DNA of 64,000 bases from Siphonodentalium dalli (Eukaryota; Mollusca; Scaphopoda; Gadilida; Siphonodentaliidae), in contig CP136066.1 of assembly GCA_032622095.1 (NCBI GenBank), positions 205,800,978-205,864,977 of the forward strand, given 5' to 3'. The position numbers and the translations under genes were made by a program. Under the pieces are notes generated by a model, which saw only the letters and a list, made by a program, of their open reading frames with translations, did no database searches and had not been told where the DNA came from. This document shows, in pieces, positions 1-64,000 of this stretch (positions are counted from its first letter, which is position 1; each line of letters opens with the position of its first letter).

Positions 1-548
1 ATATTTCGATAATTCGCTATATTTCACGTATTACGGGATATGGGTTATTGTTATAGGCTATCCTGTACTGATTCCACTCATTACGCTGTAGTGAGGAATG
101 TGTAAATTACCCTGGGCAGGCCATGGCAAAAATTAAGGAATGATCTTTGATGACCGGCGTAATCTAAAAATAGCATACTAAAACTACAAATCAAAAACTA
201 TATTTTTATCAAGGAAATTTGACAAAACACACATTGGCCGTTTCGAATAGATGGACACTTAGAGAAATGAGTAAACATATATTATATCCACAGTTAAACT
301 AACGGGCAAAACTATCTAATTTTGAGCAACCTTGACACTAAGCATCTAAAACATTGGATAAATAATTTTAACTTTCTTCCAATATATTTCTGAATAATAT
401 ATTTTATTATATACTTGCCCATGAATTATAAGGTTTTATCAGTGAGATATAAGTGATATCCCACTAGTGAGTGATATCAGGTTGAAATTTCTGATGTATT
501 GACATTCATTGGGGGCCATAGGCAAGTAACTAAAGTATATAATAAACA
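1..548. other. AT-rich DNA, no gene seen
   Basis: I see no open frame, RNA gene or clear repeat here. The stretch is AT-rich, with stops in all frames. It leads directly into the hairpin element that starts near 549. Confidence 0.6.
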
Positions 549-704
549 GAATATCCACACTTTTTCAGTGGATATGGGTTAAATCTCATTCGTGATGACA
601 AAATATTTGAATTTCCACTCGTGGCTAAAGCCACTCGTGGAAATTCAATGTTTTGTCATCACTCATGAGATATAACCCATATCCACTGAAAATGTGTGGA
701 TGTC
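549..704. mobile_element. Palindromic MITE-like hairpin, copy 1
   Basis: The two halves are inverted copies. The left arm runs from GAATATCCACAC through a segment ending GTGATGACA, and the right arm is its near-complement ending GTGTGGATGTCC. The inner loop contains CCACTCGTGG twice. A second member with the same arm motifs lies at 31661-31785, so this is a dispersed family and not a chance hairpin. It has no coding capacity. The mobilising superfamily is not determined. Confidence 0.7.
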
Positions 705-1035
705 CTCTATACAGTGTATATAATCTTGACAAATTATAAAAAATATAATTAATTTAATCCATTACATAAATCCCAAATATTTCCTTTGTGTTTTCTCAGT
801 TGACAACCGATATTGGCGGGGGAAAGTGACGTCACATTACAATACTCCCGCAGGTACACCACCTCGGCGTAGGTGTAGCGAGCGTAGTCCAGCATATTTA
901 CGCCATATCATTTCAGTCATTGCCTGAGAATTAAGGCAACGCCGGCGCTGAGTTCAGCGTAGCCGATCGTTATGAATGGAATCGCCACCTATATTATGAT
1001 ATTCAATCGAACATCCCGTGCCACGTGTTTAATAG
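705..1035. other. No gene seen
   Basis: Non-coding DNA between a hairpin MITE and a tandem duplication. It includes a moderately GC-rich patch (about 800-960). I found no convincing exon or RNA gene. Confidence 0.5.
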
Positions 1036-1310
1036 TGAAAGTTCAGACGATCACGAATCAATGGTAAGTGGAAAGATTTCCGTCGTAGGTAGTAACCGCT
1101 AATTAGACTGCGCATGCTCACGTCAATATCGCAAGTAAAAACAATCATATCCAGCACTGTTTGATTTTAGTGAACTTTCAGACCACGATTCGATCGTAAG
1201 TGGAAGGATTTCCGTAGTAGGAAGTAACCGATAGTTTGACTGCGCATGCTCACGTCAATATCGCAAGTCAAAAAATAATATCAAGCACTGTTTGATTTTA
1301 GAGTCCAAAT
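1036..1310. repeat. Tandem duplication, about 135-bp unit
   Basis: Two diverged head-to-tail units. Both contain the landmarks GTAAGTGGAA, GACTGCGCATGCTCACGTCA, ATATCGCAAGT and CAGCACTGTTTGATTTTA (AAGCACTG in the second) in the same order and spacing. No function is apparent. Confidence 0.7.
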
Positions 1311-2074
1311 CGTGGCGTAGCATTGGATACCTCCACTTGCGACGTAATCGCACAAACTCCATGCAAGGTTTACCTCCCTTGGTGATTCGACAGGAAGTAT
1401 GACTGGTGCGCTCTGGCAGAGATTGGTAATCGCAGTTGTGTGTACGTAAAAACCGCAAGATCGCAGGGTAGACAATCACATTCTTGGGAACAACCCACAA
1501 TACCATCATGTACGACGACATCGTACTCGTACGAAGAAACTATCCACGATTTTGTCGGGTCCGATTCCTCCACTTTTGAATCGTCGCGAGTGTGGGGTTT
1601 CTGGTTACAAACAACTAATTATATAGAGTTACGCTTCTTAAATTTGTGAACTTGAAACTCGAGTCAGCATTACTAAAATTCTGGTTGATTATCTTTGAGG
1701 GAAAAAACCTGAATGGGAACAGAAAATCATAGCCTATACGTAAATTTGACGATCATTTTTGTTTAGATGGTCGGGAAGAGTCTGGTGGGGTCCCGAAGTT
1801 ATGGAAGGTTTTTTTGGTATTTTTATGATGCTGATTTGTGTACAGTAAATTGGGTAGTTGTGGAAATACATCGTATAAAAAAACAATACCGAAAAGGGCG
1901 CGTTTGTTGGTATATCGGATGACATTCTAATATAAAATTGACCACTTCAAGTGCAACATGCAGTCGCAGACGACAGTATCCCCCGCCGAATTGTGCAGTT
2001 GGGGAAGTGCATTCTCAATAATGTTTGCGTTCTCAGTATGTGTTAAACAAGAGGTGGATTTTGTCAAAAAGCCT
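1311..2074. other. Non-coding, with a short motif shared with 58.95 kb
   Basis: No convincing gene. The segment near 1388-1425 (AGGAAGTATGACTGGTGCGC then TCTGGCAGAG) is nearly repeated at about 58964-58996, which suggests remnants of the same short interspersed element. Open frames up to 88 codons overlap each other on both strands and look random. Confidence 0.4.
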
Positions 2075-2530
2075 GGCTTGCGAACTCATTTTAGGTACTG
2101 ACATCTGTGGAAATTAGCCATGTGACGTCGTCCATTTGCACCAAAAATAATAAACAAAGTCCAATAACTCTGCTGAAAATATCCGGCCGGACCTGGTTTG
2201 CGAACTCGTTCTAGATACTGGTCATGTGAACTCATATATCAAAAATCTTTGAAATCCGTTGAGATTTGTGGAAATGAGCCATGTGACGTCGTCTATTTGC
2301 TATTTGGTTAATTCGGCAAAAATAATAATCAAGGTCCAATAACTCCGGTAAAAATATCCGACCTTGTGAAATCATTCTAGGTGATGGTCAGGTGAACTCA
2401 TACACCAAAAATCCTTGAAATCCGTTGACATTTGTTCAAGTTATGACTCTTACAAATTCGGCCGGACGGATGGACAGACGGGCGGACCGACGTGAGTATA
2501 CTTGTGAGGTGCGATCTTTTGTTTGATTGA
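2075..2530 (+). repeat. Diverged tandem repeat, 2-3 units
   Basis: Recurring landmarks include TTGCGAACTC, TTCTAG(G/A)T(A/G)CTGG, GTGAACTCATA, CAAAAATC(C/T)TTGAAATCC and GCCATGTGACGTCGTC. They appear two or three times at about 120-165-bp spacing. The block ends in a GGACGGATGGACAGACGG-type short repeat. Similar organisation appears at 11285-11650. Confidence 0.6.
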
Positions 2531-3106
2531 CTTGTGGGTTGCAACCCACAAGTGACTTACGGCAAATCCAATTTTAAAGAGCGGTGGGAACTAGTTATAA
2601 CACTGTCGCCTATTAATGAAAGTGTCAATGGCACTGTAGCTCAATTTGGAAAGGGAATAAAATTAATGTGTTACAGTCAATTGAGCGATTAGGAATGCGG
2701 AAAGTTGAAATGTCTAAGTAATACTAGATTATCAACATGAAGAGATATATATATATATATAAGTAAAATCCAAGATGGTTGCTGGCGGCTATGTTTTCCA
2801 ATAAAATTCAAAAACATTTGATAGCTTCCATCTAGTAAGATCAATATCAAGAGACTTCCGGTTATGACTTGACAACGGTTAGACGATATTTGAATACCTC
2901 TGGAAAAAAACTAAATTTTCAAAGATAGAAAAAGGGATCGACATCAAAAACTGAATGGAAGTGTGTCGCAGATTATCAGGAAACTCTAGCACGTTCTTTT
3001 AAAGCATAAAAATTATGTATTAATAACATTTTTGAGGCTTTATTCGCGGACAGCACCAATCACCCAACGGACGCCATCTTGAATTCAGGAAAACATACTT
3101 GTACCA
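2531..3106. other. Non-coding; LINE 5' flank
   Basis: Contains a short TA run near 2746-2761. A fragment at about 2763-2805 (AAAATCCAAGATGG and following) matches the tandem repeat family at 28.9-30.2 kb. The DNA just upstream of 3107 may be 5' UTR of the LINE that follows, but the 5' end cannot be fixed. Confidence 0.4.
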
Positions 3107-4071
3107 ATGCCTAAACGGACAAGGAAAAACAAGAAATCTGATACAAATAATGAAGATTCGAACAATAGTAAGTCAAACTCTACTTTAGAAAGTGACGACA
3201 GTTTTAATCCCGAACCGAAAAAGCAGCTTACTATGGAGGAATTCGTGCACAAATCAGGCATCCCTTCTTCGCCAATTGTGACTGACTTTAATAAACAAAT
3301 AAACACTCTGATTGCTCGAGTAGATCTCCTTGCAGAAACTTCAACAAAAAACCATACTGAATATTCCAAAGAACAACAGAGTCAAATAACAAATTTTGGG
3401 CAAATCGTGAGCAAATTTAAGGAAGAGATCATGCAAGCCTTCACTGAAAAATTTCTTCATTAGAGGGGAAAATTAAACAATTAGAGATTGAAAATGAAAA
3501 GCGTGGAAAATTATTCAAAACTCGAGAGGAGGCTATGGTAGCTGAAACAAAGGAACTAGAATATAAACTAAACGACCTTGAACAACAGGGCCGAAAGGAT
3601 AGTATTCGGATATTCGGAATTCAGGAGGTAGACGGTAAGGAATCGGCCAAAGATTGCAGAGTTAAGACCCTTAACCTGTTCAAAACCCGCCTTAAAATTG
3701 ACCTGGAACCATGGGAAATCGACATGTGTCACAGAATAGGCAAGAAGAGGTTAAATGAGGACAATATAACAGACATTCAACAAAACGCCAATCAACAGCC
3801 TAAAGTAAAAACCCGTGCCATAATTGTTAAATTTACTAACAGGTTCACCAAGTATGACATTATCGACGCCCGAAGCCAGCTGAAACGCTCAGGAATATCA
3901 ATTGTGGAGGACGCAACACAACTGAACGCTCACCTGTTGGCAAAGGCATATAAGGCAAATCGTGTTCAAAACTCATGGCTAACTAATGGCAAACTGTATG
4001 CTAAACTAACAAATGGAAACATTGAGAAATTCCGAACGGAAGAAGAACTCAACACCCTAATTGGTGTCTGA
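3107..4071 (+). pseudogene. LINE-1-like ORF1 (nucleic-acid-binding protein), frameshifted
   Basis: This is the first ORF of a Tx1/L1-type retrotransposon, whose product binds element RNA as a chaperone. It starts at MPKRTRKNKKSD, a lysine-rich N-terminus. A coiled-coil-like region follows (repeated E/K/L around QLEIENEKRGK), then EQQGRKDSIRIFGIQE, the entry to the RRM-like domain. After that come EIDMCHRIG and the C-terminal domain with AIIVKFTNR. A frameshift near 3450 splits the frame: the first part ends at a stop at 3461-3463, and the remainder reads through to 4071. Apart from that it is open, so it decayed fairly recently. About 320 codons is normal for such an ORF1. ORF2 of the same element probably starts at 6079, although the roughly 2-kb gap is unusually long. 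Confidence 0.8.
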
Positions 4072-4393
4072 TCCATATGAAAGTTTGCAATTGACTGAGG
4101 ACACGATAAGTCCCTAACATGTAATTTTTGTGTGCTTGTTTTTTTGTTTTTGTTCTTACTTTTTGAATTGTATTGCTGTTATTTATTACACTCCTGTGCG
4201 CGATTTCCTTTGAAAACGCTGTTAATTAAAAATGGTAATGTCACTAGTGAATTATGTCATTTTCCGTGACGTCATTGACGTTACGTCGCTTACTGATCTA
4301 GACTGAATTTTCGATGGTTGATCTTTCTCCACATCGGGACATTCATGCATTAATTATGTGTGTTTTAATCATATTTGGCGAACCAAATTGATG
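4072..4393. other. Inter-ORF region of LINE 1
   Basis: Sequence following the ORF1 stop, T-rich around 4136-4190, with no open frame. It may be part inter-ORF spacer and part later insertion. Confidence 0.4.
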
Positions 4394-4582
4394 CAGAAGT
4401 GTAATAAATAGAGTAATCAATTAGTTCCGAAAATTACGTTCAATAATTCACTCGAGGCGAGAGACGTTTGGGTAAGAAACTCGTGCGCTAACGCGCACTC
4501 ATTTCTTACCAACGTCTCTCGCCTCTCGTGAATTATTTAACGTAATTATTGGAACCAATTGATTACTCTCTATATCACTTCT
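4394..4582. mobile_element. Palindromic MITE
   Basis: Inverted arms run from CAGAAGTG on the left to CACTTCTG on the right. The inner arm sequence GGCGAGAGACGTT is mirrored as AACGTCTCTCGCC, around a short loop near 4479-4489. The arms are about 85 bp and imperfect. It lies between ORF1 and ORF2 of the LINE and so helps explain the long spacer. No coding capacity. Confidence 0.75.
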
Positions 4583-6078
4583 GATAACCGACTACCCAAT
4601 TATGCATAAAACCACATAATAGCAGGTAAAAGGTCAACAATTTGCTAGAAACTCAAATACTAACTTTCACCTCAACAAAATTATGTCCTCTTCTCAGTAA
4701 ATATAGAAAGTCTCAAACAGATAAATATGTCCATAAACTATTTGTTTGGTTATAATGCTCGCTTTTCACTGTCACATGTTGATCGTTGAAACCCTAAAAC
4801 ACCTGATGTCGTCACGCCCAGGAGATGGTGACTTAAAATACTGTTATATTATATTCAGCTTACCTCCCACACACGTTGAACAGATGGAAGCACACACGAA
4901 GGTAATCCTGTGTCCCAATTTGATATCTTAGAAATTTATTTACACGTTTTTGTTAATCCTTTACCATCTTTCAAAATGAATATTAATCCGACATATCCAA
5001 AGAACTGTAATCACATTACATTCGACCGAATTGTAAATAAATTTAAACATTGAGATAGAGAAATTGTTACCACAAATACACGAAGTTAGAAGCAAACTGG
5101 AAAACACTCGCGTGTAGAAATATAGGCCAAGTCTTTGTCGACTCTCCAATCAGCTCCGACCTAGATAGGCCAATCAACTGACAACTAATAGCATGCATAA
5201 CACCTGCCAATCTACATCGGAATGCGCGGAATATCGATCGATTTACACAGTCCCAAAATAAATTATATATTTTATATTTTAGCAGGGATGACTGTGACAC
5301 TGCACCCCCTTTTTAAAATTAACTTCTATATTCGTTAGCCATTTACATTCAGACAATATACCATAGAATGATATTGCTTTCAAATTGTCTAAGATATTCA
5401 AATTATCAATAGTTTGTGCTATGATTTATTTTGTCGTCACACCCATATGCGCAATATATTTAATATATAATTGTATAACATATATATATATATATATAAG
5501 CTCATGAACATCTCACCAATACATTTCACTCTATACTTATATTTTACAGTTAGATATTCGCTTATTCCATTTTGCTAAAAATTTCAAAATTGTTTGTAAA
5601 ATGTAAATTCACAAATACCTCCCGACAAGTAGTTTAATCTCGCAACGATACCTTGACCCAGAATTATTATTTTAAGCGTTTGAGATATTAGAACCTGACT
5701 ATAATATGATTAGTTTTTTTTCATTTACTTCCTACATTCATAGTATGTCACACTCACTGATAAGCAATGATAACGGACACATATATATGGACATTGCAAT
5801 GTGACAAATGTTTACAATACCAGCCGCTGTTGGGTGGTTGGTGCTGCCCTGCGAGGCAACCGTCAGCCGGAATGCATGTATCTTTGTTGTACTTTTTGTT
5901 CATCTTTTCTTTCACTGTATTTTCTGTTCCTGTCTTCTCTATAGTGTGAATGTTGACGAATGCAGTATGTATACCACTTGCTTTGAAACCAAATTTCCAG
6001 TATTTCTTCATCATATAATGAGTAACGTATCAGTATATTCTTCTTGTTCGGCAGCTAGGGCGTCCGCATATCCTATCG
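4583..6078. other. Non-coding insertion-rich spacer, TA microsatellite at about 5480-5498
   Basis: No supported gene. It contains a (TA)n run and many short random frames. Around 5925-5960 a pyrimidine tract ending in TAG precedes a short EGF-like-looking peptide (VDECS), but one short motif does not support an exon. The segment separates the two ORFs of the LINE and probably includes further insertions that I could not delimit. Confidence 0.4.
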
Positions 6079-8925
6079 ATGAGTAATATTAAAGTGTTGT
6101 CTCTGAACTGCCGTGGACTTAACCAAACCGAGAAACGCCGCGACGTCTTTAATCACATTCGTAACCTTGGTGGATCGATATATTGTTTGCAAGACACACA
6201 CTTCACAAAACACATGGAAAGATGCATTGAAGCAGAATGGGGATTTAAAGCGATAATGGCATCATACACTTCCCAGGCTAGGGGTGTAGCTATTTTATTT
6301 AAAAACAACTTCGAATATATTATTCACGAAACACATAGAGATACCAATGGGAATTTTATTATACTAGATATAACTATAGAAAATATTCGTTTAAGTTTGG
6401 TGAACTTGTATGGACCAAATGAAGATAATCGAGCCTTTTACGCAAACTTGAAAAAAATAATTACCCAGATTGGGAACACGCAAATAATCATGTGCGGAGA
6501 CTGGAACCTTGTTGGGAATCAAGACCTAGATACTTATAACTACAAGCATACAAATAATCCCAATGCCAAAAATGCAGTTGGTGACCTTGCAGGCAGCCTT
6601 GAGCTAGTTGATGCATGGAGACTATTTAACAAACAGGAAAGACGTTACACGTGGAGAAGGAAATCCCCAATTAAAATGGCGAGGCTAGATTACTTTTTAA
6701 TTTCTGAGGACCTCCTTAACCTAATGGAAGGAATGGCAATTTTACCTGGGTACAAATCAGACCATTCTATTATTTCACTCCAATTAAAACTCAGTAATAT
6801 CAAGTCTGGTCCGGGTTTCTGGAAATTTAATAACTCTCTTCTGTACTGTAGAGAATATGTTGATTTAGTAAAAGGAATTATAACTGAAAATAAAATGAGA
6901 TACTCACACTCCTCTTATGAGACTGTAAATGAAAGTAAAACAAAATGCTCCATTAGCAAACGTCTATTCCTCGACGCAGTGCTGCTTGATATCAGAGGCG
7001 CCACTATACGCTTTTCAGCAAACCGCAAACGAGAACGAACGAAAATTGAGAAAAATCTAACATCCAAAAAAGCGAACATTATTTTAGACCTAGGGAAACC
7101 ATCGCATACATCCGAAGAAAAACAACAAAAAATGAATGACTTAGAAAAAGTAGAAGTTGAAATCGAAAAAATGCAAAAAGAAACAATCCGCGGATCCATG
7201 GTTAGATCTCGCTCAAAATGGATAGAGGATGGTGAAAAACCAACAAAATACTTTCTTAATCTAGAAAAACGTAATTATATTTCAAAAACTCTTACTTGTT
7301 TGACCTCCGCAAATGGTAGTCCTATCACAAAACAAGCCGATATCATGAAAGAAGCAAGAAACTTTTACCTTAATTTATACTCTAGTAGGTCTATGGATGA
7401 TCGTGACATACATTCCGTCCTTAACAATGGGTCATTTCCCAACCTAAGCACTATGCAAGCAACAAGTATTGAAGGGCCATTAACCCTACAAGAATTAACA
7501 GACGCCCTGAGGAAAACCAAAAATAATAAAAGCCCAGGGCCTTCATGATACACATGTGAATTTTATAAATTCTTTTGGTCTGACTTTGGCCCCCTTTTAA
7601 CAGAGTCGCTAAATGAATCATTTTCAACGGGAGAACTGTCAATCACACAAAAGCAAGGAATTATAATAATGATCCTTAAAAAGGACAGAAATAGGCAGAT
7701 GTTAAAAAACTGGCGTCCTATTACCCTTTTGAATACATCTTACAAACTAGCCTCGTCATGTATAGCGGACAGACTAAAACGTGTACTCCCATCGATAATC
7801 AACCCTGATCAAACCGGGTTTTTATCGGGTAGATATATAGGTGACAACACCCGACTAATATACGACATAATTCACAGGACAAAACAAAAAATAAATCTGG
7901 CCTACTACTTCTTATCGATTTTGAAAAAGCATTTGACACTGTTTCATGGTCATTTATAAGAAAATGTCTTGACCTTTTTAATTTCGGAGATTCTGTAAAG
8001 AAATGGCTATCAATTTTGTATGAGAATGCCAGCTCATCTATTCTGATTAATGGTCATATTTCTCAGAGCTTCATGCTAGGTAGAGGCTGCCGCCAGGGTG
8101 ACCCAATATCACCGTATATCTTTCTCCTCTGTGCTGAAGTTTTGGCGCTGATGATACGCCAAAACAATACAATTAAAGGGATATTCCTCGGTGGTTCAGA
8201 GTACAAAATAACACAATATGCGGACGACACGACGCTCATTCTTGATGGTTCTGAAAATAGTCTACGCGAATCATACTTAACACTGGACGAATTTGCTCGG
8301 GTATCGGGTCTGCGCATAAATCCTGAAAAGTGTCAAGCATCATGGATAGGGATAGGGTCACATACTAAAATAAGACAAGTTCTTAAGGAATTAAACCTGT
8401 CTACTGTAAACACTTTTAATTTGCTAGGGATACATTTCGACACTAATTTAACAAACATGAATATAAACTACAATTATAAACTCGAAGATATAGAAAAGAT
8501 CAAAAATATTTGGAAACACAGACTCCTGACCCCGTTAGGTAGAATAACAGTTGTCAAATCCCTTATCTTACCAAAATTGACACACCTATTTATAACCCTC
8601 CCAAGCCCAGATACAGCATTTGTGAAGACCATAAATACCATTCTATATCATTTCATCTGGAATTCCAAACGCGATAGAATAAAAAGAAAACAATTATGTG
8701 CCGAATATATGTACGGAGGTTTGAAGTTGATTAATGTTGAAAACTTTGATAGCGTCATAACGTACAGGAAACCATTTCTCACATTTTCTGGGATTGTCCC
8801 CACGTCCAAACCTTTATGACAGAAATTAAAACATGGGCAAGAAACAACCAATTTCCCATTGATCTAACAAAAACGAATATCATTATTGGCATAGATCATG
8901 AATACAAAAATTCAAAAAGTAATCT
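6079..8925 (+). pseudogene. LINE ORF2 (endonuclease-reverse transcriptase), Tx1/L1-like, broken
   Basis: This is the retrotransposition enzyme. The N-terminal APE-type endonuclease shows LSLNCRGLNQ near residue 6, then LQDTHF, LVNLYGPNEDN, MCGDWNLV and ARLDYFLIS, ending with GYKSDHSII. A linker follows, then the reverse transcriptase: SPGP near 7535, NWRPITLLN, DQTGFLSGRYIGDN, DFEKAFD in a shifted frame near 7918, GCRQGDPISPY and the catalytic QYADDTT at about 8216. Damage: an in-frame TGA at 7546-7548, a frameshift near 7905, and a further frame change plus apparent internal deletion near 8760. There a His/Cys tail (HIFWDCPH) resumes in another frame, far too soon after the polymerase. The C-terminus and 3' UTR are missing. 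The second LINE probably inserted at about 8925. Confidence 0.88.
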
Positions 8926-9102
8926 GTTTCCGGTCATGCGCAGCGACCGACAGGGAGGACTGAGAAATCGCTCCGAAAATATTTCAGAGAAATTCATCAT
9001 CCACTTCAATCTAATAGTTTAAAACATTCAATTTATATCAATCTATGTTCTATCGAAGTTTGTATGTGATATTTGTGAGAACCCGGTTATAATTTTCCTG
9101 AG
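8926..9102 (+). other. Probable 5' end and leader of the second LINE
   Basis: Homology to LINE 1 stops around 8925. A more GC-rich stretch begins with CCGGTCATGCGCAGCGACCG and leads to an ATG at 9103. Many full-length LINEs begin with a CpG-containing internal promoter, so this is a reasonable 5' end, but the boundary is inferred only from where coding similarity stops. Confidence 0.35.
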
Positions 9103-9627
9103 ATGGCCGAAGAAATCGACAGACAAAAACGGAAAGCTAGTCAGGAGTTGACAAGTCCACCACCGGCCAAAGAAATCGCCATTGACAATACAGAGACGAC
9201 AGACTCCACAACTATCGGTGAGACCGTTTCAATCTTATCCCAAACCCATGCAATATTGGACGGACCAACTATGTCAAGCGAAAGTCTGCCTTTTCTGCCT
9301 AAATTTGATGCACCTCAGTGTGGACTCAATCCGATAAATATTCATAATAACTTTCGCCCACCGTGATTTTCCCGCCCCGCTGAAGTCGATCCAAATTTAA
9401 CCACAAAGCAGCTGGAAGGGAGTGGCAAATCTGATTATATTATACATTTACTGCAGTACATGAACCAACGCTTAGATACCCTAGATGAGGTGAAACAAGA
9501 TGTTCAGAGCTTTGGTGAGAGACTCAAAAACGTCCAAGCGTATGTTGGAAATATGACCCTAGAAATGAATGATGTTAAAACCCAAAGTGTAAACTGTTCG
9601 CGTGCCTTGGACTGCATGAGTGAGGCC
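9103..9627 (+). pseudogene. Second LINE ORF1, 5' part (interrupted)
   Basis: The open frame starts MAEEIDRQKRKASQEL, and has an in-frame TGA at 9364-9366. It resumes in the same frame with MNQRLDTLDEVKQDV, a heptad-rich stretch typical of the coiled coil of an ORF1 protein. At 9628 it runs into the TIR of an inserted element. The C-terminal half of the same protein picks up on the other side at 12449. Joining the flanks without the insertion changes frame by two, so an additional small indel must exist. The first stop may be an old nonsense mutation. Confidence 0.65.
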
Positions 9628-10104
9628 CGTTCCAAACGACGGATTTTTGTCGACTCGAATCTAATACCAGACCCACAATTGTATTAAATGCGTCAAAAAT
9701 GCGACGTTTGAAACAATTAGATCCGTGTCAGACGCATCACAGACGAATCTCCGTCCAATTCAGACGAATCTTCGTCGGTGATGCGTCTGAAATCCGTCTT
9801 GGTTTCAAACGACGGATTTTTGACGACTCGAATCTAATACATGTGACGAGAAGGGCCGAAAGTTGCCGAAGAACGAATGCAAATGATATGATAATGATAT
9901 GATAATGGTATAATAATGAGGGGGCTCCCCTTATCTGAGGAAATACCCACATGACGTCATTTGTCGCACGCTCTCTTTGTCATAAAGAAAGATATATCTA
10001 TAAGCATAGCTTAGGTAACATTGTGCAAATTGTAATTATTTTGGTAGTTTGATTCCTCAACGAACATGGCATGTCACTGACTCACATCTTATAATGGATA
10101 TAGT

Positions 10105-10495
10105 ATCAATGTTTTAGAATAATCCATATATACCGGTATAAGGGGTAGGGGTTGTAGCAACTGATTTATAATAATTCATATAAACCGATATTCCTTATTG
10201 TAAGGAATAGGGGTGGTAGTCTCTGATGTATAATAATTAATATATTTACCGGTATTACTTATTATAAGGGGCAGAGGTGGTACTTCTGATTTATAATAAT
10301 TCATATATACCGATATTACTTATTATGAGGGGTAAAGGGGTGGTAACCTCTTATTTATAATAATTCATATATTCAGGTATTACTTGTTATAAGGGGCAGA
10401 GTGGTAGCCTATGATTTATAATAATTTATATATACCGGTATTCCTTATTATAAGGGGTAGGGGTGGTAGCCTCAGATTAATAATAATTCATAACG
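10105..10495 (+). repeat. Minisatellite, unit about 60-65 bp (first block)
   Basis: Repeated units carry TATACCGGTATT, CTTATTATAAGGGG, TAGGGGTGGTAGCC and TGATTTATAATAATTCATA. About six imperfect copies run until the array is broken near 10490. The same array resumes at 11712. Confidence 0.8.
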
Positions 10496-11711
10496 AGAGG
10501 CCGATCACGATCGGCAGATGTTAACCCATCCCTTGGCGATAAAAATTTAATATGATCGGATAAATGAGAGTTTTGGTGTTCAATTATAGAGTATACTGTT
10601 ATGTACTATTATAGACAAATGTACATAACACAAATTATTGGAATTTATGGGTCACTGGCATTTATATAAGAGAATGCACTGGTACAGAATCTGTAATGCT
10701 AAACCGCCACAGCCAGCAAGCCCATGGGTTAAATGTGTAGGTGTGACCTGGACATGGAATACTTGGGTTAAGAGAGTCCAATTTAAGTTTACAATAATAA
10801 TGTGTCCTAGTATACAGATAAGCAACCTCACCACTGACCCATTAATATCAATTATATAGCAGCACAGATGTCCATGTCTACTGTTAATAGCATGTGATGT
10901 TTATTGTTGAATCTTTATTTTAAATTAGATGCCATAGCCTTATGTATCAGATTATTTGCACATTGGCATAAGTCCAAAGGCAATTGGTGAATTGGATTTA
11001 ATGTTGCTCCAAACAGATTTACCAGTACATAACACAAGATTTTGGACCGATTTAATCAAATTTGGTGTGGTGATTCGGGGTACCCTTGGCAGAGTTATAA
11101 TGGTGTTAGTTTTTCAATTTTTTTTAACGTATTTAAAAAAATTAAAGGGACACATTGGAAATCTTTTTATCATAATCATCAATATCTAAATGAAAACAAA
11201 TGACAATGTCAATGACATTTTTTTTATTATTATTATAAAAGTTAAAAATAAATTAAAAAAAAAATAAATTCAATTTTTCAATTTTTTTTCGAAAAAGGGT
11301 CATAACTCCTTTAAAATTAATCGGATCAAACCCATATTCGAACTCGATCTGTATTTTGGGCCGAGAAACTCACATACCAAATTTGGTTCCGATCAGATAA
11401 AAAATGTTTGAGTTATGGCAGAATGCGTGAATTCTAAGTCGAAAAAGGGCCATAACTCTGTACAAAAAAGTTGGATCAAACCCATATTCGAACTCGATCT
11501 GTATTTTGGGCTGAAAACCCCATATACAAAATTTGGTTTTGATCAGGTAAAAAATGTTTGAGTTATCGCATTACACGTAAAGTGTCTACGGACGGACGGA
11601 CAGACGGACGGACAGACGGACGGACAGACGGACGGACGGACGGACGAACGACGAGTGGTCAATCCGGACAACGACACTATGTTTACCATACATGGTATGG
11701 GTAAACATAAA
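10496..11711. mobile_element. Nested insertion inside the minisatellite
   Basis: This 1.2-kb block interrupts an otherwise continuous array, so it probably inserted later. It has no coding capacity that I trust. Its 3' part (11285-11580) is a roughly 150-bp duplicated sequence with GGGCCATAACTC, CCCATATTCGAACTCGATCT and GATCAG(A/G)TAAAAAATGTTT, followed by a GGACGGACAGAC microsatellite (11586-11645). No clear TIR or target duplication was found, and the element type is unknown. Confidence 0.5.
11586..11650 (+). repeat. (GGACGGACAGAC)n microsatellite
   Basis: Short tandem repeat of GGACGGAC and GGACAGAC tetramers and octamers, directly seen. It follows a duplicated GGGCCATAACTC-containing sequence, an organisation similar to the end of the repeat at 2.5 kb. 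Confidence 0.9.
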
Positions 11712-12040
11712 AACCGGTATTACTTAGTATGAGGGGTAGGGATGGTAGCCTATGATTTATAATAATTCATAGATACCGGTATTCCTTATTATAAAGGATA
11801 TATAGGTGGTAGCCTATGATTTATAATTTATAATTAATATATTCCGGTATTCCTCATTATAAGGGGTAGGGGTGGTACCACTGATCTTATTTATAATAAT
11901 TCATATATACCGGTATTACTTATTATGAGGGGTATAGGGGTGGTAACATCTTATTTATAATAATTCATATATTCCGGTATTCCTTATTATAAGGGTAGGG
12001 GTGGTAGTCTCTGATTTATAATAATTCTTGTATACCTGTA
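11712..12040 (+). repeat. Minisatellite, second block of the same array
   Basis: Same unit as 10105-10495 (ACCGGTATT, AGGGGTAGGG, GGTAGCC, TTATAATAATTCATA), about five copies. It is followed by AT-rich, TATA-laden DNA up to the right end of the host transposon. Confidence 0.8.
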
Positions 12041-12448
12041 TTTACATGCATGGTATACACATATATGGCAATTGGATGCACGATCTAACATTTATTTGTA
12101 GCGCCTTTTATATTTTATTATATTATATTATATAACTATATGTACTATAAACATCCTCATATACATATGCACATATATTCGCGCTGCAAGCACGCATATA
12201 TTTATACATAATTTATATACTGTATTTTAGTATATATATGTATAACATACCGGTATATATAGGCCTCTATATCTACGCGTGACAATTTTGTGAAGGTAAC
12301 ATGGAGTACACCTTTAAATAAATCGACCGATGTATTAGATTCGACACGACAAAGATGCGTCCGTCTGAAACAAAATTGGCCGCAGACGCATCACCGACGG
12401 ATTTAATACAATTAGATTCGAGTCGACAAAAATCCGTCGTTTGGAACG

Positions 12449-13143
12449 GGCCTGATAGGCAGACAAATGTTGGCCGTGTTATTGAAGGCTTAGCTCGACA
12501 GCAAAACATGATTGCCGACGAATTAACTAGATTATCCACACAACAGGTTAAGACGTCTGAGCGAGTGATCGATCTCGAGTCTCGTGGTATGAAATATAAC
12601 TTGATCTTTTCTGGCATATTGGAGACCGAGACTGAGGAAAAAAACACAGAGGAAGTTATTCGAGAATTTATAACGGATACTCTGGATATTGATGAACGTA
12701 TCCAGTTTGGTAATGTACACCGTTTGGGGCCCAAAAATTCTGGTAGATGCAGGCAACTAATTGTTCGTTTCTCGGAGTACAAACACAAGGAATTGGTTAA
12801 ACGAGCTACACGGGAATTCGGAAAAATTAAGGACGTGTTCGCGTATGACCAATTCCCCCGTGAGCTACAGGAATATAGGAAACAAGTGTTATTTCCTTTG
12901 GCTAAAGATGCCCGCAAAAGAGGTGACAATGCTCGGGTTAATTCAGATAGGCTATTTATTAACAATAGGCAATTCTATCCTTACGATCCACCAAACTACC
13001 GTTGGTATGCGGACAAACCCACCACTTCTGTGTCAAAACTCCCAATGGATTATGTTTCACAACAATTGGAGACACAGCAAAACTCAAAATGGGACCAACA
13101 TTTCACAATGGGGCCTTCGCTTACGATGCATGGTGGGAAATAG
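12449..13143 (+). pseudogene. Second LINE ORF1, 3' part (RRM-like and C-terminal domain)
   Basis: This continues the ORF1 split by the transposon. A coiled coil (NMIADELTRLSTQQVK) leads to ESRGMKYNLIFSGI, the start of the RRM-like nucleic-acid-binding domain. FGNVHRLGPK and the C-terminal domain with RQLIVRFSEY and RLFINNRQFYP follow, ending in TAG at 13141-13143. The open frame extends back into the inserted element to an ATG at 12355, so an artificial chimeric ORF of 262 codons exists. Its first 30 or so residues are transposon-encoded. The LINE part is uninterrupted. Confidence 0.75.
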
Positions 13144-16100
13144 AATAGAAATAGAAAATCATTATCCCGATATCGCTCTGGTGGTCTCTGTATCCTCGTC
13201 GTTGAACATCTAGTTAAATTCGTACAACCACTGGAAGGCTACTGTGAGTATATTGTCTGGCTGAAAGTCTTTATGGGTCAAACTTCCATACTGGTCGGAA
13301 ATGCGTATGTACCACCTGAGGGTACAAAATATAGTTCTAAAGACTGTTTCGATACGATATTCAGAAATATAGCTGAGGCAAAAACATGTGGGGAAAACAT
13401 TCTAATCTTTGGTGATTTTAATGCCAGAACAGCTCGTTTGATCGATTATATAATGCCCGACAAAACTCACAATGACCTAGCCCCACTGATTGAACTACCT
13501 AGAAGGCACTCGCTGGACAAACGGACGAATAACTTCGGCTATAAACTTATTGACTTGTGTAAAAGTGCTGAAGTTTTCATAGCCAATGGTAGGATTGGAA
13601 TGGACGCTGGTATCGGTCTCCCTACGTGTAAGAATGTTAGTGTCATAGACTATCTTTTGAGTTCGTATCACCTTCTACCAATTATTTCAGAATTCAAAAT
13701 AAGTGAATTCAATGATCTCTTGTCTGATGTACATAATGCAGTTTTTTGTGAGATTGACATTCGAGATGCTAATTGCGCTGAGAACCAATTTATTAATCGA
13801 ACCATTCCAACACATCAACCGTACGCAGGACGGTTAATACAATCGCGAACTATTAATTCGCCATCTCCGGACAAGGAACCAACATTTATTAAAAATCTCA
13901 ATGCCGAAAAAATCGCGGAGTTTGGCAGGAGCGTGAATATGAAAGATGTCGCAGATATAAGGCAGAATGATATAGATATTCTAAATAACATGCTAAAAGA
14001 AATTTACTGCGATGCTGCAAGCACCGCCTTTGGGACAAAACAAACTAAAAATAAAAATCGTTTCACTCGACGCCCGAGCAAACCGAAACCATGGTTTACC
14101 CATGACTGCTCAAGCTCTAGAAAACAATATAAAAAAGCATACACAAATTATAAGAAAAACAAAAATGACATAAACCATTCTCGCCTATTGGAAGCTAGGA
14201 CAATATATAAGAGGTCGATTAGAGCGAGTAAACGACAGTTTCAAAATAACCTAAGCAAAAGTATATCTAAAACAAGATTAGAAAATTCTCGCGACTATTG
14301 GAGGTTATTGGGTGCATCGAGAAAAGCGCGACAACCTGCAACTAAGCCTTCACTATCAGAATTCCACGATTTCTTTGCCAACCTTAACAGTAACCAAAAT
14401 GATGAAGATACACAGTTTGTACCTGAACACATTCAAACATCTTGTCTCGATTACGAGATCAGTCTTGATGAAGTCGAACATTCGATTCAAAAACTTATAA
14501 CTGGGAAAGCCCCTGGCATTGACGAAGTGAGAAATGATTTTATAAAACTTGCAGCTAGCCCACTGAAAGACCATATCCGATCCTTCTTTAATATAATTTT
14601 AGTTTCAGGGACAGTTCCACATGAATGGGGAATAGGAATTATTCAACCAATTTTTAAGTCAAATGACCCCTCCTCACCGTCAAACTATCGTCCTATCACC
14701 TTGGTGAGCTGCATAGCAAAGCTGTTTACATCGATATTGAGTAACCGGATTCAGATGTTTTTAGAAACTAATAATCTCTTGTCCGAAAACCAGACTGGTT
14801 TTCGTTCCAATTATTCGACCACAGATCACATTTTCACCATTAACTGTTTGATTGATTTACTGAAAACGCAGAAAAGAAACCTTTATTGTTCGTTCATTGA
14901 CCTATCCAAAGCTTTTGATAAAGTCTGGCGAACTGGTTTATGGAGAAAACTCTTTGACATAGGAGTAAAAGGCAGAGTTCTGAAAGTAATAGTAAATATG
15001 TATGTTGGTATTAAGTCATGCGTGTCGGTAAATAACTCTTTTTCTGATCTATTCCCATGCGAACTCGGAGTTAGACAAGGTGATAAACCTCTCACCCATC
15101 CTATTTTCCATATACACGAATGATTTAGAGAACTTCCTCAGTCAGAACCAACAGAATGGTTTACTAATCACTAACCCTAAAGTTGGATCTAGTTTACCGT
15201 TGCTAAAGCTTTTCTGTCTGCTTTACGCAGACGACACGGTCCTCATGTCATACACTGCAGCCGGTCTGCAATCGGCCCTAGATGACTATGCCCAATATTG
15301 CAAAAAATGGAAACTTGTCATTAATGATGCCAAAAGCAAGGTAGTTATATTTGGTAGAAAAAAACCAACCAAGATTCAGTTTACTATTGACTCTCGACCT
15401 TTAGAGACGGTAAAACATTATAAATATCTCGGCGTCACTTTCTCATCCACCGGGTCATTCATCGAAGAAAAGAAAACACGATGTCAGCAAGCTAAACGAG
15501 CGATGTTCGGACTCATTGGTAAGATCCGGAACTTGAAACTATCTTTAAAGTGTACTATAGATCTATATGAGAAAACGATAGTCCCAATAATAACTTACGG
15601 ATCTGAAATATGGGGTATTGGAAGTCTAGCGATTGTTGAAAGACTAGAATTATGGTTTCTAAAATTCATACTTAGACTTAAAAAGACCACACCCACTGCT
15701 TTTATCTATGGAGAACTCGGTATATTCCCTATTTCATTGAAAATTCAACAAAGAATTTTGAACTTTTGGGGACGACTGGTGACTGGTAAACGCGACAAAC
15801 TCTCTTATCTTATGTACTGGAGGTTGTGCAGTCAATTTAATCAGACAGATATTTTCAAAAACCATAAATCTAATTGGATTAATTATGTATCGAAATTATT
15901 ACATGATATTGGCATGAGCGGGGTGTGGAAATTTCATTCAATTGGAACATTGAGATCGTTTCGGGAGGTCACAAAGCGAAAACTCGAAGACACTTACATC
16001 CAACAATGGCGGAACACATTGTCCTCATCAACAAAATACTCATTTTACCGAGAAATAAAACTAATATTCAAAGAAGAAGACTATATAACAAAATTAAATA

Positions 16101-16426
16101 CAAACGATGCGCTAACACTAATCAAATTTAGAACACGTAACCATAGACTACCCGTTGAAGTAGGTGACTGGACTAGTGCGCTGGCAGAGGACAGAACGTG
16201 CACATTTTGCGATTACTCTGAGATCGGAGACGAATTTCATGTTCTTCTTAAATGCCCGAAATTTAACTCCATCAGATCTAGATACATTGCTCCGTACTAC
16301 TACACAAGACCCAACATGTTTAAGTTGAGTCAACTGATGAACAACCGAAAACCACGGGTTACACGCGGAATTGCTAGAGTAGTCTCTGAAGTAAATAATC
16401 TTATATCTGAAATCCCGATGCTATGA
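13144..16426 (+). pseudogene. Second LINE ORF2 (endonuclease-reverse transcriptase), nearly open
   Basis: A reading frame runs from the ORF1 stop through GGLCILVVEHLVKFV, so the first roughly 100 residues of the APE endonuclease are missing and ORF1 almost abuts the rest. Endonuclease motifs seen are GNAYVPPEG, IFGDFNAR and VIDYLLSS. A basic linker and the reverse transcriptase follow: GKAPGIDEV, NYRPITLVSC, ENQTGFR, SFIDLSKAFDKVW, GVRQGD, LLYADDTVLMS (about 15219) and KYLGVTF. The C-terminal thumb ends with a Cys/His cluster (CTFC, FHVLLKC). The only break is a single extra base in the A-run at about 15080-15085, just after RQGD, which shifts the frame. There is no RNase H domain. The style resembles CR1/Jockey-type LINEs, but the clade is not assigned. 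Confidence 0.88.
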
Positions 16427-16690
16427 CCTGTTCATAATCCACATTATATGTGTAGATGTTTGTCACACACTAACCACCATGAACCTGACATGGTGAAGCT
16501 TGTCCCAATTCAACCAAACCCCAATGTTGTTGTTGTCGTTGCTGATCGTAGTATTGAACATATCTGAAACCAACCATACTTCAATGATTTTGTTGTTGTT
16601 GTTGTTGCTGTTTCGATAACAGCGCTGCGTCATATAAAATAGCTTTAATCATGTAAATGAAATCTCCGGACTCCAAACCCCCGAAAAACT
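16427..16690 (+). repeat. LINE 3' UTR with GTT/GTTGCT-rich tail
   Basis: After the ORF2 stop, two diverged copies of a CAACCA-ACTTCAATG-type segment each lead into (TTG)n runs, near 16527-16545 and 16584-16612. Short microsatellite tails are common at LINE 3' ends, so the element probably ends near 16612-16680. Confidence 0.5.
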
Positions 16691-17277
16691 AATGAACTCG
16701 AAACTGGGGATCAAGCGACCTTATTTTTAATCGATTCGAAAAATACGTAAAGCTCTCTTGGCTCTTGTTTGCAGAATAAACATATATAACCATCAACGCA
16801 AAACAGATACAACAGATTGTAAAAAGCATTAAACAAATTAAAAATGTTATCTTGCGATGAAAAATCAGGGTCACCTGATCCTCAGAGTATCCGGGGCTCC
16901 ATCATATTGTTGTAACAAAAAACAACAAAAATAAAAAATATTTTGTTTGTTTTTATTTACACTTGATTCTACTGAAAAAATTGTACAAGTAATTTAATCA
17001 GTACATACTTACTTTTAGCGGAGTTGATATTGTTGAAATTACGGTAACCCCACAGCACTCGTGCCCGCATACGCGCCATTCTTTTTTTCAAATCAGACAC
17101 TCTCATTAGACGACGACGATACTCCCTTAATGCTGACAAACACACACACAAAATCCAGACAATTTTCCAAAGTAGAACAACACGAATATAAGTATCCGTC
17201 CACCGCCTCTCATGTGTCACGGTAACAAGCATGCAAGCCACAAAACCTGAGATGTAACGTTTAAATCCGAGATGCAA
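16689..17277 (-). CDS. Possible two-exon membrane-protein gene (tentative)
   Basis: Not recognised. An upstream minus-strand frame from 17277 gives about 88 codons with hydrophobic stretches (VVLLWKIVWILCVCLSAL) followed by an Arg/Lys-rich segment. It ends at AAAA|GTAAGTATG, a textbook splice donor near 17013. About 130 bp downstream a candidate acceptor (GATCAG) near 16877 opens a second frame that is very hydrophobic (LICLMLFTICCICFALMVIY). The phases do not match perfectly with the hydrophobic frame, and a different frame would be read if the donor and acceptor are used exactly as written. This makes the model weak. It may also be chance. Confidence 0.2.
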
Positions 17278-18205
17278 CTTTTAAAGTATAGTAAACGTTC
17301 AACGCGCAACACACATTTATTCAGCAACAATAAAACCTTCCCAACGACGTGACACGAGTGCATGGGTGGCTTCCAATTTACTCTCCAGGTCAACGGATCA
17401 GCACGAAAAATTAATGTTATTACTGCTGCACGATTCTTGTTGGCCCCGTCTGACCCAGTTTTGTGTAAACGTTGTGTGTGCGTGTTCGTCTTGCAAACTA
17501 GGGATGTTTATTAATGGAATGGGGTGGTATGTTGTCGAAGGGTCAGGCTTAATGTATGACAAAATATCATGGATATTGTTCTAGTAAATAAACAATAGCA
17601 AAACGTATGGAGCCCCTAATACATATCTAAAGTGTAAACTTTTATTATCAATTTAATACCTACATATATATGTTTGCATATGACTATTATATATAATGTT
17701 GATGACTGACATGTTAGTCCTACTGTTTCTATGATTATAATTAACCATTTTTTGATATGCAGGCGGAGAGATGTTCCTAGCGCAAATGTGAAAAATACCA
17801 TATATAACTTTGAGCGAAATCAAGCAAGAAATAGATGTCGTGTAAAATTAAGGATGATATAGAACTAATGCATAAACATATGTATAAATATAACTCTGAC
17901 CTCATGACAGTATGCATAATACGCCATGTTTTTCTGGGGTTTTTTGGTGTGTTTTTTGGTGTGTTTTTTGTTATTTTTTTATCGTCTCCAATGAGGTGTG
18001 AATAAACCGGTTCCTCAATGCTTTAGAACGACTTGCACGTGCGCTGAGAACTCCTCTCCCCTCTCTGTTGTGAACTGCGCATGTACCATATATATATACG
18101 CCGGCCCGTCCTTCCCGTTGTAAAGGCTTAATGTATAATTAATTGTAATGGATATTGGGGTCGGGCGGGTCGGTGGCTTCATGTATACTCGAATACCACA
18201 GAATA
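17278..18205. other. Non-coding flank of the palindromic element
   Basis: No supported gene. It contains a TG/T-rich patch at 17935-17985 and several TATATA runs. The last bases up to 18205 form the left flank of the integrated palindrome. The sequence CAGAATA just before 18206 would join to GAAATGGG after 27863 in the empty site. Confidence 0.5.
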
Positions 18206-18211
18206 AGTGGT
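18206..18211. repeat. 6-bp target site duplication, left copy (AGTGGT)
   Basis: AGTGGT lies immediately before the first base of the palindromic element. The identical hexamer is at 27858-27863 immediately after it. Host sequences beyond the two copies are unrelated, as expected of an integration footprint. Confidence 0.8.
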
Positions 18212-18222
18212 AGAAGAATAGC

Positions 18223-18360
18223 CGTCTCGTTCGCGCCACATCTAAAAATAGAATCTTTGGGTCTAAAATTGGTTGTGGGTGTCTCGTTACCTTCACATCT
18301 AAAAATAGAATCTTTGGGTCTAAAAATTGTTTGAGGGTAAAATTGTTTGAGGGTAAAATT
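18223..18360 (+). repeat. Subterminal repeat at the left end (two 58-bp units)
   Basis: TCTCGTT...ACATCTAAAAATAGAATC and CTTTGGGTCTAAAA occur twice, with starts at 18223 and 18281. The same core recurs once, in the same orientation, near the centre at 22759. These iterated terminal motifs could be recognition sites for a replication or integration protein (inference). Confidence 0.75.
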
Positions 18361-18745
18361 GGTTGTACTAAAATATTCCCAAAATATCAAAACCCAAAAT
18401 ATTTTTTCAAAACCCAAAACTTCCAAAATTTCAAAAACTTCCAAAATTTCAAAAACTTTCAAATATTTCAAAAATTTCAAAAACTTTCAAATATTTCAAA
18501 AATTTCAAAAACTTCCAAAATTTCCAGAATTTCCAAAACTTCCAAAATTTCCAAAACTTCCAAAATTTCCAAAATTTCCAAAATTTCCAAAACTTACAAA
18601 ATTTCCAAAACTCCAAAAATTTCCAAAATTTCCAAAATTTCCAAAACTTCCAAAATTTCCAAAACTCCAAAAATTTCCAAAACTTCCAAAATTTCCAAAA
18701 TTTCAAAAACTTCCAAAATTTCCAAAACTTCCAAAATTTCAATAT
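18360..18745 (+). repeat. CCAAAATTT/CCAAAACTT minisatellite
   Basis: About 40 imperfect copies of a 9-bp unit, TTCCAAAAT or TTCCAAAAC, with TTTCAAAAA variants near the outer end. Open frames through it (Lys-Phe-Pro and Ile-Ser-Lys repeats) exist in several frames simply because the unit lacks stops. I do not call them genes. Confidence 0.85.
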
Positions 18746-18835
18746 AATGAAGATGACGAGCAACCAATTTTCGACTGGCCTGAGGCATTACGTTATGGAA
18801 TGAATAACGACAGCGGATCAGAATGCATACATATA

Positions 18836-19330
18836 GTACGTCACTTGGACATTTTATCAGTTTATCACATGATCACTAAATGTGGCAATCGGGTATCCAC
18901 CGATGCCTGCAATATATTATTTATAATAATTGGACTCATTGATCTCACGTGAATAATACTCTTAGTTGTTCCAATAAAATAGTTATCAAATTCGATCACC
19001 AATAGATTTGACTGTGGAATGTAAGGACCTTTAACTTATTTATCGATCTAAAGGGACACTCATTATGAATGAATGTTAACAATACAAGCGCACGAATGAA
19101 GAGCGTTGAACATATACGAAATTACTACACGAATGAATTGAACCTTGAAATTTATATTTTCAAATCTTACCAACAACAGCTACAGACATAATCATAGTAT
19201 TATACTGTCTTGCATGTACACACGCTATGACATCATTAAAGGCGGACAATCCACTCACGGTGTGACAACAGATACGGACATAGGCATGGTGTTATACAGT
19301 CTTCTATGTACCCACGCTATGACACCATTA
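18836..19330. repeat. Intra-arm duplication A (outer copy)
   Basis: This block contains TAGTACGTCACTTGGACA, ACTCATTGATCTCACGTGAA, then AAGGGACACTCATTATGAAT and GCACGAATGAAGAGCGTTGA. It recurs further inside the arm, split into 20384-20601 and 20993-21330, with about 390 bp between the halves. The mirror image is in the right arm. The arm therefore grew by internal duplication before it was doubled into a palindrome. Confidence 0.75.
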
Positions 19331-19374
19331 ACGTACATTGGATGTTAGGTATATGACTCTTGAGTATGTACCGA

Positions 19375-20115
19375 TCAATGAGCAAATGAGCAAAAAACTG
19401 AGCAAATGAGCAAGAAAATGAGCAAATGAGCAATAAAAATGAGCAAATGAGCATAAAAATGAGCAAATGAGCAAGAAAATGAGCAAATGAGCAAGAAAAT
19501 GAGCAAATGAGCAAGAAAATGAGCAAATGAGCATAAAAATGAGCAAAAAAATGAGCAAATGAGCAATAAAAATGAGCAAATGAGCAAGAAAATGAGCAAA
19601 TGAGCAAGAAAATGAGCAAATGAGCAATAAAAATGAGCAAATGAGCAAAAAAATGAGCAAATGAGCAAGAAAATGAGCAAATGAGCAATAAAAATGAGCA
19701 AATGAGCAAATAAATGAGCAAATGAGCAAGAAAATGAGCAAATGAGCAATAAAAATGAGCAAATGAGCAAATAAATGAGCAAATGAGCAATAAAAATGAG
19801 CAAATGAGCAAAAAAATGAGCAAATGAGCAATAAAAATGAGCAAATGAGCAAATAAATGAGCAAAAAAATGAGCAAATGAGCAAATAAATGAGCAAATGA
19901 GCAATAAAAATGAGCAAATGAGCAAAAAAATGAGCAAATGAGCAATAAAAATGAGCAAATAAATGAGCAAATGAGCAAAAAAATGAGCAAATGAGCAAAT
20001 AAATGAGCAAATGAGCAAGGAAATGAGCAAATGAGCAAATAAATGAGCAAATGAGCAAAAAAATGAGCAATAAAATGAGCAAATGAGCAATAAAAATGAG
20101 CAAATGAGCAAAAAA
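19375..20115 (-). repeat. GAGCAAAT minisatellite (left arm)
   Basis: Dozens of GAGCAAATGAGCAA units separated by AAAA, GAAA, TAAA or TAAAA. Read on the minus strand, all three frames are open, giving artificial Leu-Leu-Ile-Cys-Ser-Phe repeats of 240-320 codons. This array holds the 58-bp length difference between the arms. Confidence 0.9.
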
Positions 20116-20383
20116 ATGGGCATACCTGTATGTAGGCCTACCAGTGGATGAATAGTCTGCCGGAGAAGTACTGTGTAGACAGGTCTTGTCAGTAAGAGAG
20201 TCAGACGATAAGTGAAGGCTCGGCTATTAAAACATAGTAATGCGATAGCGAACATCAAACGAGTCTGCGCACGCATATCTGTCAAAGGATACGATGGCAG
20301 TCATTGGTCAATTTATCCCCGGTGTCAGCTCAGTACCCAATCGGGACGAAGCCGAAGGTCAACTCATTTTTTTTTTGCTCATT

Positions 20384-21330
20384 ATAGTACGTCACTTGGA
20401 CATTTTATCAGTTTATCACGTGATCACTAAATGTGGCAATCGGGTATCCACCGATGCCTGCAATTTATTATTTATAATAATTGGACTCATTGATCTCACG
20501 TAAATAATACTCTTAGTTGTTCCAATAAAATAGTTATCAAATTCGATCACCAATAGATTTGACTGTGGAATATAATGACCTTTAACTTATTTATCGATCT
20601 ATGTTAGAACATGGTCTTAACAAAAAACTTGACCATAACAAAAATTACCTTACATTTATGCATGAATCTAATTAGACCATACGTAAATATTGTCAGCTTA
20701 TCGTCTGATGAGCAAATCCGATGTTTATCAAAAATAGTACAACTTCCAGTTGGTAATTACTCTTACGAATGAAGAGCGTTGAACATATACGAAATTACTA
20801 CACGAATGAACTGAAATTTATATTTTCACATCTTACCAACAACAGATACAGACATAGTCATAGTGTTATACTATCTTACATGTACCCATGCTATGACATC
20901 ATTCGAAGGGGCAATACACTCAAGGAGTTAAAGTGACACGAAACAAGGGACGTGATGTAATATTGGTGTTTGAATCTTAAAGGAACACAAGACACTCTAA
21001 AGGGACACTCATTATGAATGAATGTTAACAATACAAGCGCACGAATGAAGAGCGTTGAACATATACGAAATTACTACACGAATGAATTGAACCTTGAAAT
21101 TTATATTTCACATCTTACCAACAACAGCTACATGCATTATCATAGGGTTATACTGTCTTGCATATACACACGCTATGACATCATTAAAGGCGAACAATCC
21201 ACTCACGGTGTGACAACAGATACAGACATAGGCATAGTGTTATACAGTCTTCTATGTACCAATGCTATGACATAATTAAAGGGGGATAATACACGCACGG
21301 TGTGGAATGTTAAAGTGACACGCGGTAAGG
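20384..21330. repeat. Intra-arm duplication A (inner copy, split)
   Basis: 20384-20601 repeats 18836-19050. 20993-21330 repeats 19045-19330 and is followed by a third, shorter copy of part of it (21240-21290). Between them, 20750-20900 also carries a partial copy (AATGAAGAGCGTTGAACATA). No gene. Confidence 0.7.
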
Positions 21331-21407
21331 GACGTGATGTAATATTGGTGAAACCCCCTCCCCACTTATAGATATATAACGAAGACGAGAATAACATGTT
21401 GATGAAG

Positions 21408-21413
21408 TTTATT
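21408..21413 (-). terminator. AATAAA polyadenylation signal for the left-arm ORFs
   Basis: TTTATT on the plus strand, that is AATAAA on the minus strand, six bases after the stop of the 189-aa ORF. Exact mirror of 24598-24603. Confidence 0.6.
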
Positions 21414-21418
21414 GAAAT

Positions 21419-21988
21419 TTAATCATTGTCTGAATCTTCGACCGTTAGATTTACTTCTAAGAGTTTCTTGAATTTTCTCATCGCTTCATCTGCAGCCCAT
21501 TCATTATTATATCCGTGTTTGGTCAGTTTGACCATTTTCTTCATGATCATGGTATGTATGCGTGATGTTTTCAATCGATACTGGTATTCTATTAATCGTC
21601 TATAACTTTTGAGAAACAGAGCAAACTCTGTGTCGATGGTATCCTCTTTTCCCGACATGCTCTCATCTCCCGAAATGCTCTCTTCTTCTTTCACATCATT
21701 GGTGACGCGTTTCATCATACTTTTGAATGTGTCCATCTCGTTGACACATCGCGCAGCTTTCTTAAGACCGAATACCGTTCTACTACCGACGCCATTACCA
21801 TCTTCTGAATCTGATAGCGTTCCACGTTCATCTTCATCTGAATCTAGAACCGCTTCGTCAGATTCATCGGTATCTTCTCCGAAGAGAGTTGGTTTTGTCT
21901 CGGACATAACTCCGTGTTTAATCTGTTTATGTCTTTGTAGATTGTAGTTCGTCGATAAAATAATGCCACATAAATCACACCCGTGCAT
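21419..21988 (-). CDS. C2H2 zinc-finger acidic protein, left-arm copy (189 aa)
   Basis: Mirror copy of 24023-24592, with an identical predicted protein. It is read outward from the palindrome centre, overlaps the end of the 64-aa ORF by 14 bases, and is followed at once by AATAAA. See the right-arm entry for domains. That both copies are open and identical shows either very recent duplication or gene conversion between arms. Confidence 0.65.
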   Translation of the reverse strand: MHGCDLCGIILSTNYNLQRHKQIKHGVMSETKPTLFGEDTDESDEAVLDSDEDERGTLSDSEDGNGVGSRTVFGLKKAARCVNEMDTFKSMMKRVTNDVKEEESISGDESMSGKEDTIDTEFALFLKSYRRLIEYQYRLKTSRIHTMIMKKMVKLTKHGYNNEWAADEAMRKFKKLLEVNLTVEDSDND

Positions 21989-22169
21989 TATCGCGAATTA
22001 TTGGAAGAACCATCACTCTTATAAGTAGCGATAAAAAGAGAGAATAAGGTGCGGTATACAACCGTCGCTCTAAGAGTACGTTCGTCCCGGGGCTAGGGTA
22101 TAGATATTTGACCGCCGGTGATTCAATTAATGCCAATTTATCAGTATGGTACTCTATGTATTCATTCAT
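21975..22169 (-). CDS. Small ORF between the two larger ones, left-arm copy (64 aa)
   Basis: Mirror copy of 23842-24036. It starts seven bases after the stop of the 108-aa ORF and overlaps the next ORF by 14 bases. Unrecognised. Its expression is uncertain. Confidence 0.4.
   Translation of the reverse strand: MNEYIEYHTDKLALIESPAVKYLYPSPGTNVLLERRLYTAPYSLFLSLLIRVMVLPIIRDNARV
22016..22024 (-). promoter_or_regulatory. TATAAGAG box before the zinc-finger ORF (left arm)
   Basis: Minus-strand TTATAAGAG about 28 bases before the ATG of the 189-aa ORF, mirroring 23987-23995. It is very like the box in front of the 108-aa ORF, which suggests a shared promoter type. Confidence 0.45.
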
Positions 22170-22176
22170 GATTTGG

Positions 22177-22503
22177 CTAATCGTATGACACTGCTCTTTT
22201 CATTTTCTTCTTATTATTATTAGACAAACCTCCATCAGACACTCTCTTGTTGGTTTGTTTGGACGCTTTACGTGTGTTTGTCAACTTATTTGCTGCAACT
22301 TCAGCCTTAGCCATTTCAATCGCTTGAGCGATGGGTGTCACCACGTTAATAAGTGGTTTTAGAACGTCTTCTTCACTATCACTAGTTTTAGTTTTGTCAA
22401 TAAAGTATCGACCCTGATTATCTGGCATTAACTTCCCATCAACCATATCTCTGAAATGTTTTCTCCACATTTCAATATCTGCTGGAATATACGGGATCGA
22501 CAT
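22177..22503 (-). CDS. Basic-tailed 108-aa protein, left-arm copy
   Basis: Mirror copy of 23508-23834, with an identical predicted protein. It is the innermost ORF of the arm, preceded by a TATAAGAG box near 22571. See the right-arm entry. Confidence 0.6.
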   Translation of the reverse strand: MSIPYIPADIEMWRKHFRDMVDGKLMPDNQGRYFIDKTKTSDSEEDVLKPLINVVTPIAQAIEMAKAEVAANKLTNTRKASKQTNKRVSDGGLSNNNKKKMKRAVSYD

Positions 22504-22562
22504 GTTTCTTCAAAATGTACAAGTCACTCTTTTTTCTGCATTTTATTTTAGAAAGTTTATCG

Positions 22563-22571
22563 CCTCTTATA
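22563..22571 (-). promoter_or_regulatory. TATAAGAGG box with upstream CCAAT (left arm)
   Basis: Minus-strand TATAAGAGG with GGCCAATAAT about 18 bases further upstream. It lies about 65 bases before the ATG of the 108-aa ORF. Mirror of 23440-23448. Confidence 0.5.
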
Positions 22572-22758
22572 AAAATCGATTATTGGCCATGAATGCCAAA
22601 TGCACCATGATAGTTATCGATGTCAATAATGCGTTTCGTTGAGATCTTGATTGAGTATGCACCAATCAATGAGCAAATAAATGAGCAAGCAGGATGTTAT
22701 GTCGCTTGGTGGCGGAGGTAGCATCACCAAATTACCCTCGGGGGACCTCATTCTGCCA

Positions 22759-22932
22759 TCTAAAAATAGAATCTTTGGGTCTAAAATTGGTTGTACTAAA
22801 ATATTCCCAAAAACCCAAAACTTCAAAAATTTCAAAAAACTTCAAAAATTTCAAAAAATTTCAAAAACTTCAAAAATTTCAAAAACTTCAAAAATTTCAA
22901 AAAACTTCAAAAATTTCAAAAACTTCAAAAAT
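22759..22932 (+). repeat. Inner copy of the subterminal motif plus TTCAAAAA minisatellite
   Basis: TCTAAAAATAGAATC, CTTTGGGTCTAAAATTGG and TTGTACTAAAATATTCCC repeat the left-terminal block in the same orientation. They are followed by an analogous TTCAAAAA(T/C) array. Thus the sequence near the centre copies the terminal arrangement as a direct repeat of the left end, not as an inverted terminal repeat. Confidence 0.8.
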
Positions 22933-22933
22933 A

Positions 22934-23084
22934 AGACCCCGGCGGCGGCGGCGGCGGCGGCGGCGCCGGTATTTTACTGCGGTGGCGGTGCCTCCGCCGC
23001 CGCCGCCGGGGTCCGCCGCCGGCGGACCCCGCAGTAAAATACCGGCGGCGCCGCCGCCGCCTCCGCCGCCGGGGTCTTATTTTT
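22934..23084. repeat. GC-rich centre of the palindrome with GGC/GCC runs
   Basis: CGG/CCG repeats flank ATTTTACTGC (22971-22980) and its complement GCAGTAAAAT (23031-23040). The bases 22981-23030 do not mirror about the main axis. They contain their own small hairpin, GGGGTCCGCC/GGCGGACCCC (23008-23017 and 23021-23030). This asymmetric spacer is the true turning point of the palindrome. The GC content contrasts sharply with the AT-rich arms. Confidence 0.85.
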
Positions 23085-23252
23085 GAAGTTTTTGAAATTT
23101 TTGAAGTTTTTTGAAATTTTTGAAGTTTTTGAAATTTTTGAAGTTTTTGAAATTTTTTGAAATTTTTGAAGTTTTTTGAAATTTTTGAAGTTTTGGGTTT
23201 TTGGGAATATTTTAGTACAACCAATTTTAGACCCAAAGATTCTATTTTTAGA
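23079..23252 (-). repeat. Mirror of the inner subterminal motif and minisatellite
   Basis: Reverse complement of 22759-22932: a TTTTGAAG/TTTTGAAA array, then GGGAATATTTTAGTACAACC and GACCCAAAGATTC. Confidence 0.8.
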
Positions 23253-23439
23253 TGGCAGAATGAGGTCCCCCGAGGGTAATTTGGTGATGCTACCTCCGCC
23301 ACCAAGCGACATAACATCCTGCTTGCTCATTTATTTGCTCATTGATTGGTGCATACTCAATCAAGATCTCAACGAAACGCATTATTGACATCGATAACTA
23401 TCATGGTGCATTTGGCATTCATGGCCAATAATCGATTTT

Positions 23440-23448
23440 TATAAGAGG
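23440..23448 (+). promoter_or_regulatory. TATAAGAGG box with upstream CCAAT (right arm)
   Basis: TATAAGAGG follows ATCGATTTT, with GGCCAATAAT at 23423-23432. The box sits about 65 bases before the ATG at 23508, leaving room for a short leader. The same TATAAGAG core precedes the zinc-finger ORF. Confidence 0.5.
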
Positions 23449-23507
23449 CGATAAACTTTCTAAAATAAAATGCAGAAAAAAGAGTGACTTGTACATTTTG
23501 AAGAAAC

Positions 23508-23834
23508 ATGTCGATCCCGTATATTCCAGCAGATATTGAAATGTGGAGAAAACATTTCAGAGATATGGTTGATGGGAAGTTAATGCCAGATAATCAGGGT
23601 CGATACTTTATTGACAAAACTAAAACTAGTGATAGTGAAGAAGACGTTCTAAAACCACTTATTAACGTGGTGACACCCATCGCTCAAGCGATTGAAATGG
23701 CTAAGGCTGAAGTTGCAGCAAATAAGTTGACAAACACACGTAAAGCGTCCAAACAAACCAACAAGAGAGTGTCTGATGGAGGTTTGTCTAATAATAATAA
23801 GAAGAAAATGAAAAGAGCAGTGTCATACGATTAG
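23508..23834 (+). CDS. Unrecognised 108-aa protein with basic, NLS-like tail (right arm)
   Basis: Family not recognised with confidence. It starts at an ATG in a good context (AACATGT) after a TATA box. The N-terminus MSIPYIPADIEMWRKHF is followed by a GK-rich turn, then DSEED and a central helix-like stretch rich in Ala, Glu and Lys. The last 30 residues are Asn/Lys/Arg-rich and include KKKMKR, which resembles a nuclear localisation or DNA-binding tail. It is the innermost gene of the arm, is transcribed outward and ends seven bases before the 64-aa ORF. In an adenovirus- or Polinton-like element a small basic protein could be a DNA-condensing or minor virion component. That is inference from context only. 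An identical second copy lies in the left arm. Confidence 0.6.
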   Translation: MSIPYIPADIEMWRKHFRDMVDGKLMPDNQGRYFIDKTKTSDSEEDVLKPLINVVTPIAQAIEMAKAEVAANKLTNTRKASKQTNKRVSDGGLSNNNKKKMKRAVSYD

Positions 23835-23841
23835 CCAAATC

Positions 23842-24036
23842 ATGAATGAATACATAGAGTACCATACTGATAAATTGGCATTAATTGAATCACCGGCGGT
23901 CAAATATCTATACCCTAGCCCCGGGACGAACGTACTCTTAGAGCGACGGTTGTATACCGCACCTTATTCTCTCTTTTTATCGCTACTTATAAGAGTGATG
24001 GTTCTTCCAATAATTCGCGATAATGCACGGGTGTGA
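23842..24036 (+). CDS. 64-aa small ORF (right arm)
   Basis: Begins MNEYIEYHTDKLALIESP, seven bases after the preceding stop, and overlaps the next ORF by 14 bases. The middle has a TNVLLERR segment and a short hydrophobic C-terminal stretch (LFLSLLIRVMVLPII). The TATA box for the next gene lies inside it. Such tight packing is virus-like, but there is no independent evidence that it is translated. It could be the leftover of a larger structural gene. I do not recognise it. Confidence 0.4.
   Translation: MNEYIEYHTDKLALIESPAVKYLYPSPGTNVLLERRLYTAPYSLFLSLLIRVMVLPIIRDNARV
23987..23995 (+). promoter_or_regulatory. TATAAGAG box before the zinc-finger ORF (right arm)
   Basis: TTATAAGAG about 28 bases before the ATG at 24023, the spacing expected for a TATA box with a very short leader. 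It shares TATAAGAG with 23440-23448. Confidence 0.45.
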
Positions 24037-24592
24037 TTTATGTGGCATTATTTTATCGACGAACTACAATCTACAAAGACATAAACAGATTAAACACGGA
24101 GTTATGTCCGAGACAAAACCAACTCTCTTCGGAGAAGATACCGATGAATCTGACGAAGCGGTTCTAGATTCAGATGAAGATGAACGTGGAACGCTATCAG
24201 ATTCAGAAGATGGTAATGGCGTCGGTAGTAGAACGGTATTCGGTCTTAAGAAAGCTGCGCGATGTGTCAACGAGATGGACACATTCAAAAGTATGATGAA
24301 ACGCGTCACCAATGATGTGAAAGAAGAAGAGAGCATTTCGGGAGATGAGAGCATGTCGGGAAAAGAGGATACCATCGACACAGAGTTTGCTCTGTTTCTC
24401 AAAAGTTATAGACGATTAATAGAATACCAGTATCGATTGAAAACATCACGCATACATACCATGATCATGAAGAAAATGGTCAAACTGACCAAACACGGAT
24501 ATAATAATGAATGGGCTGCAGATGAAGCGATGAGAAAATTCAAGAAACTCTTAGAAGTAAATCTAACGGTCGAAGATTCAGACAATGATTAA
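24023..24592 (+). CDS. 189-aa protein with one N-terminal C2H2 zinc finger and acidic regions (right arm)
   Basis: MHGCDLCG starts a single C2H2 finger (Cys4, Cys7, His20, His25; spacing C-x2-C-x12-H-x4-H) ending QRHKQIKH, so a nucleic-acid- or protein-binding role is likely. Residues about 36-65 are highly acidic (DTDESDEAVLDSDEDE). A second acidic stretch lies near residue 105 (KEEESISGDES). The C-terminal 60 residues are Lys/Arg-rich and helix-like (MIMKKMVKLTKH), ending DSDND. It is intronless, and AATAAA follows the stop within about six bases. The combination suggests a small viral regulatory or DNA-associated protein. No family is assigned. It overlaps the 64-aa ORF and has its own TATA-like box. 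The left arm has an identical copy. Confidence 0.65.
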   Translation: MHGCDLCGIILSTNYNLQRHKQIKHGVMSETKPTLFGEDTDESDEAVLDSDEDERGTLSDSEDGNGVGSRTVFGLKKAARCVNEMDTFKSMMKRVTNDVKEEESISGDESMSGKEDTIDTEFALFLKSYRRLIEYQYRLKTSRIHTMIMKKMVKLTKHGYNNEWAADEAMRKFKKLLEVNLTVEDSDND

Positions 24593-24597
24593 ATTTC

Positions 24598-24603
24598 AAT
24601 AAA
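24598..24603 (+). terminator. AATAAA polyadenylation signal for the right-arm ORFs
   Basis: AATAAA six bases after the 189-aa stop codon, followed by ordinary AT-rich DNA. Gene ends this tight are typical of compact viral elements. Confidence 0.6.
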
Positions 24604-24679
24604 CTTCATCAACATGTTATTCTCGTCTTCGTTATATATCTATAAGTGTGGAGGGGGTTTCACCAATATTACATCACGT

Positions 24680-25720
24680 CCCTTACCGCGTGTCACTTTA
24701 ACATTCCACACCGTGCGTGTATTATCCCCCTTTAATTATGTCATAGCATTGGTACATAGAAGACTGTATAACACTATGCCTATGTCTGTATCTGTTGTCA
24801 CACCGTGAGTGGATTGTCCGCCTTTAATGATGTCATAGCGTGTGTATATGCAAGACAGTATAACCCTATGATAATGCATGTAGCTGTTGTTGGTAAGATG
24901 TGAAATATAAATTTCAAGGTTCAATTCATTCGTGTAGTAATTTCGTATATGTTCAACGCTCTTCATTCGTGCGCTTGTATTGTTAACATTCATTCATAAT
25001 GAGTGTCCCTTTAGAGTGTCTTGTGTTCCTTTAAGATTCAAACACCAATATTACATCACGTCCCTTGTTTCGTGTCACTTTAACTCCTTGAGTGTATTGC
25101 CCCTTCGAATGATGTCATAGCATGGGTACATGTAAGATAGTATAACACTATGACTATGTCTGTATCTGTTGTTGGTAAGATGTGAAAATATAAATTTCAG
25201 TTCATTCGTGTAGTAATTTCGTATATGTTCAACGCTCTTCATTCGTAAGAGTAATTACCAACTGGAAGTTGTACTATTTTTGATAAACATCGGATTTGCT
25301 CATCAGACGATAAGCTGACAATATTTACGTATGGTCTAATTAGATTCATGCATAAATGTAAGGTAATTTTTGTTATGGTCAAGTTTTTTGTTAAGACCAT
25401 GTTCTAACATAGATCGATAAATAAGTTAAAGGTCATTATATTCCACAGTCAAATCTATTGGTGATCGAATTTGATAACTATTTTATTGGAACAACTAAGA
25501 GTATTATTTACGTGAGATCAATGAGTCCAATTATTATAAATAATAAATTGCAGGCATCGGTGGATACCCGATTGCCACATTTAGTGATCACGTGATAAAC
25601 TGATAAAATGTCCAAGTGACGTACTATAATGAGCAAAAAAAAAATGAGTTGACCTTCGGCTTCGTCCCGATTGGGTACTGAGCTGACACCGGGGATAAAT
25701 TGACCAATGACTGCCATCGT
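24680..25720. repeat. Right-arm mirror of intra-arm duplication A (inner copy)
   Basis: Reverse complement of about 20290-21330. It carries the duplicated ATTCGTGTAGTAATTTCGTA and TGAGTGTCCCTTTAGA segments. No gene. Confidence 0.7.
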
Positions 25721-25895
25721 ATCCTTTGACAGATATGCGTGCGCAGACTCGTTTGATGTTCGCTATCGCATTACTATGTTTTAATAGCCGAGCCTTCACT
25801 TATCGTCTGACTCTCTTACTGACAAGACCTGTCTACACAGTACTTCTCCGGCAGACTATTCATCCACTGGTAGGCCTACATACAGGTATGCCCAT

Positions 25896-26694
25896 TTTTT
25901 TGCTCATTTGCTCATTTTTATTGCTCATTTGCTCATTTTATTGCTCATTTTTTTGCTCATTTGCTCATTTATTTGCTCATTTGCTCATTTTCTTGCTCAT
26001 TTGCTCATTTATTTGCTCATTTGCTCATTTTTTTGCTCATTTGCTCATTTATTTGCTCATTTGCTCATTTTTATTGCTCATTTGCTCATTTTTTTGCTCA
26101 TTTGCTCATTTTTATTGCTCATTTGCTCATTTATTTGCTCATTTGCTCATTTTTTTGCTCATTTATTTGCTCATTTGCTCATTTTTATTGCTCATTTGCT
26201 CATTTTTATTGCTCATTTGCTCATTTTTATTGCTCATTTGCTCATTTATTTGCTCATTTGCTCATTTTTATTGCTCATTTGCTCATTTTCTTGCTCATTT
26301 GCTCATTTATTTGCTCATTTGCTCATTTTTATTGCTCATTTGCTCATTTTCTTGCTCATTTGCTCATTTTTTTGCTCATTTGCTCATTTTTATTGCTCAT
26401 TTGCTCATTTTCTTGCTCATTTGCTCATTTTCTTGCTCATTTGCTCATTTTTATTGCTCATTTGCTCATTTTTTTGCTCATTTGCTCATTTTTATGCTCA
26501 TTTGCTCATTTTCTTGCTCATTTGCTCATTTTCTTGCTCATTTGCTCATTTTTATTGCTCATTTGCTCATTTTCTTGCTCATTTGCTCATTTTCTTGCTC
26601 ATTTGCTCATTTTTATGCTCATTTGCTCATTTTTATTGCTCATTTGCTCATTTTCTTGCTCATTTGCTCAGTTTTTTGCTCATTTGCTCATTGA
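25896..26694 (+). repeat. TTGCTCATTTGCTCAT minisatellite (right arm)
   Basis: Mirror of the left GAGCAAAT array and 58 bp longer. It is stop-free in all three plus frames, giving spurious ORFs of 263-322 codons. One spurious ORF starts at an ATG at 25726 upstream of the array, and I do not support it as a gene. Confidence 0.9.
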
Positions 26695-26738
26695 TCGGTA
26701 CATACTCAAGAGTCATATACCTAACATCCAATGTACGT

Positions 26739-27235
26739 TAATGGTGTCATAGCGTGGGTACATAGAAGACTGTATAACACCATGCCTATGTCCGTATCTG
26801 TTGTCACACCGTGAGTGGATTGTCCGCCTTTAATGATGTCATAGCGTGTGTACATGCAAGACAGTATAATACTATGATTATGTCTGTAGCTGTTGTTGGT
26901 AAGATTTGAAAATATAAATTTCAAGGTTCAATTCATTCGTGTAGTAATTTCGTATATGTTCAACGCTCTTCATTCGTGCGCTTGTATTGTTAACATTCAT
27001 TCATAATGAGTGTCCCTTTAGATCGATAAATAAGTTAAAGGTCCTTACATTCCACAGTCAAATCTATTGGTGATCGAATTTGATAACTATTTTATTGGAA
27101 CAACTAAGAGTATTATTCACGTGAGATCAATGAGTCCAATTATTATAAATAATATATTGCAGGCATCGGTGGATACCCGATTGCCACATTTAGTGATCAC
27201 GTGATAAACTGATAAAATGTCCAAGTGACGTACTA
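26739..27235. repeat. Right-arm mirror of intra-arm duplication A (outer copy)
   Basis: Reverse complement of about 18834-19330, including the GTGATCACGTGATAAACTGA variant that differs from the left arm by one base. Confidence 0.75.
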
Positions 27236-27323
27236 TATGTATGCATTCTGATCCGCTGTCGTTATTCATTCCATAACGTAATGCCTCAGGCCAGTCGAAA
27301 ATTGGTTGCTCGTCATCTTCATT

Positions 27324-27846
27324 ATATTGAAATTTTGGAAGTTTTGGAAATTTTGGAAGTTTTTGAAATTTTGGAAATTTTGGAAGTTTTGGAAATTTTT
27401 GGAGTTTTGGAAATTTTGGAAGTTTTGGAAATTTTGGAAATTTTGGAAATTTTTGGAGTTTTGGAAATTTTGTAAGTTTTGGAAATTTTGGAAATTTTGG
27501 AAATTTTGGAAGTTTTGGAAATTTTGGAAGTTTTGGAAATTCTGGAAATTTTGGAAGTTTTTGAAATTTTTGAAATATTTGAAAGTTTTTGAAATTTTTG
27601 AAATATTTGAAAGTTTTTGAAATTTTGGAAGTTTTTGAAATTTTGGAAGTTTTGGGTTTTGAAAAAATATTTTGGGTTTTGATATTTTGGGAATATTTTA
27701 GTACAACCAATTTTACCCTCAAACAATTTTACCCTCAAACAATTTTTAGACCCAAAGATTCTATTTTTAGATGTGAAGGTAACGAGACACCCACAACCAA
27801 TTTTAGACCCAAAGATTCTATTTTTAGATGTGGCGCGAACGAGACG
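27324..27846 (-). repeat. Right-arm mirror of the terminal minisatellite and subterminal motif
   Basis: TTTTGGAA(G/A) array (27324-27709), then GACCCAAAGATTCTATTTTT twice at 58-bp spacing, leading into the right terminus. Confidence 0.8.
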
Positions 27847-27857
27847 GCTATTCTTCT

Positions 27858-27863
27858 AGTGGT
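27858..27863. repeat. 6-bp target site duplication, right copy (AGTGGT)
   Basis: Exact match to 18206-18211, directly after the terminal CTTCT of the palindrome. The following GAAATGGG is host flank. Confidence 0.8.
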
Positions 27864-28929
27864 GAAATGGGTTAATAAAAATATAATTGTTCCTACTAGT
27901 GCTGAAACAATATATATATAGAACAAAATTCACGCCCACACAACTATCACTTCGACCGTTCCTTTGTGATCTTCAATTTAGGTATGAATGCGAGAGATAC
28001 AACGCAAAATGTAACATGAACTATGAATTCGATAACCAATGGCTGACACTTCGAAATGCCTTAAAAATTAAATAATAATGTAATTAAATAACAGATTTTT
28101 CAGGCACAAAGTACACCCCGAGCTTAACAGTGACTGGACAACACACAAAATAAATCAATTACCCGGTACCCGAGCGGCAGACACTTATACAATATCTGTA
28201 CAATTTCAATACACCGATCATTTTACTTTCCAATCATATTCCCCGAGAACGTCAATAGATATACCGGTTTGCTTAACAATACCACAATTTTTAATTTTTT
28301 TCTTCCAGCAACAGTCTGAAACATCAAGAGAGCGTTGTGTATTTTCCCTGAGTGCTGTCGAACCAATAATTACAACAACTACAATATTTACAATACAGTT
28401 GCAATAATTATGTTAGATTGTCTATTTATATTGTTTTTGGTAAATTCAGAATGTAAAAATATTTAAAACTGCACATAGTGTTTGGAACTTTGATTATACA
28501 AACATTAAATACTACATGTAACAAAATATTCTGAAGAAAAAAAAAAATAAGAAAAAAAAAAAAATAATAATTGTTGTTATCAACATGGTTGTAGCAAAAT
28601 AAAGCCCATTTTCTGGAGAAAAAAAAATTATACCAGCGTAGCCTAAAATTTACTTTTATCCTGAACACTCTTTGATATAATTATCCAAACACACTGTGTG
28701 CCTTTAAATATTTTAGAATCATATGTAAGAAAGTAGGCCAGGGCATGGTAGAGTCTCACTCATCCAAGCCTTGGATTGAGAGAATGAATGTGTATGAATT
28801 CTTGTCTTTCTTCCTTTGTCGTTCTTTCTGCTTAATAAAAAAAAGAAAAAAGAAAAAAAAAGATCAATATCAAGATAAATATGAAGTCTGGAGATGATCG
28901 GATGAGGGAAGTGGACTGTAGGGTGTGCC
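27864..28929. other. AT-rich non-coding DNA
   Basis: No gene seen. There are A-rich runs at 28537-28563, 28619-28627 and 28838-28861. Short frames on both strands are low-complexity. Confidence 0.5.
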
Positions 28930-30250
28930 AAAGGATTTAGTCATGCAACGAGTAAAATCCAAGATGGCTGCCAGTGGACACGTTTAAAGGCCAAATTACC
29001 CTAAAATGACTCGCTCCTATTTACATCCAATGTCAACAGCCATGACAAATTTCATGATGATCCGACTAAAGGTACGACCTGTAGCCCGTGCCAAAGGATT
29101 TAGTCATTCAAAGAGTAAAATCCAAGACGGCTGCTGGCGGCCATGATTTTGGCCGAATGACATAAAAATGATTCGCTCTCATCTACATATATTTACACAC
29201 TAAGTGTTGTCATCACTAAATCCAGCATTCTGATTGGTCGGCGCCCACGTGGCTAGTTGCAGTTATTTCTCGGTGAATGCGTAACGCATCATAACACCAA
29301 GCTAATAACACCATCGATACGTCATTAGGTTTGGAAAGACGAACGCGTAATGCTTTGGGCGCATTTTGACTCGCGCAGGATTGACTTAATACATCATCGG
29401 GTTTCAACATGAAGAGAAATTGTTCCTATTAACTTTTGCCAAGGGTGCATTGGGTATTTTGGGCTGATCTTGTCACGATACACTTTTCGATTTAAATATA
29501 TTTACAAAAGCGGCTTTTTCGCTAAATGTATATAAATATAAGGATTAACTGTCATGTGGACTATTTTTATGGAGATGTAACGGTGAGGTAAGTGGACATA
29601 ACTTGTATGTAAAACCCTTCGGGTTTTACACAAGTTATGTCCACTTACCTCACCGTTACATCTCCATAAAAACAGTCCACATGACAGTTAATCCTTATAT
29701 CAATGTCAACATCCATGACAAATTTCACAATGATCTGACATAAGGTACGACCTGTAGCCCATGCCAAAGGATTTAGTCATGAAAAGAGTAAAATCCAAGA
29801 TGGCTGCCAGTGGCCGAAAGACCCCAGAATTACGCGTTCCCATCTACGTGTCAATATTAACATCCATGACAAATTGCATGATGATCTGACGAAAGGTACG
29901 ACCTGTAGCCTGTGTGAAAGGATTTAGTCATGCAAAGAGTAAAATCCAAGATGGCTGCCAGCGGCCATGTTTTCTGGCCGAACAACCCCAAAATTACTCA
30001 TTCCCATCTACATGTCAATATTAATATCCACGATCAATTTCATGATGATCAGACGAACAGTACGACCTGCAGCCCGTGCTAATGGATTGAATTTTGAAAT
30101 CCAAGATGGCTGCTGGCGGCCAGGTTTTTTTTCCGAATGACCCCAAAATGAATCGTTCCGGTCTAAATGTTGATGTCAACAGCTATGACAAATTTCATAA
30201 TGATCTGACCAAAGGTACGACATGTAGCCTGTATTGTTGACGAATCATGC
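28930..30250 (+). repeat. Dispersed tandem repeat, unit about 155 bp, about 5 copies
   Basis: Each unit contains AAAATCCAAGATGGCTGCC, a GGCCATGTTTT-like segment, CATGACAAATTTCATGATGA and GGTACGACCTGTAGCC. AAAATCCAAGA occurrences lie near 28955, 29114, 29790, 29942 and 30099. The array is interrupted by about 29185-29700. A fragment also lies at 2763. Confidence 0.8.
29185..29700. mobile_element. Insertion in the tandem repeat, with a long perfect hairpin at 29535-29700
   Basis: It breaks one repeat unit. Its right part is a near-perfect inverted repeat: arms 29535-29612 and 29620-29700, with AAAACCC-TTC-GGGTTTT at the centre. The left part (29185-29534) is unique in the window and holds a CGCGTAATGC stretch. 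No transposase. Confidence 0.7.
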
Positions 30251-31660
30251 ACACACGGACGACGGACGACAAAGCCATGGCAATAGCTCAAACTTTACAA
30301 AGTAAAGTTGAGCTGAAAATAATTAGTTGTTTGTAACCTTCAGCGTTATGCTAAAATTACAAATTACAGCTCATAAACTTTATCGAGAAAATAGGCAATT
30401 GAATTTGATGGAGTCTAAATGTCAACAGTGCATTTCAACATCATAGTTCGCCGAAACAGTTATGGTATATAAGGCTCAAACAGTTGGAATACACTTAATT
30501 TACATATAATCCCTGAGTAAATAGTTCAGCAGCCACCCAACCTCCTGTCATGAATGCTAACTACACTGAAACCTCGCTCACATAGGACCCTGCTGCTACG
30601 ATTTATATATCATATGTCAGTGTTACTTAAGCAAGGTTAACATTAGTATTAGATATATATAGTATTCTTTACTTTCCTTGAACGCGCCTCCATATTAACC
30701 ATGTATACATACTTAAACATGTGTATGTACAGACGCCAATATTTTGATATTACAAACTCTAGTATTGCGCTATTAGCACCTCAAGATTATGCCACTGAGT
30801 AACTATTTATGGTACCGACAAGGGGGGGGGGGGGGTGACACGAAGACAAAAAAAACCCTGGTGATCACACTATCTCACAATAATTACACATGACTTTTGA
30901 ATTATCATTTATGCTGATTTCATTTCAATCAATGCACGTATTTTGATTGATATTATTTTCCCACTTACAAGTTACAATATCACAACTGTATGAGCATAGA
31001 CACATATTGTGAACAATCATGCATTGATCACGAGTCATCAAACTGAACAAAGGGACATGTATAATGTGTTACAAAATAACGCCAATACTGACAAAAGGCC
31101 AATTACGATACAATGTCCAACCACTGCTGACAACACACTTGCAAAATCGAAGATCTGCTAGGAAAGATAACATAACCTTGCAGACTATAGCGTGAAAATA
31201 TTTTGAGAGGAATTGAAAACGTAAACATAATAAGGATTTGTCAAAATAACATAAAAGTCTGTAAAACAACTACCGTCAAGATGAAAAAATAGATTTTATT
31301 ATATGCTAATAGTAGTATTTTTGCATCAGATAAAACCGTTATCCGTCTAGTGAGATATCGATATCTCACTCGTATCCATCCGCGCTAAAATTAAAAGTGA
31401 TTCGGTTTCTTTGTGGAAGACTGTGCTAAAAGTCCCTGTTCAGGCTGGTTCAGGTTGAAAAAATTGTAATATGTGATCAATTAAATGTTTCTGTTAAACA
31501 TACCTCTTTATCCCTCAACCAATCTGTCTGAAATATGGAACTATTTTATATGCACAAGCTCACTACCGTGGCTGTGCTTGGGTATACAAATTTGTACGTT
31601 TTACTCATCTTTCCAGTTGATCCATGGGTCCATGGGTCAGCTGAGCGGAGCATATAATAA
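30251..31660. other. Non-coding; G-homopolymer near 30824
   Basis: No gene seen in 1.4 kb. A run of about 13 G lies near 30823-30835. 31069-31269 is a random minus-strand frame. Confidence 0.5.
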
Positions 31661-31785
31661 ACAGAACATCTATACTTTTTGTTTGCATATGGTAATTATC
31701 TCACTCGTGGAAATTCATTTTGTTTTTGTCATCACTCATGAGATAATTACCATATCCAACCAAAAAGTGTAGATATTCTCTATGA
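31661..31785. mobile_element. Palindromic MITE-like hairpin, copy 2
   Basis: Shares ATAATAAACAGAA, CTTTTT, ACTCGTGGAAATTCA and GTCATCACTCATGAGATA with the copy at 549-704, and is likewise palindromic. The shorter loop shows an internal deletion relative to copy 1. Confidence 0.7.
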
Positions 31786-32248
31786 CTCTGTTCTTATATT
31801 CATTATTAATAACTCTCAATTAATGAGATTTCTGTTACAGTGGAATTACCGATATAAGTTATATTAGTCCAATATGATACAAAAGTATAATCAAAATTTG
31901 ATGGTAAACATTGGAAAAGGTCAACTGATTGAAATATTTTCTGAAAATGATCTTCAGACTAGAATATTTGAAGTTACTACACTATTATTGTGGTGTTTGT
32001 TGACACAATGGTTTTGTCTTCCGCGTTGATTTTTAAAGAGCGTTTCGCATTAAGTCTTCCTTGATATTATGACACTCTATTATAATTTCACATGTATTTT
32101 TTTTTACATGTCTTTGCGACTGGATCGTAACAAAATTGAGAGATAACTCTATGTCAAATTTGGGACCAGAAGTTTACTAAATACACATTTAATATAATTC
32201 CCGTAGGAAATGTTCAGATAATAAGTTCAGCAAGCGGGGTTTGAATAG
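31786..32248. other. No gene seen
   Basis: AT-rich unique DNA without an open frame of interest. Confidence 0.5.
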
Positions 32249-32444
32249 TACAGTAATGCCCAAAGTAATTGATCACTTAACCACAGCAGAATTATGGGTA
32301 ATTTTTCAGGATTTAGTCGGAAATATGGCTTGTTGCCATTCATCGGAAAGCTCTCGGCAACAAGCCATATTTCCGACTAAATCCTGAAAAATTACCCATA
32401 ATTCTGCTGTGGTTAAGTGGTCAATTACTTTGGGCATTACTGTA
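32249..32444. mobile_element. Tc1/mariner-type MITE with TA target duplication
   Basis: A nearly perfect palindrome from CAGTAATGCCCAAAGTAATT to its complement ending GGGCATTACTG. It is bounded by TA on both sides (32249-32250 and 32443-32444). Ends starting CAGT and a TA duplication are typical of Tc1/mariner derivatives. It is 192 bp and non-coding. Confidence 0.75.
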
Positions 32445-32600
32445 ATCCGTCTGCACCCACATGTATTATCTGACATCTACTTATATATCATGAACATCAC
32501 TCCAAGTGAATATAAGACCATTCCAATTAATAGTGTTTATAACGGGGGGGGGGGGGCTTCTATATAGCAAAGAAAGGGTTACATGCATTTTTAAGGGGGA

Positions 32601-32997
32601 GGTCAAGTGGCCAATTTTGAATGGGGATTTCCATGCAAATCTGCGGAGCAAAAGTTACTGAGTTGCACATACTTCTGAGTGTGACTTGATGTGAAATTGG
32701 AAACAACATATATTTATCTGGTGGGTCCGCTTGTAACTTGTTCCATTATAATGTTGGTGTATTTATTTTTTAATTTTATATTGATTTTTCAAATGTAGAT
32801 CAAGTAACGTAATTCCAGAAAACAATTCTCAAAAATATATTTATTGCAAAATTTTATAATTTATCAAGCGGACCCGCCAGATAAATACCTGTTGTTTCCA
32901 ATACCACATCAAGTCACACTCAGAAGTATGTGCAACTCTGTAACTTTTGCTCCGCAGATTTGCATTGAAATCCCCATTCAAAATTATTCACTTGACC
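32601..32997. repeat. Inverted repeat, 132-134-bp arms and 131-bp loop
   Basis: The left arm starts GGTCAAGTGG and passes ATGCAAATCTGCGGAGC to GTGGGTCCGCTTG (32732). The right arm is its complement, CAAGCGGACCCGCCAG (32864) to CACTTGACC. The divergence between the arms suggests an older MITE or inverted duplication. Confidence 0.75.
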
Positions 32998-34207
32998 TTC
33001 CCCTGGGATCAAGAAAATGTTGCCACAGTTCGATAAATTCCGACACGAATCTACTTAATGCGAAATAGTTAAAATCATATCTTTAGCTTACCTCACAAGT
33101 CATGGAATCCATACAGAGAGGTATAGCTATCACATAATTTCGATGTCTGGATTCCCCAGATGGTTGATGTAGCATGTGTGCACTACCTAACTACGTACTC
33201 CAAGACTATCATTAGACGTTCCCATTACTGCGCAGCTTCTGTGGATAAAAATAGATTGGCTTCCTGACGAATTCCTCTGTCAGACAGATGCGAAATTATC
33301 TCCAAAAGATATCGATTATTCCTCAAGATGGGGAGGTTAAAGGTCACGGATCGATCTCGCTGCCAGAGCTCTGTGTCTCAATGGCCCATGCTGATAAGTA
33401 AACGATTGGCCCGGTGTGTTTCATAGAACTACACGGGCGTATGAGAGAGCACAATTAGGGAGAATGTTAAATATTCCCAAATAATTTCAAGACATTCTAC
33501 TTACTAGCAGACAAGCTAGAAGTCATATTCCAAGAGTAACAACATATCAAGTCTGTGGATCATATTCCGATAGTTTACATAGGGTTCATCTGCCTCCAGG
33601 ATCCCTCATTCAGTTAAAAGATCACTTAATTTTCGAACCCCCAATCAAATATATAAAATATATGCCATATTATATACCATTTGAAAAAGGAAGGTCCAAA
33701 ACATTGTCCTATAAACTTATCCGGTGTAATAAACTGTGTTTTTGTTGAGCAACCGACGTGTTTTGTGCTTAAGTTTCATCTGGTGTTGCTGTGCAGTGTA
33801 TTATTTGAAAATGAAGGGGAATAACTCTATATTTTAAAGAAAAAGGTATTCCCCTTCCATTGAAAACACATTTTTAATTTTGTTGCATTCTGTGAGTCAT
33901 AGCGGGGGGGGGGGGGGTCTTTTTATGATTTCAGCTGTTTTCTATTTCTTTATGGGCATCGATTCTTCTGAGAAACAGACGTTTCAAATGGTGATGAATT
34001 GTATTTTAATCATATTTTATGGCAAAGATTGTCAAAAACCGTCAAGGCACTATAAACAAATAACCGGTGACTCGAAAATTAAGTGGCCGGGCCTTTAAAA
34101 TAGCAAACAGTGGAGTGATCTATTATTCATTTTGAGGGGATGTTCGGGTAACAAAAGCCGACGACAGTCAGACGATAAGCTAACATCATAAGTGTATTGG
34201 ATTTCTA
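32998..34207. other. No gene seen; G-run near 33904
   Basis: About 1.2 kb of unique DNA. A poly-G of about 14 bases near 33903-33916 is notable. The open frame around 33880-34098 runs through that homopolymer and is not supported. Confidence 0.5.
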
Positions 34208-34705
34208 TTAAAGATACCGGCGGTGTTGGCGGTGGGTATGCTGTTGAAATATTCACCTCCGTCAAAAATCGCCATAAACTGAACAGAAATAATAGTAAAA
34301 TATAAAGACCTTGTTCTTATACCAACAGAAATATGGCATAAACAGTATGTTATTGTCAAATGTGTTTCCTTTGTTATGTAAACAAAAGCAAAAAACGTTA
34401 CAGAACCCGGCCTTTGTTTAGATCCGGATATGGTAAACATAAAGAGCGTTATTTCTTACTGTTTTCCTTATATGGAAATAATAAAGAGCGTTTATATCAT
34501 ATATGTGTGATTAACCAATAGAATTGCGCTGTGTTATGTAAACAGAAGCAAAACTTCTGTAAAACGAGGATGCTCTTGTTTATGCACACCACCGTACGTC
34601 TTGACGAAATATACTATTTGTATACGTGCTGATTATGTTTGGCATATGAACAAAACTATATATATTTTAATATTCCTTCTGTTGATGGCGATTTGAACAA
34701 ATTTG
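34208..34705 (-). mobile_element. TTAA-flanked MITE, copy 1 (truncated)
   Basis: Starts at TTAA (34208-34211) with AGATACCGGCGGTGTTGG. On the minus strand it matches 35537-36078 and 60271-60791 through GCCATCAACAGAAGG, then stops at about 34705, lacking the other terminus. Landmarks include AAACAAAAGC, AGATCCGGATATGGTAAAC and AATAATAAAGAGCGTTTATA. Confidence 0.75.
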
Positions 34706-34954
34706 CATCAATGAATATTTAGCATAGCAATGGTTAATGCGACACACAATCTTCAAACTTCAAATGACACATTGTTTCGTTTGAACCTAAATATTTACCA
34801 TGAAATTTGGAAAAGGAGAAATATATTCATGTCTATATCGACCATCTAAATATTTATATTATAGTACATTTTGGCCTGGTATAAACAAATACCAAAATCG
34901 GATGTAATTTCATTTTTGAAAAATACATGTATCTCGTCTATGTGATTCATTAAC

Positions 34955-35212
34955 CCTTCCTATACTAAATACTCACTGACGAGTAGTTATCCCTTAGACA
35001 ATGTTAAGATAACAAGTTTAACCCTTCATATACTAAATACTCATTGACGAATAGTTCCCTTAGGAAATTTCCAGATAATAAGTTTAACCCTTCATATACT
35101 AAATACTCATTGATGAGTAGTTCCCTTAGACAATGTTAAGATAATAGGTTTAACCCTTCCTATACTAAATACTCATTGACGAGTAGTTCCCTTAGGAAAT
35201 GTTCAGATAACA
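34955..35212 (+). repeat. Tandem repeat, unit about 63 bp, four copies
   Basis: TTAACCCTTC, TATACTAAATACTCA, TGACGAGTAGTT and CCCTTAG(A/G) recur four times with minor changes. Each unit begins with the same TTAACCCTT that ends the double-hairpin MITEs. Confidence 0.8.
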
Positions 35213-35328
35213 CAGCCTGTATAATCAGCAAGTTGTCGGCTTATAATGGGATTTGTTTTAGGTTAATAATCGGCATGGAATCGATTAATTTTGAGTCGAT
35301 AACGAACAGAAACCAGAGTTTTTTAGTG

Positions 35329-35490
35329 TCATTATCGACCCATAATATCAGTTCATTATCGACCCATAATATCAGTTCATTATCGACCCATAATATAAGT
35401 TCATTATCGACCCATAATATCAGTTCATTATCGACCCATAATATAAGTTCATTATCGACCCATAATATAAGTTCATTATGGGCGGAAAAT
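35329..35490 (-). repeat. 24-bp minisatellite, six copies
   Basis: TTATCGACCCATAATAT recurs exactly every 24 bp from 35331, with two alternating endings (CAGT and AAGT). Because 24 is a multiple of three, a 154-codon frame with a repeated Ser-Leu-Ser-Thr-His-Asn motif is open. This is a by-product. Its reverse complement resembles the core of the 44-bp satellite that starts 700 bp downstream. Confidence 0.9.
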
Positions 35491-35532
35491 AACACGAATA
35501 AATCAACCCACGACTTACCAGATGTGCGCTAT

Positions 35533-36082
35533 TTAAAGGCACGGGCGGCGTTCGTTGCAGAAATATTCATATTTGTTCAAATCGCCATCAACAGAAGGAA
35601 TATTAAAATATATTTAGTTTTGTTCATATGCCAAACATAATCAGCGCTAAGGCATAATAAAACATTGAAACAACAATATTATATTTTCGTCGAGACGTAC
35701 GATGGTGTGCATAAACAAGAGCCTGTGCGTGTTACAGAAGTTGTGCTTTTGTTTACATAACACAGCGCAATTCTATTGGTTAATCACACACGAATGATAT
35801 AAACGCTCTTTATTATTTCCATATCAGGAAAACAGTAACAAATAACGCTCTTTATCTTTACCATATCCGGATCTAAACAAAAGCCAGGTAACGTAACATT
35901 TTTTGCTTTTGTTTACATAACAAAGGGGGGAATTGACAATAACATACTGTTTAAGCCATATGGTTGATTGGCATAAGAACAAAGTCTGTGTATATCTTAC
36001 TATTCTTTCTGTTTATGACGGGTTTTGACGGAGGTGAATATTTTAACAGCATACCCATCGCCAACGCCGCCCGTATCTTTAA
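35533..36082 (+). mobile_element. TTAA-flanked MITE, copy 2 (full length)
   Basis: TTAA at 35533-35536 and 36079-36082 flank a 542-bp non-coding element. Its ends are AGGCACGGGCGGCGTTCG and, inverted, AGATACGGGCGGCGTTGG. TTAA target sites are characteristic of piggyBac-type (and some other) transposases. The copy at 60 kb is co-oriented, and copy 1 is inverted. Confidence 0.8.
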
Positions 36083-36167
36083 AATGCGATTTCACTGTGG
36101 CCGGAGCCATGCAACGGAATAACGGATATAAGTCAACTATAAGGGCTTATTTAAGAATCAAATAATG

Positions 36168-38160
36168 CAATATGAATCTACGAGAATATTATAGGTCGAT
36201 TATGAACCTATTTGCATAAGGATGTGTAAATATTATAGGTCGATTATGAACCTATTTGCATGAGGATGTGTAAATATTATAGGTCGGTTATGAACCTATT
36301 TGCATGAGGATATGTAAATATTATAGGTCGATTATGAACCTATTTGCATGAGGATTTGTAAATATTATAGGTCGATTATGAACCTATTTGCATGACGATA
36401 TGTAAATATTATAGGTCGATTATGAACCTATTTGCATGAGGATATGTAAATATTATAAGTCGATTATGAACCTATTTGCGTGAGGATATGTAAATATTAT
36501 AGGTCGATTGTGAACCTATTTGCATGAGGATATGTAAATAGTATAGGTCGATTATGAACCTATTTGCGTGAGGATATGTAAATATTATAGGTCGATTATG
36601 AACCTATTTGCATGAGGATATGTAAATATTATAGGTCGATTATGAATCTATTTGCGTGAGGATATGTAAATATTATAGGTCGATTGTGAACCTATTTGCG
36701 TGAGGATATGTAAATATTATAGGTCGATTATGAACCTATTTGCATGAGGATATGTAAATATTATAAGTCGATTATGAACCTATTTGCGTGAGGATATGTA
36801 AATATTATAGGTCGATTGTGAACCTAGTTGCATGAGGATATGTAAATAGTATAGGTCGATTATGAACCTATTTGCATGACGATATGTAAATATTATAGGT
36901 CGATTATGAACCTATTTGCATGAGGATATGTAAATATTATAAGTCGATTATGAACCTATTTGCGTGAAGATATGTAAATATTATAGGTCGATTGTGAACC
37001 TATTTGCATGAGGATATGTAAATATTATAGGTCGATTATGAATCTATTTGCGTGAGGATATGTAAATATTATAGGTCGATTGTGAACCTATTTGCGTGAG
37101 GATATGTAAATATTATAGGTCGATTATGAACCTATTTGCATGAGGATATGTAAATATTATAAGTCGATTATGAACCTATTTGCGTGAGTATATGTAAATA
37201 TTATAGGTCGATTGTGAACCTATTTGCATGAGGATATGTAAATAGTATAGGTCGATTATGAACCTATTTGCATGACGATATGTAAATATTATAGGTCGAT
37301 TATGAACCTATTTGCATGAGGATATGTAAATATTATAAGTCGATTATATGAACCTATTTGCGTGAGGATATGTAAATATTATAGGTCGATTGTGAACCTA
37401 TTTGCATGAGGATATGTAAATAGTATAGGTCGATTATGAACCTATTTGCGTGAGGATATGTAAATATTATAGGTCGATTATGAACCTATTTGCATGAGGA
37501 TATGTAAATATTATAGGTCGATTATGAATCTATTTGCGTGAGGATATGTAAATATGATAGGTCGATTGTGAACCTAGTTGCATGAGGATATGTAAATAGT
37601 ATAGGTCGATTGTGAACCTATTTTCATGAAAATATGTAAATATTATAGGTCGATTATGAACCTATTTGCGTGAGGATATGTAAATATTATAGGTCGATTA
37701 TGAACCTATTTGCATGAGGATTTGTAAATATTATAGGTCGATTATGAACCTATTTGCATGACGATATGTAAATATTATAGGTCGATTATGAACCTATTTG
37801 CATGAGGATATGTAAATATTATAAGTCGATTATGAACCTATTTGCGTGAGGATATGTAAATATTATAGGTCGATTATGAACCTATTTGCGTGAGGATATG
37901 TAAATATAATAGGTCGATTGTGAACCTATTTGCATGAGGATATGTAAATATTATAGGTCGATTGTGAACCTATTTGCGTGAGGATATGTAAATATAATAG
38001 GTAGATCATGAACCTATTTGCGTGAGGATATGTAAATATTATAGGTCGATTATGAACCTATTTGCACGAGGATATGTAACTATTATAGGTCGATTGTGAA
38101 CCTATTTGCATGAGGATATGTAAATATTATACGTCGATTGTGAACCTATTTGCACGATAA
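36168..38160 (+). repeat. 44-bp minisatellite, about 45 copies
   Basis: The unit contains TATAGGTCGATTATGAACCT, then ATTTGC(A/G)TGAGGATATG and TAAATAT. ATAGGT and ACCTAT give each unit a small dyad. Variants (AAGTCG, ATTGTGAAC, GCGTGAG, CATGACG) recur at multiples of 44 bp: for example TATAAGTCG near 36452, 36760, 36938, 37158, 37333 and 37819. This indicates higher-order duplication. No stable long ORF. Confidence 0.95.
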
Positions 38161-38281
38161 TATAAGTTCAACAAAACGAACTTATTGTTGAACTTATTAT
38201 GTGAACATTTCCAACCAATGAATATGAATTCTTCTGCACTTGTATTATCGTTTCGTATATATGTCGTCTGCTCATTTATCC

Positions 38282-38546
38282 TTAACCCTTTACTGACGGA
38301 TTCTGCAGCATAAAAGATTATGCACGTACGAGTGCATTATATTATATTATATATATGCGAGTTCCCACATGGAGCCTCGCATATATAAGATAATTCACTA
38401 GCTTACAAGGTCAAGGTAAATATTGTTAGGCCAATATATTCTCTTCTATGTGCGACGTTATCTATGGGTGACTCGCATTTATAAGAGAATGCATTGGAAC
38501 AGGGTTTTCGCAAAATTTCAGGAAGCTCCAGTCATGTAAGGGTTAA
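38282..38546. mobile_element. Double-hairpin MITE, TTAACCCTT...AAGGGTTAA, copy A
   Basis: Termini TTAACCCTTTACTGAC and TGTAAGGGTTAA. Inside are two hairpins built from TATATATGCGAG / CTCGCATATATAAG, separated by AAGGTCAAGGTAAATATTG. The phrase AACAGGGTTTTCGCAAAATT and GGAAGCTCCA near the right end are found in other copies. Confidence 0.75.
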
Positions 38547-38694
38547 CATCCCTCCAAATCAAGAATAGATCATTCCAATACATAATTTTTAACTGAGTGC
38601 GAGAATCCATTTAGTATATGGATTCTCATAATCATTTAAAAAGTATGTATCCATTTAGAATCCATTTAGTATATTCTACTAAAATGATTGTCTT

Positions 38695-38815
38695 TTGATC
38701 ACATGGTCGATGTAATATGTTGGGTGTAGTGGTCACGCGAAGAAAGGGTGAGGGAACTTGCATAATGCAGTTCGAGCATCATATCCGGCCTTCGGCTGGA
38801 GACGAATCAACAACC
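38695..38815 (+). repeat. Diverged copy of the sequence at 48.99-49.09 kb
   Basis: GTCGATGTAA, GTGGTCACGCGAAG, AAAGGGTGAGGG and CCGGCCTTCGGCTGGA match, with changes, the same series near 48985-49095. A short dispersed repeat, with no function seen. Confidence 0.5.
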
Positions 38816-39246
38816 ATTTAGTATATCTGAAATGGTCATTGTCACCCTGTTTCGTTCAGTTGGGTACAGAGCTTTTTAAAACTTTCATTTTTAAAACTTA
38901 GTTTTAAAAAAGGCAGCTTTTATCAAATTTATATTTGGATTTCCAGCTTTATGAGCAGTCAATCTGCAGCACTTATGTCCTATGCATACAATTCTTCTCC
39001 GCTATTATTTTCAAGCATCGTGACGAATAGACATCATAATTCATATATAAACAAATTTAACAGGTTCATTTCGCAATCAACAGACCGCAATCACTAATTA
39101 AATCTCGATATGTTTGAAATTTCATAAAGCTGGGTACCCAAATGTAAATTTTACAAAAGCTGGGTACCCAACTGAAAATCTAGAAAAGCTGGGTACCCAT
39201 CTGAACCAAAGGGGGGTGACAATGTCCATTTCAGCTTTAGTATATA
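38815..39246. mobile_element. MITE with about 50-bp TIRs and internal AAAGCTGGGTACCCA repeats
   Basis: The left end is TAGTATATCTGAAATGG, then ATTGTCACCCTG. The right end is its diverged complement, GGTGACAATGTCCATTTCAG then TAGTATATA. Three direct AAAGCTGGGTACCCA copies precede the right end. Confidence 0.7.
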
Positions 39247-40845
39247 GTAAGGGTTAAGAGCGGTGGTGATGGAAGCCACCTGCCGGGAGCTTGACCACCG
39301 AATAAAGAGCCGCGGTTAAATACGTTACGTGATAATTTATTCTGACTGAGCACCACTTGTGTGGAACCGTTTGTGACCATGTTCTGTGTGACCATTAGAA
39401 TAAATTCCTCTTGTCGCCGCATGTGATGTTTGTTCTAGCAATTGAATTGTAATTGCCCTGAGGACGATTAAAATTCGAACTTTAATTTGGACGGCCGTTA
39501 GCTGCCCCTTATAACCGTTATGGTAACCCGTCCTGCGTTGACCCTCGACTCATTAGAGAAAATCCTGTCAAAAAGACGACAGGCGCCGCATTTAAACACG
39601 TGCCATTTGAAGGGTTTCAAATCGCTCTAAATTGTCGTGCAGGTGACTAAGATTCAGAAATCGCTATTTTAAGGACAAATTTCGGGTATTAATGAAACCA
39701 TCCATAATCGTTCAATTCAAACATCTGACATTGATCACCATTTTGGCTGTAAGGGTAATTTTGATTTTAAATTGAAACCGCCGTCCAATCTCGGGTACAT
39801 ATCACGCTGTTTTCAATGGATTGAAAGGAGACTTTCTGCAGATTTTATTGTCCTTCTTTAATTGTCTACTGTGTCACTGTCACTGATACTGTTTCCTATT
39901 AATGTCCGTTGTCGAGAGAAATTCCGCGGAGACACCCCGGAACTAACTATCTGAGAATCCGTCAGTTTTCTAGATCATGTCATGACTATCTACTCCTTTG
40001 CTATCTATGCTGCGCCTGTATATATAGAGATCACACTTTCCAGTCCAAAACCAGTAAAAAGATAATGTTTATATGTATTGCAATTTTTCCAATCATGTCT
40101 TTATGAGACAGTGTTATTAAAGTCGTGCACGTGTTCCCGGCCGACTTATACCAGAGGGAAGTCAGTTCCCAGACGAGAAAATGGAATTCAATGAACCGGA
40201 AGATTTCTAAAAATTTCCACGCGTCCGTTTCCTGTTCCAAAAATCTGCTAAAATGTGTTTTAAAAGGTTTATAATTTCACTCATGGTGTATGTTATTAGT
40301 TTCTAACAGGGAACACAATTGTCGCACTGGCTGATTGAATATATTATATATATATATGTAATATAGTCTAATAATACTAACTTACCAACTGAATATAAAT
40401 CTTTCTGTGAATAATCTACCAGAAGATACATCGTCTCGACGAAGCCGATTCAGACATCACTCCAGTCACAATGTGACACGTCGTTCGGCCCAGTCGACGT
40501 AAACATCTCCGTAATAATTATAATATATCAGATGAATTATATGATATACTGAGTCGAAATTTATGTCGACTGCGTTCGGCCATACTGTATGTGCCATTCG
40601 TTGTATAATATTACCTTAATGCCTTCTATATACGTGTATTACATTTGAGTTAAACTTATCAAACCGGATACGTAAATGGAGATTCCCATCTGTGACCGCC
40701 ATGCCTACGATAAATCGCCGTGGGATATCCAAACCACGTGTGACTACAATCCAGAGCAGAGAGCGATCGCATATTAATCGAATATTGCAACGAAAAAAGA
40801 CGTGTAATTTGCGGTGTATATGATGTCCCGCCGTGCATCACGTGC
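39247..40845. other. No gene seen
   Basis: About 1.6 kb without a convincing exon or RNA gene. Short frames of 60-104 codons occur on both strands. The one at 40659-40973 (minus) overlaps a repetitive hairpin fragment. A short TA run lies at 40340-40357. Confidence 0.5.
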
Positions 40846-40990
40846 AACCCTTCCATGGCTGGAGCTTCCTGAAAGTTTTCGAACACCCTGTGCCAATGAA
40901 TTCTCCTATATATGCGAGTCTCACACAGTGAACATCGCAGCACATATAAGAGATTAATACATTCGCCTAACAAAATTTACCTTCACAAGT
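40846..40990. mobile_element. Double-hairpin MITE, copy B (fragment)
   Basis: AACCCTTCCATGGCTGGAGC, TTCCTGAAAGTTTTCG, CCCTGTGCCAATG and TATATATGCGAGTCTC in the family order. It is truncated after ATTTACCTTCACAAG. Confidence 0.65.
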
Positions 40991-41056
40991 ATTATTTTAT
41001 ATGCCGTATACGGTACTCTAGTCAAATAGGATGTTATAACGAAGGCAGGCAGTGGC

Positions 41057-41517
41057 TATATGGGAGGCCAAATTCATATTTATTAATAATTGCGCTGAAG
41101 CACAATTCATTGTAAGATAATTCAATTGGAAGTGCAATTAAATTGCGCTGAAGCGCAATTATTATTCCTATCTCACACCCCTGTCAGATGACTATAGTTA
41201 GCAATGCATGTGAAGCCAATCGGACTTTAAGTCTAAACTATTGGTGTGCTATTATTTAGCCAGTTGTGTGATTTCAATATTACTTGGAAGGGGGGTTACC
41301 CATTATATATGTTAATAATTGCGCTGAAGCGCAATACATTTTTAATTGCACTGAAGCACAATTGGATTATGCCTCAGTACAATGTATTGCGCTTGATGGC
41401 AATTAATGCGCTTCAGTCAATTTTAATTGCGCTTCATTGTAATTGAATAGTGCTTCAGCTCAATTTAATTGCGCTTCAGTCCAATTATTAATAAATGTGA
41501 ATTTGGCCTCCCATATA
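41057..41517. mobile_element. 460-bp TIR element with GCGCTGAAGCGCAATT repeats
   Basis: The left end TATATGGGAGGCCAAATTCA and the right end TGAATTTGGCCTCCCATATA are complements apart from one base. The match continues through TATTAATAATTG. The interior contains many AATTGCGCTGAAGCGCAATT-like units in both orientations. Non-coding. Confidence 0.8.
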
Positions 41518-42243
41518 TTCACGGGTTTATTAGAATGTCCTATTTAGCTTTATTCCTCATTTATTTTCAATAATCTTAGCCAACACTATTTGTGATGCCG
41601 TCTCCCTGTTATGGAGTATTCCGGGTGCAACGATCTGTTTTATGCAGGATGTCCATATTCTGAAAACAAATTGCCGAAGTTATAATAATTATTTAGTTGC
41701 TTTCACTTTTTCGCACAGTATTAATATTCCTTCCAAGTTGCATGCAGCTGGCATCACGAGTTACTTCCCTTGGCCAGGACATATAGTTAACTAATTTACA
41801 CAACAAGTTTTCATCTTTGGTATATATTTTTTTCCCACATGCAGCAAACATCAACAACCACGGAAGGCAGATTAAAATGGTGTGACGGAGTGGTAATTGT
41901 TTTGTTTACATTTGAGAGCTCGTCAATGTCTACTTTGATAAAACAAGTGCACTTAACATGCTAGCTCAAACGTCGTTAATCTGCCATTTTCTGGAGGAAA
42001 ACAAAATTATATGTAATTGCACAGTGTTCATATTCTCCATATGCCTGCCCACGTATTTAGGCATATTGTGTAATTACTTCGCCAAGCGGTGCATGTGGCG
42101 TAGATTTGAGCTAACTTTGGACAGCGAGGTTGGCAGAGGTTAACTATAGGACGTAGTCATTCTAACTATAGATATATAAACGTATACACCTTTCATAACA
42201 ATTGCGTTTAACTACCTATACCCGTTAAAGTGATGTGAAACAC
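41518..42243. other. No gene seen
   Basis: Unique DNA. A 61-codon frame at 41958-42143 is not supported by anything but its length. Confidence 0.5.
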
Positions 42244-42289
42244 CCCGGTATGGTGATTTAATGGAACTGGAGAATAATCTTGTTCAAAC

Positions 42290-42800
42290 AACTCAAGACT
42301 GCCTATCGGCCATCCATCTATGAAGTGCTACACCGGGAGTGGTTGATTTGGCAATGGTTGCAAGTCTCCACTGTTTTGCTATCATGTTGGCTTGTTTTGA
42401 GTGTAGAATTAAAGATTCCTCACATGGTGGAAGTGCAGAAAGATCAAGTACCTTTTGCTGATTCTCGAACTTCTGCTGGAACTTTACCCACCTAGCTTAA
42501 TTCACTTTTCTCGAATTTGGACCATACATGTATAAGGCACATGTTAACTCCTTGATTGTATTAAGCGTGTCACTGTCCAAATCCCAATTCGTTCATAAAT
42601 AAGCCACGACTTCCATATATCTTGATGGTCTTTCCAGCAACTTCCAGAAGTGTTTTTTTCCTTTTCGGAACAACTATGAAAGGTAATTATTATCTGTGAA
42701 GGAATGGAACCCAACAACTGCATTCTTCTGTATATTTGGCTGCCAAAATGTGGAAATGGTAGATATTGACCCAGCTTGTCCCGCAATCGCTTAGAAGTTG
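42290..42800 (-). pseudogene. Degenerate repeat-associated protein fragment, copy 1
   Basis: On the minus strand, with several stops and frameshifts, one sees in order GFHSFTDN, FRKGKKHFWKLLE, KELTCALYMYG, FQQKFENQQKVLDLSALPPC and LILHSKQAN with AKQWR. This order (G-H-FTG-like, RKGKK, F/TCALYG, LPPC, LH..RAN) resembles a family of uncharacterised proteins repeated in many invertebrate genomes, as I recall it. The molecular function is not known to me. Four or more breaks make it a pseudogene. The second, inverted copy at 45020-45405 preserves a different part best. Confidence 0.55.
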
Positions 42801-43239
42801 TGGTTGATGTATAAAATTGACTATTCTGCCTTCTATACATTGAACACTAACATGTCTGATGCACCTTAGTTAATTTTTACTATTGTCACCACTGACATTA
42901 CCAGAAGTATTGGATTTTTCTCTCACAAACTTGATATAAATAATGGCAAAAAAAATTCAAGTAAAATGTAACTATGTTTGGTATGAAAGGTGTTTATTGT
43001 TTTGATCTACCTTAAATGTGTCACACTAATGTGTTTATAAACCAAATTACTCAAAATGGCAACCATTTTTCACATATATTCTCTGCGTTTCCGAAAATGT
43101 AGCAAATTGTGACTCACTTCGTTATTTTACATGTTAGCTAATCAACTGACAACTAAATGTTCTATTCTGGTTGTCCCATTTCCTTATGGGGCATAACAAA
43201 TTAATTTTAAAGTTGCCTTATTCCCCCCCCCCCAAGAAT

Positions 43240-44830
43240 TGATCAACATGATAATGGGTGGAGGTCAACATGGCAACCAGGGAGTTACCGTGTGGTCATA
43301 CGTGAGGTGAATATGTATAATGGGAGTTATTGTATGGTCATGAATGATGCGAATAGCTGTACATGGTTAGCTTTTTGGTCATGAATGGGATGTCCATGGT
43401 GAGATGTATAGGTATGCAAGGAGTGAGTGCATGGTCATGTGTTAGGTGAATAGGTATACAGGGAGTGACTGTATGGTTATGACTACCCAGTACAGGTGTA
43501 CACAATGTGGCTCTATGGACATTATTGTGGTTTATGTAAATAACGAGAGTACATGTACTTACATTGTCATATGTGTTTTTATGTATATATGGAGTGACTG
43601 TATGGTCATGGGTGGGATGTACAGGTGTGCCTTGTGTGGCTGTATTGTCACAGGTAATATGTTGTCACAGGTAATGTATTGTCACAGGTAATGTGTTGTC
43701 TGGTGGGCTGAGTGGATAAATAGATGTGCAGCTATGTGTAATATGTATAGGTGTACATGGAATGGCAGTAGTCATAATGTGTATATGTATAACTGATATG
43801 TGCTGAATGGTCATTGACGAGCGTGTGGATGGTCATGTGTGGATGTGTATATGTATATATCGAGTGGCTATATGGCTATTGACATGGCAAATATGTATAG
43901 TGAGTGACTCTATGGCCAATAGTGAGGTGAATATGTTTTCAGGGAGTGACTGTATGGCCAATGGTGATGTGAACAGGTATACAAGGAGTGACTGTATGAT
44001 CATGAATGTGGTGAATAGGTATACAGGGAGTGACTATATGGTCATGGGTCAGGTGTAGGAGTTTACCTGGTGTGGCTGTATGGTCATGTGTATGGTATAC
44101 AGGTATACACAAAAGTGGCTGTATGGTTATGGAGAGGTATGTGTATAAAGTGAGTGGCTGTATCACCATTAGTGAGGTGCATATGTTTACCTGGGGTCAT
44201 ATTATGGTCATGGTTGGGGGTATATGTATATCTTGCGTGGCTATTTTGCCATGGGTTTGGTGAACATGTATACAGCGAGTGATGTATGACCAATGGTGAG
44301 GTGAATAGGTATACAATGATTGACTGTATGATCGTGAATGTATTGAATATGTACACAGGGGGTGGCTATATGGTCATGGGTCAGGTGTATGTGTATATCT
44401 AGTGTGCATGCATGAGCATGTGTGGAGTGTACAGGTATACACGAGTGTGGATATATATGGTCATGGGTGAGGGATACGTATATAAAGCAAGTGGCTACAT
44501 GGCCAATGGCGAGATGCATATGTATACATGGAGTGACTCTATTGTCATAGATGGGGTGTATATGTTTATCTTGAATGGCTATTTTGTCCATGGCGAATAT
44601 GTATACAGGGAGTGACCGTATGGCCAATGGTGAGATGAATGTGTATACAATGATTGACGTATGATCAGGAAAGTGGTGAATAGGTATACAGGGAGTGACT
44701 ATATGGTCATGGGTTAGGTGTATGTGTATAGAGTGGGTGACTATCTTGACATTTGTATTGTGTTTATGTGTATATATGGAGTGACTGTATGTTACTGGGT
44801 TGATTGTATATGTGTACCTTGGGTTGCTAA
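43240..44830 (+). repeat. Degenerate minisatellite, unit about 40-50 bp
   Basis: Recurrent GGTATACA(G/A)GGAGTGACT, GTATGGTCATGG and GTGAGGTG(A/T)AT elements with variable spacing, about 35 diverged units. The 224-codon minus-strand frame through it is a repeat by-product (His/Thr/Ile-rich). Confidence 0.85.
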
Positions 44831-45019
44831 TTTGCTTTCCACAATAACTCAACGATATATTAATCGATAGAGAGGTCATGTCAGAGAGTTCTCCATCTTG
44901 ATGGCGTTTATGCACGATGGAGGAAACGTTAAATGATTTCCCCCTGATAATAGTTAATCAATTGTTATGCTAAATGGGCAGGTGATATCAAGTCAGTGAT
45001 ATCGAGATTTCAAATATAC

Positions 45020-45405
45020 AGGAGAATGCACTTATTGGGTTCCATTCCTTCACATTCCGTCGCTGGAAAGATTATCAAAATATATGGAAGTCATGGCTTA
45101 TTTAGGAACGAATTGGATTTTGGACAGTGACACGTTTACTACACTCGAGGAGTTAGCATGTGCCTTATGTTCAACTTTCAAGAAAAGTGAATCAAGCTAG
45201 GCGGATAATGTTCCAGCAGAAGTTCGAGAATAAGTAGAATGTACTTGATCTTTCTGCACTTCCATCATGTGAGGAATCTTTAATTCTACACTCAAAACGA
45301 ACCAACATGATAGCAAAACAGTGGAGACTTGCAACCGTTGCCAAATCAACCACTCCCGGTGTAGCACTTCATGGATGGACGGCTTATAGGCAGCCTGAGT
45401 TGTAA
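45020..45405 (+). pseudogene. Degenerate repeat-associated protein fragment, copy 2 (inverted)
   Basis: Plus-strand copy of the 42.3-42.8 kb fragment. FQQKFENK, then after a stop NVLDLSALPSCEESLILHS, KRTNMIAKQWRLATVAKS and TTPGVALHGW are readable in one frame. It is broken by stops near 45230 and upstream. The inverted arrangement relative to copy 1 makes long arms that could fold. Confidence 0.55.
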
Positions 45406-46435
45406 GACGTTGCACAGAAATTATATTGACTGTTACCATCACATTTGATGAAATTGACAGTGACAGTGAAGATGAGATTGCATAATCCGTGTGCAGAACT
45501 ATTGCAATTTATGATATGAATTCTATCAACTAGTATGAACGACGTTTCAAGTTTAGTATAGCATAAAATTTAAAGCATTGAGAACACTATCTTGGGGTAG
45601 GGTTAAGTTTTACTTTATTTCTTAATTCTGGTCTGGTACATGATAATAGCATTTCATGTCTGATATTGGGGAACAATTTATGCTCATTGTGGTGCATGTT
45701 GTGCAGCTGTATCCGTAAAACTGACAAAGTCATGGAAAATTTTCACTTAAAAATAATCAAAATTTTAGCTAATTTACCCCAAAAAAATCAAAATTGAAAC
45801 AAAAATAGACTTCACCATAACATAAACCTCCTCAGATACATGCTAATTCCATGATATATGATAGATAAGACTCTGAATTGGTTAACAAAATGGAACGAAA
45901 ACAGGCTATTCTGACTTGACAGGTATTTTCAGATAGAAAAATCCGTCTTAGGGGGGTGGGTTACGTTTTTGGAAATATCTCGGCTTGTTGGACATCATTG
46001 CTGCTGAAGTTGATATTAATAATGAAATTTTTTATACACCACTGAGAGCTTTATACCAAAAAATGGAAAACTTTTTTGAAAAAGCACTGCAATTTAAGCA
46101 TTTTTTTGACATTTTCGTGAATTTTTCACAAAAATTGTTGGATAATATAACTTTTTGCACATTAAAAATGTTAAGCAACCAAGATAGAATAAGTATATGA
46201 TATTCAAGTACATTTAATTTAACATTTGGCTTATTTTATTGGTATTCTTGATTATACTGAAATTTGCAGGTCAAAAACACCAAAAAGGTCAAAATAATAT
46301 ATTTTCCACCTGCTCCGCCCTGGATACCTCAGTGTTTTGGAACCCCCATGGGGCAAGGATAATTGGAGATAGCGTCAAAATTTCTACCCTTTCGTGTGAC
46401 ACTACCCTCATCTGGGGGCCGGTCTACCAGATGTT
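45406..46435. other. No gene seen
   Basis: AT-rich DNA inside the large TIR-bounded element. The 71-codon frame at 45985-46200 is Phe/Lys-rich and looks like chance. Confidence 0.45.
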
Positions 46436-46678
46436 ATAGCGCCTTATTACTAACTTATCAGTTTAACGCACCCGGACAAATGCATACTATGTCTTTAATA
46501 TCTAATACCAACCACGTGCAGGATCACTATATTAAATCAAGATATATTAAGATTAATCTTGTGATTAATAGAGGATTAATATTTACTAAGAAGAAGTGTT
46601 TTCAGATTTATTATTAAAGACATATTATGTATACATCTTCGGGTGCGTGAAACTGATAAGTTAGTATCAAGGCGCTAT
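46436..46678. mobile_element. Palindromic MITE (ATAGCGCCTTA... ends)
   Basis: The left arm ATAGCGCCTTATTACTAACT, then TATCAGTTT-ACGCACCCG and ATGTCTTTAATA, is mirrored on the right by TTAAAGACAT, CGGGTGCGTGAAACTGATA and AGTATCAAGGCGCTAT. The arms are about 65 bp with a loop of about 110 bp. Confidence 0.8.
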
Positions 46679-47046
46679 GCCAACTGGATGAATCGTACCA
46701 TTCTACTAACATCGCCGAAAATCTGAAGCAAATCGACCGTACCACTCCATAGAAAACATCGTCTGAACTACGCTCAAATGTAAATATTTACTACTCGATT
46801 CGGGACGCATCTATCGGCGATAAACTAAGGGGGAAAAATTCGCCATCGAGAGTCACTGTATTTAATTAATATACAATAATGAAGGTGTGTGTTGTCAATT
46901 TGGATATAATATTGTAAAAATGACTACTTTGAACAAGATTATTCTCCATTTATATTTGATCACCCTACCGGATCTTGAATAAATAACGGAGATATTTGAA
47001 GAAGTGTTTTAAAGCATCCACCAGTTTACGGTGAAAACGAGTATAC

Positions 47047-48587
47047 AAAGGATCACGTACATATAAGAACGATCTCGAACGAAAGCATGGACGCCCTTTA
47101 TAAGAACGATATCGAACGAAAGCAAGGACGCCCTTTATAAGAACCATCTCGAACGAACGCATGGACGCCCTTTATAAGAACCATCTCGAACGAACGCATG
47201 GACGCCCTTTATAAGAACCATCTCGAACGAAAGCATGGACGCCCTTTATAAGAACCATCCCGAACTAAAGCATGGACGCCCTTTATAAGAACCATCTCGA
47301 ACGAAAGCATGGAAGCCCTTTATAAGAACCATCTCGAACGAAAGCATGGACGCCCTTTATAAGAACCATCTCGAATGAAAGCATGGACGCCCTTTATAAG
47401 AACGATCTCGAACGAAAGCATGGACGCCCTTTATAAGAACCATCTCGAACGAACGCATGGACGCCCTTTATAAGAACCATCTCGAACGAAAGCATCAACG
47501 CCCTTTATAAGAACCATCTCGAACGAAAGCATGGACGCCCTTTATAAGAACCATCTCGAACGAAAGCATGGACGCCCTTTATAAGAACCATCTCGAACGA
47601 AAGCATGGACGCCCTTTATAAGAACCATCTCGAACGAACGCATGGACGCCCTTTATAAGAACGATCTCGAACGAAAGCATGGACGCCCTTTATAAGAACG
47701 ATCTCGAACGAACGCATGGACGCCCTTTATAAGAACGATCTCGAACGAACGCATGGACGCCCTTTATAAGAACGATCTCGAACGAAAGCATGGACGCCCT
47801 TTATAAGAACCATCTCGAACGAAAGCATGGACGCTCTTTATAAGAACGATCTCGAACGAAAGCATGGACGCCCTTTATAAGAACGATCTCGAACGAACGC
47901 ATGGACGCCCTTTATAAGAACGATCTCGAACGAAAGCATGGACGCCCTTTATAAGAACCATCTCGAACGAAAGCATGGACGCCCTTTATAAGAACCATCT
48001 CGAACGAACGCATGGACGCCCTTTATAAGAAGCATCTCGAACTAAAGCATGGACGCCCTTTATAAGAACAATCTCGAACGAACGCATGGACGCCCTTTAT
48101 AAGAACCATCTCGAACTAAAGCATGGACGCCCTTTATAAGAACCATCTCGAACGAAAGCATGGACGCCCTTTATAAGAACCATCTCGAACGAAAGCATGG
48201 ACGCCATTTATAAGAACGATCTCGAACGAACGCATGGATGCCCTTTATAAGAACGATCTCGAACGAACGCATGGATGCCCTTTATAAGAACCATCTCGAA
48301 CGAAAGCATGGACGCCCTTTATAAGAACCATCTCGAACTAAAGCATGGACGCACTTTATAAGAACCATCTCGAACGAAAGCATTGACGCCCTTTATAAGA
48401 ACCATCTCGAACGAAAGCATGGACGCCATTTATAAGAACGATCTCGAACGATCGCATGGATGCCCTCTATAAGAACGATCTCGAACGAACGCATGGATGC
48501 CCTTTATAAGAACCATCTCGAACGAAAGCATGGACGCCCTTTATAAGAACCATCTCGAACGAACGCATGGATGCCCTTTATAAGAGG
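47047..48587 (+). repeat. 37-bp minisatellite, about 41 copies
   Basis: The unit contains CCCTTTATAAGAAC(C/G)ATC, TCGAACGAA(A/C)GCATGG and ACG. CCATC versus CGATC and AAAGC versus ACGC are the main variants, mixed along the array. The unit length is not a multiple of three, so no repeat protein. The flanks and one unit recur without amplification at 57.88-58.08 kb. Confidence 0.95.
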
Positions 48588-48786
48588 CGATCGTTGGATT
48601 TTGTGCAAGGTTGACAAAAAAATAAAACTTGTTCAAACTTCCTCTCTGGCCATTGGAACCTCCTATTAATATCATCGTGGCTCCGATTTACCATATCAGG
48701 ATTACATTGAAGTATGGTGTCAAATCGAAATCAAAAGTTAACACTATGTATATATAGTTGATAACTGATGATAGTTCCTCTCTCAA
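48588..48786. other. Right flank of the 37-bp array, shared with 58.0 kb
   Basis: GGATTTTGT, ACAAAAAAATAAAACTTG..AAACTTCCT and CTGGCCATTGGAACC parallel the sequence at 57990-58075. Not coding. Confidence 0.5.
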
Positions 48787-48810
48787 TCAATATATAAAGG
48801 TCGCTGTATA

Positions 48811-49102
48811 GTTAGGCCCACCATCACTCCCCCAAGAGCTCAAACTACGAAACCAGCTATATTCACCACGAAAAAAGACACGTCCATCCTTCAACTCGAC
48901 GAAACAGACACACATATTGAACTCAACAGCAACTGACACCTCCACCACGCCTCCTCCAGCCAACTTCAGTGCCAACAAAGCTGTTTGGTCACCTGGTCGA
49001 AGTAACAAATTGTGGGTATGGTGGTCACACCAAGGAAGGGCGAAGGTAAATGCAAAAATACACTCCGACCACCCTACCCGACCTTCAGCCGGAAACGATT
49101 GA
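48811..49102 (+). other. Open stretch with possible splice sites (unproven exon)
   Basis: A 97-codon stop-free plus frame without ATG begins after TATAG and reads PPSLPQELKLRNQLYSPRKK, then Thr/Pro-rich STATDTSTTPPPANFS. A donor-like AAGGTAAAT lies at about 49040, and a TATATAAAG box at 48789-48797. However, the 3' half (48985-49095) belongs to a short repeat also found at 38.7 kb and runs into a tandem array. A host exon is therefore doubtful. The overlapping minus-strand frame of 115 codons is equally unsupported. Confidence 0.2.
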
Positions 49103-49500
49103 AGATGCGATATACTAGGGTGAAGGGACCGCAAAATGCACTCCGACCACCCTATCCGGCTTTCCGCCGGAAACCACTAAACTACGATGCGATATACTAG
49201 GGTGAAGGGACCGGCAATATGTCGTTCGACCACCCTACCCGGCCTTCCACCGGAAACGATTCAACTACGATGCTATATACTACGGTGAATGGACCGGCAA
49301 AATATAGTCCAACCACCCGACCCGGCCTGGTAAGATGCGATATACTATATAGGGTGAATGGATCGGCAAAATGTAGTTCGACCACCATAATCGGCCTTCC
49401 ACCGGAAACGATTCAACTACCATGCGGTTACTAGGGTGAAGGGACCGGCAAAATGCAGTCCGATAATCCTACCGGCCTTCATCCGGAAACGACTCAACAA
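49060..49500 (+). repeat. Tandem repeat, unit about 80 bp, about six copies
   Basis: CGACCACCCTACCCGGCCTT, CCACCGGAAACGATTCAACT, ATGCGATATACTAGGGTGAA and GGGACCGGCAAAATG recur at about 80-bp spacing, starting in the preceding open stretch. Confidence 0.85.
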
Positions 49501-50634
49501 CAGTAGGAACTCCATATCTAGATTAGGCATGGTATACATTAGGCCACTGCTAAGGTTTAATTGTTCATAGCGTGGATGAATATAGTAAATAAAAACCGAT
49601 GATATAATGTTAAGTGCTGCCTTATCGGAAGGGCTGTCATGTGGGCGGAGTGCTTCCCGAGACGTACATCGTTTATGCGTGATTTTTCGTCGTTTCAGAG
49701 TCTCTTCGGGGGCCGTTTGTCACGAGCTATGAATGTTCACTGACATTTTGTACTGCCGATATCACAGCTACAGCACATTGCTTTCTGTTATTCAAATAAC
49801 GTTGATTGTCCCAGAAGAGCGACTTGGAATCAAACGTTAAATATCTCATTCTAATTTGACACCATATTACTAATAAACAAAGTTAAACTATGGAAACTAA
49901 ATGCAATTGACGGTAATTCCAAACACTACAACAACTTAACAGCTGTGCCAAATATCTATATCTATCTACAATATAGACCCTTAAACATTGAAAATAAACC
50001 AGTGTCTATCTACACAGGTGCCATTAAGACCACCAAAGCATCTAAAATACCATCATAATACGTATTAAAAAGATGTTAACGCTTGTTGCCAAAAATAGTA
50101 GTCAATATCCCGTAAACATAAACGGTCTTTCTAATAGGCGGCATTGTGACTAGTTCTGAGCCAAAAATATGCAAAACCTGATAGACTTGATCTGATTCGG
50201 GCATATAAATTTACACAGTCATATTTATTTCCGAATGTCAGTTGAGGTGCGCCTGTAACCACTTAGGGTTCTACGTATCGTTGTTAACCACTGGCGTTTA
50301 GTTGCCAACAACTGGTATTTAGTTGTCACCATAATTGTCTGACTCAGTAATTATCTGATAAATAAAGAACAAATAATGCACTGTTACTATCTACGAGTCT
50401 CATTTGAAAAGAATGGGACGTCTAATTTACGCCACCGGTGTAAGATGTTTTGGAAATTTTAATAACCCGTGGACCAATGGGCGAATACATTATGGGTATA
50501 TAGGTATTCTCGTACTTGAGTAAACCGTACCGATAGAGTCACGATAGTCCGACACAGATTAGCACATGTGCTGGCTATTGATATTATAAACAACACCATT
50601 TGGAAAGCATGCGATCGTGTGATAATCAAAGATT
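49501..50634. other. No gene seen
   Basis: About 1.1 kb of apparently unique DNA without long frames. Weak local duplications (TTAGTTGCCAACAACTGG / TTAGTTGTCACC) near 50298-50330. Confidence 0.5.
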
Positions 50635-52182
50635 GAAAGCTGAAGGGGACATGCTAGTTGCTAATTGCTGGTTGCTAGCTATACTATAATCAAAATCAAT
50701 GGGACATGTCACAGGTATAGCTGACTTAGGTTTTTCTGCACGGGCTCCAATTTGGGGTTCAATATTTGAAGGGCCAATCTTAGAAAATATTTATGGGCCC
50801 ATACCTTTGAATTCTTGGCATATAATATGAATGTTGCGGTATATATGGACCCTCCTGCCTTGGGACATGACACAGGTACAGTTGACTTAAGTTTTGTTCT
50901 GCGTGGGTTCCAATTTGGGGTTCAATATTTTAAGGGCCAATTTTTGAAATTAAGGGCCCATACCTTTGAACTCTGGGCATATAATATAAATGTTGGGGGG
51001 CATGTCTCTATTCCGAAGGTTCGTTATTCCGAAGGTCCACTATTCCAAAGGTTCTCTTTTCTCAATGTTCGCTATTCCGAAGGTTCACTATTCCGAAGGT
51101 TCACTATTCCGAAGGTTCTCTATTCCGAAGGTTTTTGTTATTTTAAGGTTAATTCTATATTCTAGAGTATTGAGAGGGTTCAATATCACGAAGATTCTTT
51201 TTATGAAGGAAATAACTTAAAACATTAAACAATAAATGTGATTTTGTTTTGTGTTCGCGGGTTTTCTTGAGATTTAATGTCATTACGTGACACAGGTACA
51301 GTTGACTTAAGTTTTGTTCTGCGCGGGCTCCAATTTGGGGTTCAATATTTTAAGGGCCAATTTTAGAAATTTATGGGCCCATACCTTTGAACTCTGGGCA
51401 TATAATATGAATGTTGGGAGGCATGTCTCTATTCCGAAGGTTCGCTATTCCGAAGGTCCACTATTCCGAAGGTTCTCTATTCTCAATGTTTGCTATTCCG
51501 AATGTTCACTATTCCGACGGTTCGCTATTCCGAAGGTTCTCTATTCCGAAGGTTTTTGTTATTTTAAGGTTAATTATATATTCTAAAGTATTGAGAGGGT
51601 TCATTATCACGAAGATTCTTTTTATGAAGGAAATAACTTAAAACATTAAACTATAAATGTGATTTTGTTTTGTTTTCGCGGGTTTTCTTGAGATTTAATG
51701 TCAATACATATTCACGCCACGCAGCCCACACACTTGCTATGTTTCCATGTGATTTAATGTCATTACGTGTGACGTAATATCTCAATAATCTCAGATGCAG
51801 GAATACGCCAGCTAAAGGCGGATTATAACAGTGGGGCTATTACGCTTAATGAATACTGGAGGATATAACAAACTGCGTAGCAGAATATCGCTGAATAGAC
51901 GAGTATGAGATGAACCTAACTGCAATTGTGACTTTGTATTGACTTTAAAGGCCCGCTTAATTTTCGAGTCATCGATTTTTTTTATAGTATATACGGTTTT
52001 AATAACAATTTATGCCATAAAATATGAATAAAATACTATAATTCATCACCATTTGAAACGCAGAATAATTCTATCTCCCAGTTTTAAACACCATGAAACA
52101 CCTTGAAAAAACCGCGTCAAGTCGTGCGTCGTATAACTAGCAACTAGCAATTGGCAACTAGCATATGTCACCTTCGGCTTTC
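50635..52182. mobile_element. 1.55-kb TIR element carrying a 420-bp duplication
   Basis: The left end GAAAGCTGAAGGGGACATGC then TAGTTGCTAATTGCTGG (50635-50684) is the diverged complement of 52131-52182 (CTAGCAACTAGCAATTGG...CCTTCGGCTTTC). These TIRs of about 50 bp themselves contain repeated TAGTTGC. Inside are a 420-bp tandem duplication and a 16-bp repeat. No transposase ORF and no clear target duplication. Confidence 0.7.
50700..51680 (+). repeat. 420-bp tandem repeat (2 full, 1 partial) with nested CTATTCCGAAGGTTCA array
   Basis: TGACACAGGTACAGTTGACT begins units at about 50868 and 51288, exactly 420 bp apart. A diverged partial unit starts near 50705. Each full unit contains 7-8 copies of the 16-bp CTATTCCGAAGGTTC(A/G/T). 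Frames of 76-116 codons through it are by-products. Confidence 0.85.
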
Positions 52183-52600
52183 CATAGATTCTGACGAAAT
52201 TTGATACTTAGGGGTACTTGTATCCGGGAAGTGTTTTGGACGGATCAAATCGTGATCTCTACCTGACCTTGACCTTCAAAGTGGTCAATTCAATGTCAAA
52301 TCGGGAAAAACTGACGGATTTCGACGAAATTTGATACCCAGGGATACTTTTGTCCGGGGAGTGTTTTGAACGGGTCAAATCGTGGCCCCGGTGTGACCTT
52401 GACCTTCAATATGGTCAATCAAGGTCAAATCGGGTAAAACGGATGGATTTCGACGAAATTTGATACCTATGAGTACTTTTCTCCGGGGAGTGTTTTGGAC
52501 GGGTCAAATCATGAGCCCGACCTGACCTTGACTTTCAAAATAGTCAATTCAAGGTCAAATCGCGCCTTTCGCAGGAAATCAGATGCCCGGACGATGTCGG
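52183..52600 (+). repeat. Tandem repeat, unit about 130 bp, three copies
   Basis: GACGAAATTTGATAC, CCGGGGAGTGTTTTG(G/A)ACG, GTCAAATCGTG, CCTGACCTTGACCTTCAA and GTCAAATCGGG recur near 52192, 52323 and 52453. It abuts the TIR element, which probably inserted in or beside it. Confidence 0.8.
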
Positions 52601-54092
52601 GCCCACCAGCTAGTGTAATAAAAAAGACAGTTTGAATAATGTAATGTATAACACGAGAAACGGGAAAACTTGATATATGGAAGTATCCAAATTTCCCAGA
52701 TGGAATTTGAAAGCTAGTTTATATTATAATTATATTATAATTTATATTTATGGCTAATAATATGATCTTCGTGGCGATACCATTTCTGACTATGGTTTTC
52801 TTGTTATTAAAATGAATGCGAATGTGTGTAGTCAATTTGCGAATATATGTATACCTGTATGTGTGACGTGGAAGCGAACGATCGAATTGGCCTTGCCCTT
52901 TGTTTGTTAGCTGCATGGCGAATACTCGTACTCGTCAGTGTATGGGGGGTCCATCCATACAACTATTTAGTATTGCCCAATCTCTAAACTGGGAGTGGGG
53001 CTACATGCCACGCTTGGTGGTGCACTTGTTTCTATCTAGTTATGCGTTTATTTTGAGTTACACAGAAGCCCAAATGCAGTAGGCAAGGTGTCATGTAAAG
53101 TAGTGTGCAGACGAGTGCTTTGCGTTGAGATTAGATTATAGACAACACTTTATTATGTCAACTCTGGCGATTAGCCAATCAGTGTCGATAAATAGTGACG
53201 GTATATGAACCCGTATTAGGTCAGTGACCCCATATGAAATCAATATTAGGTGCTTATCCAACATCTTGTTTTTTCAGAAACTCTGTCGCCTTGGGAATAT
53301 TTTTGGTGTATCTTGGAGTCAAGAAAGGGGATATCTGTCGGAATCATTTTCTGCGAATTTAAAGACATAGTATCATGTACCAAAACCAGCATGCGATATA
53401 TTTGAGGAATTCTAAATTACTCATAAATTAACTATCAAACTCAACAAGTTGTCCTACTTCTGGTGATAAGCCATTGACTCAATGCGTTAACGTACGCCCA
53501 ATGGCGCGTCACTGTGATGTTACATAAGTTAATGGCCCTGGATAGACCCCGAAGCCACGACAAATGGTTTTCGCGGCTGGCTCGAACCAATTTAGTGGCT
53601 GGTTAGCAAGCTAAGCCGGCTCAGTCGCAACGTTCGTGGCTGACGAAATATGGCGGCTCAGCCGGCTGAGACGTTATCAATCAGCGTCTTTTCTTTACGA
53701 AATTGTCCTAATCCCCGGTTATAGACCCCGTTTGTTTTAACGTTTGTGCATGGTGAACCCGTATTATAGAATCCCAGACCACATGTGCCCTTTTTGGTGT
53801 TGGGCTTTTCCAATATGGCAAAAAATACACGAATGACTGGCATGGATGTACTATGTAGTTTCCTATCTAATCTGTATAAGTTACATTGTAAGTTTTGTCG
53901 ACTTCAGACGGCTATATCATCACTGACATCTGGCGATATATGCATGGATCATTAAATGATGAATCCGATAGTAGACCCTAATGATATAATATTTCAAACT
54001 ATTTTCTATTCTCTTATACAGGTTATGTGCATTTTTTGACAAATTCCAGGTATTTCTGAGACTGCGTCATGTCGAAATAAACAATTTATACT
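52601..54092. other. No gene seen
   Basis: About 1.5 kb. TA-rich at 52720-52760. A GGCTGG/CCGGCT-rich patch at 53555-53680 has internal inverted similarity. No supported exon. Confidence 0.5.
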
Positions 54093-55250
54093 TTAACCCT
54101 TTCAATACGGAATGGATTCTCCCATTCAGTTATATGAAGGCATTCATTGGAATAGTCTATTCCACATTTAGATGGCCGGGTGTTCTGCCATTATAACAAC
54201 CATGCCGAGTCCTTGCGAAAATATATACTAATATGGACAATGTGGTTTAGTTCTTTGCTCAGCTATTTGACAATTCCGGCGGCGGAGATTGTTTTATGTG
54301 GCTGGCGTAGAGATAACATGGCTGGTGGCGGCTTGTGGCCAATATGGCTGGCGGCGGTGGCGTGCGATGGCGGCTTCGGTGTCTAGCCCTGGACGACACA
54401 TCTAACTTACCAAATTAAAATAAATTACGTTGTATCCGTTAACGCACGCAATGGAGAGATTCTATTTTCAACGCAACGTAAGGCGTAACGCATACTTGAT
54501 ATGGCATGCGTCATGGCATTTCTTGTTTTCAATCGATAAAAGATGCCGGCTATCTTCGAAATGAAGAAAAAATCGACTTGTATTGATGTCAATCAAGTGT
54601 TAGTTGTTGACCGGTATTTGACATAATCGTAGAATTAATTTATTACAGATAGATTTTATTTGTAATATGGAATTTAATCCAATACCGAAGTTATTTGCTG
54701 CAATTATTACAACCAACGTACCAGTGTGGACGTTTTAACACAGACAACGACTCGTGTCAACGTAATGTATACGGACCAACGCATCGGATTCGTCTGAACA
54801 CAATACTTGATAATTCTACATATTTGCATTTTCCACATTCCCCATATTGTACACGAAAACCATAATCAGAAATGGTAACGCCCTCAAGACCATATTATTA
54901 GGCATAAATATAAATTATAAAAAATAAATATAAAATATACTGGTTACATGAATTTTTTTTACAAAAAACTACGGCTTATTACTGAAGGTTTCTCATTCAC
55001 CACACCAGAAAGCCTCTAAATGCGGATAAAAAATCGGAGGCATTGTGTTCCCGCCATAAAATCTTCAAGAGTGACCCAGCCATTGTTCATATCTAAACAT
55101 CGAAAGCAATTAACGCTGTCATAATAGTTACATACTGCAACTATAAGACATCCAGCGAATACACACCCCGCGAAAACCCGAAATGTGTTGTCCTGTGAGA
55201 AATCCCATCGCTATAGCTCAATTTGATACGGTCAGATTAGCCTTCCTACA
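54093..55250. other. Non-coding; starts with a TTAACCCTTTC fragment
   Basis: TTAACCCTTTCAATACGG near 54093 resembles the end of the double-hairpin MITEs but lacks the hairpins. A GGCGG-rich stretch (54280-54380) makes a random 68-codon frame. The rest is AT-rich with no gene. Confidence 0.4.
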
Positions 55251-55254
55251 AATC

Positions 55255-55760
55255 CTAAAGCAATAAAGTTTCTGAAATCATCAGCATAGTCGATAGAACT
55301 TTCACGAACTTGGACATCGACACTTTCCGATCGCTCTGCATAAGCATGGCCAGACCTATCATCGAATACTGTAACTCTGCATGGAGCCCACATCACAAAT
55401 GTCAAAGCAACTACAAAGAAAAGCAACGAAACTAGTTCGTCAAATCAAAACTCTATGCTACCGAGACCGAATGATAAGACTCAATCTGATGTCTTTAAAA
55501 TATGGAAGATTTAGAGGAGATCTAATCGAGGTATATAAACTGTTGGATGGTCATTACAATATCAATGCCTGTGTCATTAGAAAGAAATTCATCGGGAAGA
55601 ACAAGCGAACATAATAAAAAGCTACAGATGCGCACTGTTATCAATGAAATAGGAAAATATTTCTTCATGCAGAGGGTGGTAAATAGCTGGAAGTCTTTGT
55701 CAGACTTCGCTGTTGAGGCCCCAACACTCGATCAATTCAAAAAATATACATAAACTCATT
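55255..55760 (+). pseudogene. 3' end of a CR1-like LINE ORF2 (truncated, frameshifted)
   Basis: The C-terminal end of a non-LTR reverse transcriptase. MARPIIEYCNSAWSPHHK lies in one frame (about 55345-55400). LQRKATKLVRQIKTLCYRDR, then LKYGRFRGDLIEVYKLL, lies in the next (from about 55402). After another shift come FFMQRVVNSWKSL and VEAPTLDQFKKY (to 55753). This series is the conserved tail of CR1/Jockey-type ORF2 proteins. The catalytic polymerase core is absent, as usual for 5'-truncated LINEs. At least two frameshifts. Confidence 0.8.
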
Positions 55761-55960
55761 CTTCTATTATATAAAATACGAGTTCCACGGCAAGTAATAT
55801 GTCACAAGAAAATATCGAATGACGATAGATGTATTTGTAAACAAACATTGCAAATTATGTTATTGGGACGAAAAGTCGCAAGACTTGTTCCATATTATGA
55901 TGATGATGATGATATAATTGATAGAACAAACCACTATTATGATGATCGTGTCGTCTTTTG
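55761..55960 (+). repeat. LINE 3' UTR and (GAT)n tail
   Basis: Sequence after the ORF2 tail leads to TATGATGATGATGATGATAT at about 55897-55916, a short microsatellite of the sort that ends many CR1-like elements. Confidence 0.5.
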
Positions 55961-56310
55961 TTTAAAATGCGTATCAATTGACATATACGCAACCGTTCAC
56001 TTATTAAAATAAACCTATTTCGACCATTTTAGGGGACCTCTGCGAATTCGGGGATCTCCGATAATGGAACTCCGCAAATAGAGACCTACTGCAAATTGTC
56101 ACACCGATCAGCACCGAATTAACGAACCCGTTGCTGACTCTGCTGTATCCGACTAACCTCTTTAAAATACGAGATATACGCACCCGTTCCCTCATTAAAA
56201 TCAACACATTTCGACCATTTTAAGGGACTTACGATTCCGCGAATTCGACATTTCCGCAAATTGGTCTCCGCAAATAGGGGACCCACTGCAATTTGTCGAC
56301 ATTGGCGTCG
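55961..56310 (+). repeat. Tandem duplication, about 200-bp unit
   Basis: ATTTCGACCATTTTA(G/A)GGGAC, TCTCCGCAAATAGGGGACC-like and ACCTACTGCAAATTGTC-like segments occur twice with divergence (from about 55985 and 56198). Each is preceded by ATATACGCA(A/C)CCGTTC. Confidence 0.7.
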
Positions 56311-57830
56311 CACTACGGTGTACCAAAAATTCCCGTTTCTATAAATAAAACGTCCATGCACCCATGTGATACAATAAGTTCTACACCAGAATACACCCGA
56401 GGGGCGTAATGATACATGCTTCAAACTATGTACATCGACGGTTGCCATCGTAATATTTGTATTACACAAGAGTCAAGAGATTATTTATTATCAGTGGCCA
56501 AGATGGGGGTGGGGTGCATGCTGCGATAGTTGACACGCGGCTTATATATGAACATACATCAGATTCATCAACAACAAACACGCTTGATGTCATCACCCAG
56601 CGGGGCGGCTCTTACTATCGGATACCCTCTGATTGGTCCCATTAATAGCACTTCCGTACGATGCTACTCCAAGAGAGATCCCGGCTGTGTATCAGGAACA
56701 CCGCTGTTTATTTGGCGGTCAAGTTTCAGGCGCGTTTTATGGCCAGCGCGTAACCGATAAACGCACATGAACGAACCCCTTCTTCGGAACATAGACAATG
56801 GACGTATTGTAATTAAGATCTGGCCTTGGTCATGCTCCCCGTGGTTTGGCAAATTGAGTGTGCATATCGAAGAAAGACCCCCGTCTTGTTCCTATTATAT
56901 TACACCCGTTACTGATAACCGGGGTCCTTTATGCGCGGCCGAACACAGTGTTCTGACAAATAAAGGTTCGATGTGATGGGAGTCTTTAATAAAGTATAAT
57001 CATGTCACCTAACTTCATTATATTACCCTGTAATATTAACGACAGCCCCGACACCTCTGCATATTGGAACCATCAATTTTCTTCTGCGTGGATTCCAGTT
57101 TGAAGACTCTGATCTATAGAAGTATTTTTCTAGATCGTCTTCTGTCACTCAGTGGATATATAAACGCATAGGCGGGGGACTAGGAGGGCTTCAAAATGTT
57201 TTGAAAGCTCAAAATTCGGGAAAATTGGATATATTTTCGGTCAACTTTAGGCAATTTTCGGGGAAATTTAATGGTACTTCGGGGGGGGGGGGGGGTATTG
57301 TGGCAGATAACAGTATTATTCACATATCTTCCAGAATTATACATATAATAGGTTAATTTGAATCTACTTCATTACAGTTATATTATGTGTATAACTATAA
57401 TATACATTGTATATGCTGGAAACAAAAACTGTGTTACAACCGACATATCATGTAAAAAAAGATTCGGGCAAAAAGGGTCAGTCCCCCCCCCCTAAAATTT
57501 GGGCGCACATACAGCTATGTATAACCGTACCCATATTCACCATTCGTGTAAAACTCAATCATCATCAAGTCACCAAGAAAGGGTGATAAGAGGGGAATCA
57601 TATCATTCATATGGCATTCTGAACATAATGCCAGGCCAAAAATTGACCAGAAAAAAAAAATATATATGCATTTTCCCAGTGTGTATCGGGTTCATTCCCA
57701 GTGTGTATCGGGTTAATTCGGAACGAAGAGCTAAATATATGGAACTATAGAACGCTGTATACTTACATATTTAACAAGAAATTACATTTAGTCCCAATTT
57801 AATTTTAACCGTACCAGTGCTGCCTTATCG
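56311..57830. other. No gene seen; poly-G near 57284 and poly-C near 57484
   Basis: Several overlapping short frames, none credible. Homopolymer runs (G about 13, C about 9) and an A-run at 57650-57659 stand out. Confidence 0.5.
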
Positions 57831-57879
57831 GTAAATACTCAATCGCCATCATTCGTATGGCTCAGGAATAGCGAAAATA

Positions 57880-58080
57880 CACAATTTAAAGCGTACACCC
57901 GTTTTATGTTGAAAACGAGTCCAAAAAATTATAAACGGGGAAAGCTTTGTATTATTATAATACGGAATCATGGACGCTATTTATAAGAGCGTTGAATTTT
58001 GTTTAACCTGCATGACAACAAAATTAGATATGTTAAAACTTCCTTTTTGGAAAGTCGATATCTGGCCATCAAAACCTATT
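57880..58080 (+). repeat. Unamplified relative of the 37-bp minisatellite locus
   Basis: TTTAAAGCGTACACC...GTTGAAAACGAGT matches the left flank of the array at 47010-47042. CATGGACGCTATTTATAAGA is a single repeat unit. ACAACAAAATTAGAT..AAACTTCC matches the right flank at 48610-48645. Confidence 0.65.
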
Positions 58081-58290
58081 AACCCTTCTATTCCATGGCT
58101 TGAGCTTCCTGAAATTTTGCGAAAACCCTGTGCCAATGCAATCTATTATATATGCGAGTCTCCCATACGGCGTCTCGCATATATTGCAGAATAAATAGGC
58201 CAATAGTATTTACCTTGACCGTGTAAGCCAGTGCATTATCTTATATATGCGAGGCTCCCTATGGGAGACTCGCAAACATAAGTGAATCCA
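58079..58290. mobile_element. Double-hairpin MITE, copy C
   Basis: Starts TTAACCCTTCTATTCCATGG, then GAGCTTCCTGAAATTTTGCG. It has both hairpins (TATATATGCGAGTCTCCCAT and TATATATGCGAGGCTCCCTA with their complements), separated by ATTTACCTTGACCGTGTAAG. The right terminus is degraded. Confidence 0.75.
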
Positions 58291-59361
58291 CTGCCACATG
58301 ATCTTTAAAGTCACCCTTCTCAATTGGGGAGGGGGGCTTTGTTTCTTGCTGCGGTGGCACGCACCACATACACAGTATGCCATCTTGGATTACGTCATAT
58401 GCGGCCAGGTTGTTTCTTGTTAACATCTGGAATTCTACTCTAGAGGTGTCCAGGTACATAGAACAATGGGGCCGGAGGAGTCCTGTGGGGGTCCATAGGG
58501 GGTGTACCTAGCTGCTCGACTAGTAGATATGAATTTATCCACTGACCTTACACACGTTCTTCAATGGCAATACTACGAATTAAGACTAAGCGAACAGAGC
58601 CGCACGTTGCCATTATCATGCAAACACACAAAATATCGAACACAATTTATCTAATTTAGTACCTTACGTTTGGAATGTCCTACTAGAATCAAAGAACAGA
58701 ACAGAATAGTATAAACGCACATGTACGACAGACAACAGGCAAGACAACTAAAAAAAAACAAGAGTTCTAATTTGCTGCCATTTAGATTTTTCGTCATGAA
58801 GACTACTATAATTCTCAATTCTGTCAATACGCTTTTAGTGTGTGAATTGTTCTCAACGCACATATGAAATTTAACTTTGGGCGATCAGTTTCACTATTTT
58901 GTCTGGAAAAAAACGCGCTAAATATTGAAAAACACAGCCCAGTAACCAGCCAGTGAGTCCGATAGGAAGTATGATTGGTGCGCTCTGGTAGAGCTTGAGT
59001 TCTGCTCTCAGAGTAGACAGGGGTCACAACCAAGCACTTGCAATCCAGATCGAGTACGAGTCACGCAAACGGGATATTAATCGTATTAGCGTCATCAAAA
59101 TGATGCATGTGCTGACATGGAATATTATAGAAAACAATAAAAGAATCAGAGTTTTGCGAGCGACTATTATCGGCCTTCACGCGTCCTATTGAAGTCTGCA
59201 GCAATTTATCTCAATCAGACGACGGGAGAGTAATTTGGGGGGCTAACCCCGGGATCTTCGAAAGGCCCATTCCTTAACCCCTCATTTTTCTAGCTTTATT
59301 AGAATGAACAACAATAAAAATAAAAAAAAGATAGCATTTTGTAAACCCTTTTTTTTTTTCT
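58291..59361. other. Non-coding; includes short element shared with 1.4 kb
   Basis: 58960-59000 carries GGAAGTATGATTGGTGCGCT and CTGGTAGAGC as at 1388-1425. A minus-strand AATAAA (59300-59295) lies about 62 bases beyond the stop of the next ORF. Confidence 0.4.
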
Positions 59362-59937
59362 TTAATTTCTTTTATATGGTGGTGGAGGATCATTAGACAG
59401 GCCGATGTGCGGTTCAGTCCGGCCATCTACTTTTCTGAGCGTCATTCTTCCAGATGTTGGTCTGTGATGGTCTGGACCTCTATAAAGCTGTTGATCCCTC
59501 AGCAGGAAAAATTCATAATTACTAAGTTGGTAGGTTTTTCCTGCTGAGTAGTGATTGCTGATGGCTGTCCTGATGCGCTGGTGTTCATCGTAGATCAGCT
59601 TCCGCTCTTCTCTGCTGGGCAACACCGGCTTCTCTTCATACTTCGGTGTCGCATGGGGCGGAGGTGGTGCTTTCCGCCCCTGTTGGAGTATGGCCTGGTG
59701 GAGTCGCCATCTCCACGTCGGAGATAGCGGCAGAAACTTCCGGAGTGACGTCGGTGTTCCTCTTACCGCTGTCCCCGCCGACGGCAGGGACGTCCGGTGT
59801 GATATCGGCGTCCCTGCTCCGTCTGGTGGTAACATCGCCACACAATGATCGGTTATGGAACAGTTTCGCCCGCCCTGGTATGTTTTTTCATTAATTGTGT
59901 TCTTATTCTTTTTTGCTTTAATAAAGGATTGTGACAT
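59362..59937 (-). CDS. Orphan 191-aa ORF ending in PPPPY (hypothetical)
   Basis: Unrecognised. It opens at an ATG (59937) with a Lys/Asn-rich start. The middle is Pro/Ser/Thr-rich (residues 40-95), followed by a more ordinary part: PKYEEKPVLPSREERKLIYD, then DEHQRIRTAISNHY and YELSN-like helices. It ends PPPPYKRN, a PPxY motif used by viral Gag-like and host proteins to bind WW domains. A minus-strand AATAAA lies about 62 bases downstream. The local DNA is more GC-rich than its surroundings (59600-59840), with a two-fold VTP/ITP-type internal repeat in another frame, which might be the true frame before a shift near 59650. It could be an exon or a retroelement remnant. Confidence 0.35.
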   Translation of the reverse strand: MSQSFIKAKKNKNTINEKTYQGGRNCSITDHCVAMLPPDGAGTPISHRTSLPSAGTAVRGTPTSLRKFLPLSPTWRWRLHQAILQQGRKAPPPPHATPKYEEKPVLPSREERKLIYDEHQRIRTAISNHYSAGKTYQLSNYEFFLLRDQQLYRGPDHHRPTSGRMTLRKVDGRTEPHIGLSNDPPPPYKRN

Positions 59938-60266
59938 TTATTCACATTCTGGAGACTGAAAGGTTCCTCGCCCAGCTGTCGACATCAATGTCCTTGGAGC
60001 AAAAAGAAAGGACAAATATATTGAAGATGCCCGATTTGACACAAAAATGCTAAGGGTATGTTCCCTATACCAGACAAGAATAAGATAAAACATGTCAACT
60101 AATTCATGTGAGATTGTTTTATTATAAATATGCACTTTAAGAAGTTTTACAAGATTTTTAATTTTGGCCAGGTGCATAAAATGTCCAACTGTCATTTATG
60201 ATAAAGAGCGTTTGTCGTTTCCCTGCATAATAACGAAGAATATTAAAGAGTTTTCACAAATGTGTT
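59938..60266. other. No gene seen
   Basis: Short AT-rich interval between the orphan ORF and a MITE. Confidence 0.5.
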
Positions 60267-60795
60267 TTAAAGGTACGGGCGGTGTTCGTTGCAGAACTAT
60301 TTATATTTGTTCAAATCGCCATCAACAGAAGGAACACCAAAATATATACAGTTCCGCTCATATGCCAAACATAATCAGCGCGTAAACGGTATATTGTCGT
60401 CAAGACGTACGATGGTGTACGTAAATAAGAGCCTGCTCGTGTTACAGAAGTTGTGCTTCTGTTTACATAACACAGCGCAATTCTATTGGTTAATCGCACA
60501 AAAATGATATAAACGCTCTTTATTATTTCCATATCAGGAAAACAGTAACAAATAATGCTCTTTATGTTTACCATATCCGGATCTAAACAAAAGCCAGGTA
60601 ACGTAACGTTTTTTTGCTTTTGTTTACATAACAAAGGGGGAAAAATTGACAATAACACACTGTTTATGCCATATTTCTGATTGGCATACGAACAAAGTCT
60701 GTCTATATCTTAGTATTCCTTCTGTTTATGGCGGTTTTTGATGGAGGTGAATATTTTAACAGCATACCCTCCGCCAACGCCGCTCGTATCTTTAA
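60267..60795 (+). mobile_element. TTAA-flanked MITE, copy 3
   Basis: TTAA at 60267-60270 and 60792-60795 flank about 521 bp that is co-linear with 35537-36078 (AGGTACGGGCGGTGTTCG ... CGCCGCTCGTATCT). It shares ATCGCCATCAACAGAAGGAA, CATATGCCAAACATAATCAG and ATTTCCATATCAGGAAAACA. Frames in it recur in the other copies only because the DNA is shared. Confidence 0.8.
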
Positions 60796-62268
60796 TACTC
60801 ATTATCAGCGATTATATTGGACGCTATTCGGGATGTTAATGTTGCATATGTGTGTTTAAAATTAATTTGATTCATTTTCATTGGTAAATTGGTTTTAAGA
60901 AATTGTGAATAATTTGGTGTCGAATCGGATGGGTGATCTTTAATGTGAACAAAATTGTATATTCGCATATATGCATAATACATGAACGTCTGCAAAGTAA
61001 TAATAACTAGAAAGTGTACGAAGATGCAAGCATTCAGCTGTTTGTAAAGCAAAGTTGTTGTCTCAGACTTTGAAAACATGACACAAACTGAACAGCTTGT
61101 CAAAATCCTATCCAACAATATTTCAAATTCATGCACTTCAATATGTCATATAATCCGAAAATTATTTTCCGCACGCGATGAGCATCGCCTCATAAGCAAT
61201 GAATAAATGAAGACGAGACGACCCTATGCACATTCAGCTTTACTTAAATGGTTATATATTACCATATATTATTATATCATTTATTATATTGTTCTATGTA
61301 CAACTATATATTATTATGTTTGCATAGTGTCCTTATAAGGATGTTTTGCCTAATAAACTTATCTTAATAAACTTATCTATCTATAATAGAGTTTTTAGTT
61401 AATATGTATAGCCGAGTGTATCTGCCCATGTGGTTGTCAGTTGGGTGTGAAGTCTTGTACTTGAATTTAAGCACCTCTGAGCTACCCTTGCGTATAGAAG
61501 GATGTTTGTTTTTAAGAATCTTTACTATCAGGACACTAAGACGCCGATTAATAGTAACTTGAAACTCTTCTGAATCCGTGGTTATTTCACAGTCCTAAGG
61601 CAAGTCGATCGATACAGTGTGAGAGGGGATGACAGAGAATTTGATACAGTGTTAATCTGTCCCAGCGCCGCGGCCTCTGCGCGGTGCATTGTCCACCGAT
61701 TTCAGATGTCATATCGGGCTGTCAGCCAATCAGAACCGCTCCCCGCACGCGCATCCGCATGGAGGGTGGGCAATCAATGGGATCTATAAGAGAAAATTAA
61801 TGGTTGGAGATGTCATTGAGATTTACTACGGTTTACTACGAGTACGATACAAGTCTAACACTGAACATAATCACTGGAGCTGCTGTCAGCTGTGTACCGT
61901 CAGCAATATATATATATAGTTAGTGGAATCATTGTTGTTATGTTCCAACGATAAATTCAGATAGGATATTATGGATTCTAATACGAGTGAGTAAAATTTT
62001 ATATTAAAACTTTTAAACTTAAAACTTTTATCGATTTATAAAACAAAAATATTTTCTTCTACTCATGTCAAGATTTTTTCCCCAAAAATTGAACATTTTG
62101 ACTTTTTTTTTCTATACGTTATGTGATCCGAACACTGTCTTTCAAAGTGTGTTGTGACGAAGCACATGTGCATGTAATGTATTCTGTGTTTGTCAGAAGG
62201 CAAGGGACGTGCATGGCTAGAGGGTCTTCGCTGGGTGTGTTCATATTATCATTCCCAAATGGACCCCC
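60796..62268. other. No gene seen
   Basis: About 1.5 kb. A GC-richer patch at 61660-61770 includes CAGCCAATCAGAACCGCT, a CCAAT-type context, but no gene is attached to it. (TA) runs at 61907-61918. Confidence 0.45.
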
Positions 62269-62518
62269 TTAACCCTTCCATGACTAGAGCTTCCTGAAAA
62301 TCCTGTGCCAATGATTTCTCTTATATATACCATTCTCCTATAGGGAGCCTCGCATAATTATAAGAGAATCCATTGGCCTAACAATATTTACATTGACCTT
62401 GTAAGCCAGTGCATTCTCTTATATATGCGAGGCTCCCTATTATATAAGAGAATGCACTGTAATGATATGTAATGCTGCACCAGTGCAGCCCCCATCATGA
62501 CCCCCATGAAAGGGTTAA
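62269..62518. mobile_element. Double-hairpin MITE, copy D (both ends intact)
   Basis: TTAACCCTTCCATGACTAGA at the left and CCATGAAAGGGTTAA at the right are inverted complements. Two hairpins (CTCTTATATAT.../...ATATAAGAGAATGCA) are separated by ATTTACATTGACCTTGTAAG. 250 bp. Confidence 0.8.
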
Positions 62519-63007
62519 ACCAGACCAAACTTCCCACGTTAAGGAAATATCACTTACCCGTCTTGGGTTTTGGGTTTTCCAACTGATCCCTCAAAGTTTC
62601 TAAATGTTGGAATTCCGCATTTGTATATCAGCTGGCACAAATAATTGACATATCTGGAATATTGGAGCAGAGTAGCTTCCAAATTAGGTATTTTTACGTA
62701 ATGTACCTACTCGAAAATAAATTGGAGATCTGTATATATGTGAGGCGCGCCCAATCAGGTTGAAGAAACCCCGATGCATACCGTGATACAAGGTTCATCG
62801 TGATTATATGCCGACATACACACCCTGGCGACATATAGTCGATATTCCATCATGGTATTGGCACTTATCCCATGCTACTGTCATCTACATATCTTACTCA
62901 AGATGGCATAATATGTCTGAGATATATACGCCGATAGACACCCTTGCGTCAGACATTGCCCAGAGTATATCGCGAATCCATAACTAGAAGACCTGGTAGC
63001 TCATTCT
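62519..63007. other. No gene seen
   Basis: Unique DNA with weak repeats of GCCGA(C/T)A-ACACCC(T)GCG at about 62809-62835 and 62930-62955. Confidence 0.45.
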
Positions 63008-63237
63008 TAACTCTTTACCCAAAATAAAGCTTCAACAGCCTAAAATATCTTCGGTCTGTCTCAATAGAACCATACAAATATGGATATCATTGGAACCGGC
63101 TCCTTGACCACATTGTGATAGTTACAGTTATGCCCTGTGCCAATGCATTCTCTTATATATGCGAGGCGACCTATGGTCGACTCGCATATATAAGAGTATG
63201 CATTGGCACAGGGCCCTTCTGTTGGGTAAAGGGTTAA
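63008..63237. mobile_element. Double-hairpin family, single-hairpin relative (copy E)
   Basis: The left end TTAACTCTTTACCCAA and right end TTGGGTAAAGGGTTAA form a TIR. One near-perfect hairpin (GCCCTGTGCCAATGCATTCT ... mirrored, loop CCTATGG) occupies 63131-63215. Confidence 0.8.
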
Positions 63238-64000
63238 AGTGCATATGTTTAGGATATCCTGCCATCATATATAACGACGGCCAGCGTCTCATTGTGGAGC
63301 AGGCTCGATTCACTATAGCCTCCGAGTGACTGTCCATGCCACGATAGGACAACATGGTTAAAATCAGCTAAAGTATTTCACATAGGCGACAGTGTTAGGG
63401 TTAATCCATGCCAACTATTCGTTGCGGCTCATACTGAGCCAAGCTTTGAGATAATGTGACGTTTAGAACTCCACGTCGGTCATAAGTTGTCAAAAGAGAA
63501 ATAGTGCCATACCATACTGATTCTGGAAATATGTTGGCATTTCCACAACTATCCATTTTTTGCACACAATTTCAGTGTGGAAATATACGCCCACCCTCCC
63601 CAAATTTGACGACGGCAAACAACCCACACAAATGGCCGAGGAATAAACATAATTATATCCTATGAATTTCTTTTTTTGTTTTATACGTTAAAGAACCGAA
63701 GATATTATATACCATAGCGACCATATTGTTTTTTGTGCTGACCCTACAGAAATGTTATAAGGGCCATCATTTCAATGACTTAGTTGCTTGTAACCAAATG
63801 TGGTCATTTACTCACTGGGAGTGTCTATCTAAATCAACACACCGTGTGGCCTTTCCCCATCTATTATCATTACAACTCAGATTTGGAATATACCAGGTAA
63901 GCAACCAACAAACTCGTTCTTGCTTAGTCGTTATTTGGGACATATATCGAATTGAAACAGTCACCAAGGTCACGTGAGGTCACCTGTTAAAACATGTTTC
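63238..64000. other. No gene seen
   Basis: Unique DNA to the window edge. The last frame (63726-63977) is short and lacks recognisable motifs. An exon running off the edge cannot be excluded. Confidence 0.4.

What the first reader, a model, noticed from the sequence alone, without database searches (positions are those of the whole stretch)
18206..27863. 9.65-kb almost perfect palindrome with a 6-bp target duplication: a symmetric Polinton-like element
Seen: inverted arms of about 4.8 kb, ends AGAAGAATAG.../...CTATTCTTCT, and AGTGGT duplicated exactly at both junctions. Known: Polintons/Mavericks give 6-bp duplications and AG termini, and replicate by a protein-primed polymerase. Defective adenovirus genomes with one end duplicated in inverted orientation are known. 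Inferred: this is an integrated symmetric (snap-back) defective genome, mobilised in trans. As far as I know, palindromic Polinton derivatives are not a standard category.
Basis: partly seen in the sequence, partly recalled or inferred. Interest (0 to 1): 0.93.

Follow-up and report, generated by a model that had tools for sequence, protein, structure and literature searches.

The report
Giant palindromic satellite of Polinton viruses
This genome carries a young, multi-copy family of mobile elements whose whole 9.6-kb body is a mirror image of itself; they share the ends, and apparently borrow the copying machinery, of virus-like Polinton elements in the same genome, and both ends of a copy carry the same short variable tag.

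Summary
Window 18212-27857 is a 9646-bp near-perfect palindrome (6 arm-arm substitutions, 4 small indels) flanked by AGTGGT. It is not a one-off: of 12 copies with both arms read, 9 run mirrored to the centre; 13 of 14 copies with both ends read have exact 6-bp target duplications. The genome also holds 16-kb Polintons (PolB, chromo-integrase) with the same ends; 11 of 11 read at both ends have 6-bp duplications. Polinton pieces lie in the palindrome arm, but PolB and integrase do not. It is a non-autonomous Polinton derivative that spreads as a palindrome.

Two further findings. (1) The tip varies between copies but is identical at both ends of one copy: 24 of 25; 43 of 44 pairs in a tag scan. 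In 5 of 11 Polintons the ends diverge clearly beyond the outer 44-87 bp; in 6 they match over the 211-300 bp compared. (2) The centre folds as a T-shaped GC hairpin in 7 of 7 copies folded.

Best mechanism, inferred: helper-driven protein-primed copying, fold-back at the central hairpin rebuilding the second arm, integration by helper integrase. No extrachromosomal form was seen.

The parts
18206..18211 (.). left 6-bp target-site duplication AGTGGT
27858..27863 (.). right 6-bp target-site duplication AGTGGT
18212..27857 (.). whole palindromic element, 9646 bp
18212..18242 (+). left tip: (AGA)2 end motif plus variable patches at positions 7-14 and 21-25
27827..27857 (-). right tip, identical to the left tip
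18276..18321 (+). tip-like copy buried inside the terminus (arm 65-110)
   Evidence: sequence
27748..27793 (-). mirror copy of the buried tip
   Evidence: derived by symmetry
18414..18740 (+). subterminal 9-bp CCAAAATTT repeats; mirror at 27329-27655
19377..20122 (+). AATGAGCAAATGAGCAAAAA array; mirror at 25889-26692
20234..20327 (+). 94-bp segment, 89% to sequence just downstream of polB in Polinton A2 (arm 2023-2116)
21419..21988 (-). 189-aa ORF with a weak C2H2 zinc-finger match (below the Pfam cut-off); no relative found outside the family in the searches made
24023..24592 (+). mirror copy of the 189-aa ORF
21975..22169 (-). 64-aa ORF whose first 20 residues match the start of a Polinton A2 ORF next to the 108-aa gene (possible capsid gene, not confirmed); mirror at 23842-24036 (+)
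22177..22503 (-). 108-aa ORF, 77% to the 111-aa ORF of Polinton A1
23508..23834 (+). mirror copy of the 108-aa ORF
22757..22933 (+). buried Polinton-type subterminal sequence T' (arm 4546-4722) next to the centre, in the same orientation as the arm's own terminus
23078..23254 (-). mirror copy of T'
   Evidence: derived by symmetry
22970..23041 (.). centre: stem plus two GC-rich hairpin arms, predicted T/Y shape; 46-nt core between the perfect arms

Best explanation
A non-autonomous, palindromic Polinton (Maverick) derivative. SHOWN: both ends are Polinton tips of the A1 type; insertions carry 6-bp duplications; the arm holds Polinton segments but no match to PolB or integrase; the family is present as a palindrome in many copies, with one central loop common to most of those read; both tips of a copy are the same although tips differ between copies; mirrored private variants exist. 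INFERRED: the DNA is copied outside the chromosome by the helper's protein-primed PolB starting at the tip. Displaced or unfinished strands fold at the T-shaped central hairpin. The folded strand is copied round the hairpin, or primes itself, so the second arm is rebuilt from the first. The helper's chromo-domain integrase inserts the product with a 6-bp staggered cut. In full-length Polintons a lesser version of the same end copying, panhandle repair of the outermost part, makes the two tips match.
For: Palindrome and duplication. Of 12 copies with both arms read, 9 (e1, e3, e5-e10, e12) run to the centre, e4 keeps the centre with internal deletions, e2 and e11 lack much of one arm. 6-bp duplications 13 of 14. 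A1 Polinton: same tip, TIR about 1.2 kb at 97.9%, 16.2 kb, PolB, rve+chromo; 10 of 12 further A1 copies had the right end where expected, all 10 with a 6-bp duplication and identical first 60 bp. Arm versus Polintons: 3900-4366 at 88% (A2) and 82% (A1), plus smaller collinear pieces; PolB, integrase and ATPase of A1 have no tblastn match (E<=0.1) in the palindrome, only the last 35 residues of a 145-aa gene do. Tips equal at both ends in 24 of 25 copies, shuffled mean 1.5, maximum 9; tag scan 43 of 44 pairs, shuffled mean 4.3, maximum 15. 13 private variants mirrored in both arms of one copy in the arm body. e7 has the same central loop, a mirrored extra insert and none of the three ORFs. T-shaped minimum-energy fold in 7 of 7 loops folded, z -5.4 to -9.8. 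(AGA)2 and (AGT)2 ends are of the repeated Maverick end-motif type linked to jumping-back (PMC8097293, passages and section 7).
Against: No extrachromosomal or hairpin DNA was seen. In the arm body more variants are one-armed (35, of which 13 are in e4) than mirrored (13), so much of the arm identity could simply be youth. Gene conversion between integrated arms could also mirror variants. In 6 of 11 A1 Polintons the ends match over all or nearly all of the 211-300 bp compared, so short-tract end copying is seen clearly only in 5, and the sequence there is repetitive and hard to align. The centre is CGG-rich, so strong folding is partly expected; the centroid for e7 keeps only one of the two arms. 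The arm is only 82-88% like A1/A2 in its longest match; its immediate parent was not found, and A1 as helper rests on shared tips. One 40-bp piece (arm 3758-3797) matches TIR sequence out of order. e2 has no matching duplication.
Confidence: 0.7

Rival explanations
1. Ordinary non-autonomous Polinton with a palindrome formed once; the symmetry is kept by gene conversion between arms after insertion, with no special fold-back replication.
For: Shared central loop points to one origin; one-armed variants outnumber mirrored ones in the arm body; gene conversion in chromosomal palindromes is well known (recalled).
Against: Tips also match in 16-kb Polintons, and in 5 of 11 of them the sequence just inside the tip differs between the ends of the same copy: matching there was set at the very ends. 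Tip variants differ among palindromes whose other compared arm segments differ by only 0.06-0.45% on average.
Confidence: 0.22
2. Foldback-type DNA transposon of another superfamily (FB, Galileo or Tetris kind) with huge inverted repeats.
For: Long arms rich in short tandem repeats.
Against: 6-bp duplications and tips shared with an element encoding PolB and chromo-integrase.
Confidence: 0.03
3. Half-genome replicon: the native form is a 4.8-kb duplex with a protein-primed tip at one end and a covalently closed T-shaped hairpin telomere at the other; the chromosomal palindrome is its unfolded replication product. (A special case of the best explanation, not exclusive of it.)
For: T/Y-shaped minimum-energy fold in 7 of 7 loops, in both orientations as parvoviral flip and flop would give.
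Against: Both orientations are also expected from random insertion of any palindrome; no linear hairpin DNA was observed; no nickase domain in the 8 frames scanned.
Confidence: 0.3
4. Assembly or sequencing fold-back artefact.
For: Palindromic chimeric reads are a known artefact (recalled).
Against: Different flanks on the two sides and exact 6-bp duplications in 13 of 14 copies; mirrored pairs on several chromosomes.
Confidence: 0.01

Closest known systems
Polinton/Maverick elements (polintoviruses)
   Same: 6-bp duplications, AG ends with a repeated end motif, terminal inverted repeats, integrase and PolB in the full-length relatives
   Different: The palindrome has no PolB or integrase match, and inverted arms of 4.8 kb that make up the whole element; TIRs of intact vertebrate Mavericks are given as 46-1,447 bp (PMC8097293 section 7)
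Symmetric defective adenovirus genomes with one end duplicated (recalled; no paper seen)
   Same: Protein-primed ends on both sides of an inverted duplication
   Different: Here integrated, multi-copy, with a shared structured centre
Foldback transposons (FB, Galileo, Tetris; recalled apart from a listing and abstract start for Tetris)
   Same: Very long inverted repeats holding tandem repeats
   Different: Other superfamilies and target duplications (recalled)
Parvovirus/AAV hairpin telomeres and self-complementary genomes (recalled; AAV papers seen in listings only)
   Same: T-shaped GC hairpin that lets a strand fold into a full-length duplex; both orientations occur
   Different: At the centre of an integrated element with Polinton tips; no sequence relation tested or claimed

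Membership tests
Polinton/Maverick | 6-bp target-site duplication | tested here: met
   13 of 14 palindromes; 11 of 11 A1 Polintons with both ends read
Polinton/Maverick | AG...CT termini with repeated end motif and TIR | tested here: met
   (AGA)2 ends; motif type from PMC8097293; (AGA)2 itself is not among the three motifs listed there
Polinton/Maverick | protein-primed PolB encoded | tested here: not met
   no tblastn match of A1 PolB in the palindrome at E<=0.1; present between the same tips in A1. Hence 'non-autonomous derivative', not a full member
Polinton/Maverick | rve-type integrase encoded | tested here: not met
   no tblastn match of A1 integrase in the palindrome at E<=0.1, though a 27-bp nucleotide piece aligns to the integrase region of A2; rve+chromo in A1 and A2
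Polinton/Maverick | homologous internal sequence | tested here: met
   arm 3900-4366 at 82-88% and smaller collinear pieces
Polinton/Maverick | replication by terminal-protein priming | not testable with these tools
   inferred from tips and helper PolB
Foldback transposons | non-Polinton transposase / other duplication length | tested here: not met
   6-bp duplications and tips shared with a PolB/integrase element
Parvovirus-like hairpin telomere | T-shaped terminal hairpin | tested here: inconclusive
   predicted in the minimum-energy fold of 7 of 7 centres given, but at the centre of an integrated palindrome, not at a shown DNA end
Parvovirus-like hairpin telomere | nickase (Rep/NS1) | tested here: inconclusive
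   no such match in Pfam scans of 8 frames of the element; a helper could supply it

The most novel reading that the evidence does not exclude
The native element is a half-genome: a 4.8-kb linear DNA with a Polinton protein-primed tip at one end and a closed T-shaped hairpin telomere at the other. It would be a replicon kind joining adenovirus-type and parvovirus-type ends, parasitic on Polintons and inserted in chromosomes as its unfolded palindrome, with short variable end tags swapped among elements and copied from one end to the other at each cycle.
Probability: 0.3. Interest if true: 0.93.

Novelty: new variant of a known kind. Interest (0 to 1): 0.82.

Why it matters
Protein-primed replication of Polintons is, as far as I know, inferred mostly from gene content. 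Here over a thousand tip matches in one genome appear to record it: insertions have two identical, copy-specific tips, so end-to-end copying before integration can be read from sequence and tested. A palindrome that multiplies as a palindrome suggests that a protein-primed element can survive as a self-complementary satellite, a state known to me only for defective virus genomes and engineered vectors. It also gives a natural system for asking how cells tolerate 10-kb near-perfect palindromes.

Tried and rejected
Protein relatives: 189-aa ORF, 67 candidates but none at E<=0.001 in the protein collection; 189-aa and 108-aa ORFs, none in IMG/VR. Flip and flop of the centre as proof of hairpin replication: rejected, since random insertion of a palindrome gives the same. 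dN/dS of the 108-aa ORF (0.35 against A1, 0.59 against A2) as proof of function in the palindrome: rejected, as the constraint may date from its Polinton past. Nested mini-element at the centre: considered because T' lies on both sides of the GC core, not pursued. Whole-TIR matching of the A1 ends: not general; the claim was narrowed to the tip.

A count of the central loop genome-wide was wanted and never answered. The right ends of A1 copies L060 and L070 were not found by the pattern used; 7 of the 19 predicted left-end windows had no recognisable tip (the tip of L068 was placed by hand and confirmed).
Full report
OBSERVATION. The palindrome is real: 18212-27857, 9646 bp, AGTGGT on both sides. 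A MAFFT alignment of the arms shows 6 substitutions, 4 small indels (all in the AATGAGC array) and a central spacer; the repeat finder gives perfectly complementary arm stretches with a 46-nt core between the inner pair.

FAMILY. A 600-bp end probe gave 42 matches in the host assembly (2.23 Gb, 9 contigs), with 40 of 2255 first-look candidates scored; many lie in inverted pairs. I took 14 paired loci, the window's included. For 12 (e1-e12) both arms were read: 9 run to the centre, e4 has the centre but internal deletions, e2 and e11 lack much of one arm; e10 carries a nested insertion. For e13 and e14 only the ends were read. Exact 6-bp duplications flank 13 of 14; e2 is the exception. A second probe from the 189-aa ORF region gave 40 matches (40 of 1513 candidates scored), all 100% identical, among them 13 inverted pairs 2.39-2.72 kb apart, as expected around a palindrome centre; the other 14 places had no partner in this capped list. 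The two probes together touch 47 loci by my count (26, 27, 6 shared); some weaker end hits may be full Polintons.

HELPER. PF03175 (protein-primed PolB) gave 149 matching stretches with 69 of 1596 candidates scored, in several families. In the A1 copy on C2 the tip lies at 222982882 and its inverted partner near 222999106, with duplication CGTAGG and TIRs of about 1.2 kb. Its separate frames hold PolB (8.7e-52), integrase (rve 5.7e-15 plus chromo 8.1e-08) and a weak AAA/A32-like ATPase match below the curated cut-offs. Of 19 further predicted left-end windows 12 gave a tip; of the 12 right-end windows 10 gave the partner, all 10 with a 6-bp duplication. Palindrome arms contain Polinton pieces: arm 2023-2116 (89%, beside polB of A2), 3900-4366 (88% A2, 82% A1), 4373-4399 and 4400-4445, in the Polinton order; a 40-bp piece (3758-3797) matches TIR sequence out of that order. 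PolB, integrase and ATPase of A1 find no tblastn match in the palindrome at E<=0.1; the last 35 residues of A1's 145-aa ORF do. The 108-aa ORF is 77% identical to a 111-aa ORF of A1; the 64-aa ORF starts like the neighbouring Polinton gene. A2 (C6:65487979-65505625) has other tips, (AGT)2, duplication TCCGCC and 1.74-kb TIRs.

MATCHED VARIABLE TIPS. Within the first 200 bp, differences between palindromes are almost confined to positions 7-14 and 21-25 plus one G, and they are the same at both ends of a copy. Within-copy differences are 2 in 2408 sites over 12 copies; between-copy differences average 2.8%. The other arm segments compared (13-22 arms each) differ between copies by 0.06-0.45% on average. 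Over 14 palindromes and 11 A1 Polintons the first 31 bp are identical at both ends in 24 of 25, with 20 distinct tips; the exception (e14) differs by one base outside the patches; shuffling ends gives mean 1.5, maximum 9. Genome-wide the tip pattern occurs 570+568 times, against 3+6 for the reversed control. Of the first 100 listed, all on C1, 88 form 44 convergent pairs under 35 kb and 12 are unpaired; 43 pairs share the 9-nt tag and the other differs by one base; shuffled mean 4.3, maximum 15; sizes are 28 under 12.5 kb, 12 of 15.6-17.4 kb and 4 others. Of 8 polB places of the roughly 950-aa type checked, 5 lie inside such pairs (15.6-17.4 kb) and 3 in none (one of these, at 39.1 Mb, has a tip outside the pattern); of 7 places of the 189-aa core checked, 6 lie inside pairs (6.5-11.2 kb) and 1 in none. 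That the other short pairs are palindromes is inferred from size.

TRACT LENGTH. Comparing the two ends of 11 A1 Polintons over 211-300 bp: the first difference falls at 45-106 in 8, at 252 in one, nowhere in two. In 5 (L050, L053, L054, L055, L059) divergence beyond that point is clear, with 5-33 substitutions plus gaps; in 6 there are only 0-2 substitutions. In L053 the outer tips are identical but the buried second tips differ between ends. Stacked tips (arm 65-110; three in L099) suggest that new tips are added outside old ones. I read this as end-to-end copying that may be limited to the outermost part. What makes the patches variable is unexplained.

CENTRE. Seven of the 12 centres were folded; all 7 minimum-energy folds are a stem with two GC arms, though the e7 centroid keeps one arm. 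The 162-nt centre of the window folds at -106.5 kcal/mol, z -15.9. Orientation differs among copies, which random insertion alone explains. e5 and e12 have altered centres, e2 and e11 gave none by the pattern used. e7 keeps the loop but has a mirrored extra insert, mirrored repeated units and none of the three ORFs. So the ORFs are not needed for spread, and structural changes become mirrored.

MECHANISM. Inferred: helper PolB primes at the tip; strands fold at the central hairpin; the second arm is rebuilt; helper integrase inserts. In the arm-body segments (5-10 copies with both arms usable each) 13 private variants are mirrored in both arms of a copy and 35 are one-armed, 13 of these in e4. 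Mirrored private variants show arm-to-arm transfer but do not by themselves decide between replication and gene conversion; the matched tips of the 16-kb Polintons favour copying before integration. On recount I lowered confidence from 0.72 to 0.70 and raised gene conversion from 0.20 to 0.22, because short-tract copying is clear in 5 of 11, not in most.

LITERATURE. Repeated end motifs, 6-bp duplications and TIR sizes of Mavericks are from PMC8097293 (passages and section 7); PMC6431247 was seen in passages. The ten searches listed no paper on palindromic Polintons by title or abstract start, as far as listed (at most 20 rows each); I read none of the other papers, and subscription journals are mostly not held. 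Adenovirus panhandle repair, AAV telomeres and foldback elements are from memory.

Noticed in passing
C1:159746518-159783981 of the host genome: Six tips on the same strand about 5.4 kb apart with one shared tag, then one inverted tip: possibly a head-to-tail array of Polinton-derived units.
   Followed up: no
L099 (C5:165016200-165016540): Three stacked tips with different patches at one end of an element.
   Followed up: partly
L049 448-1062 and 1130-1678: The A2 Polinton carries PC4-like and TATA-binding-protein-like frames (Pfam 4.7e-08 and 5.7e-28), suggesting transcription factors of its own.
   Followed up: no
L023 from 7226 to L024 3704: About 4.95-kb insertion in e10 with 452-bp direct end repeats (99.6%) and apparent duplication CTTAAG: an LTR-like element inside the palindrome.
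   Followed up: partly
window 36185-38154 and 47062-48585: Two satellite-like arrays, 44-bp and 37-bp units, about 45 and 41 copies.
   Followed up: no
window 6079-8819 and 13273-16426: Open frames with endonuclease and reverse-transcriptase domains, LINE-like.
   Followed up: no
PF03175 family B, loci L031-L043: A second Polinton family with mostly 1312-1330-aa PolB frames; its ends were not looked at.
   Followed up: no
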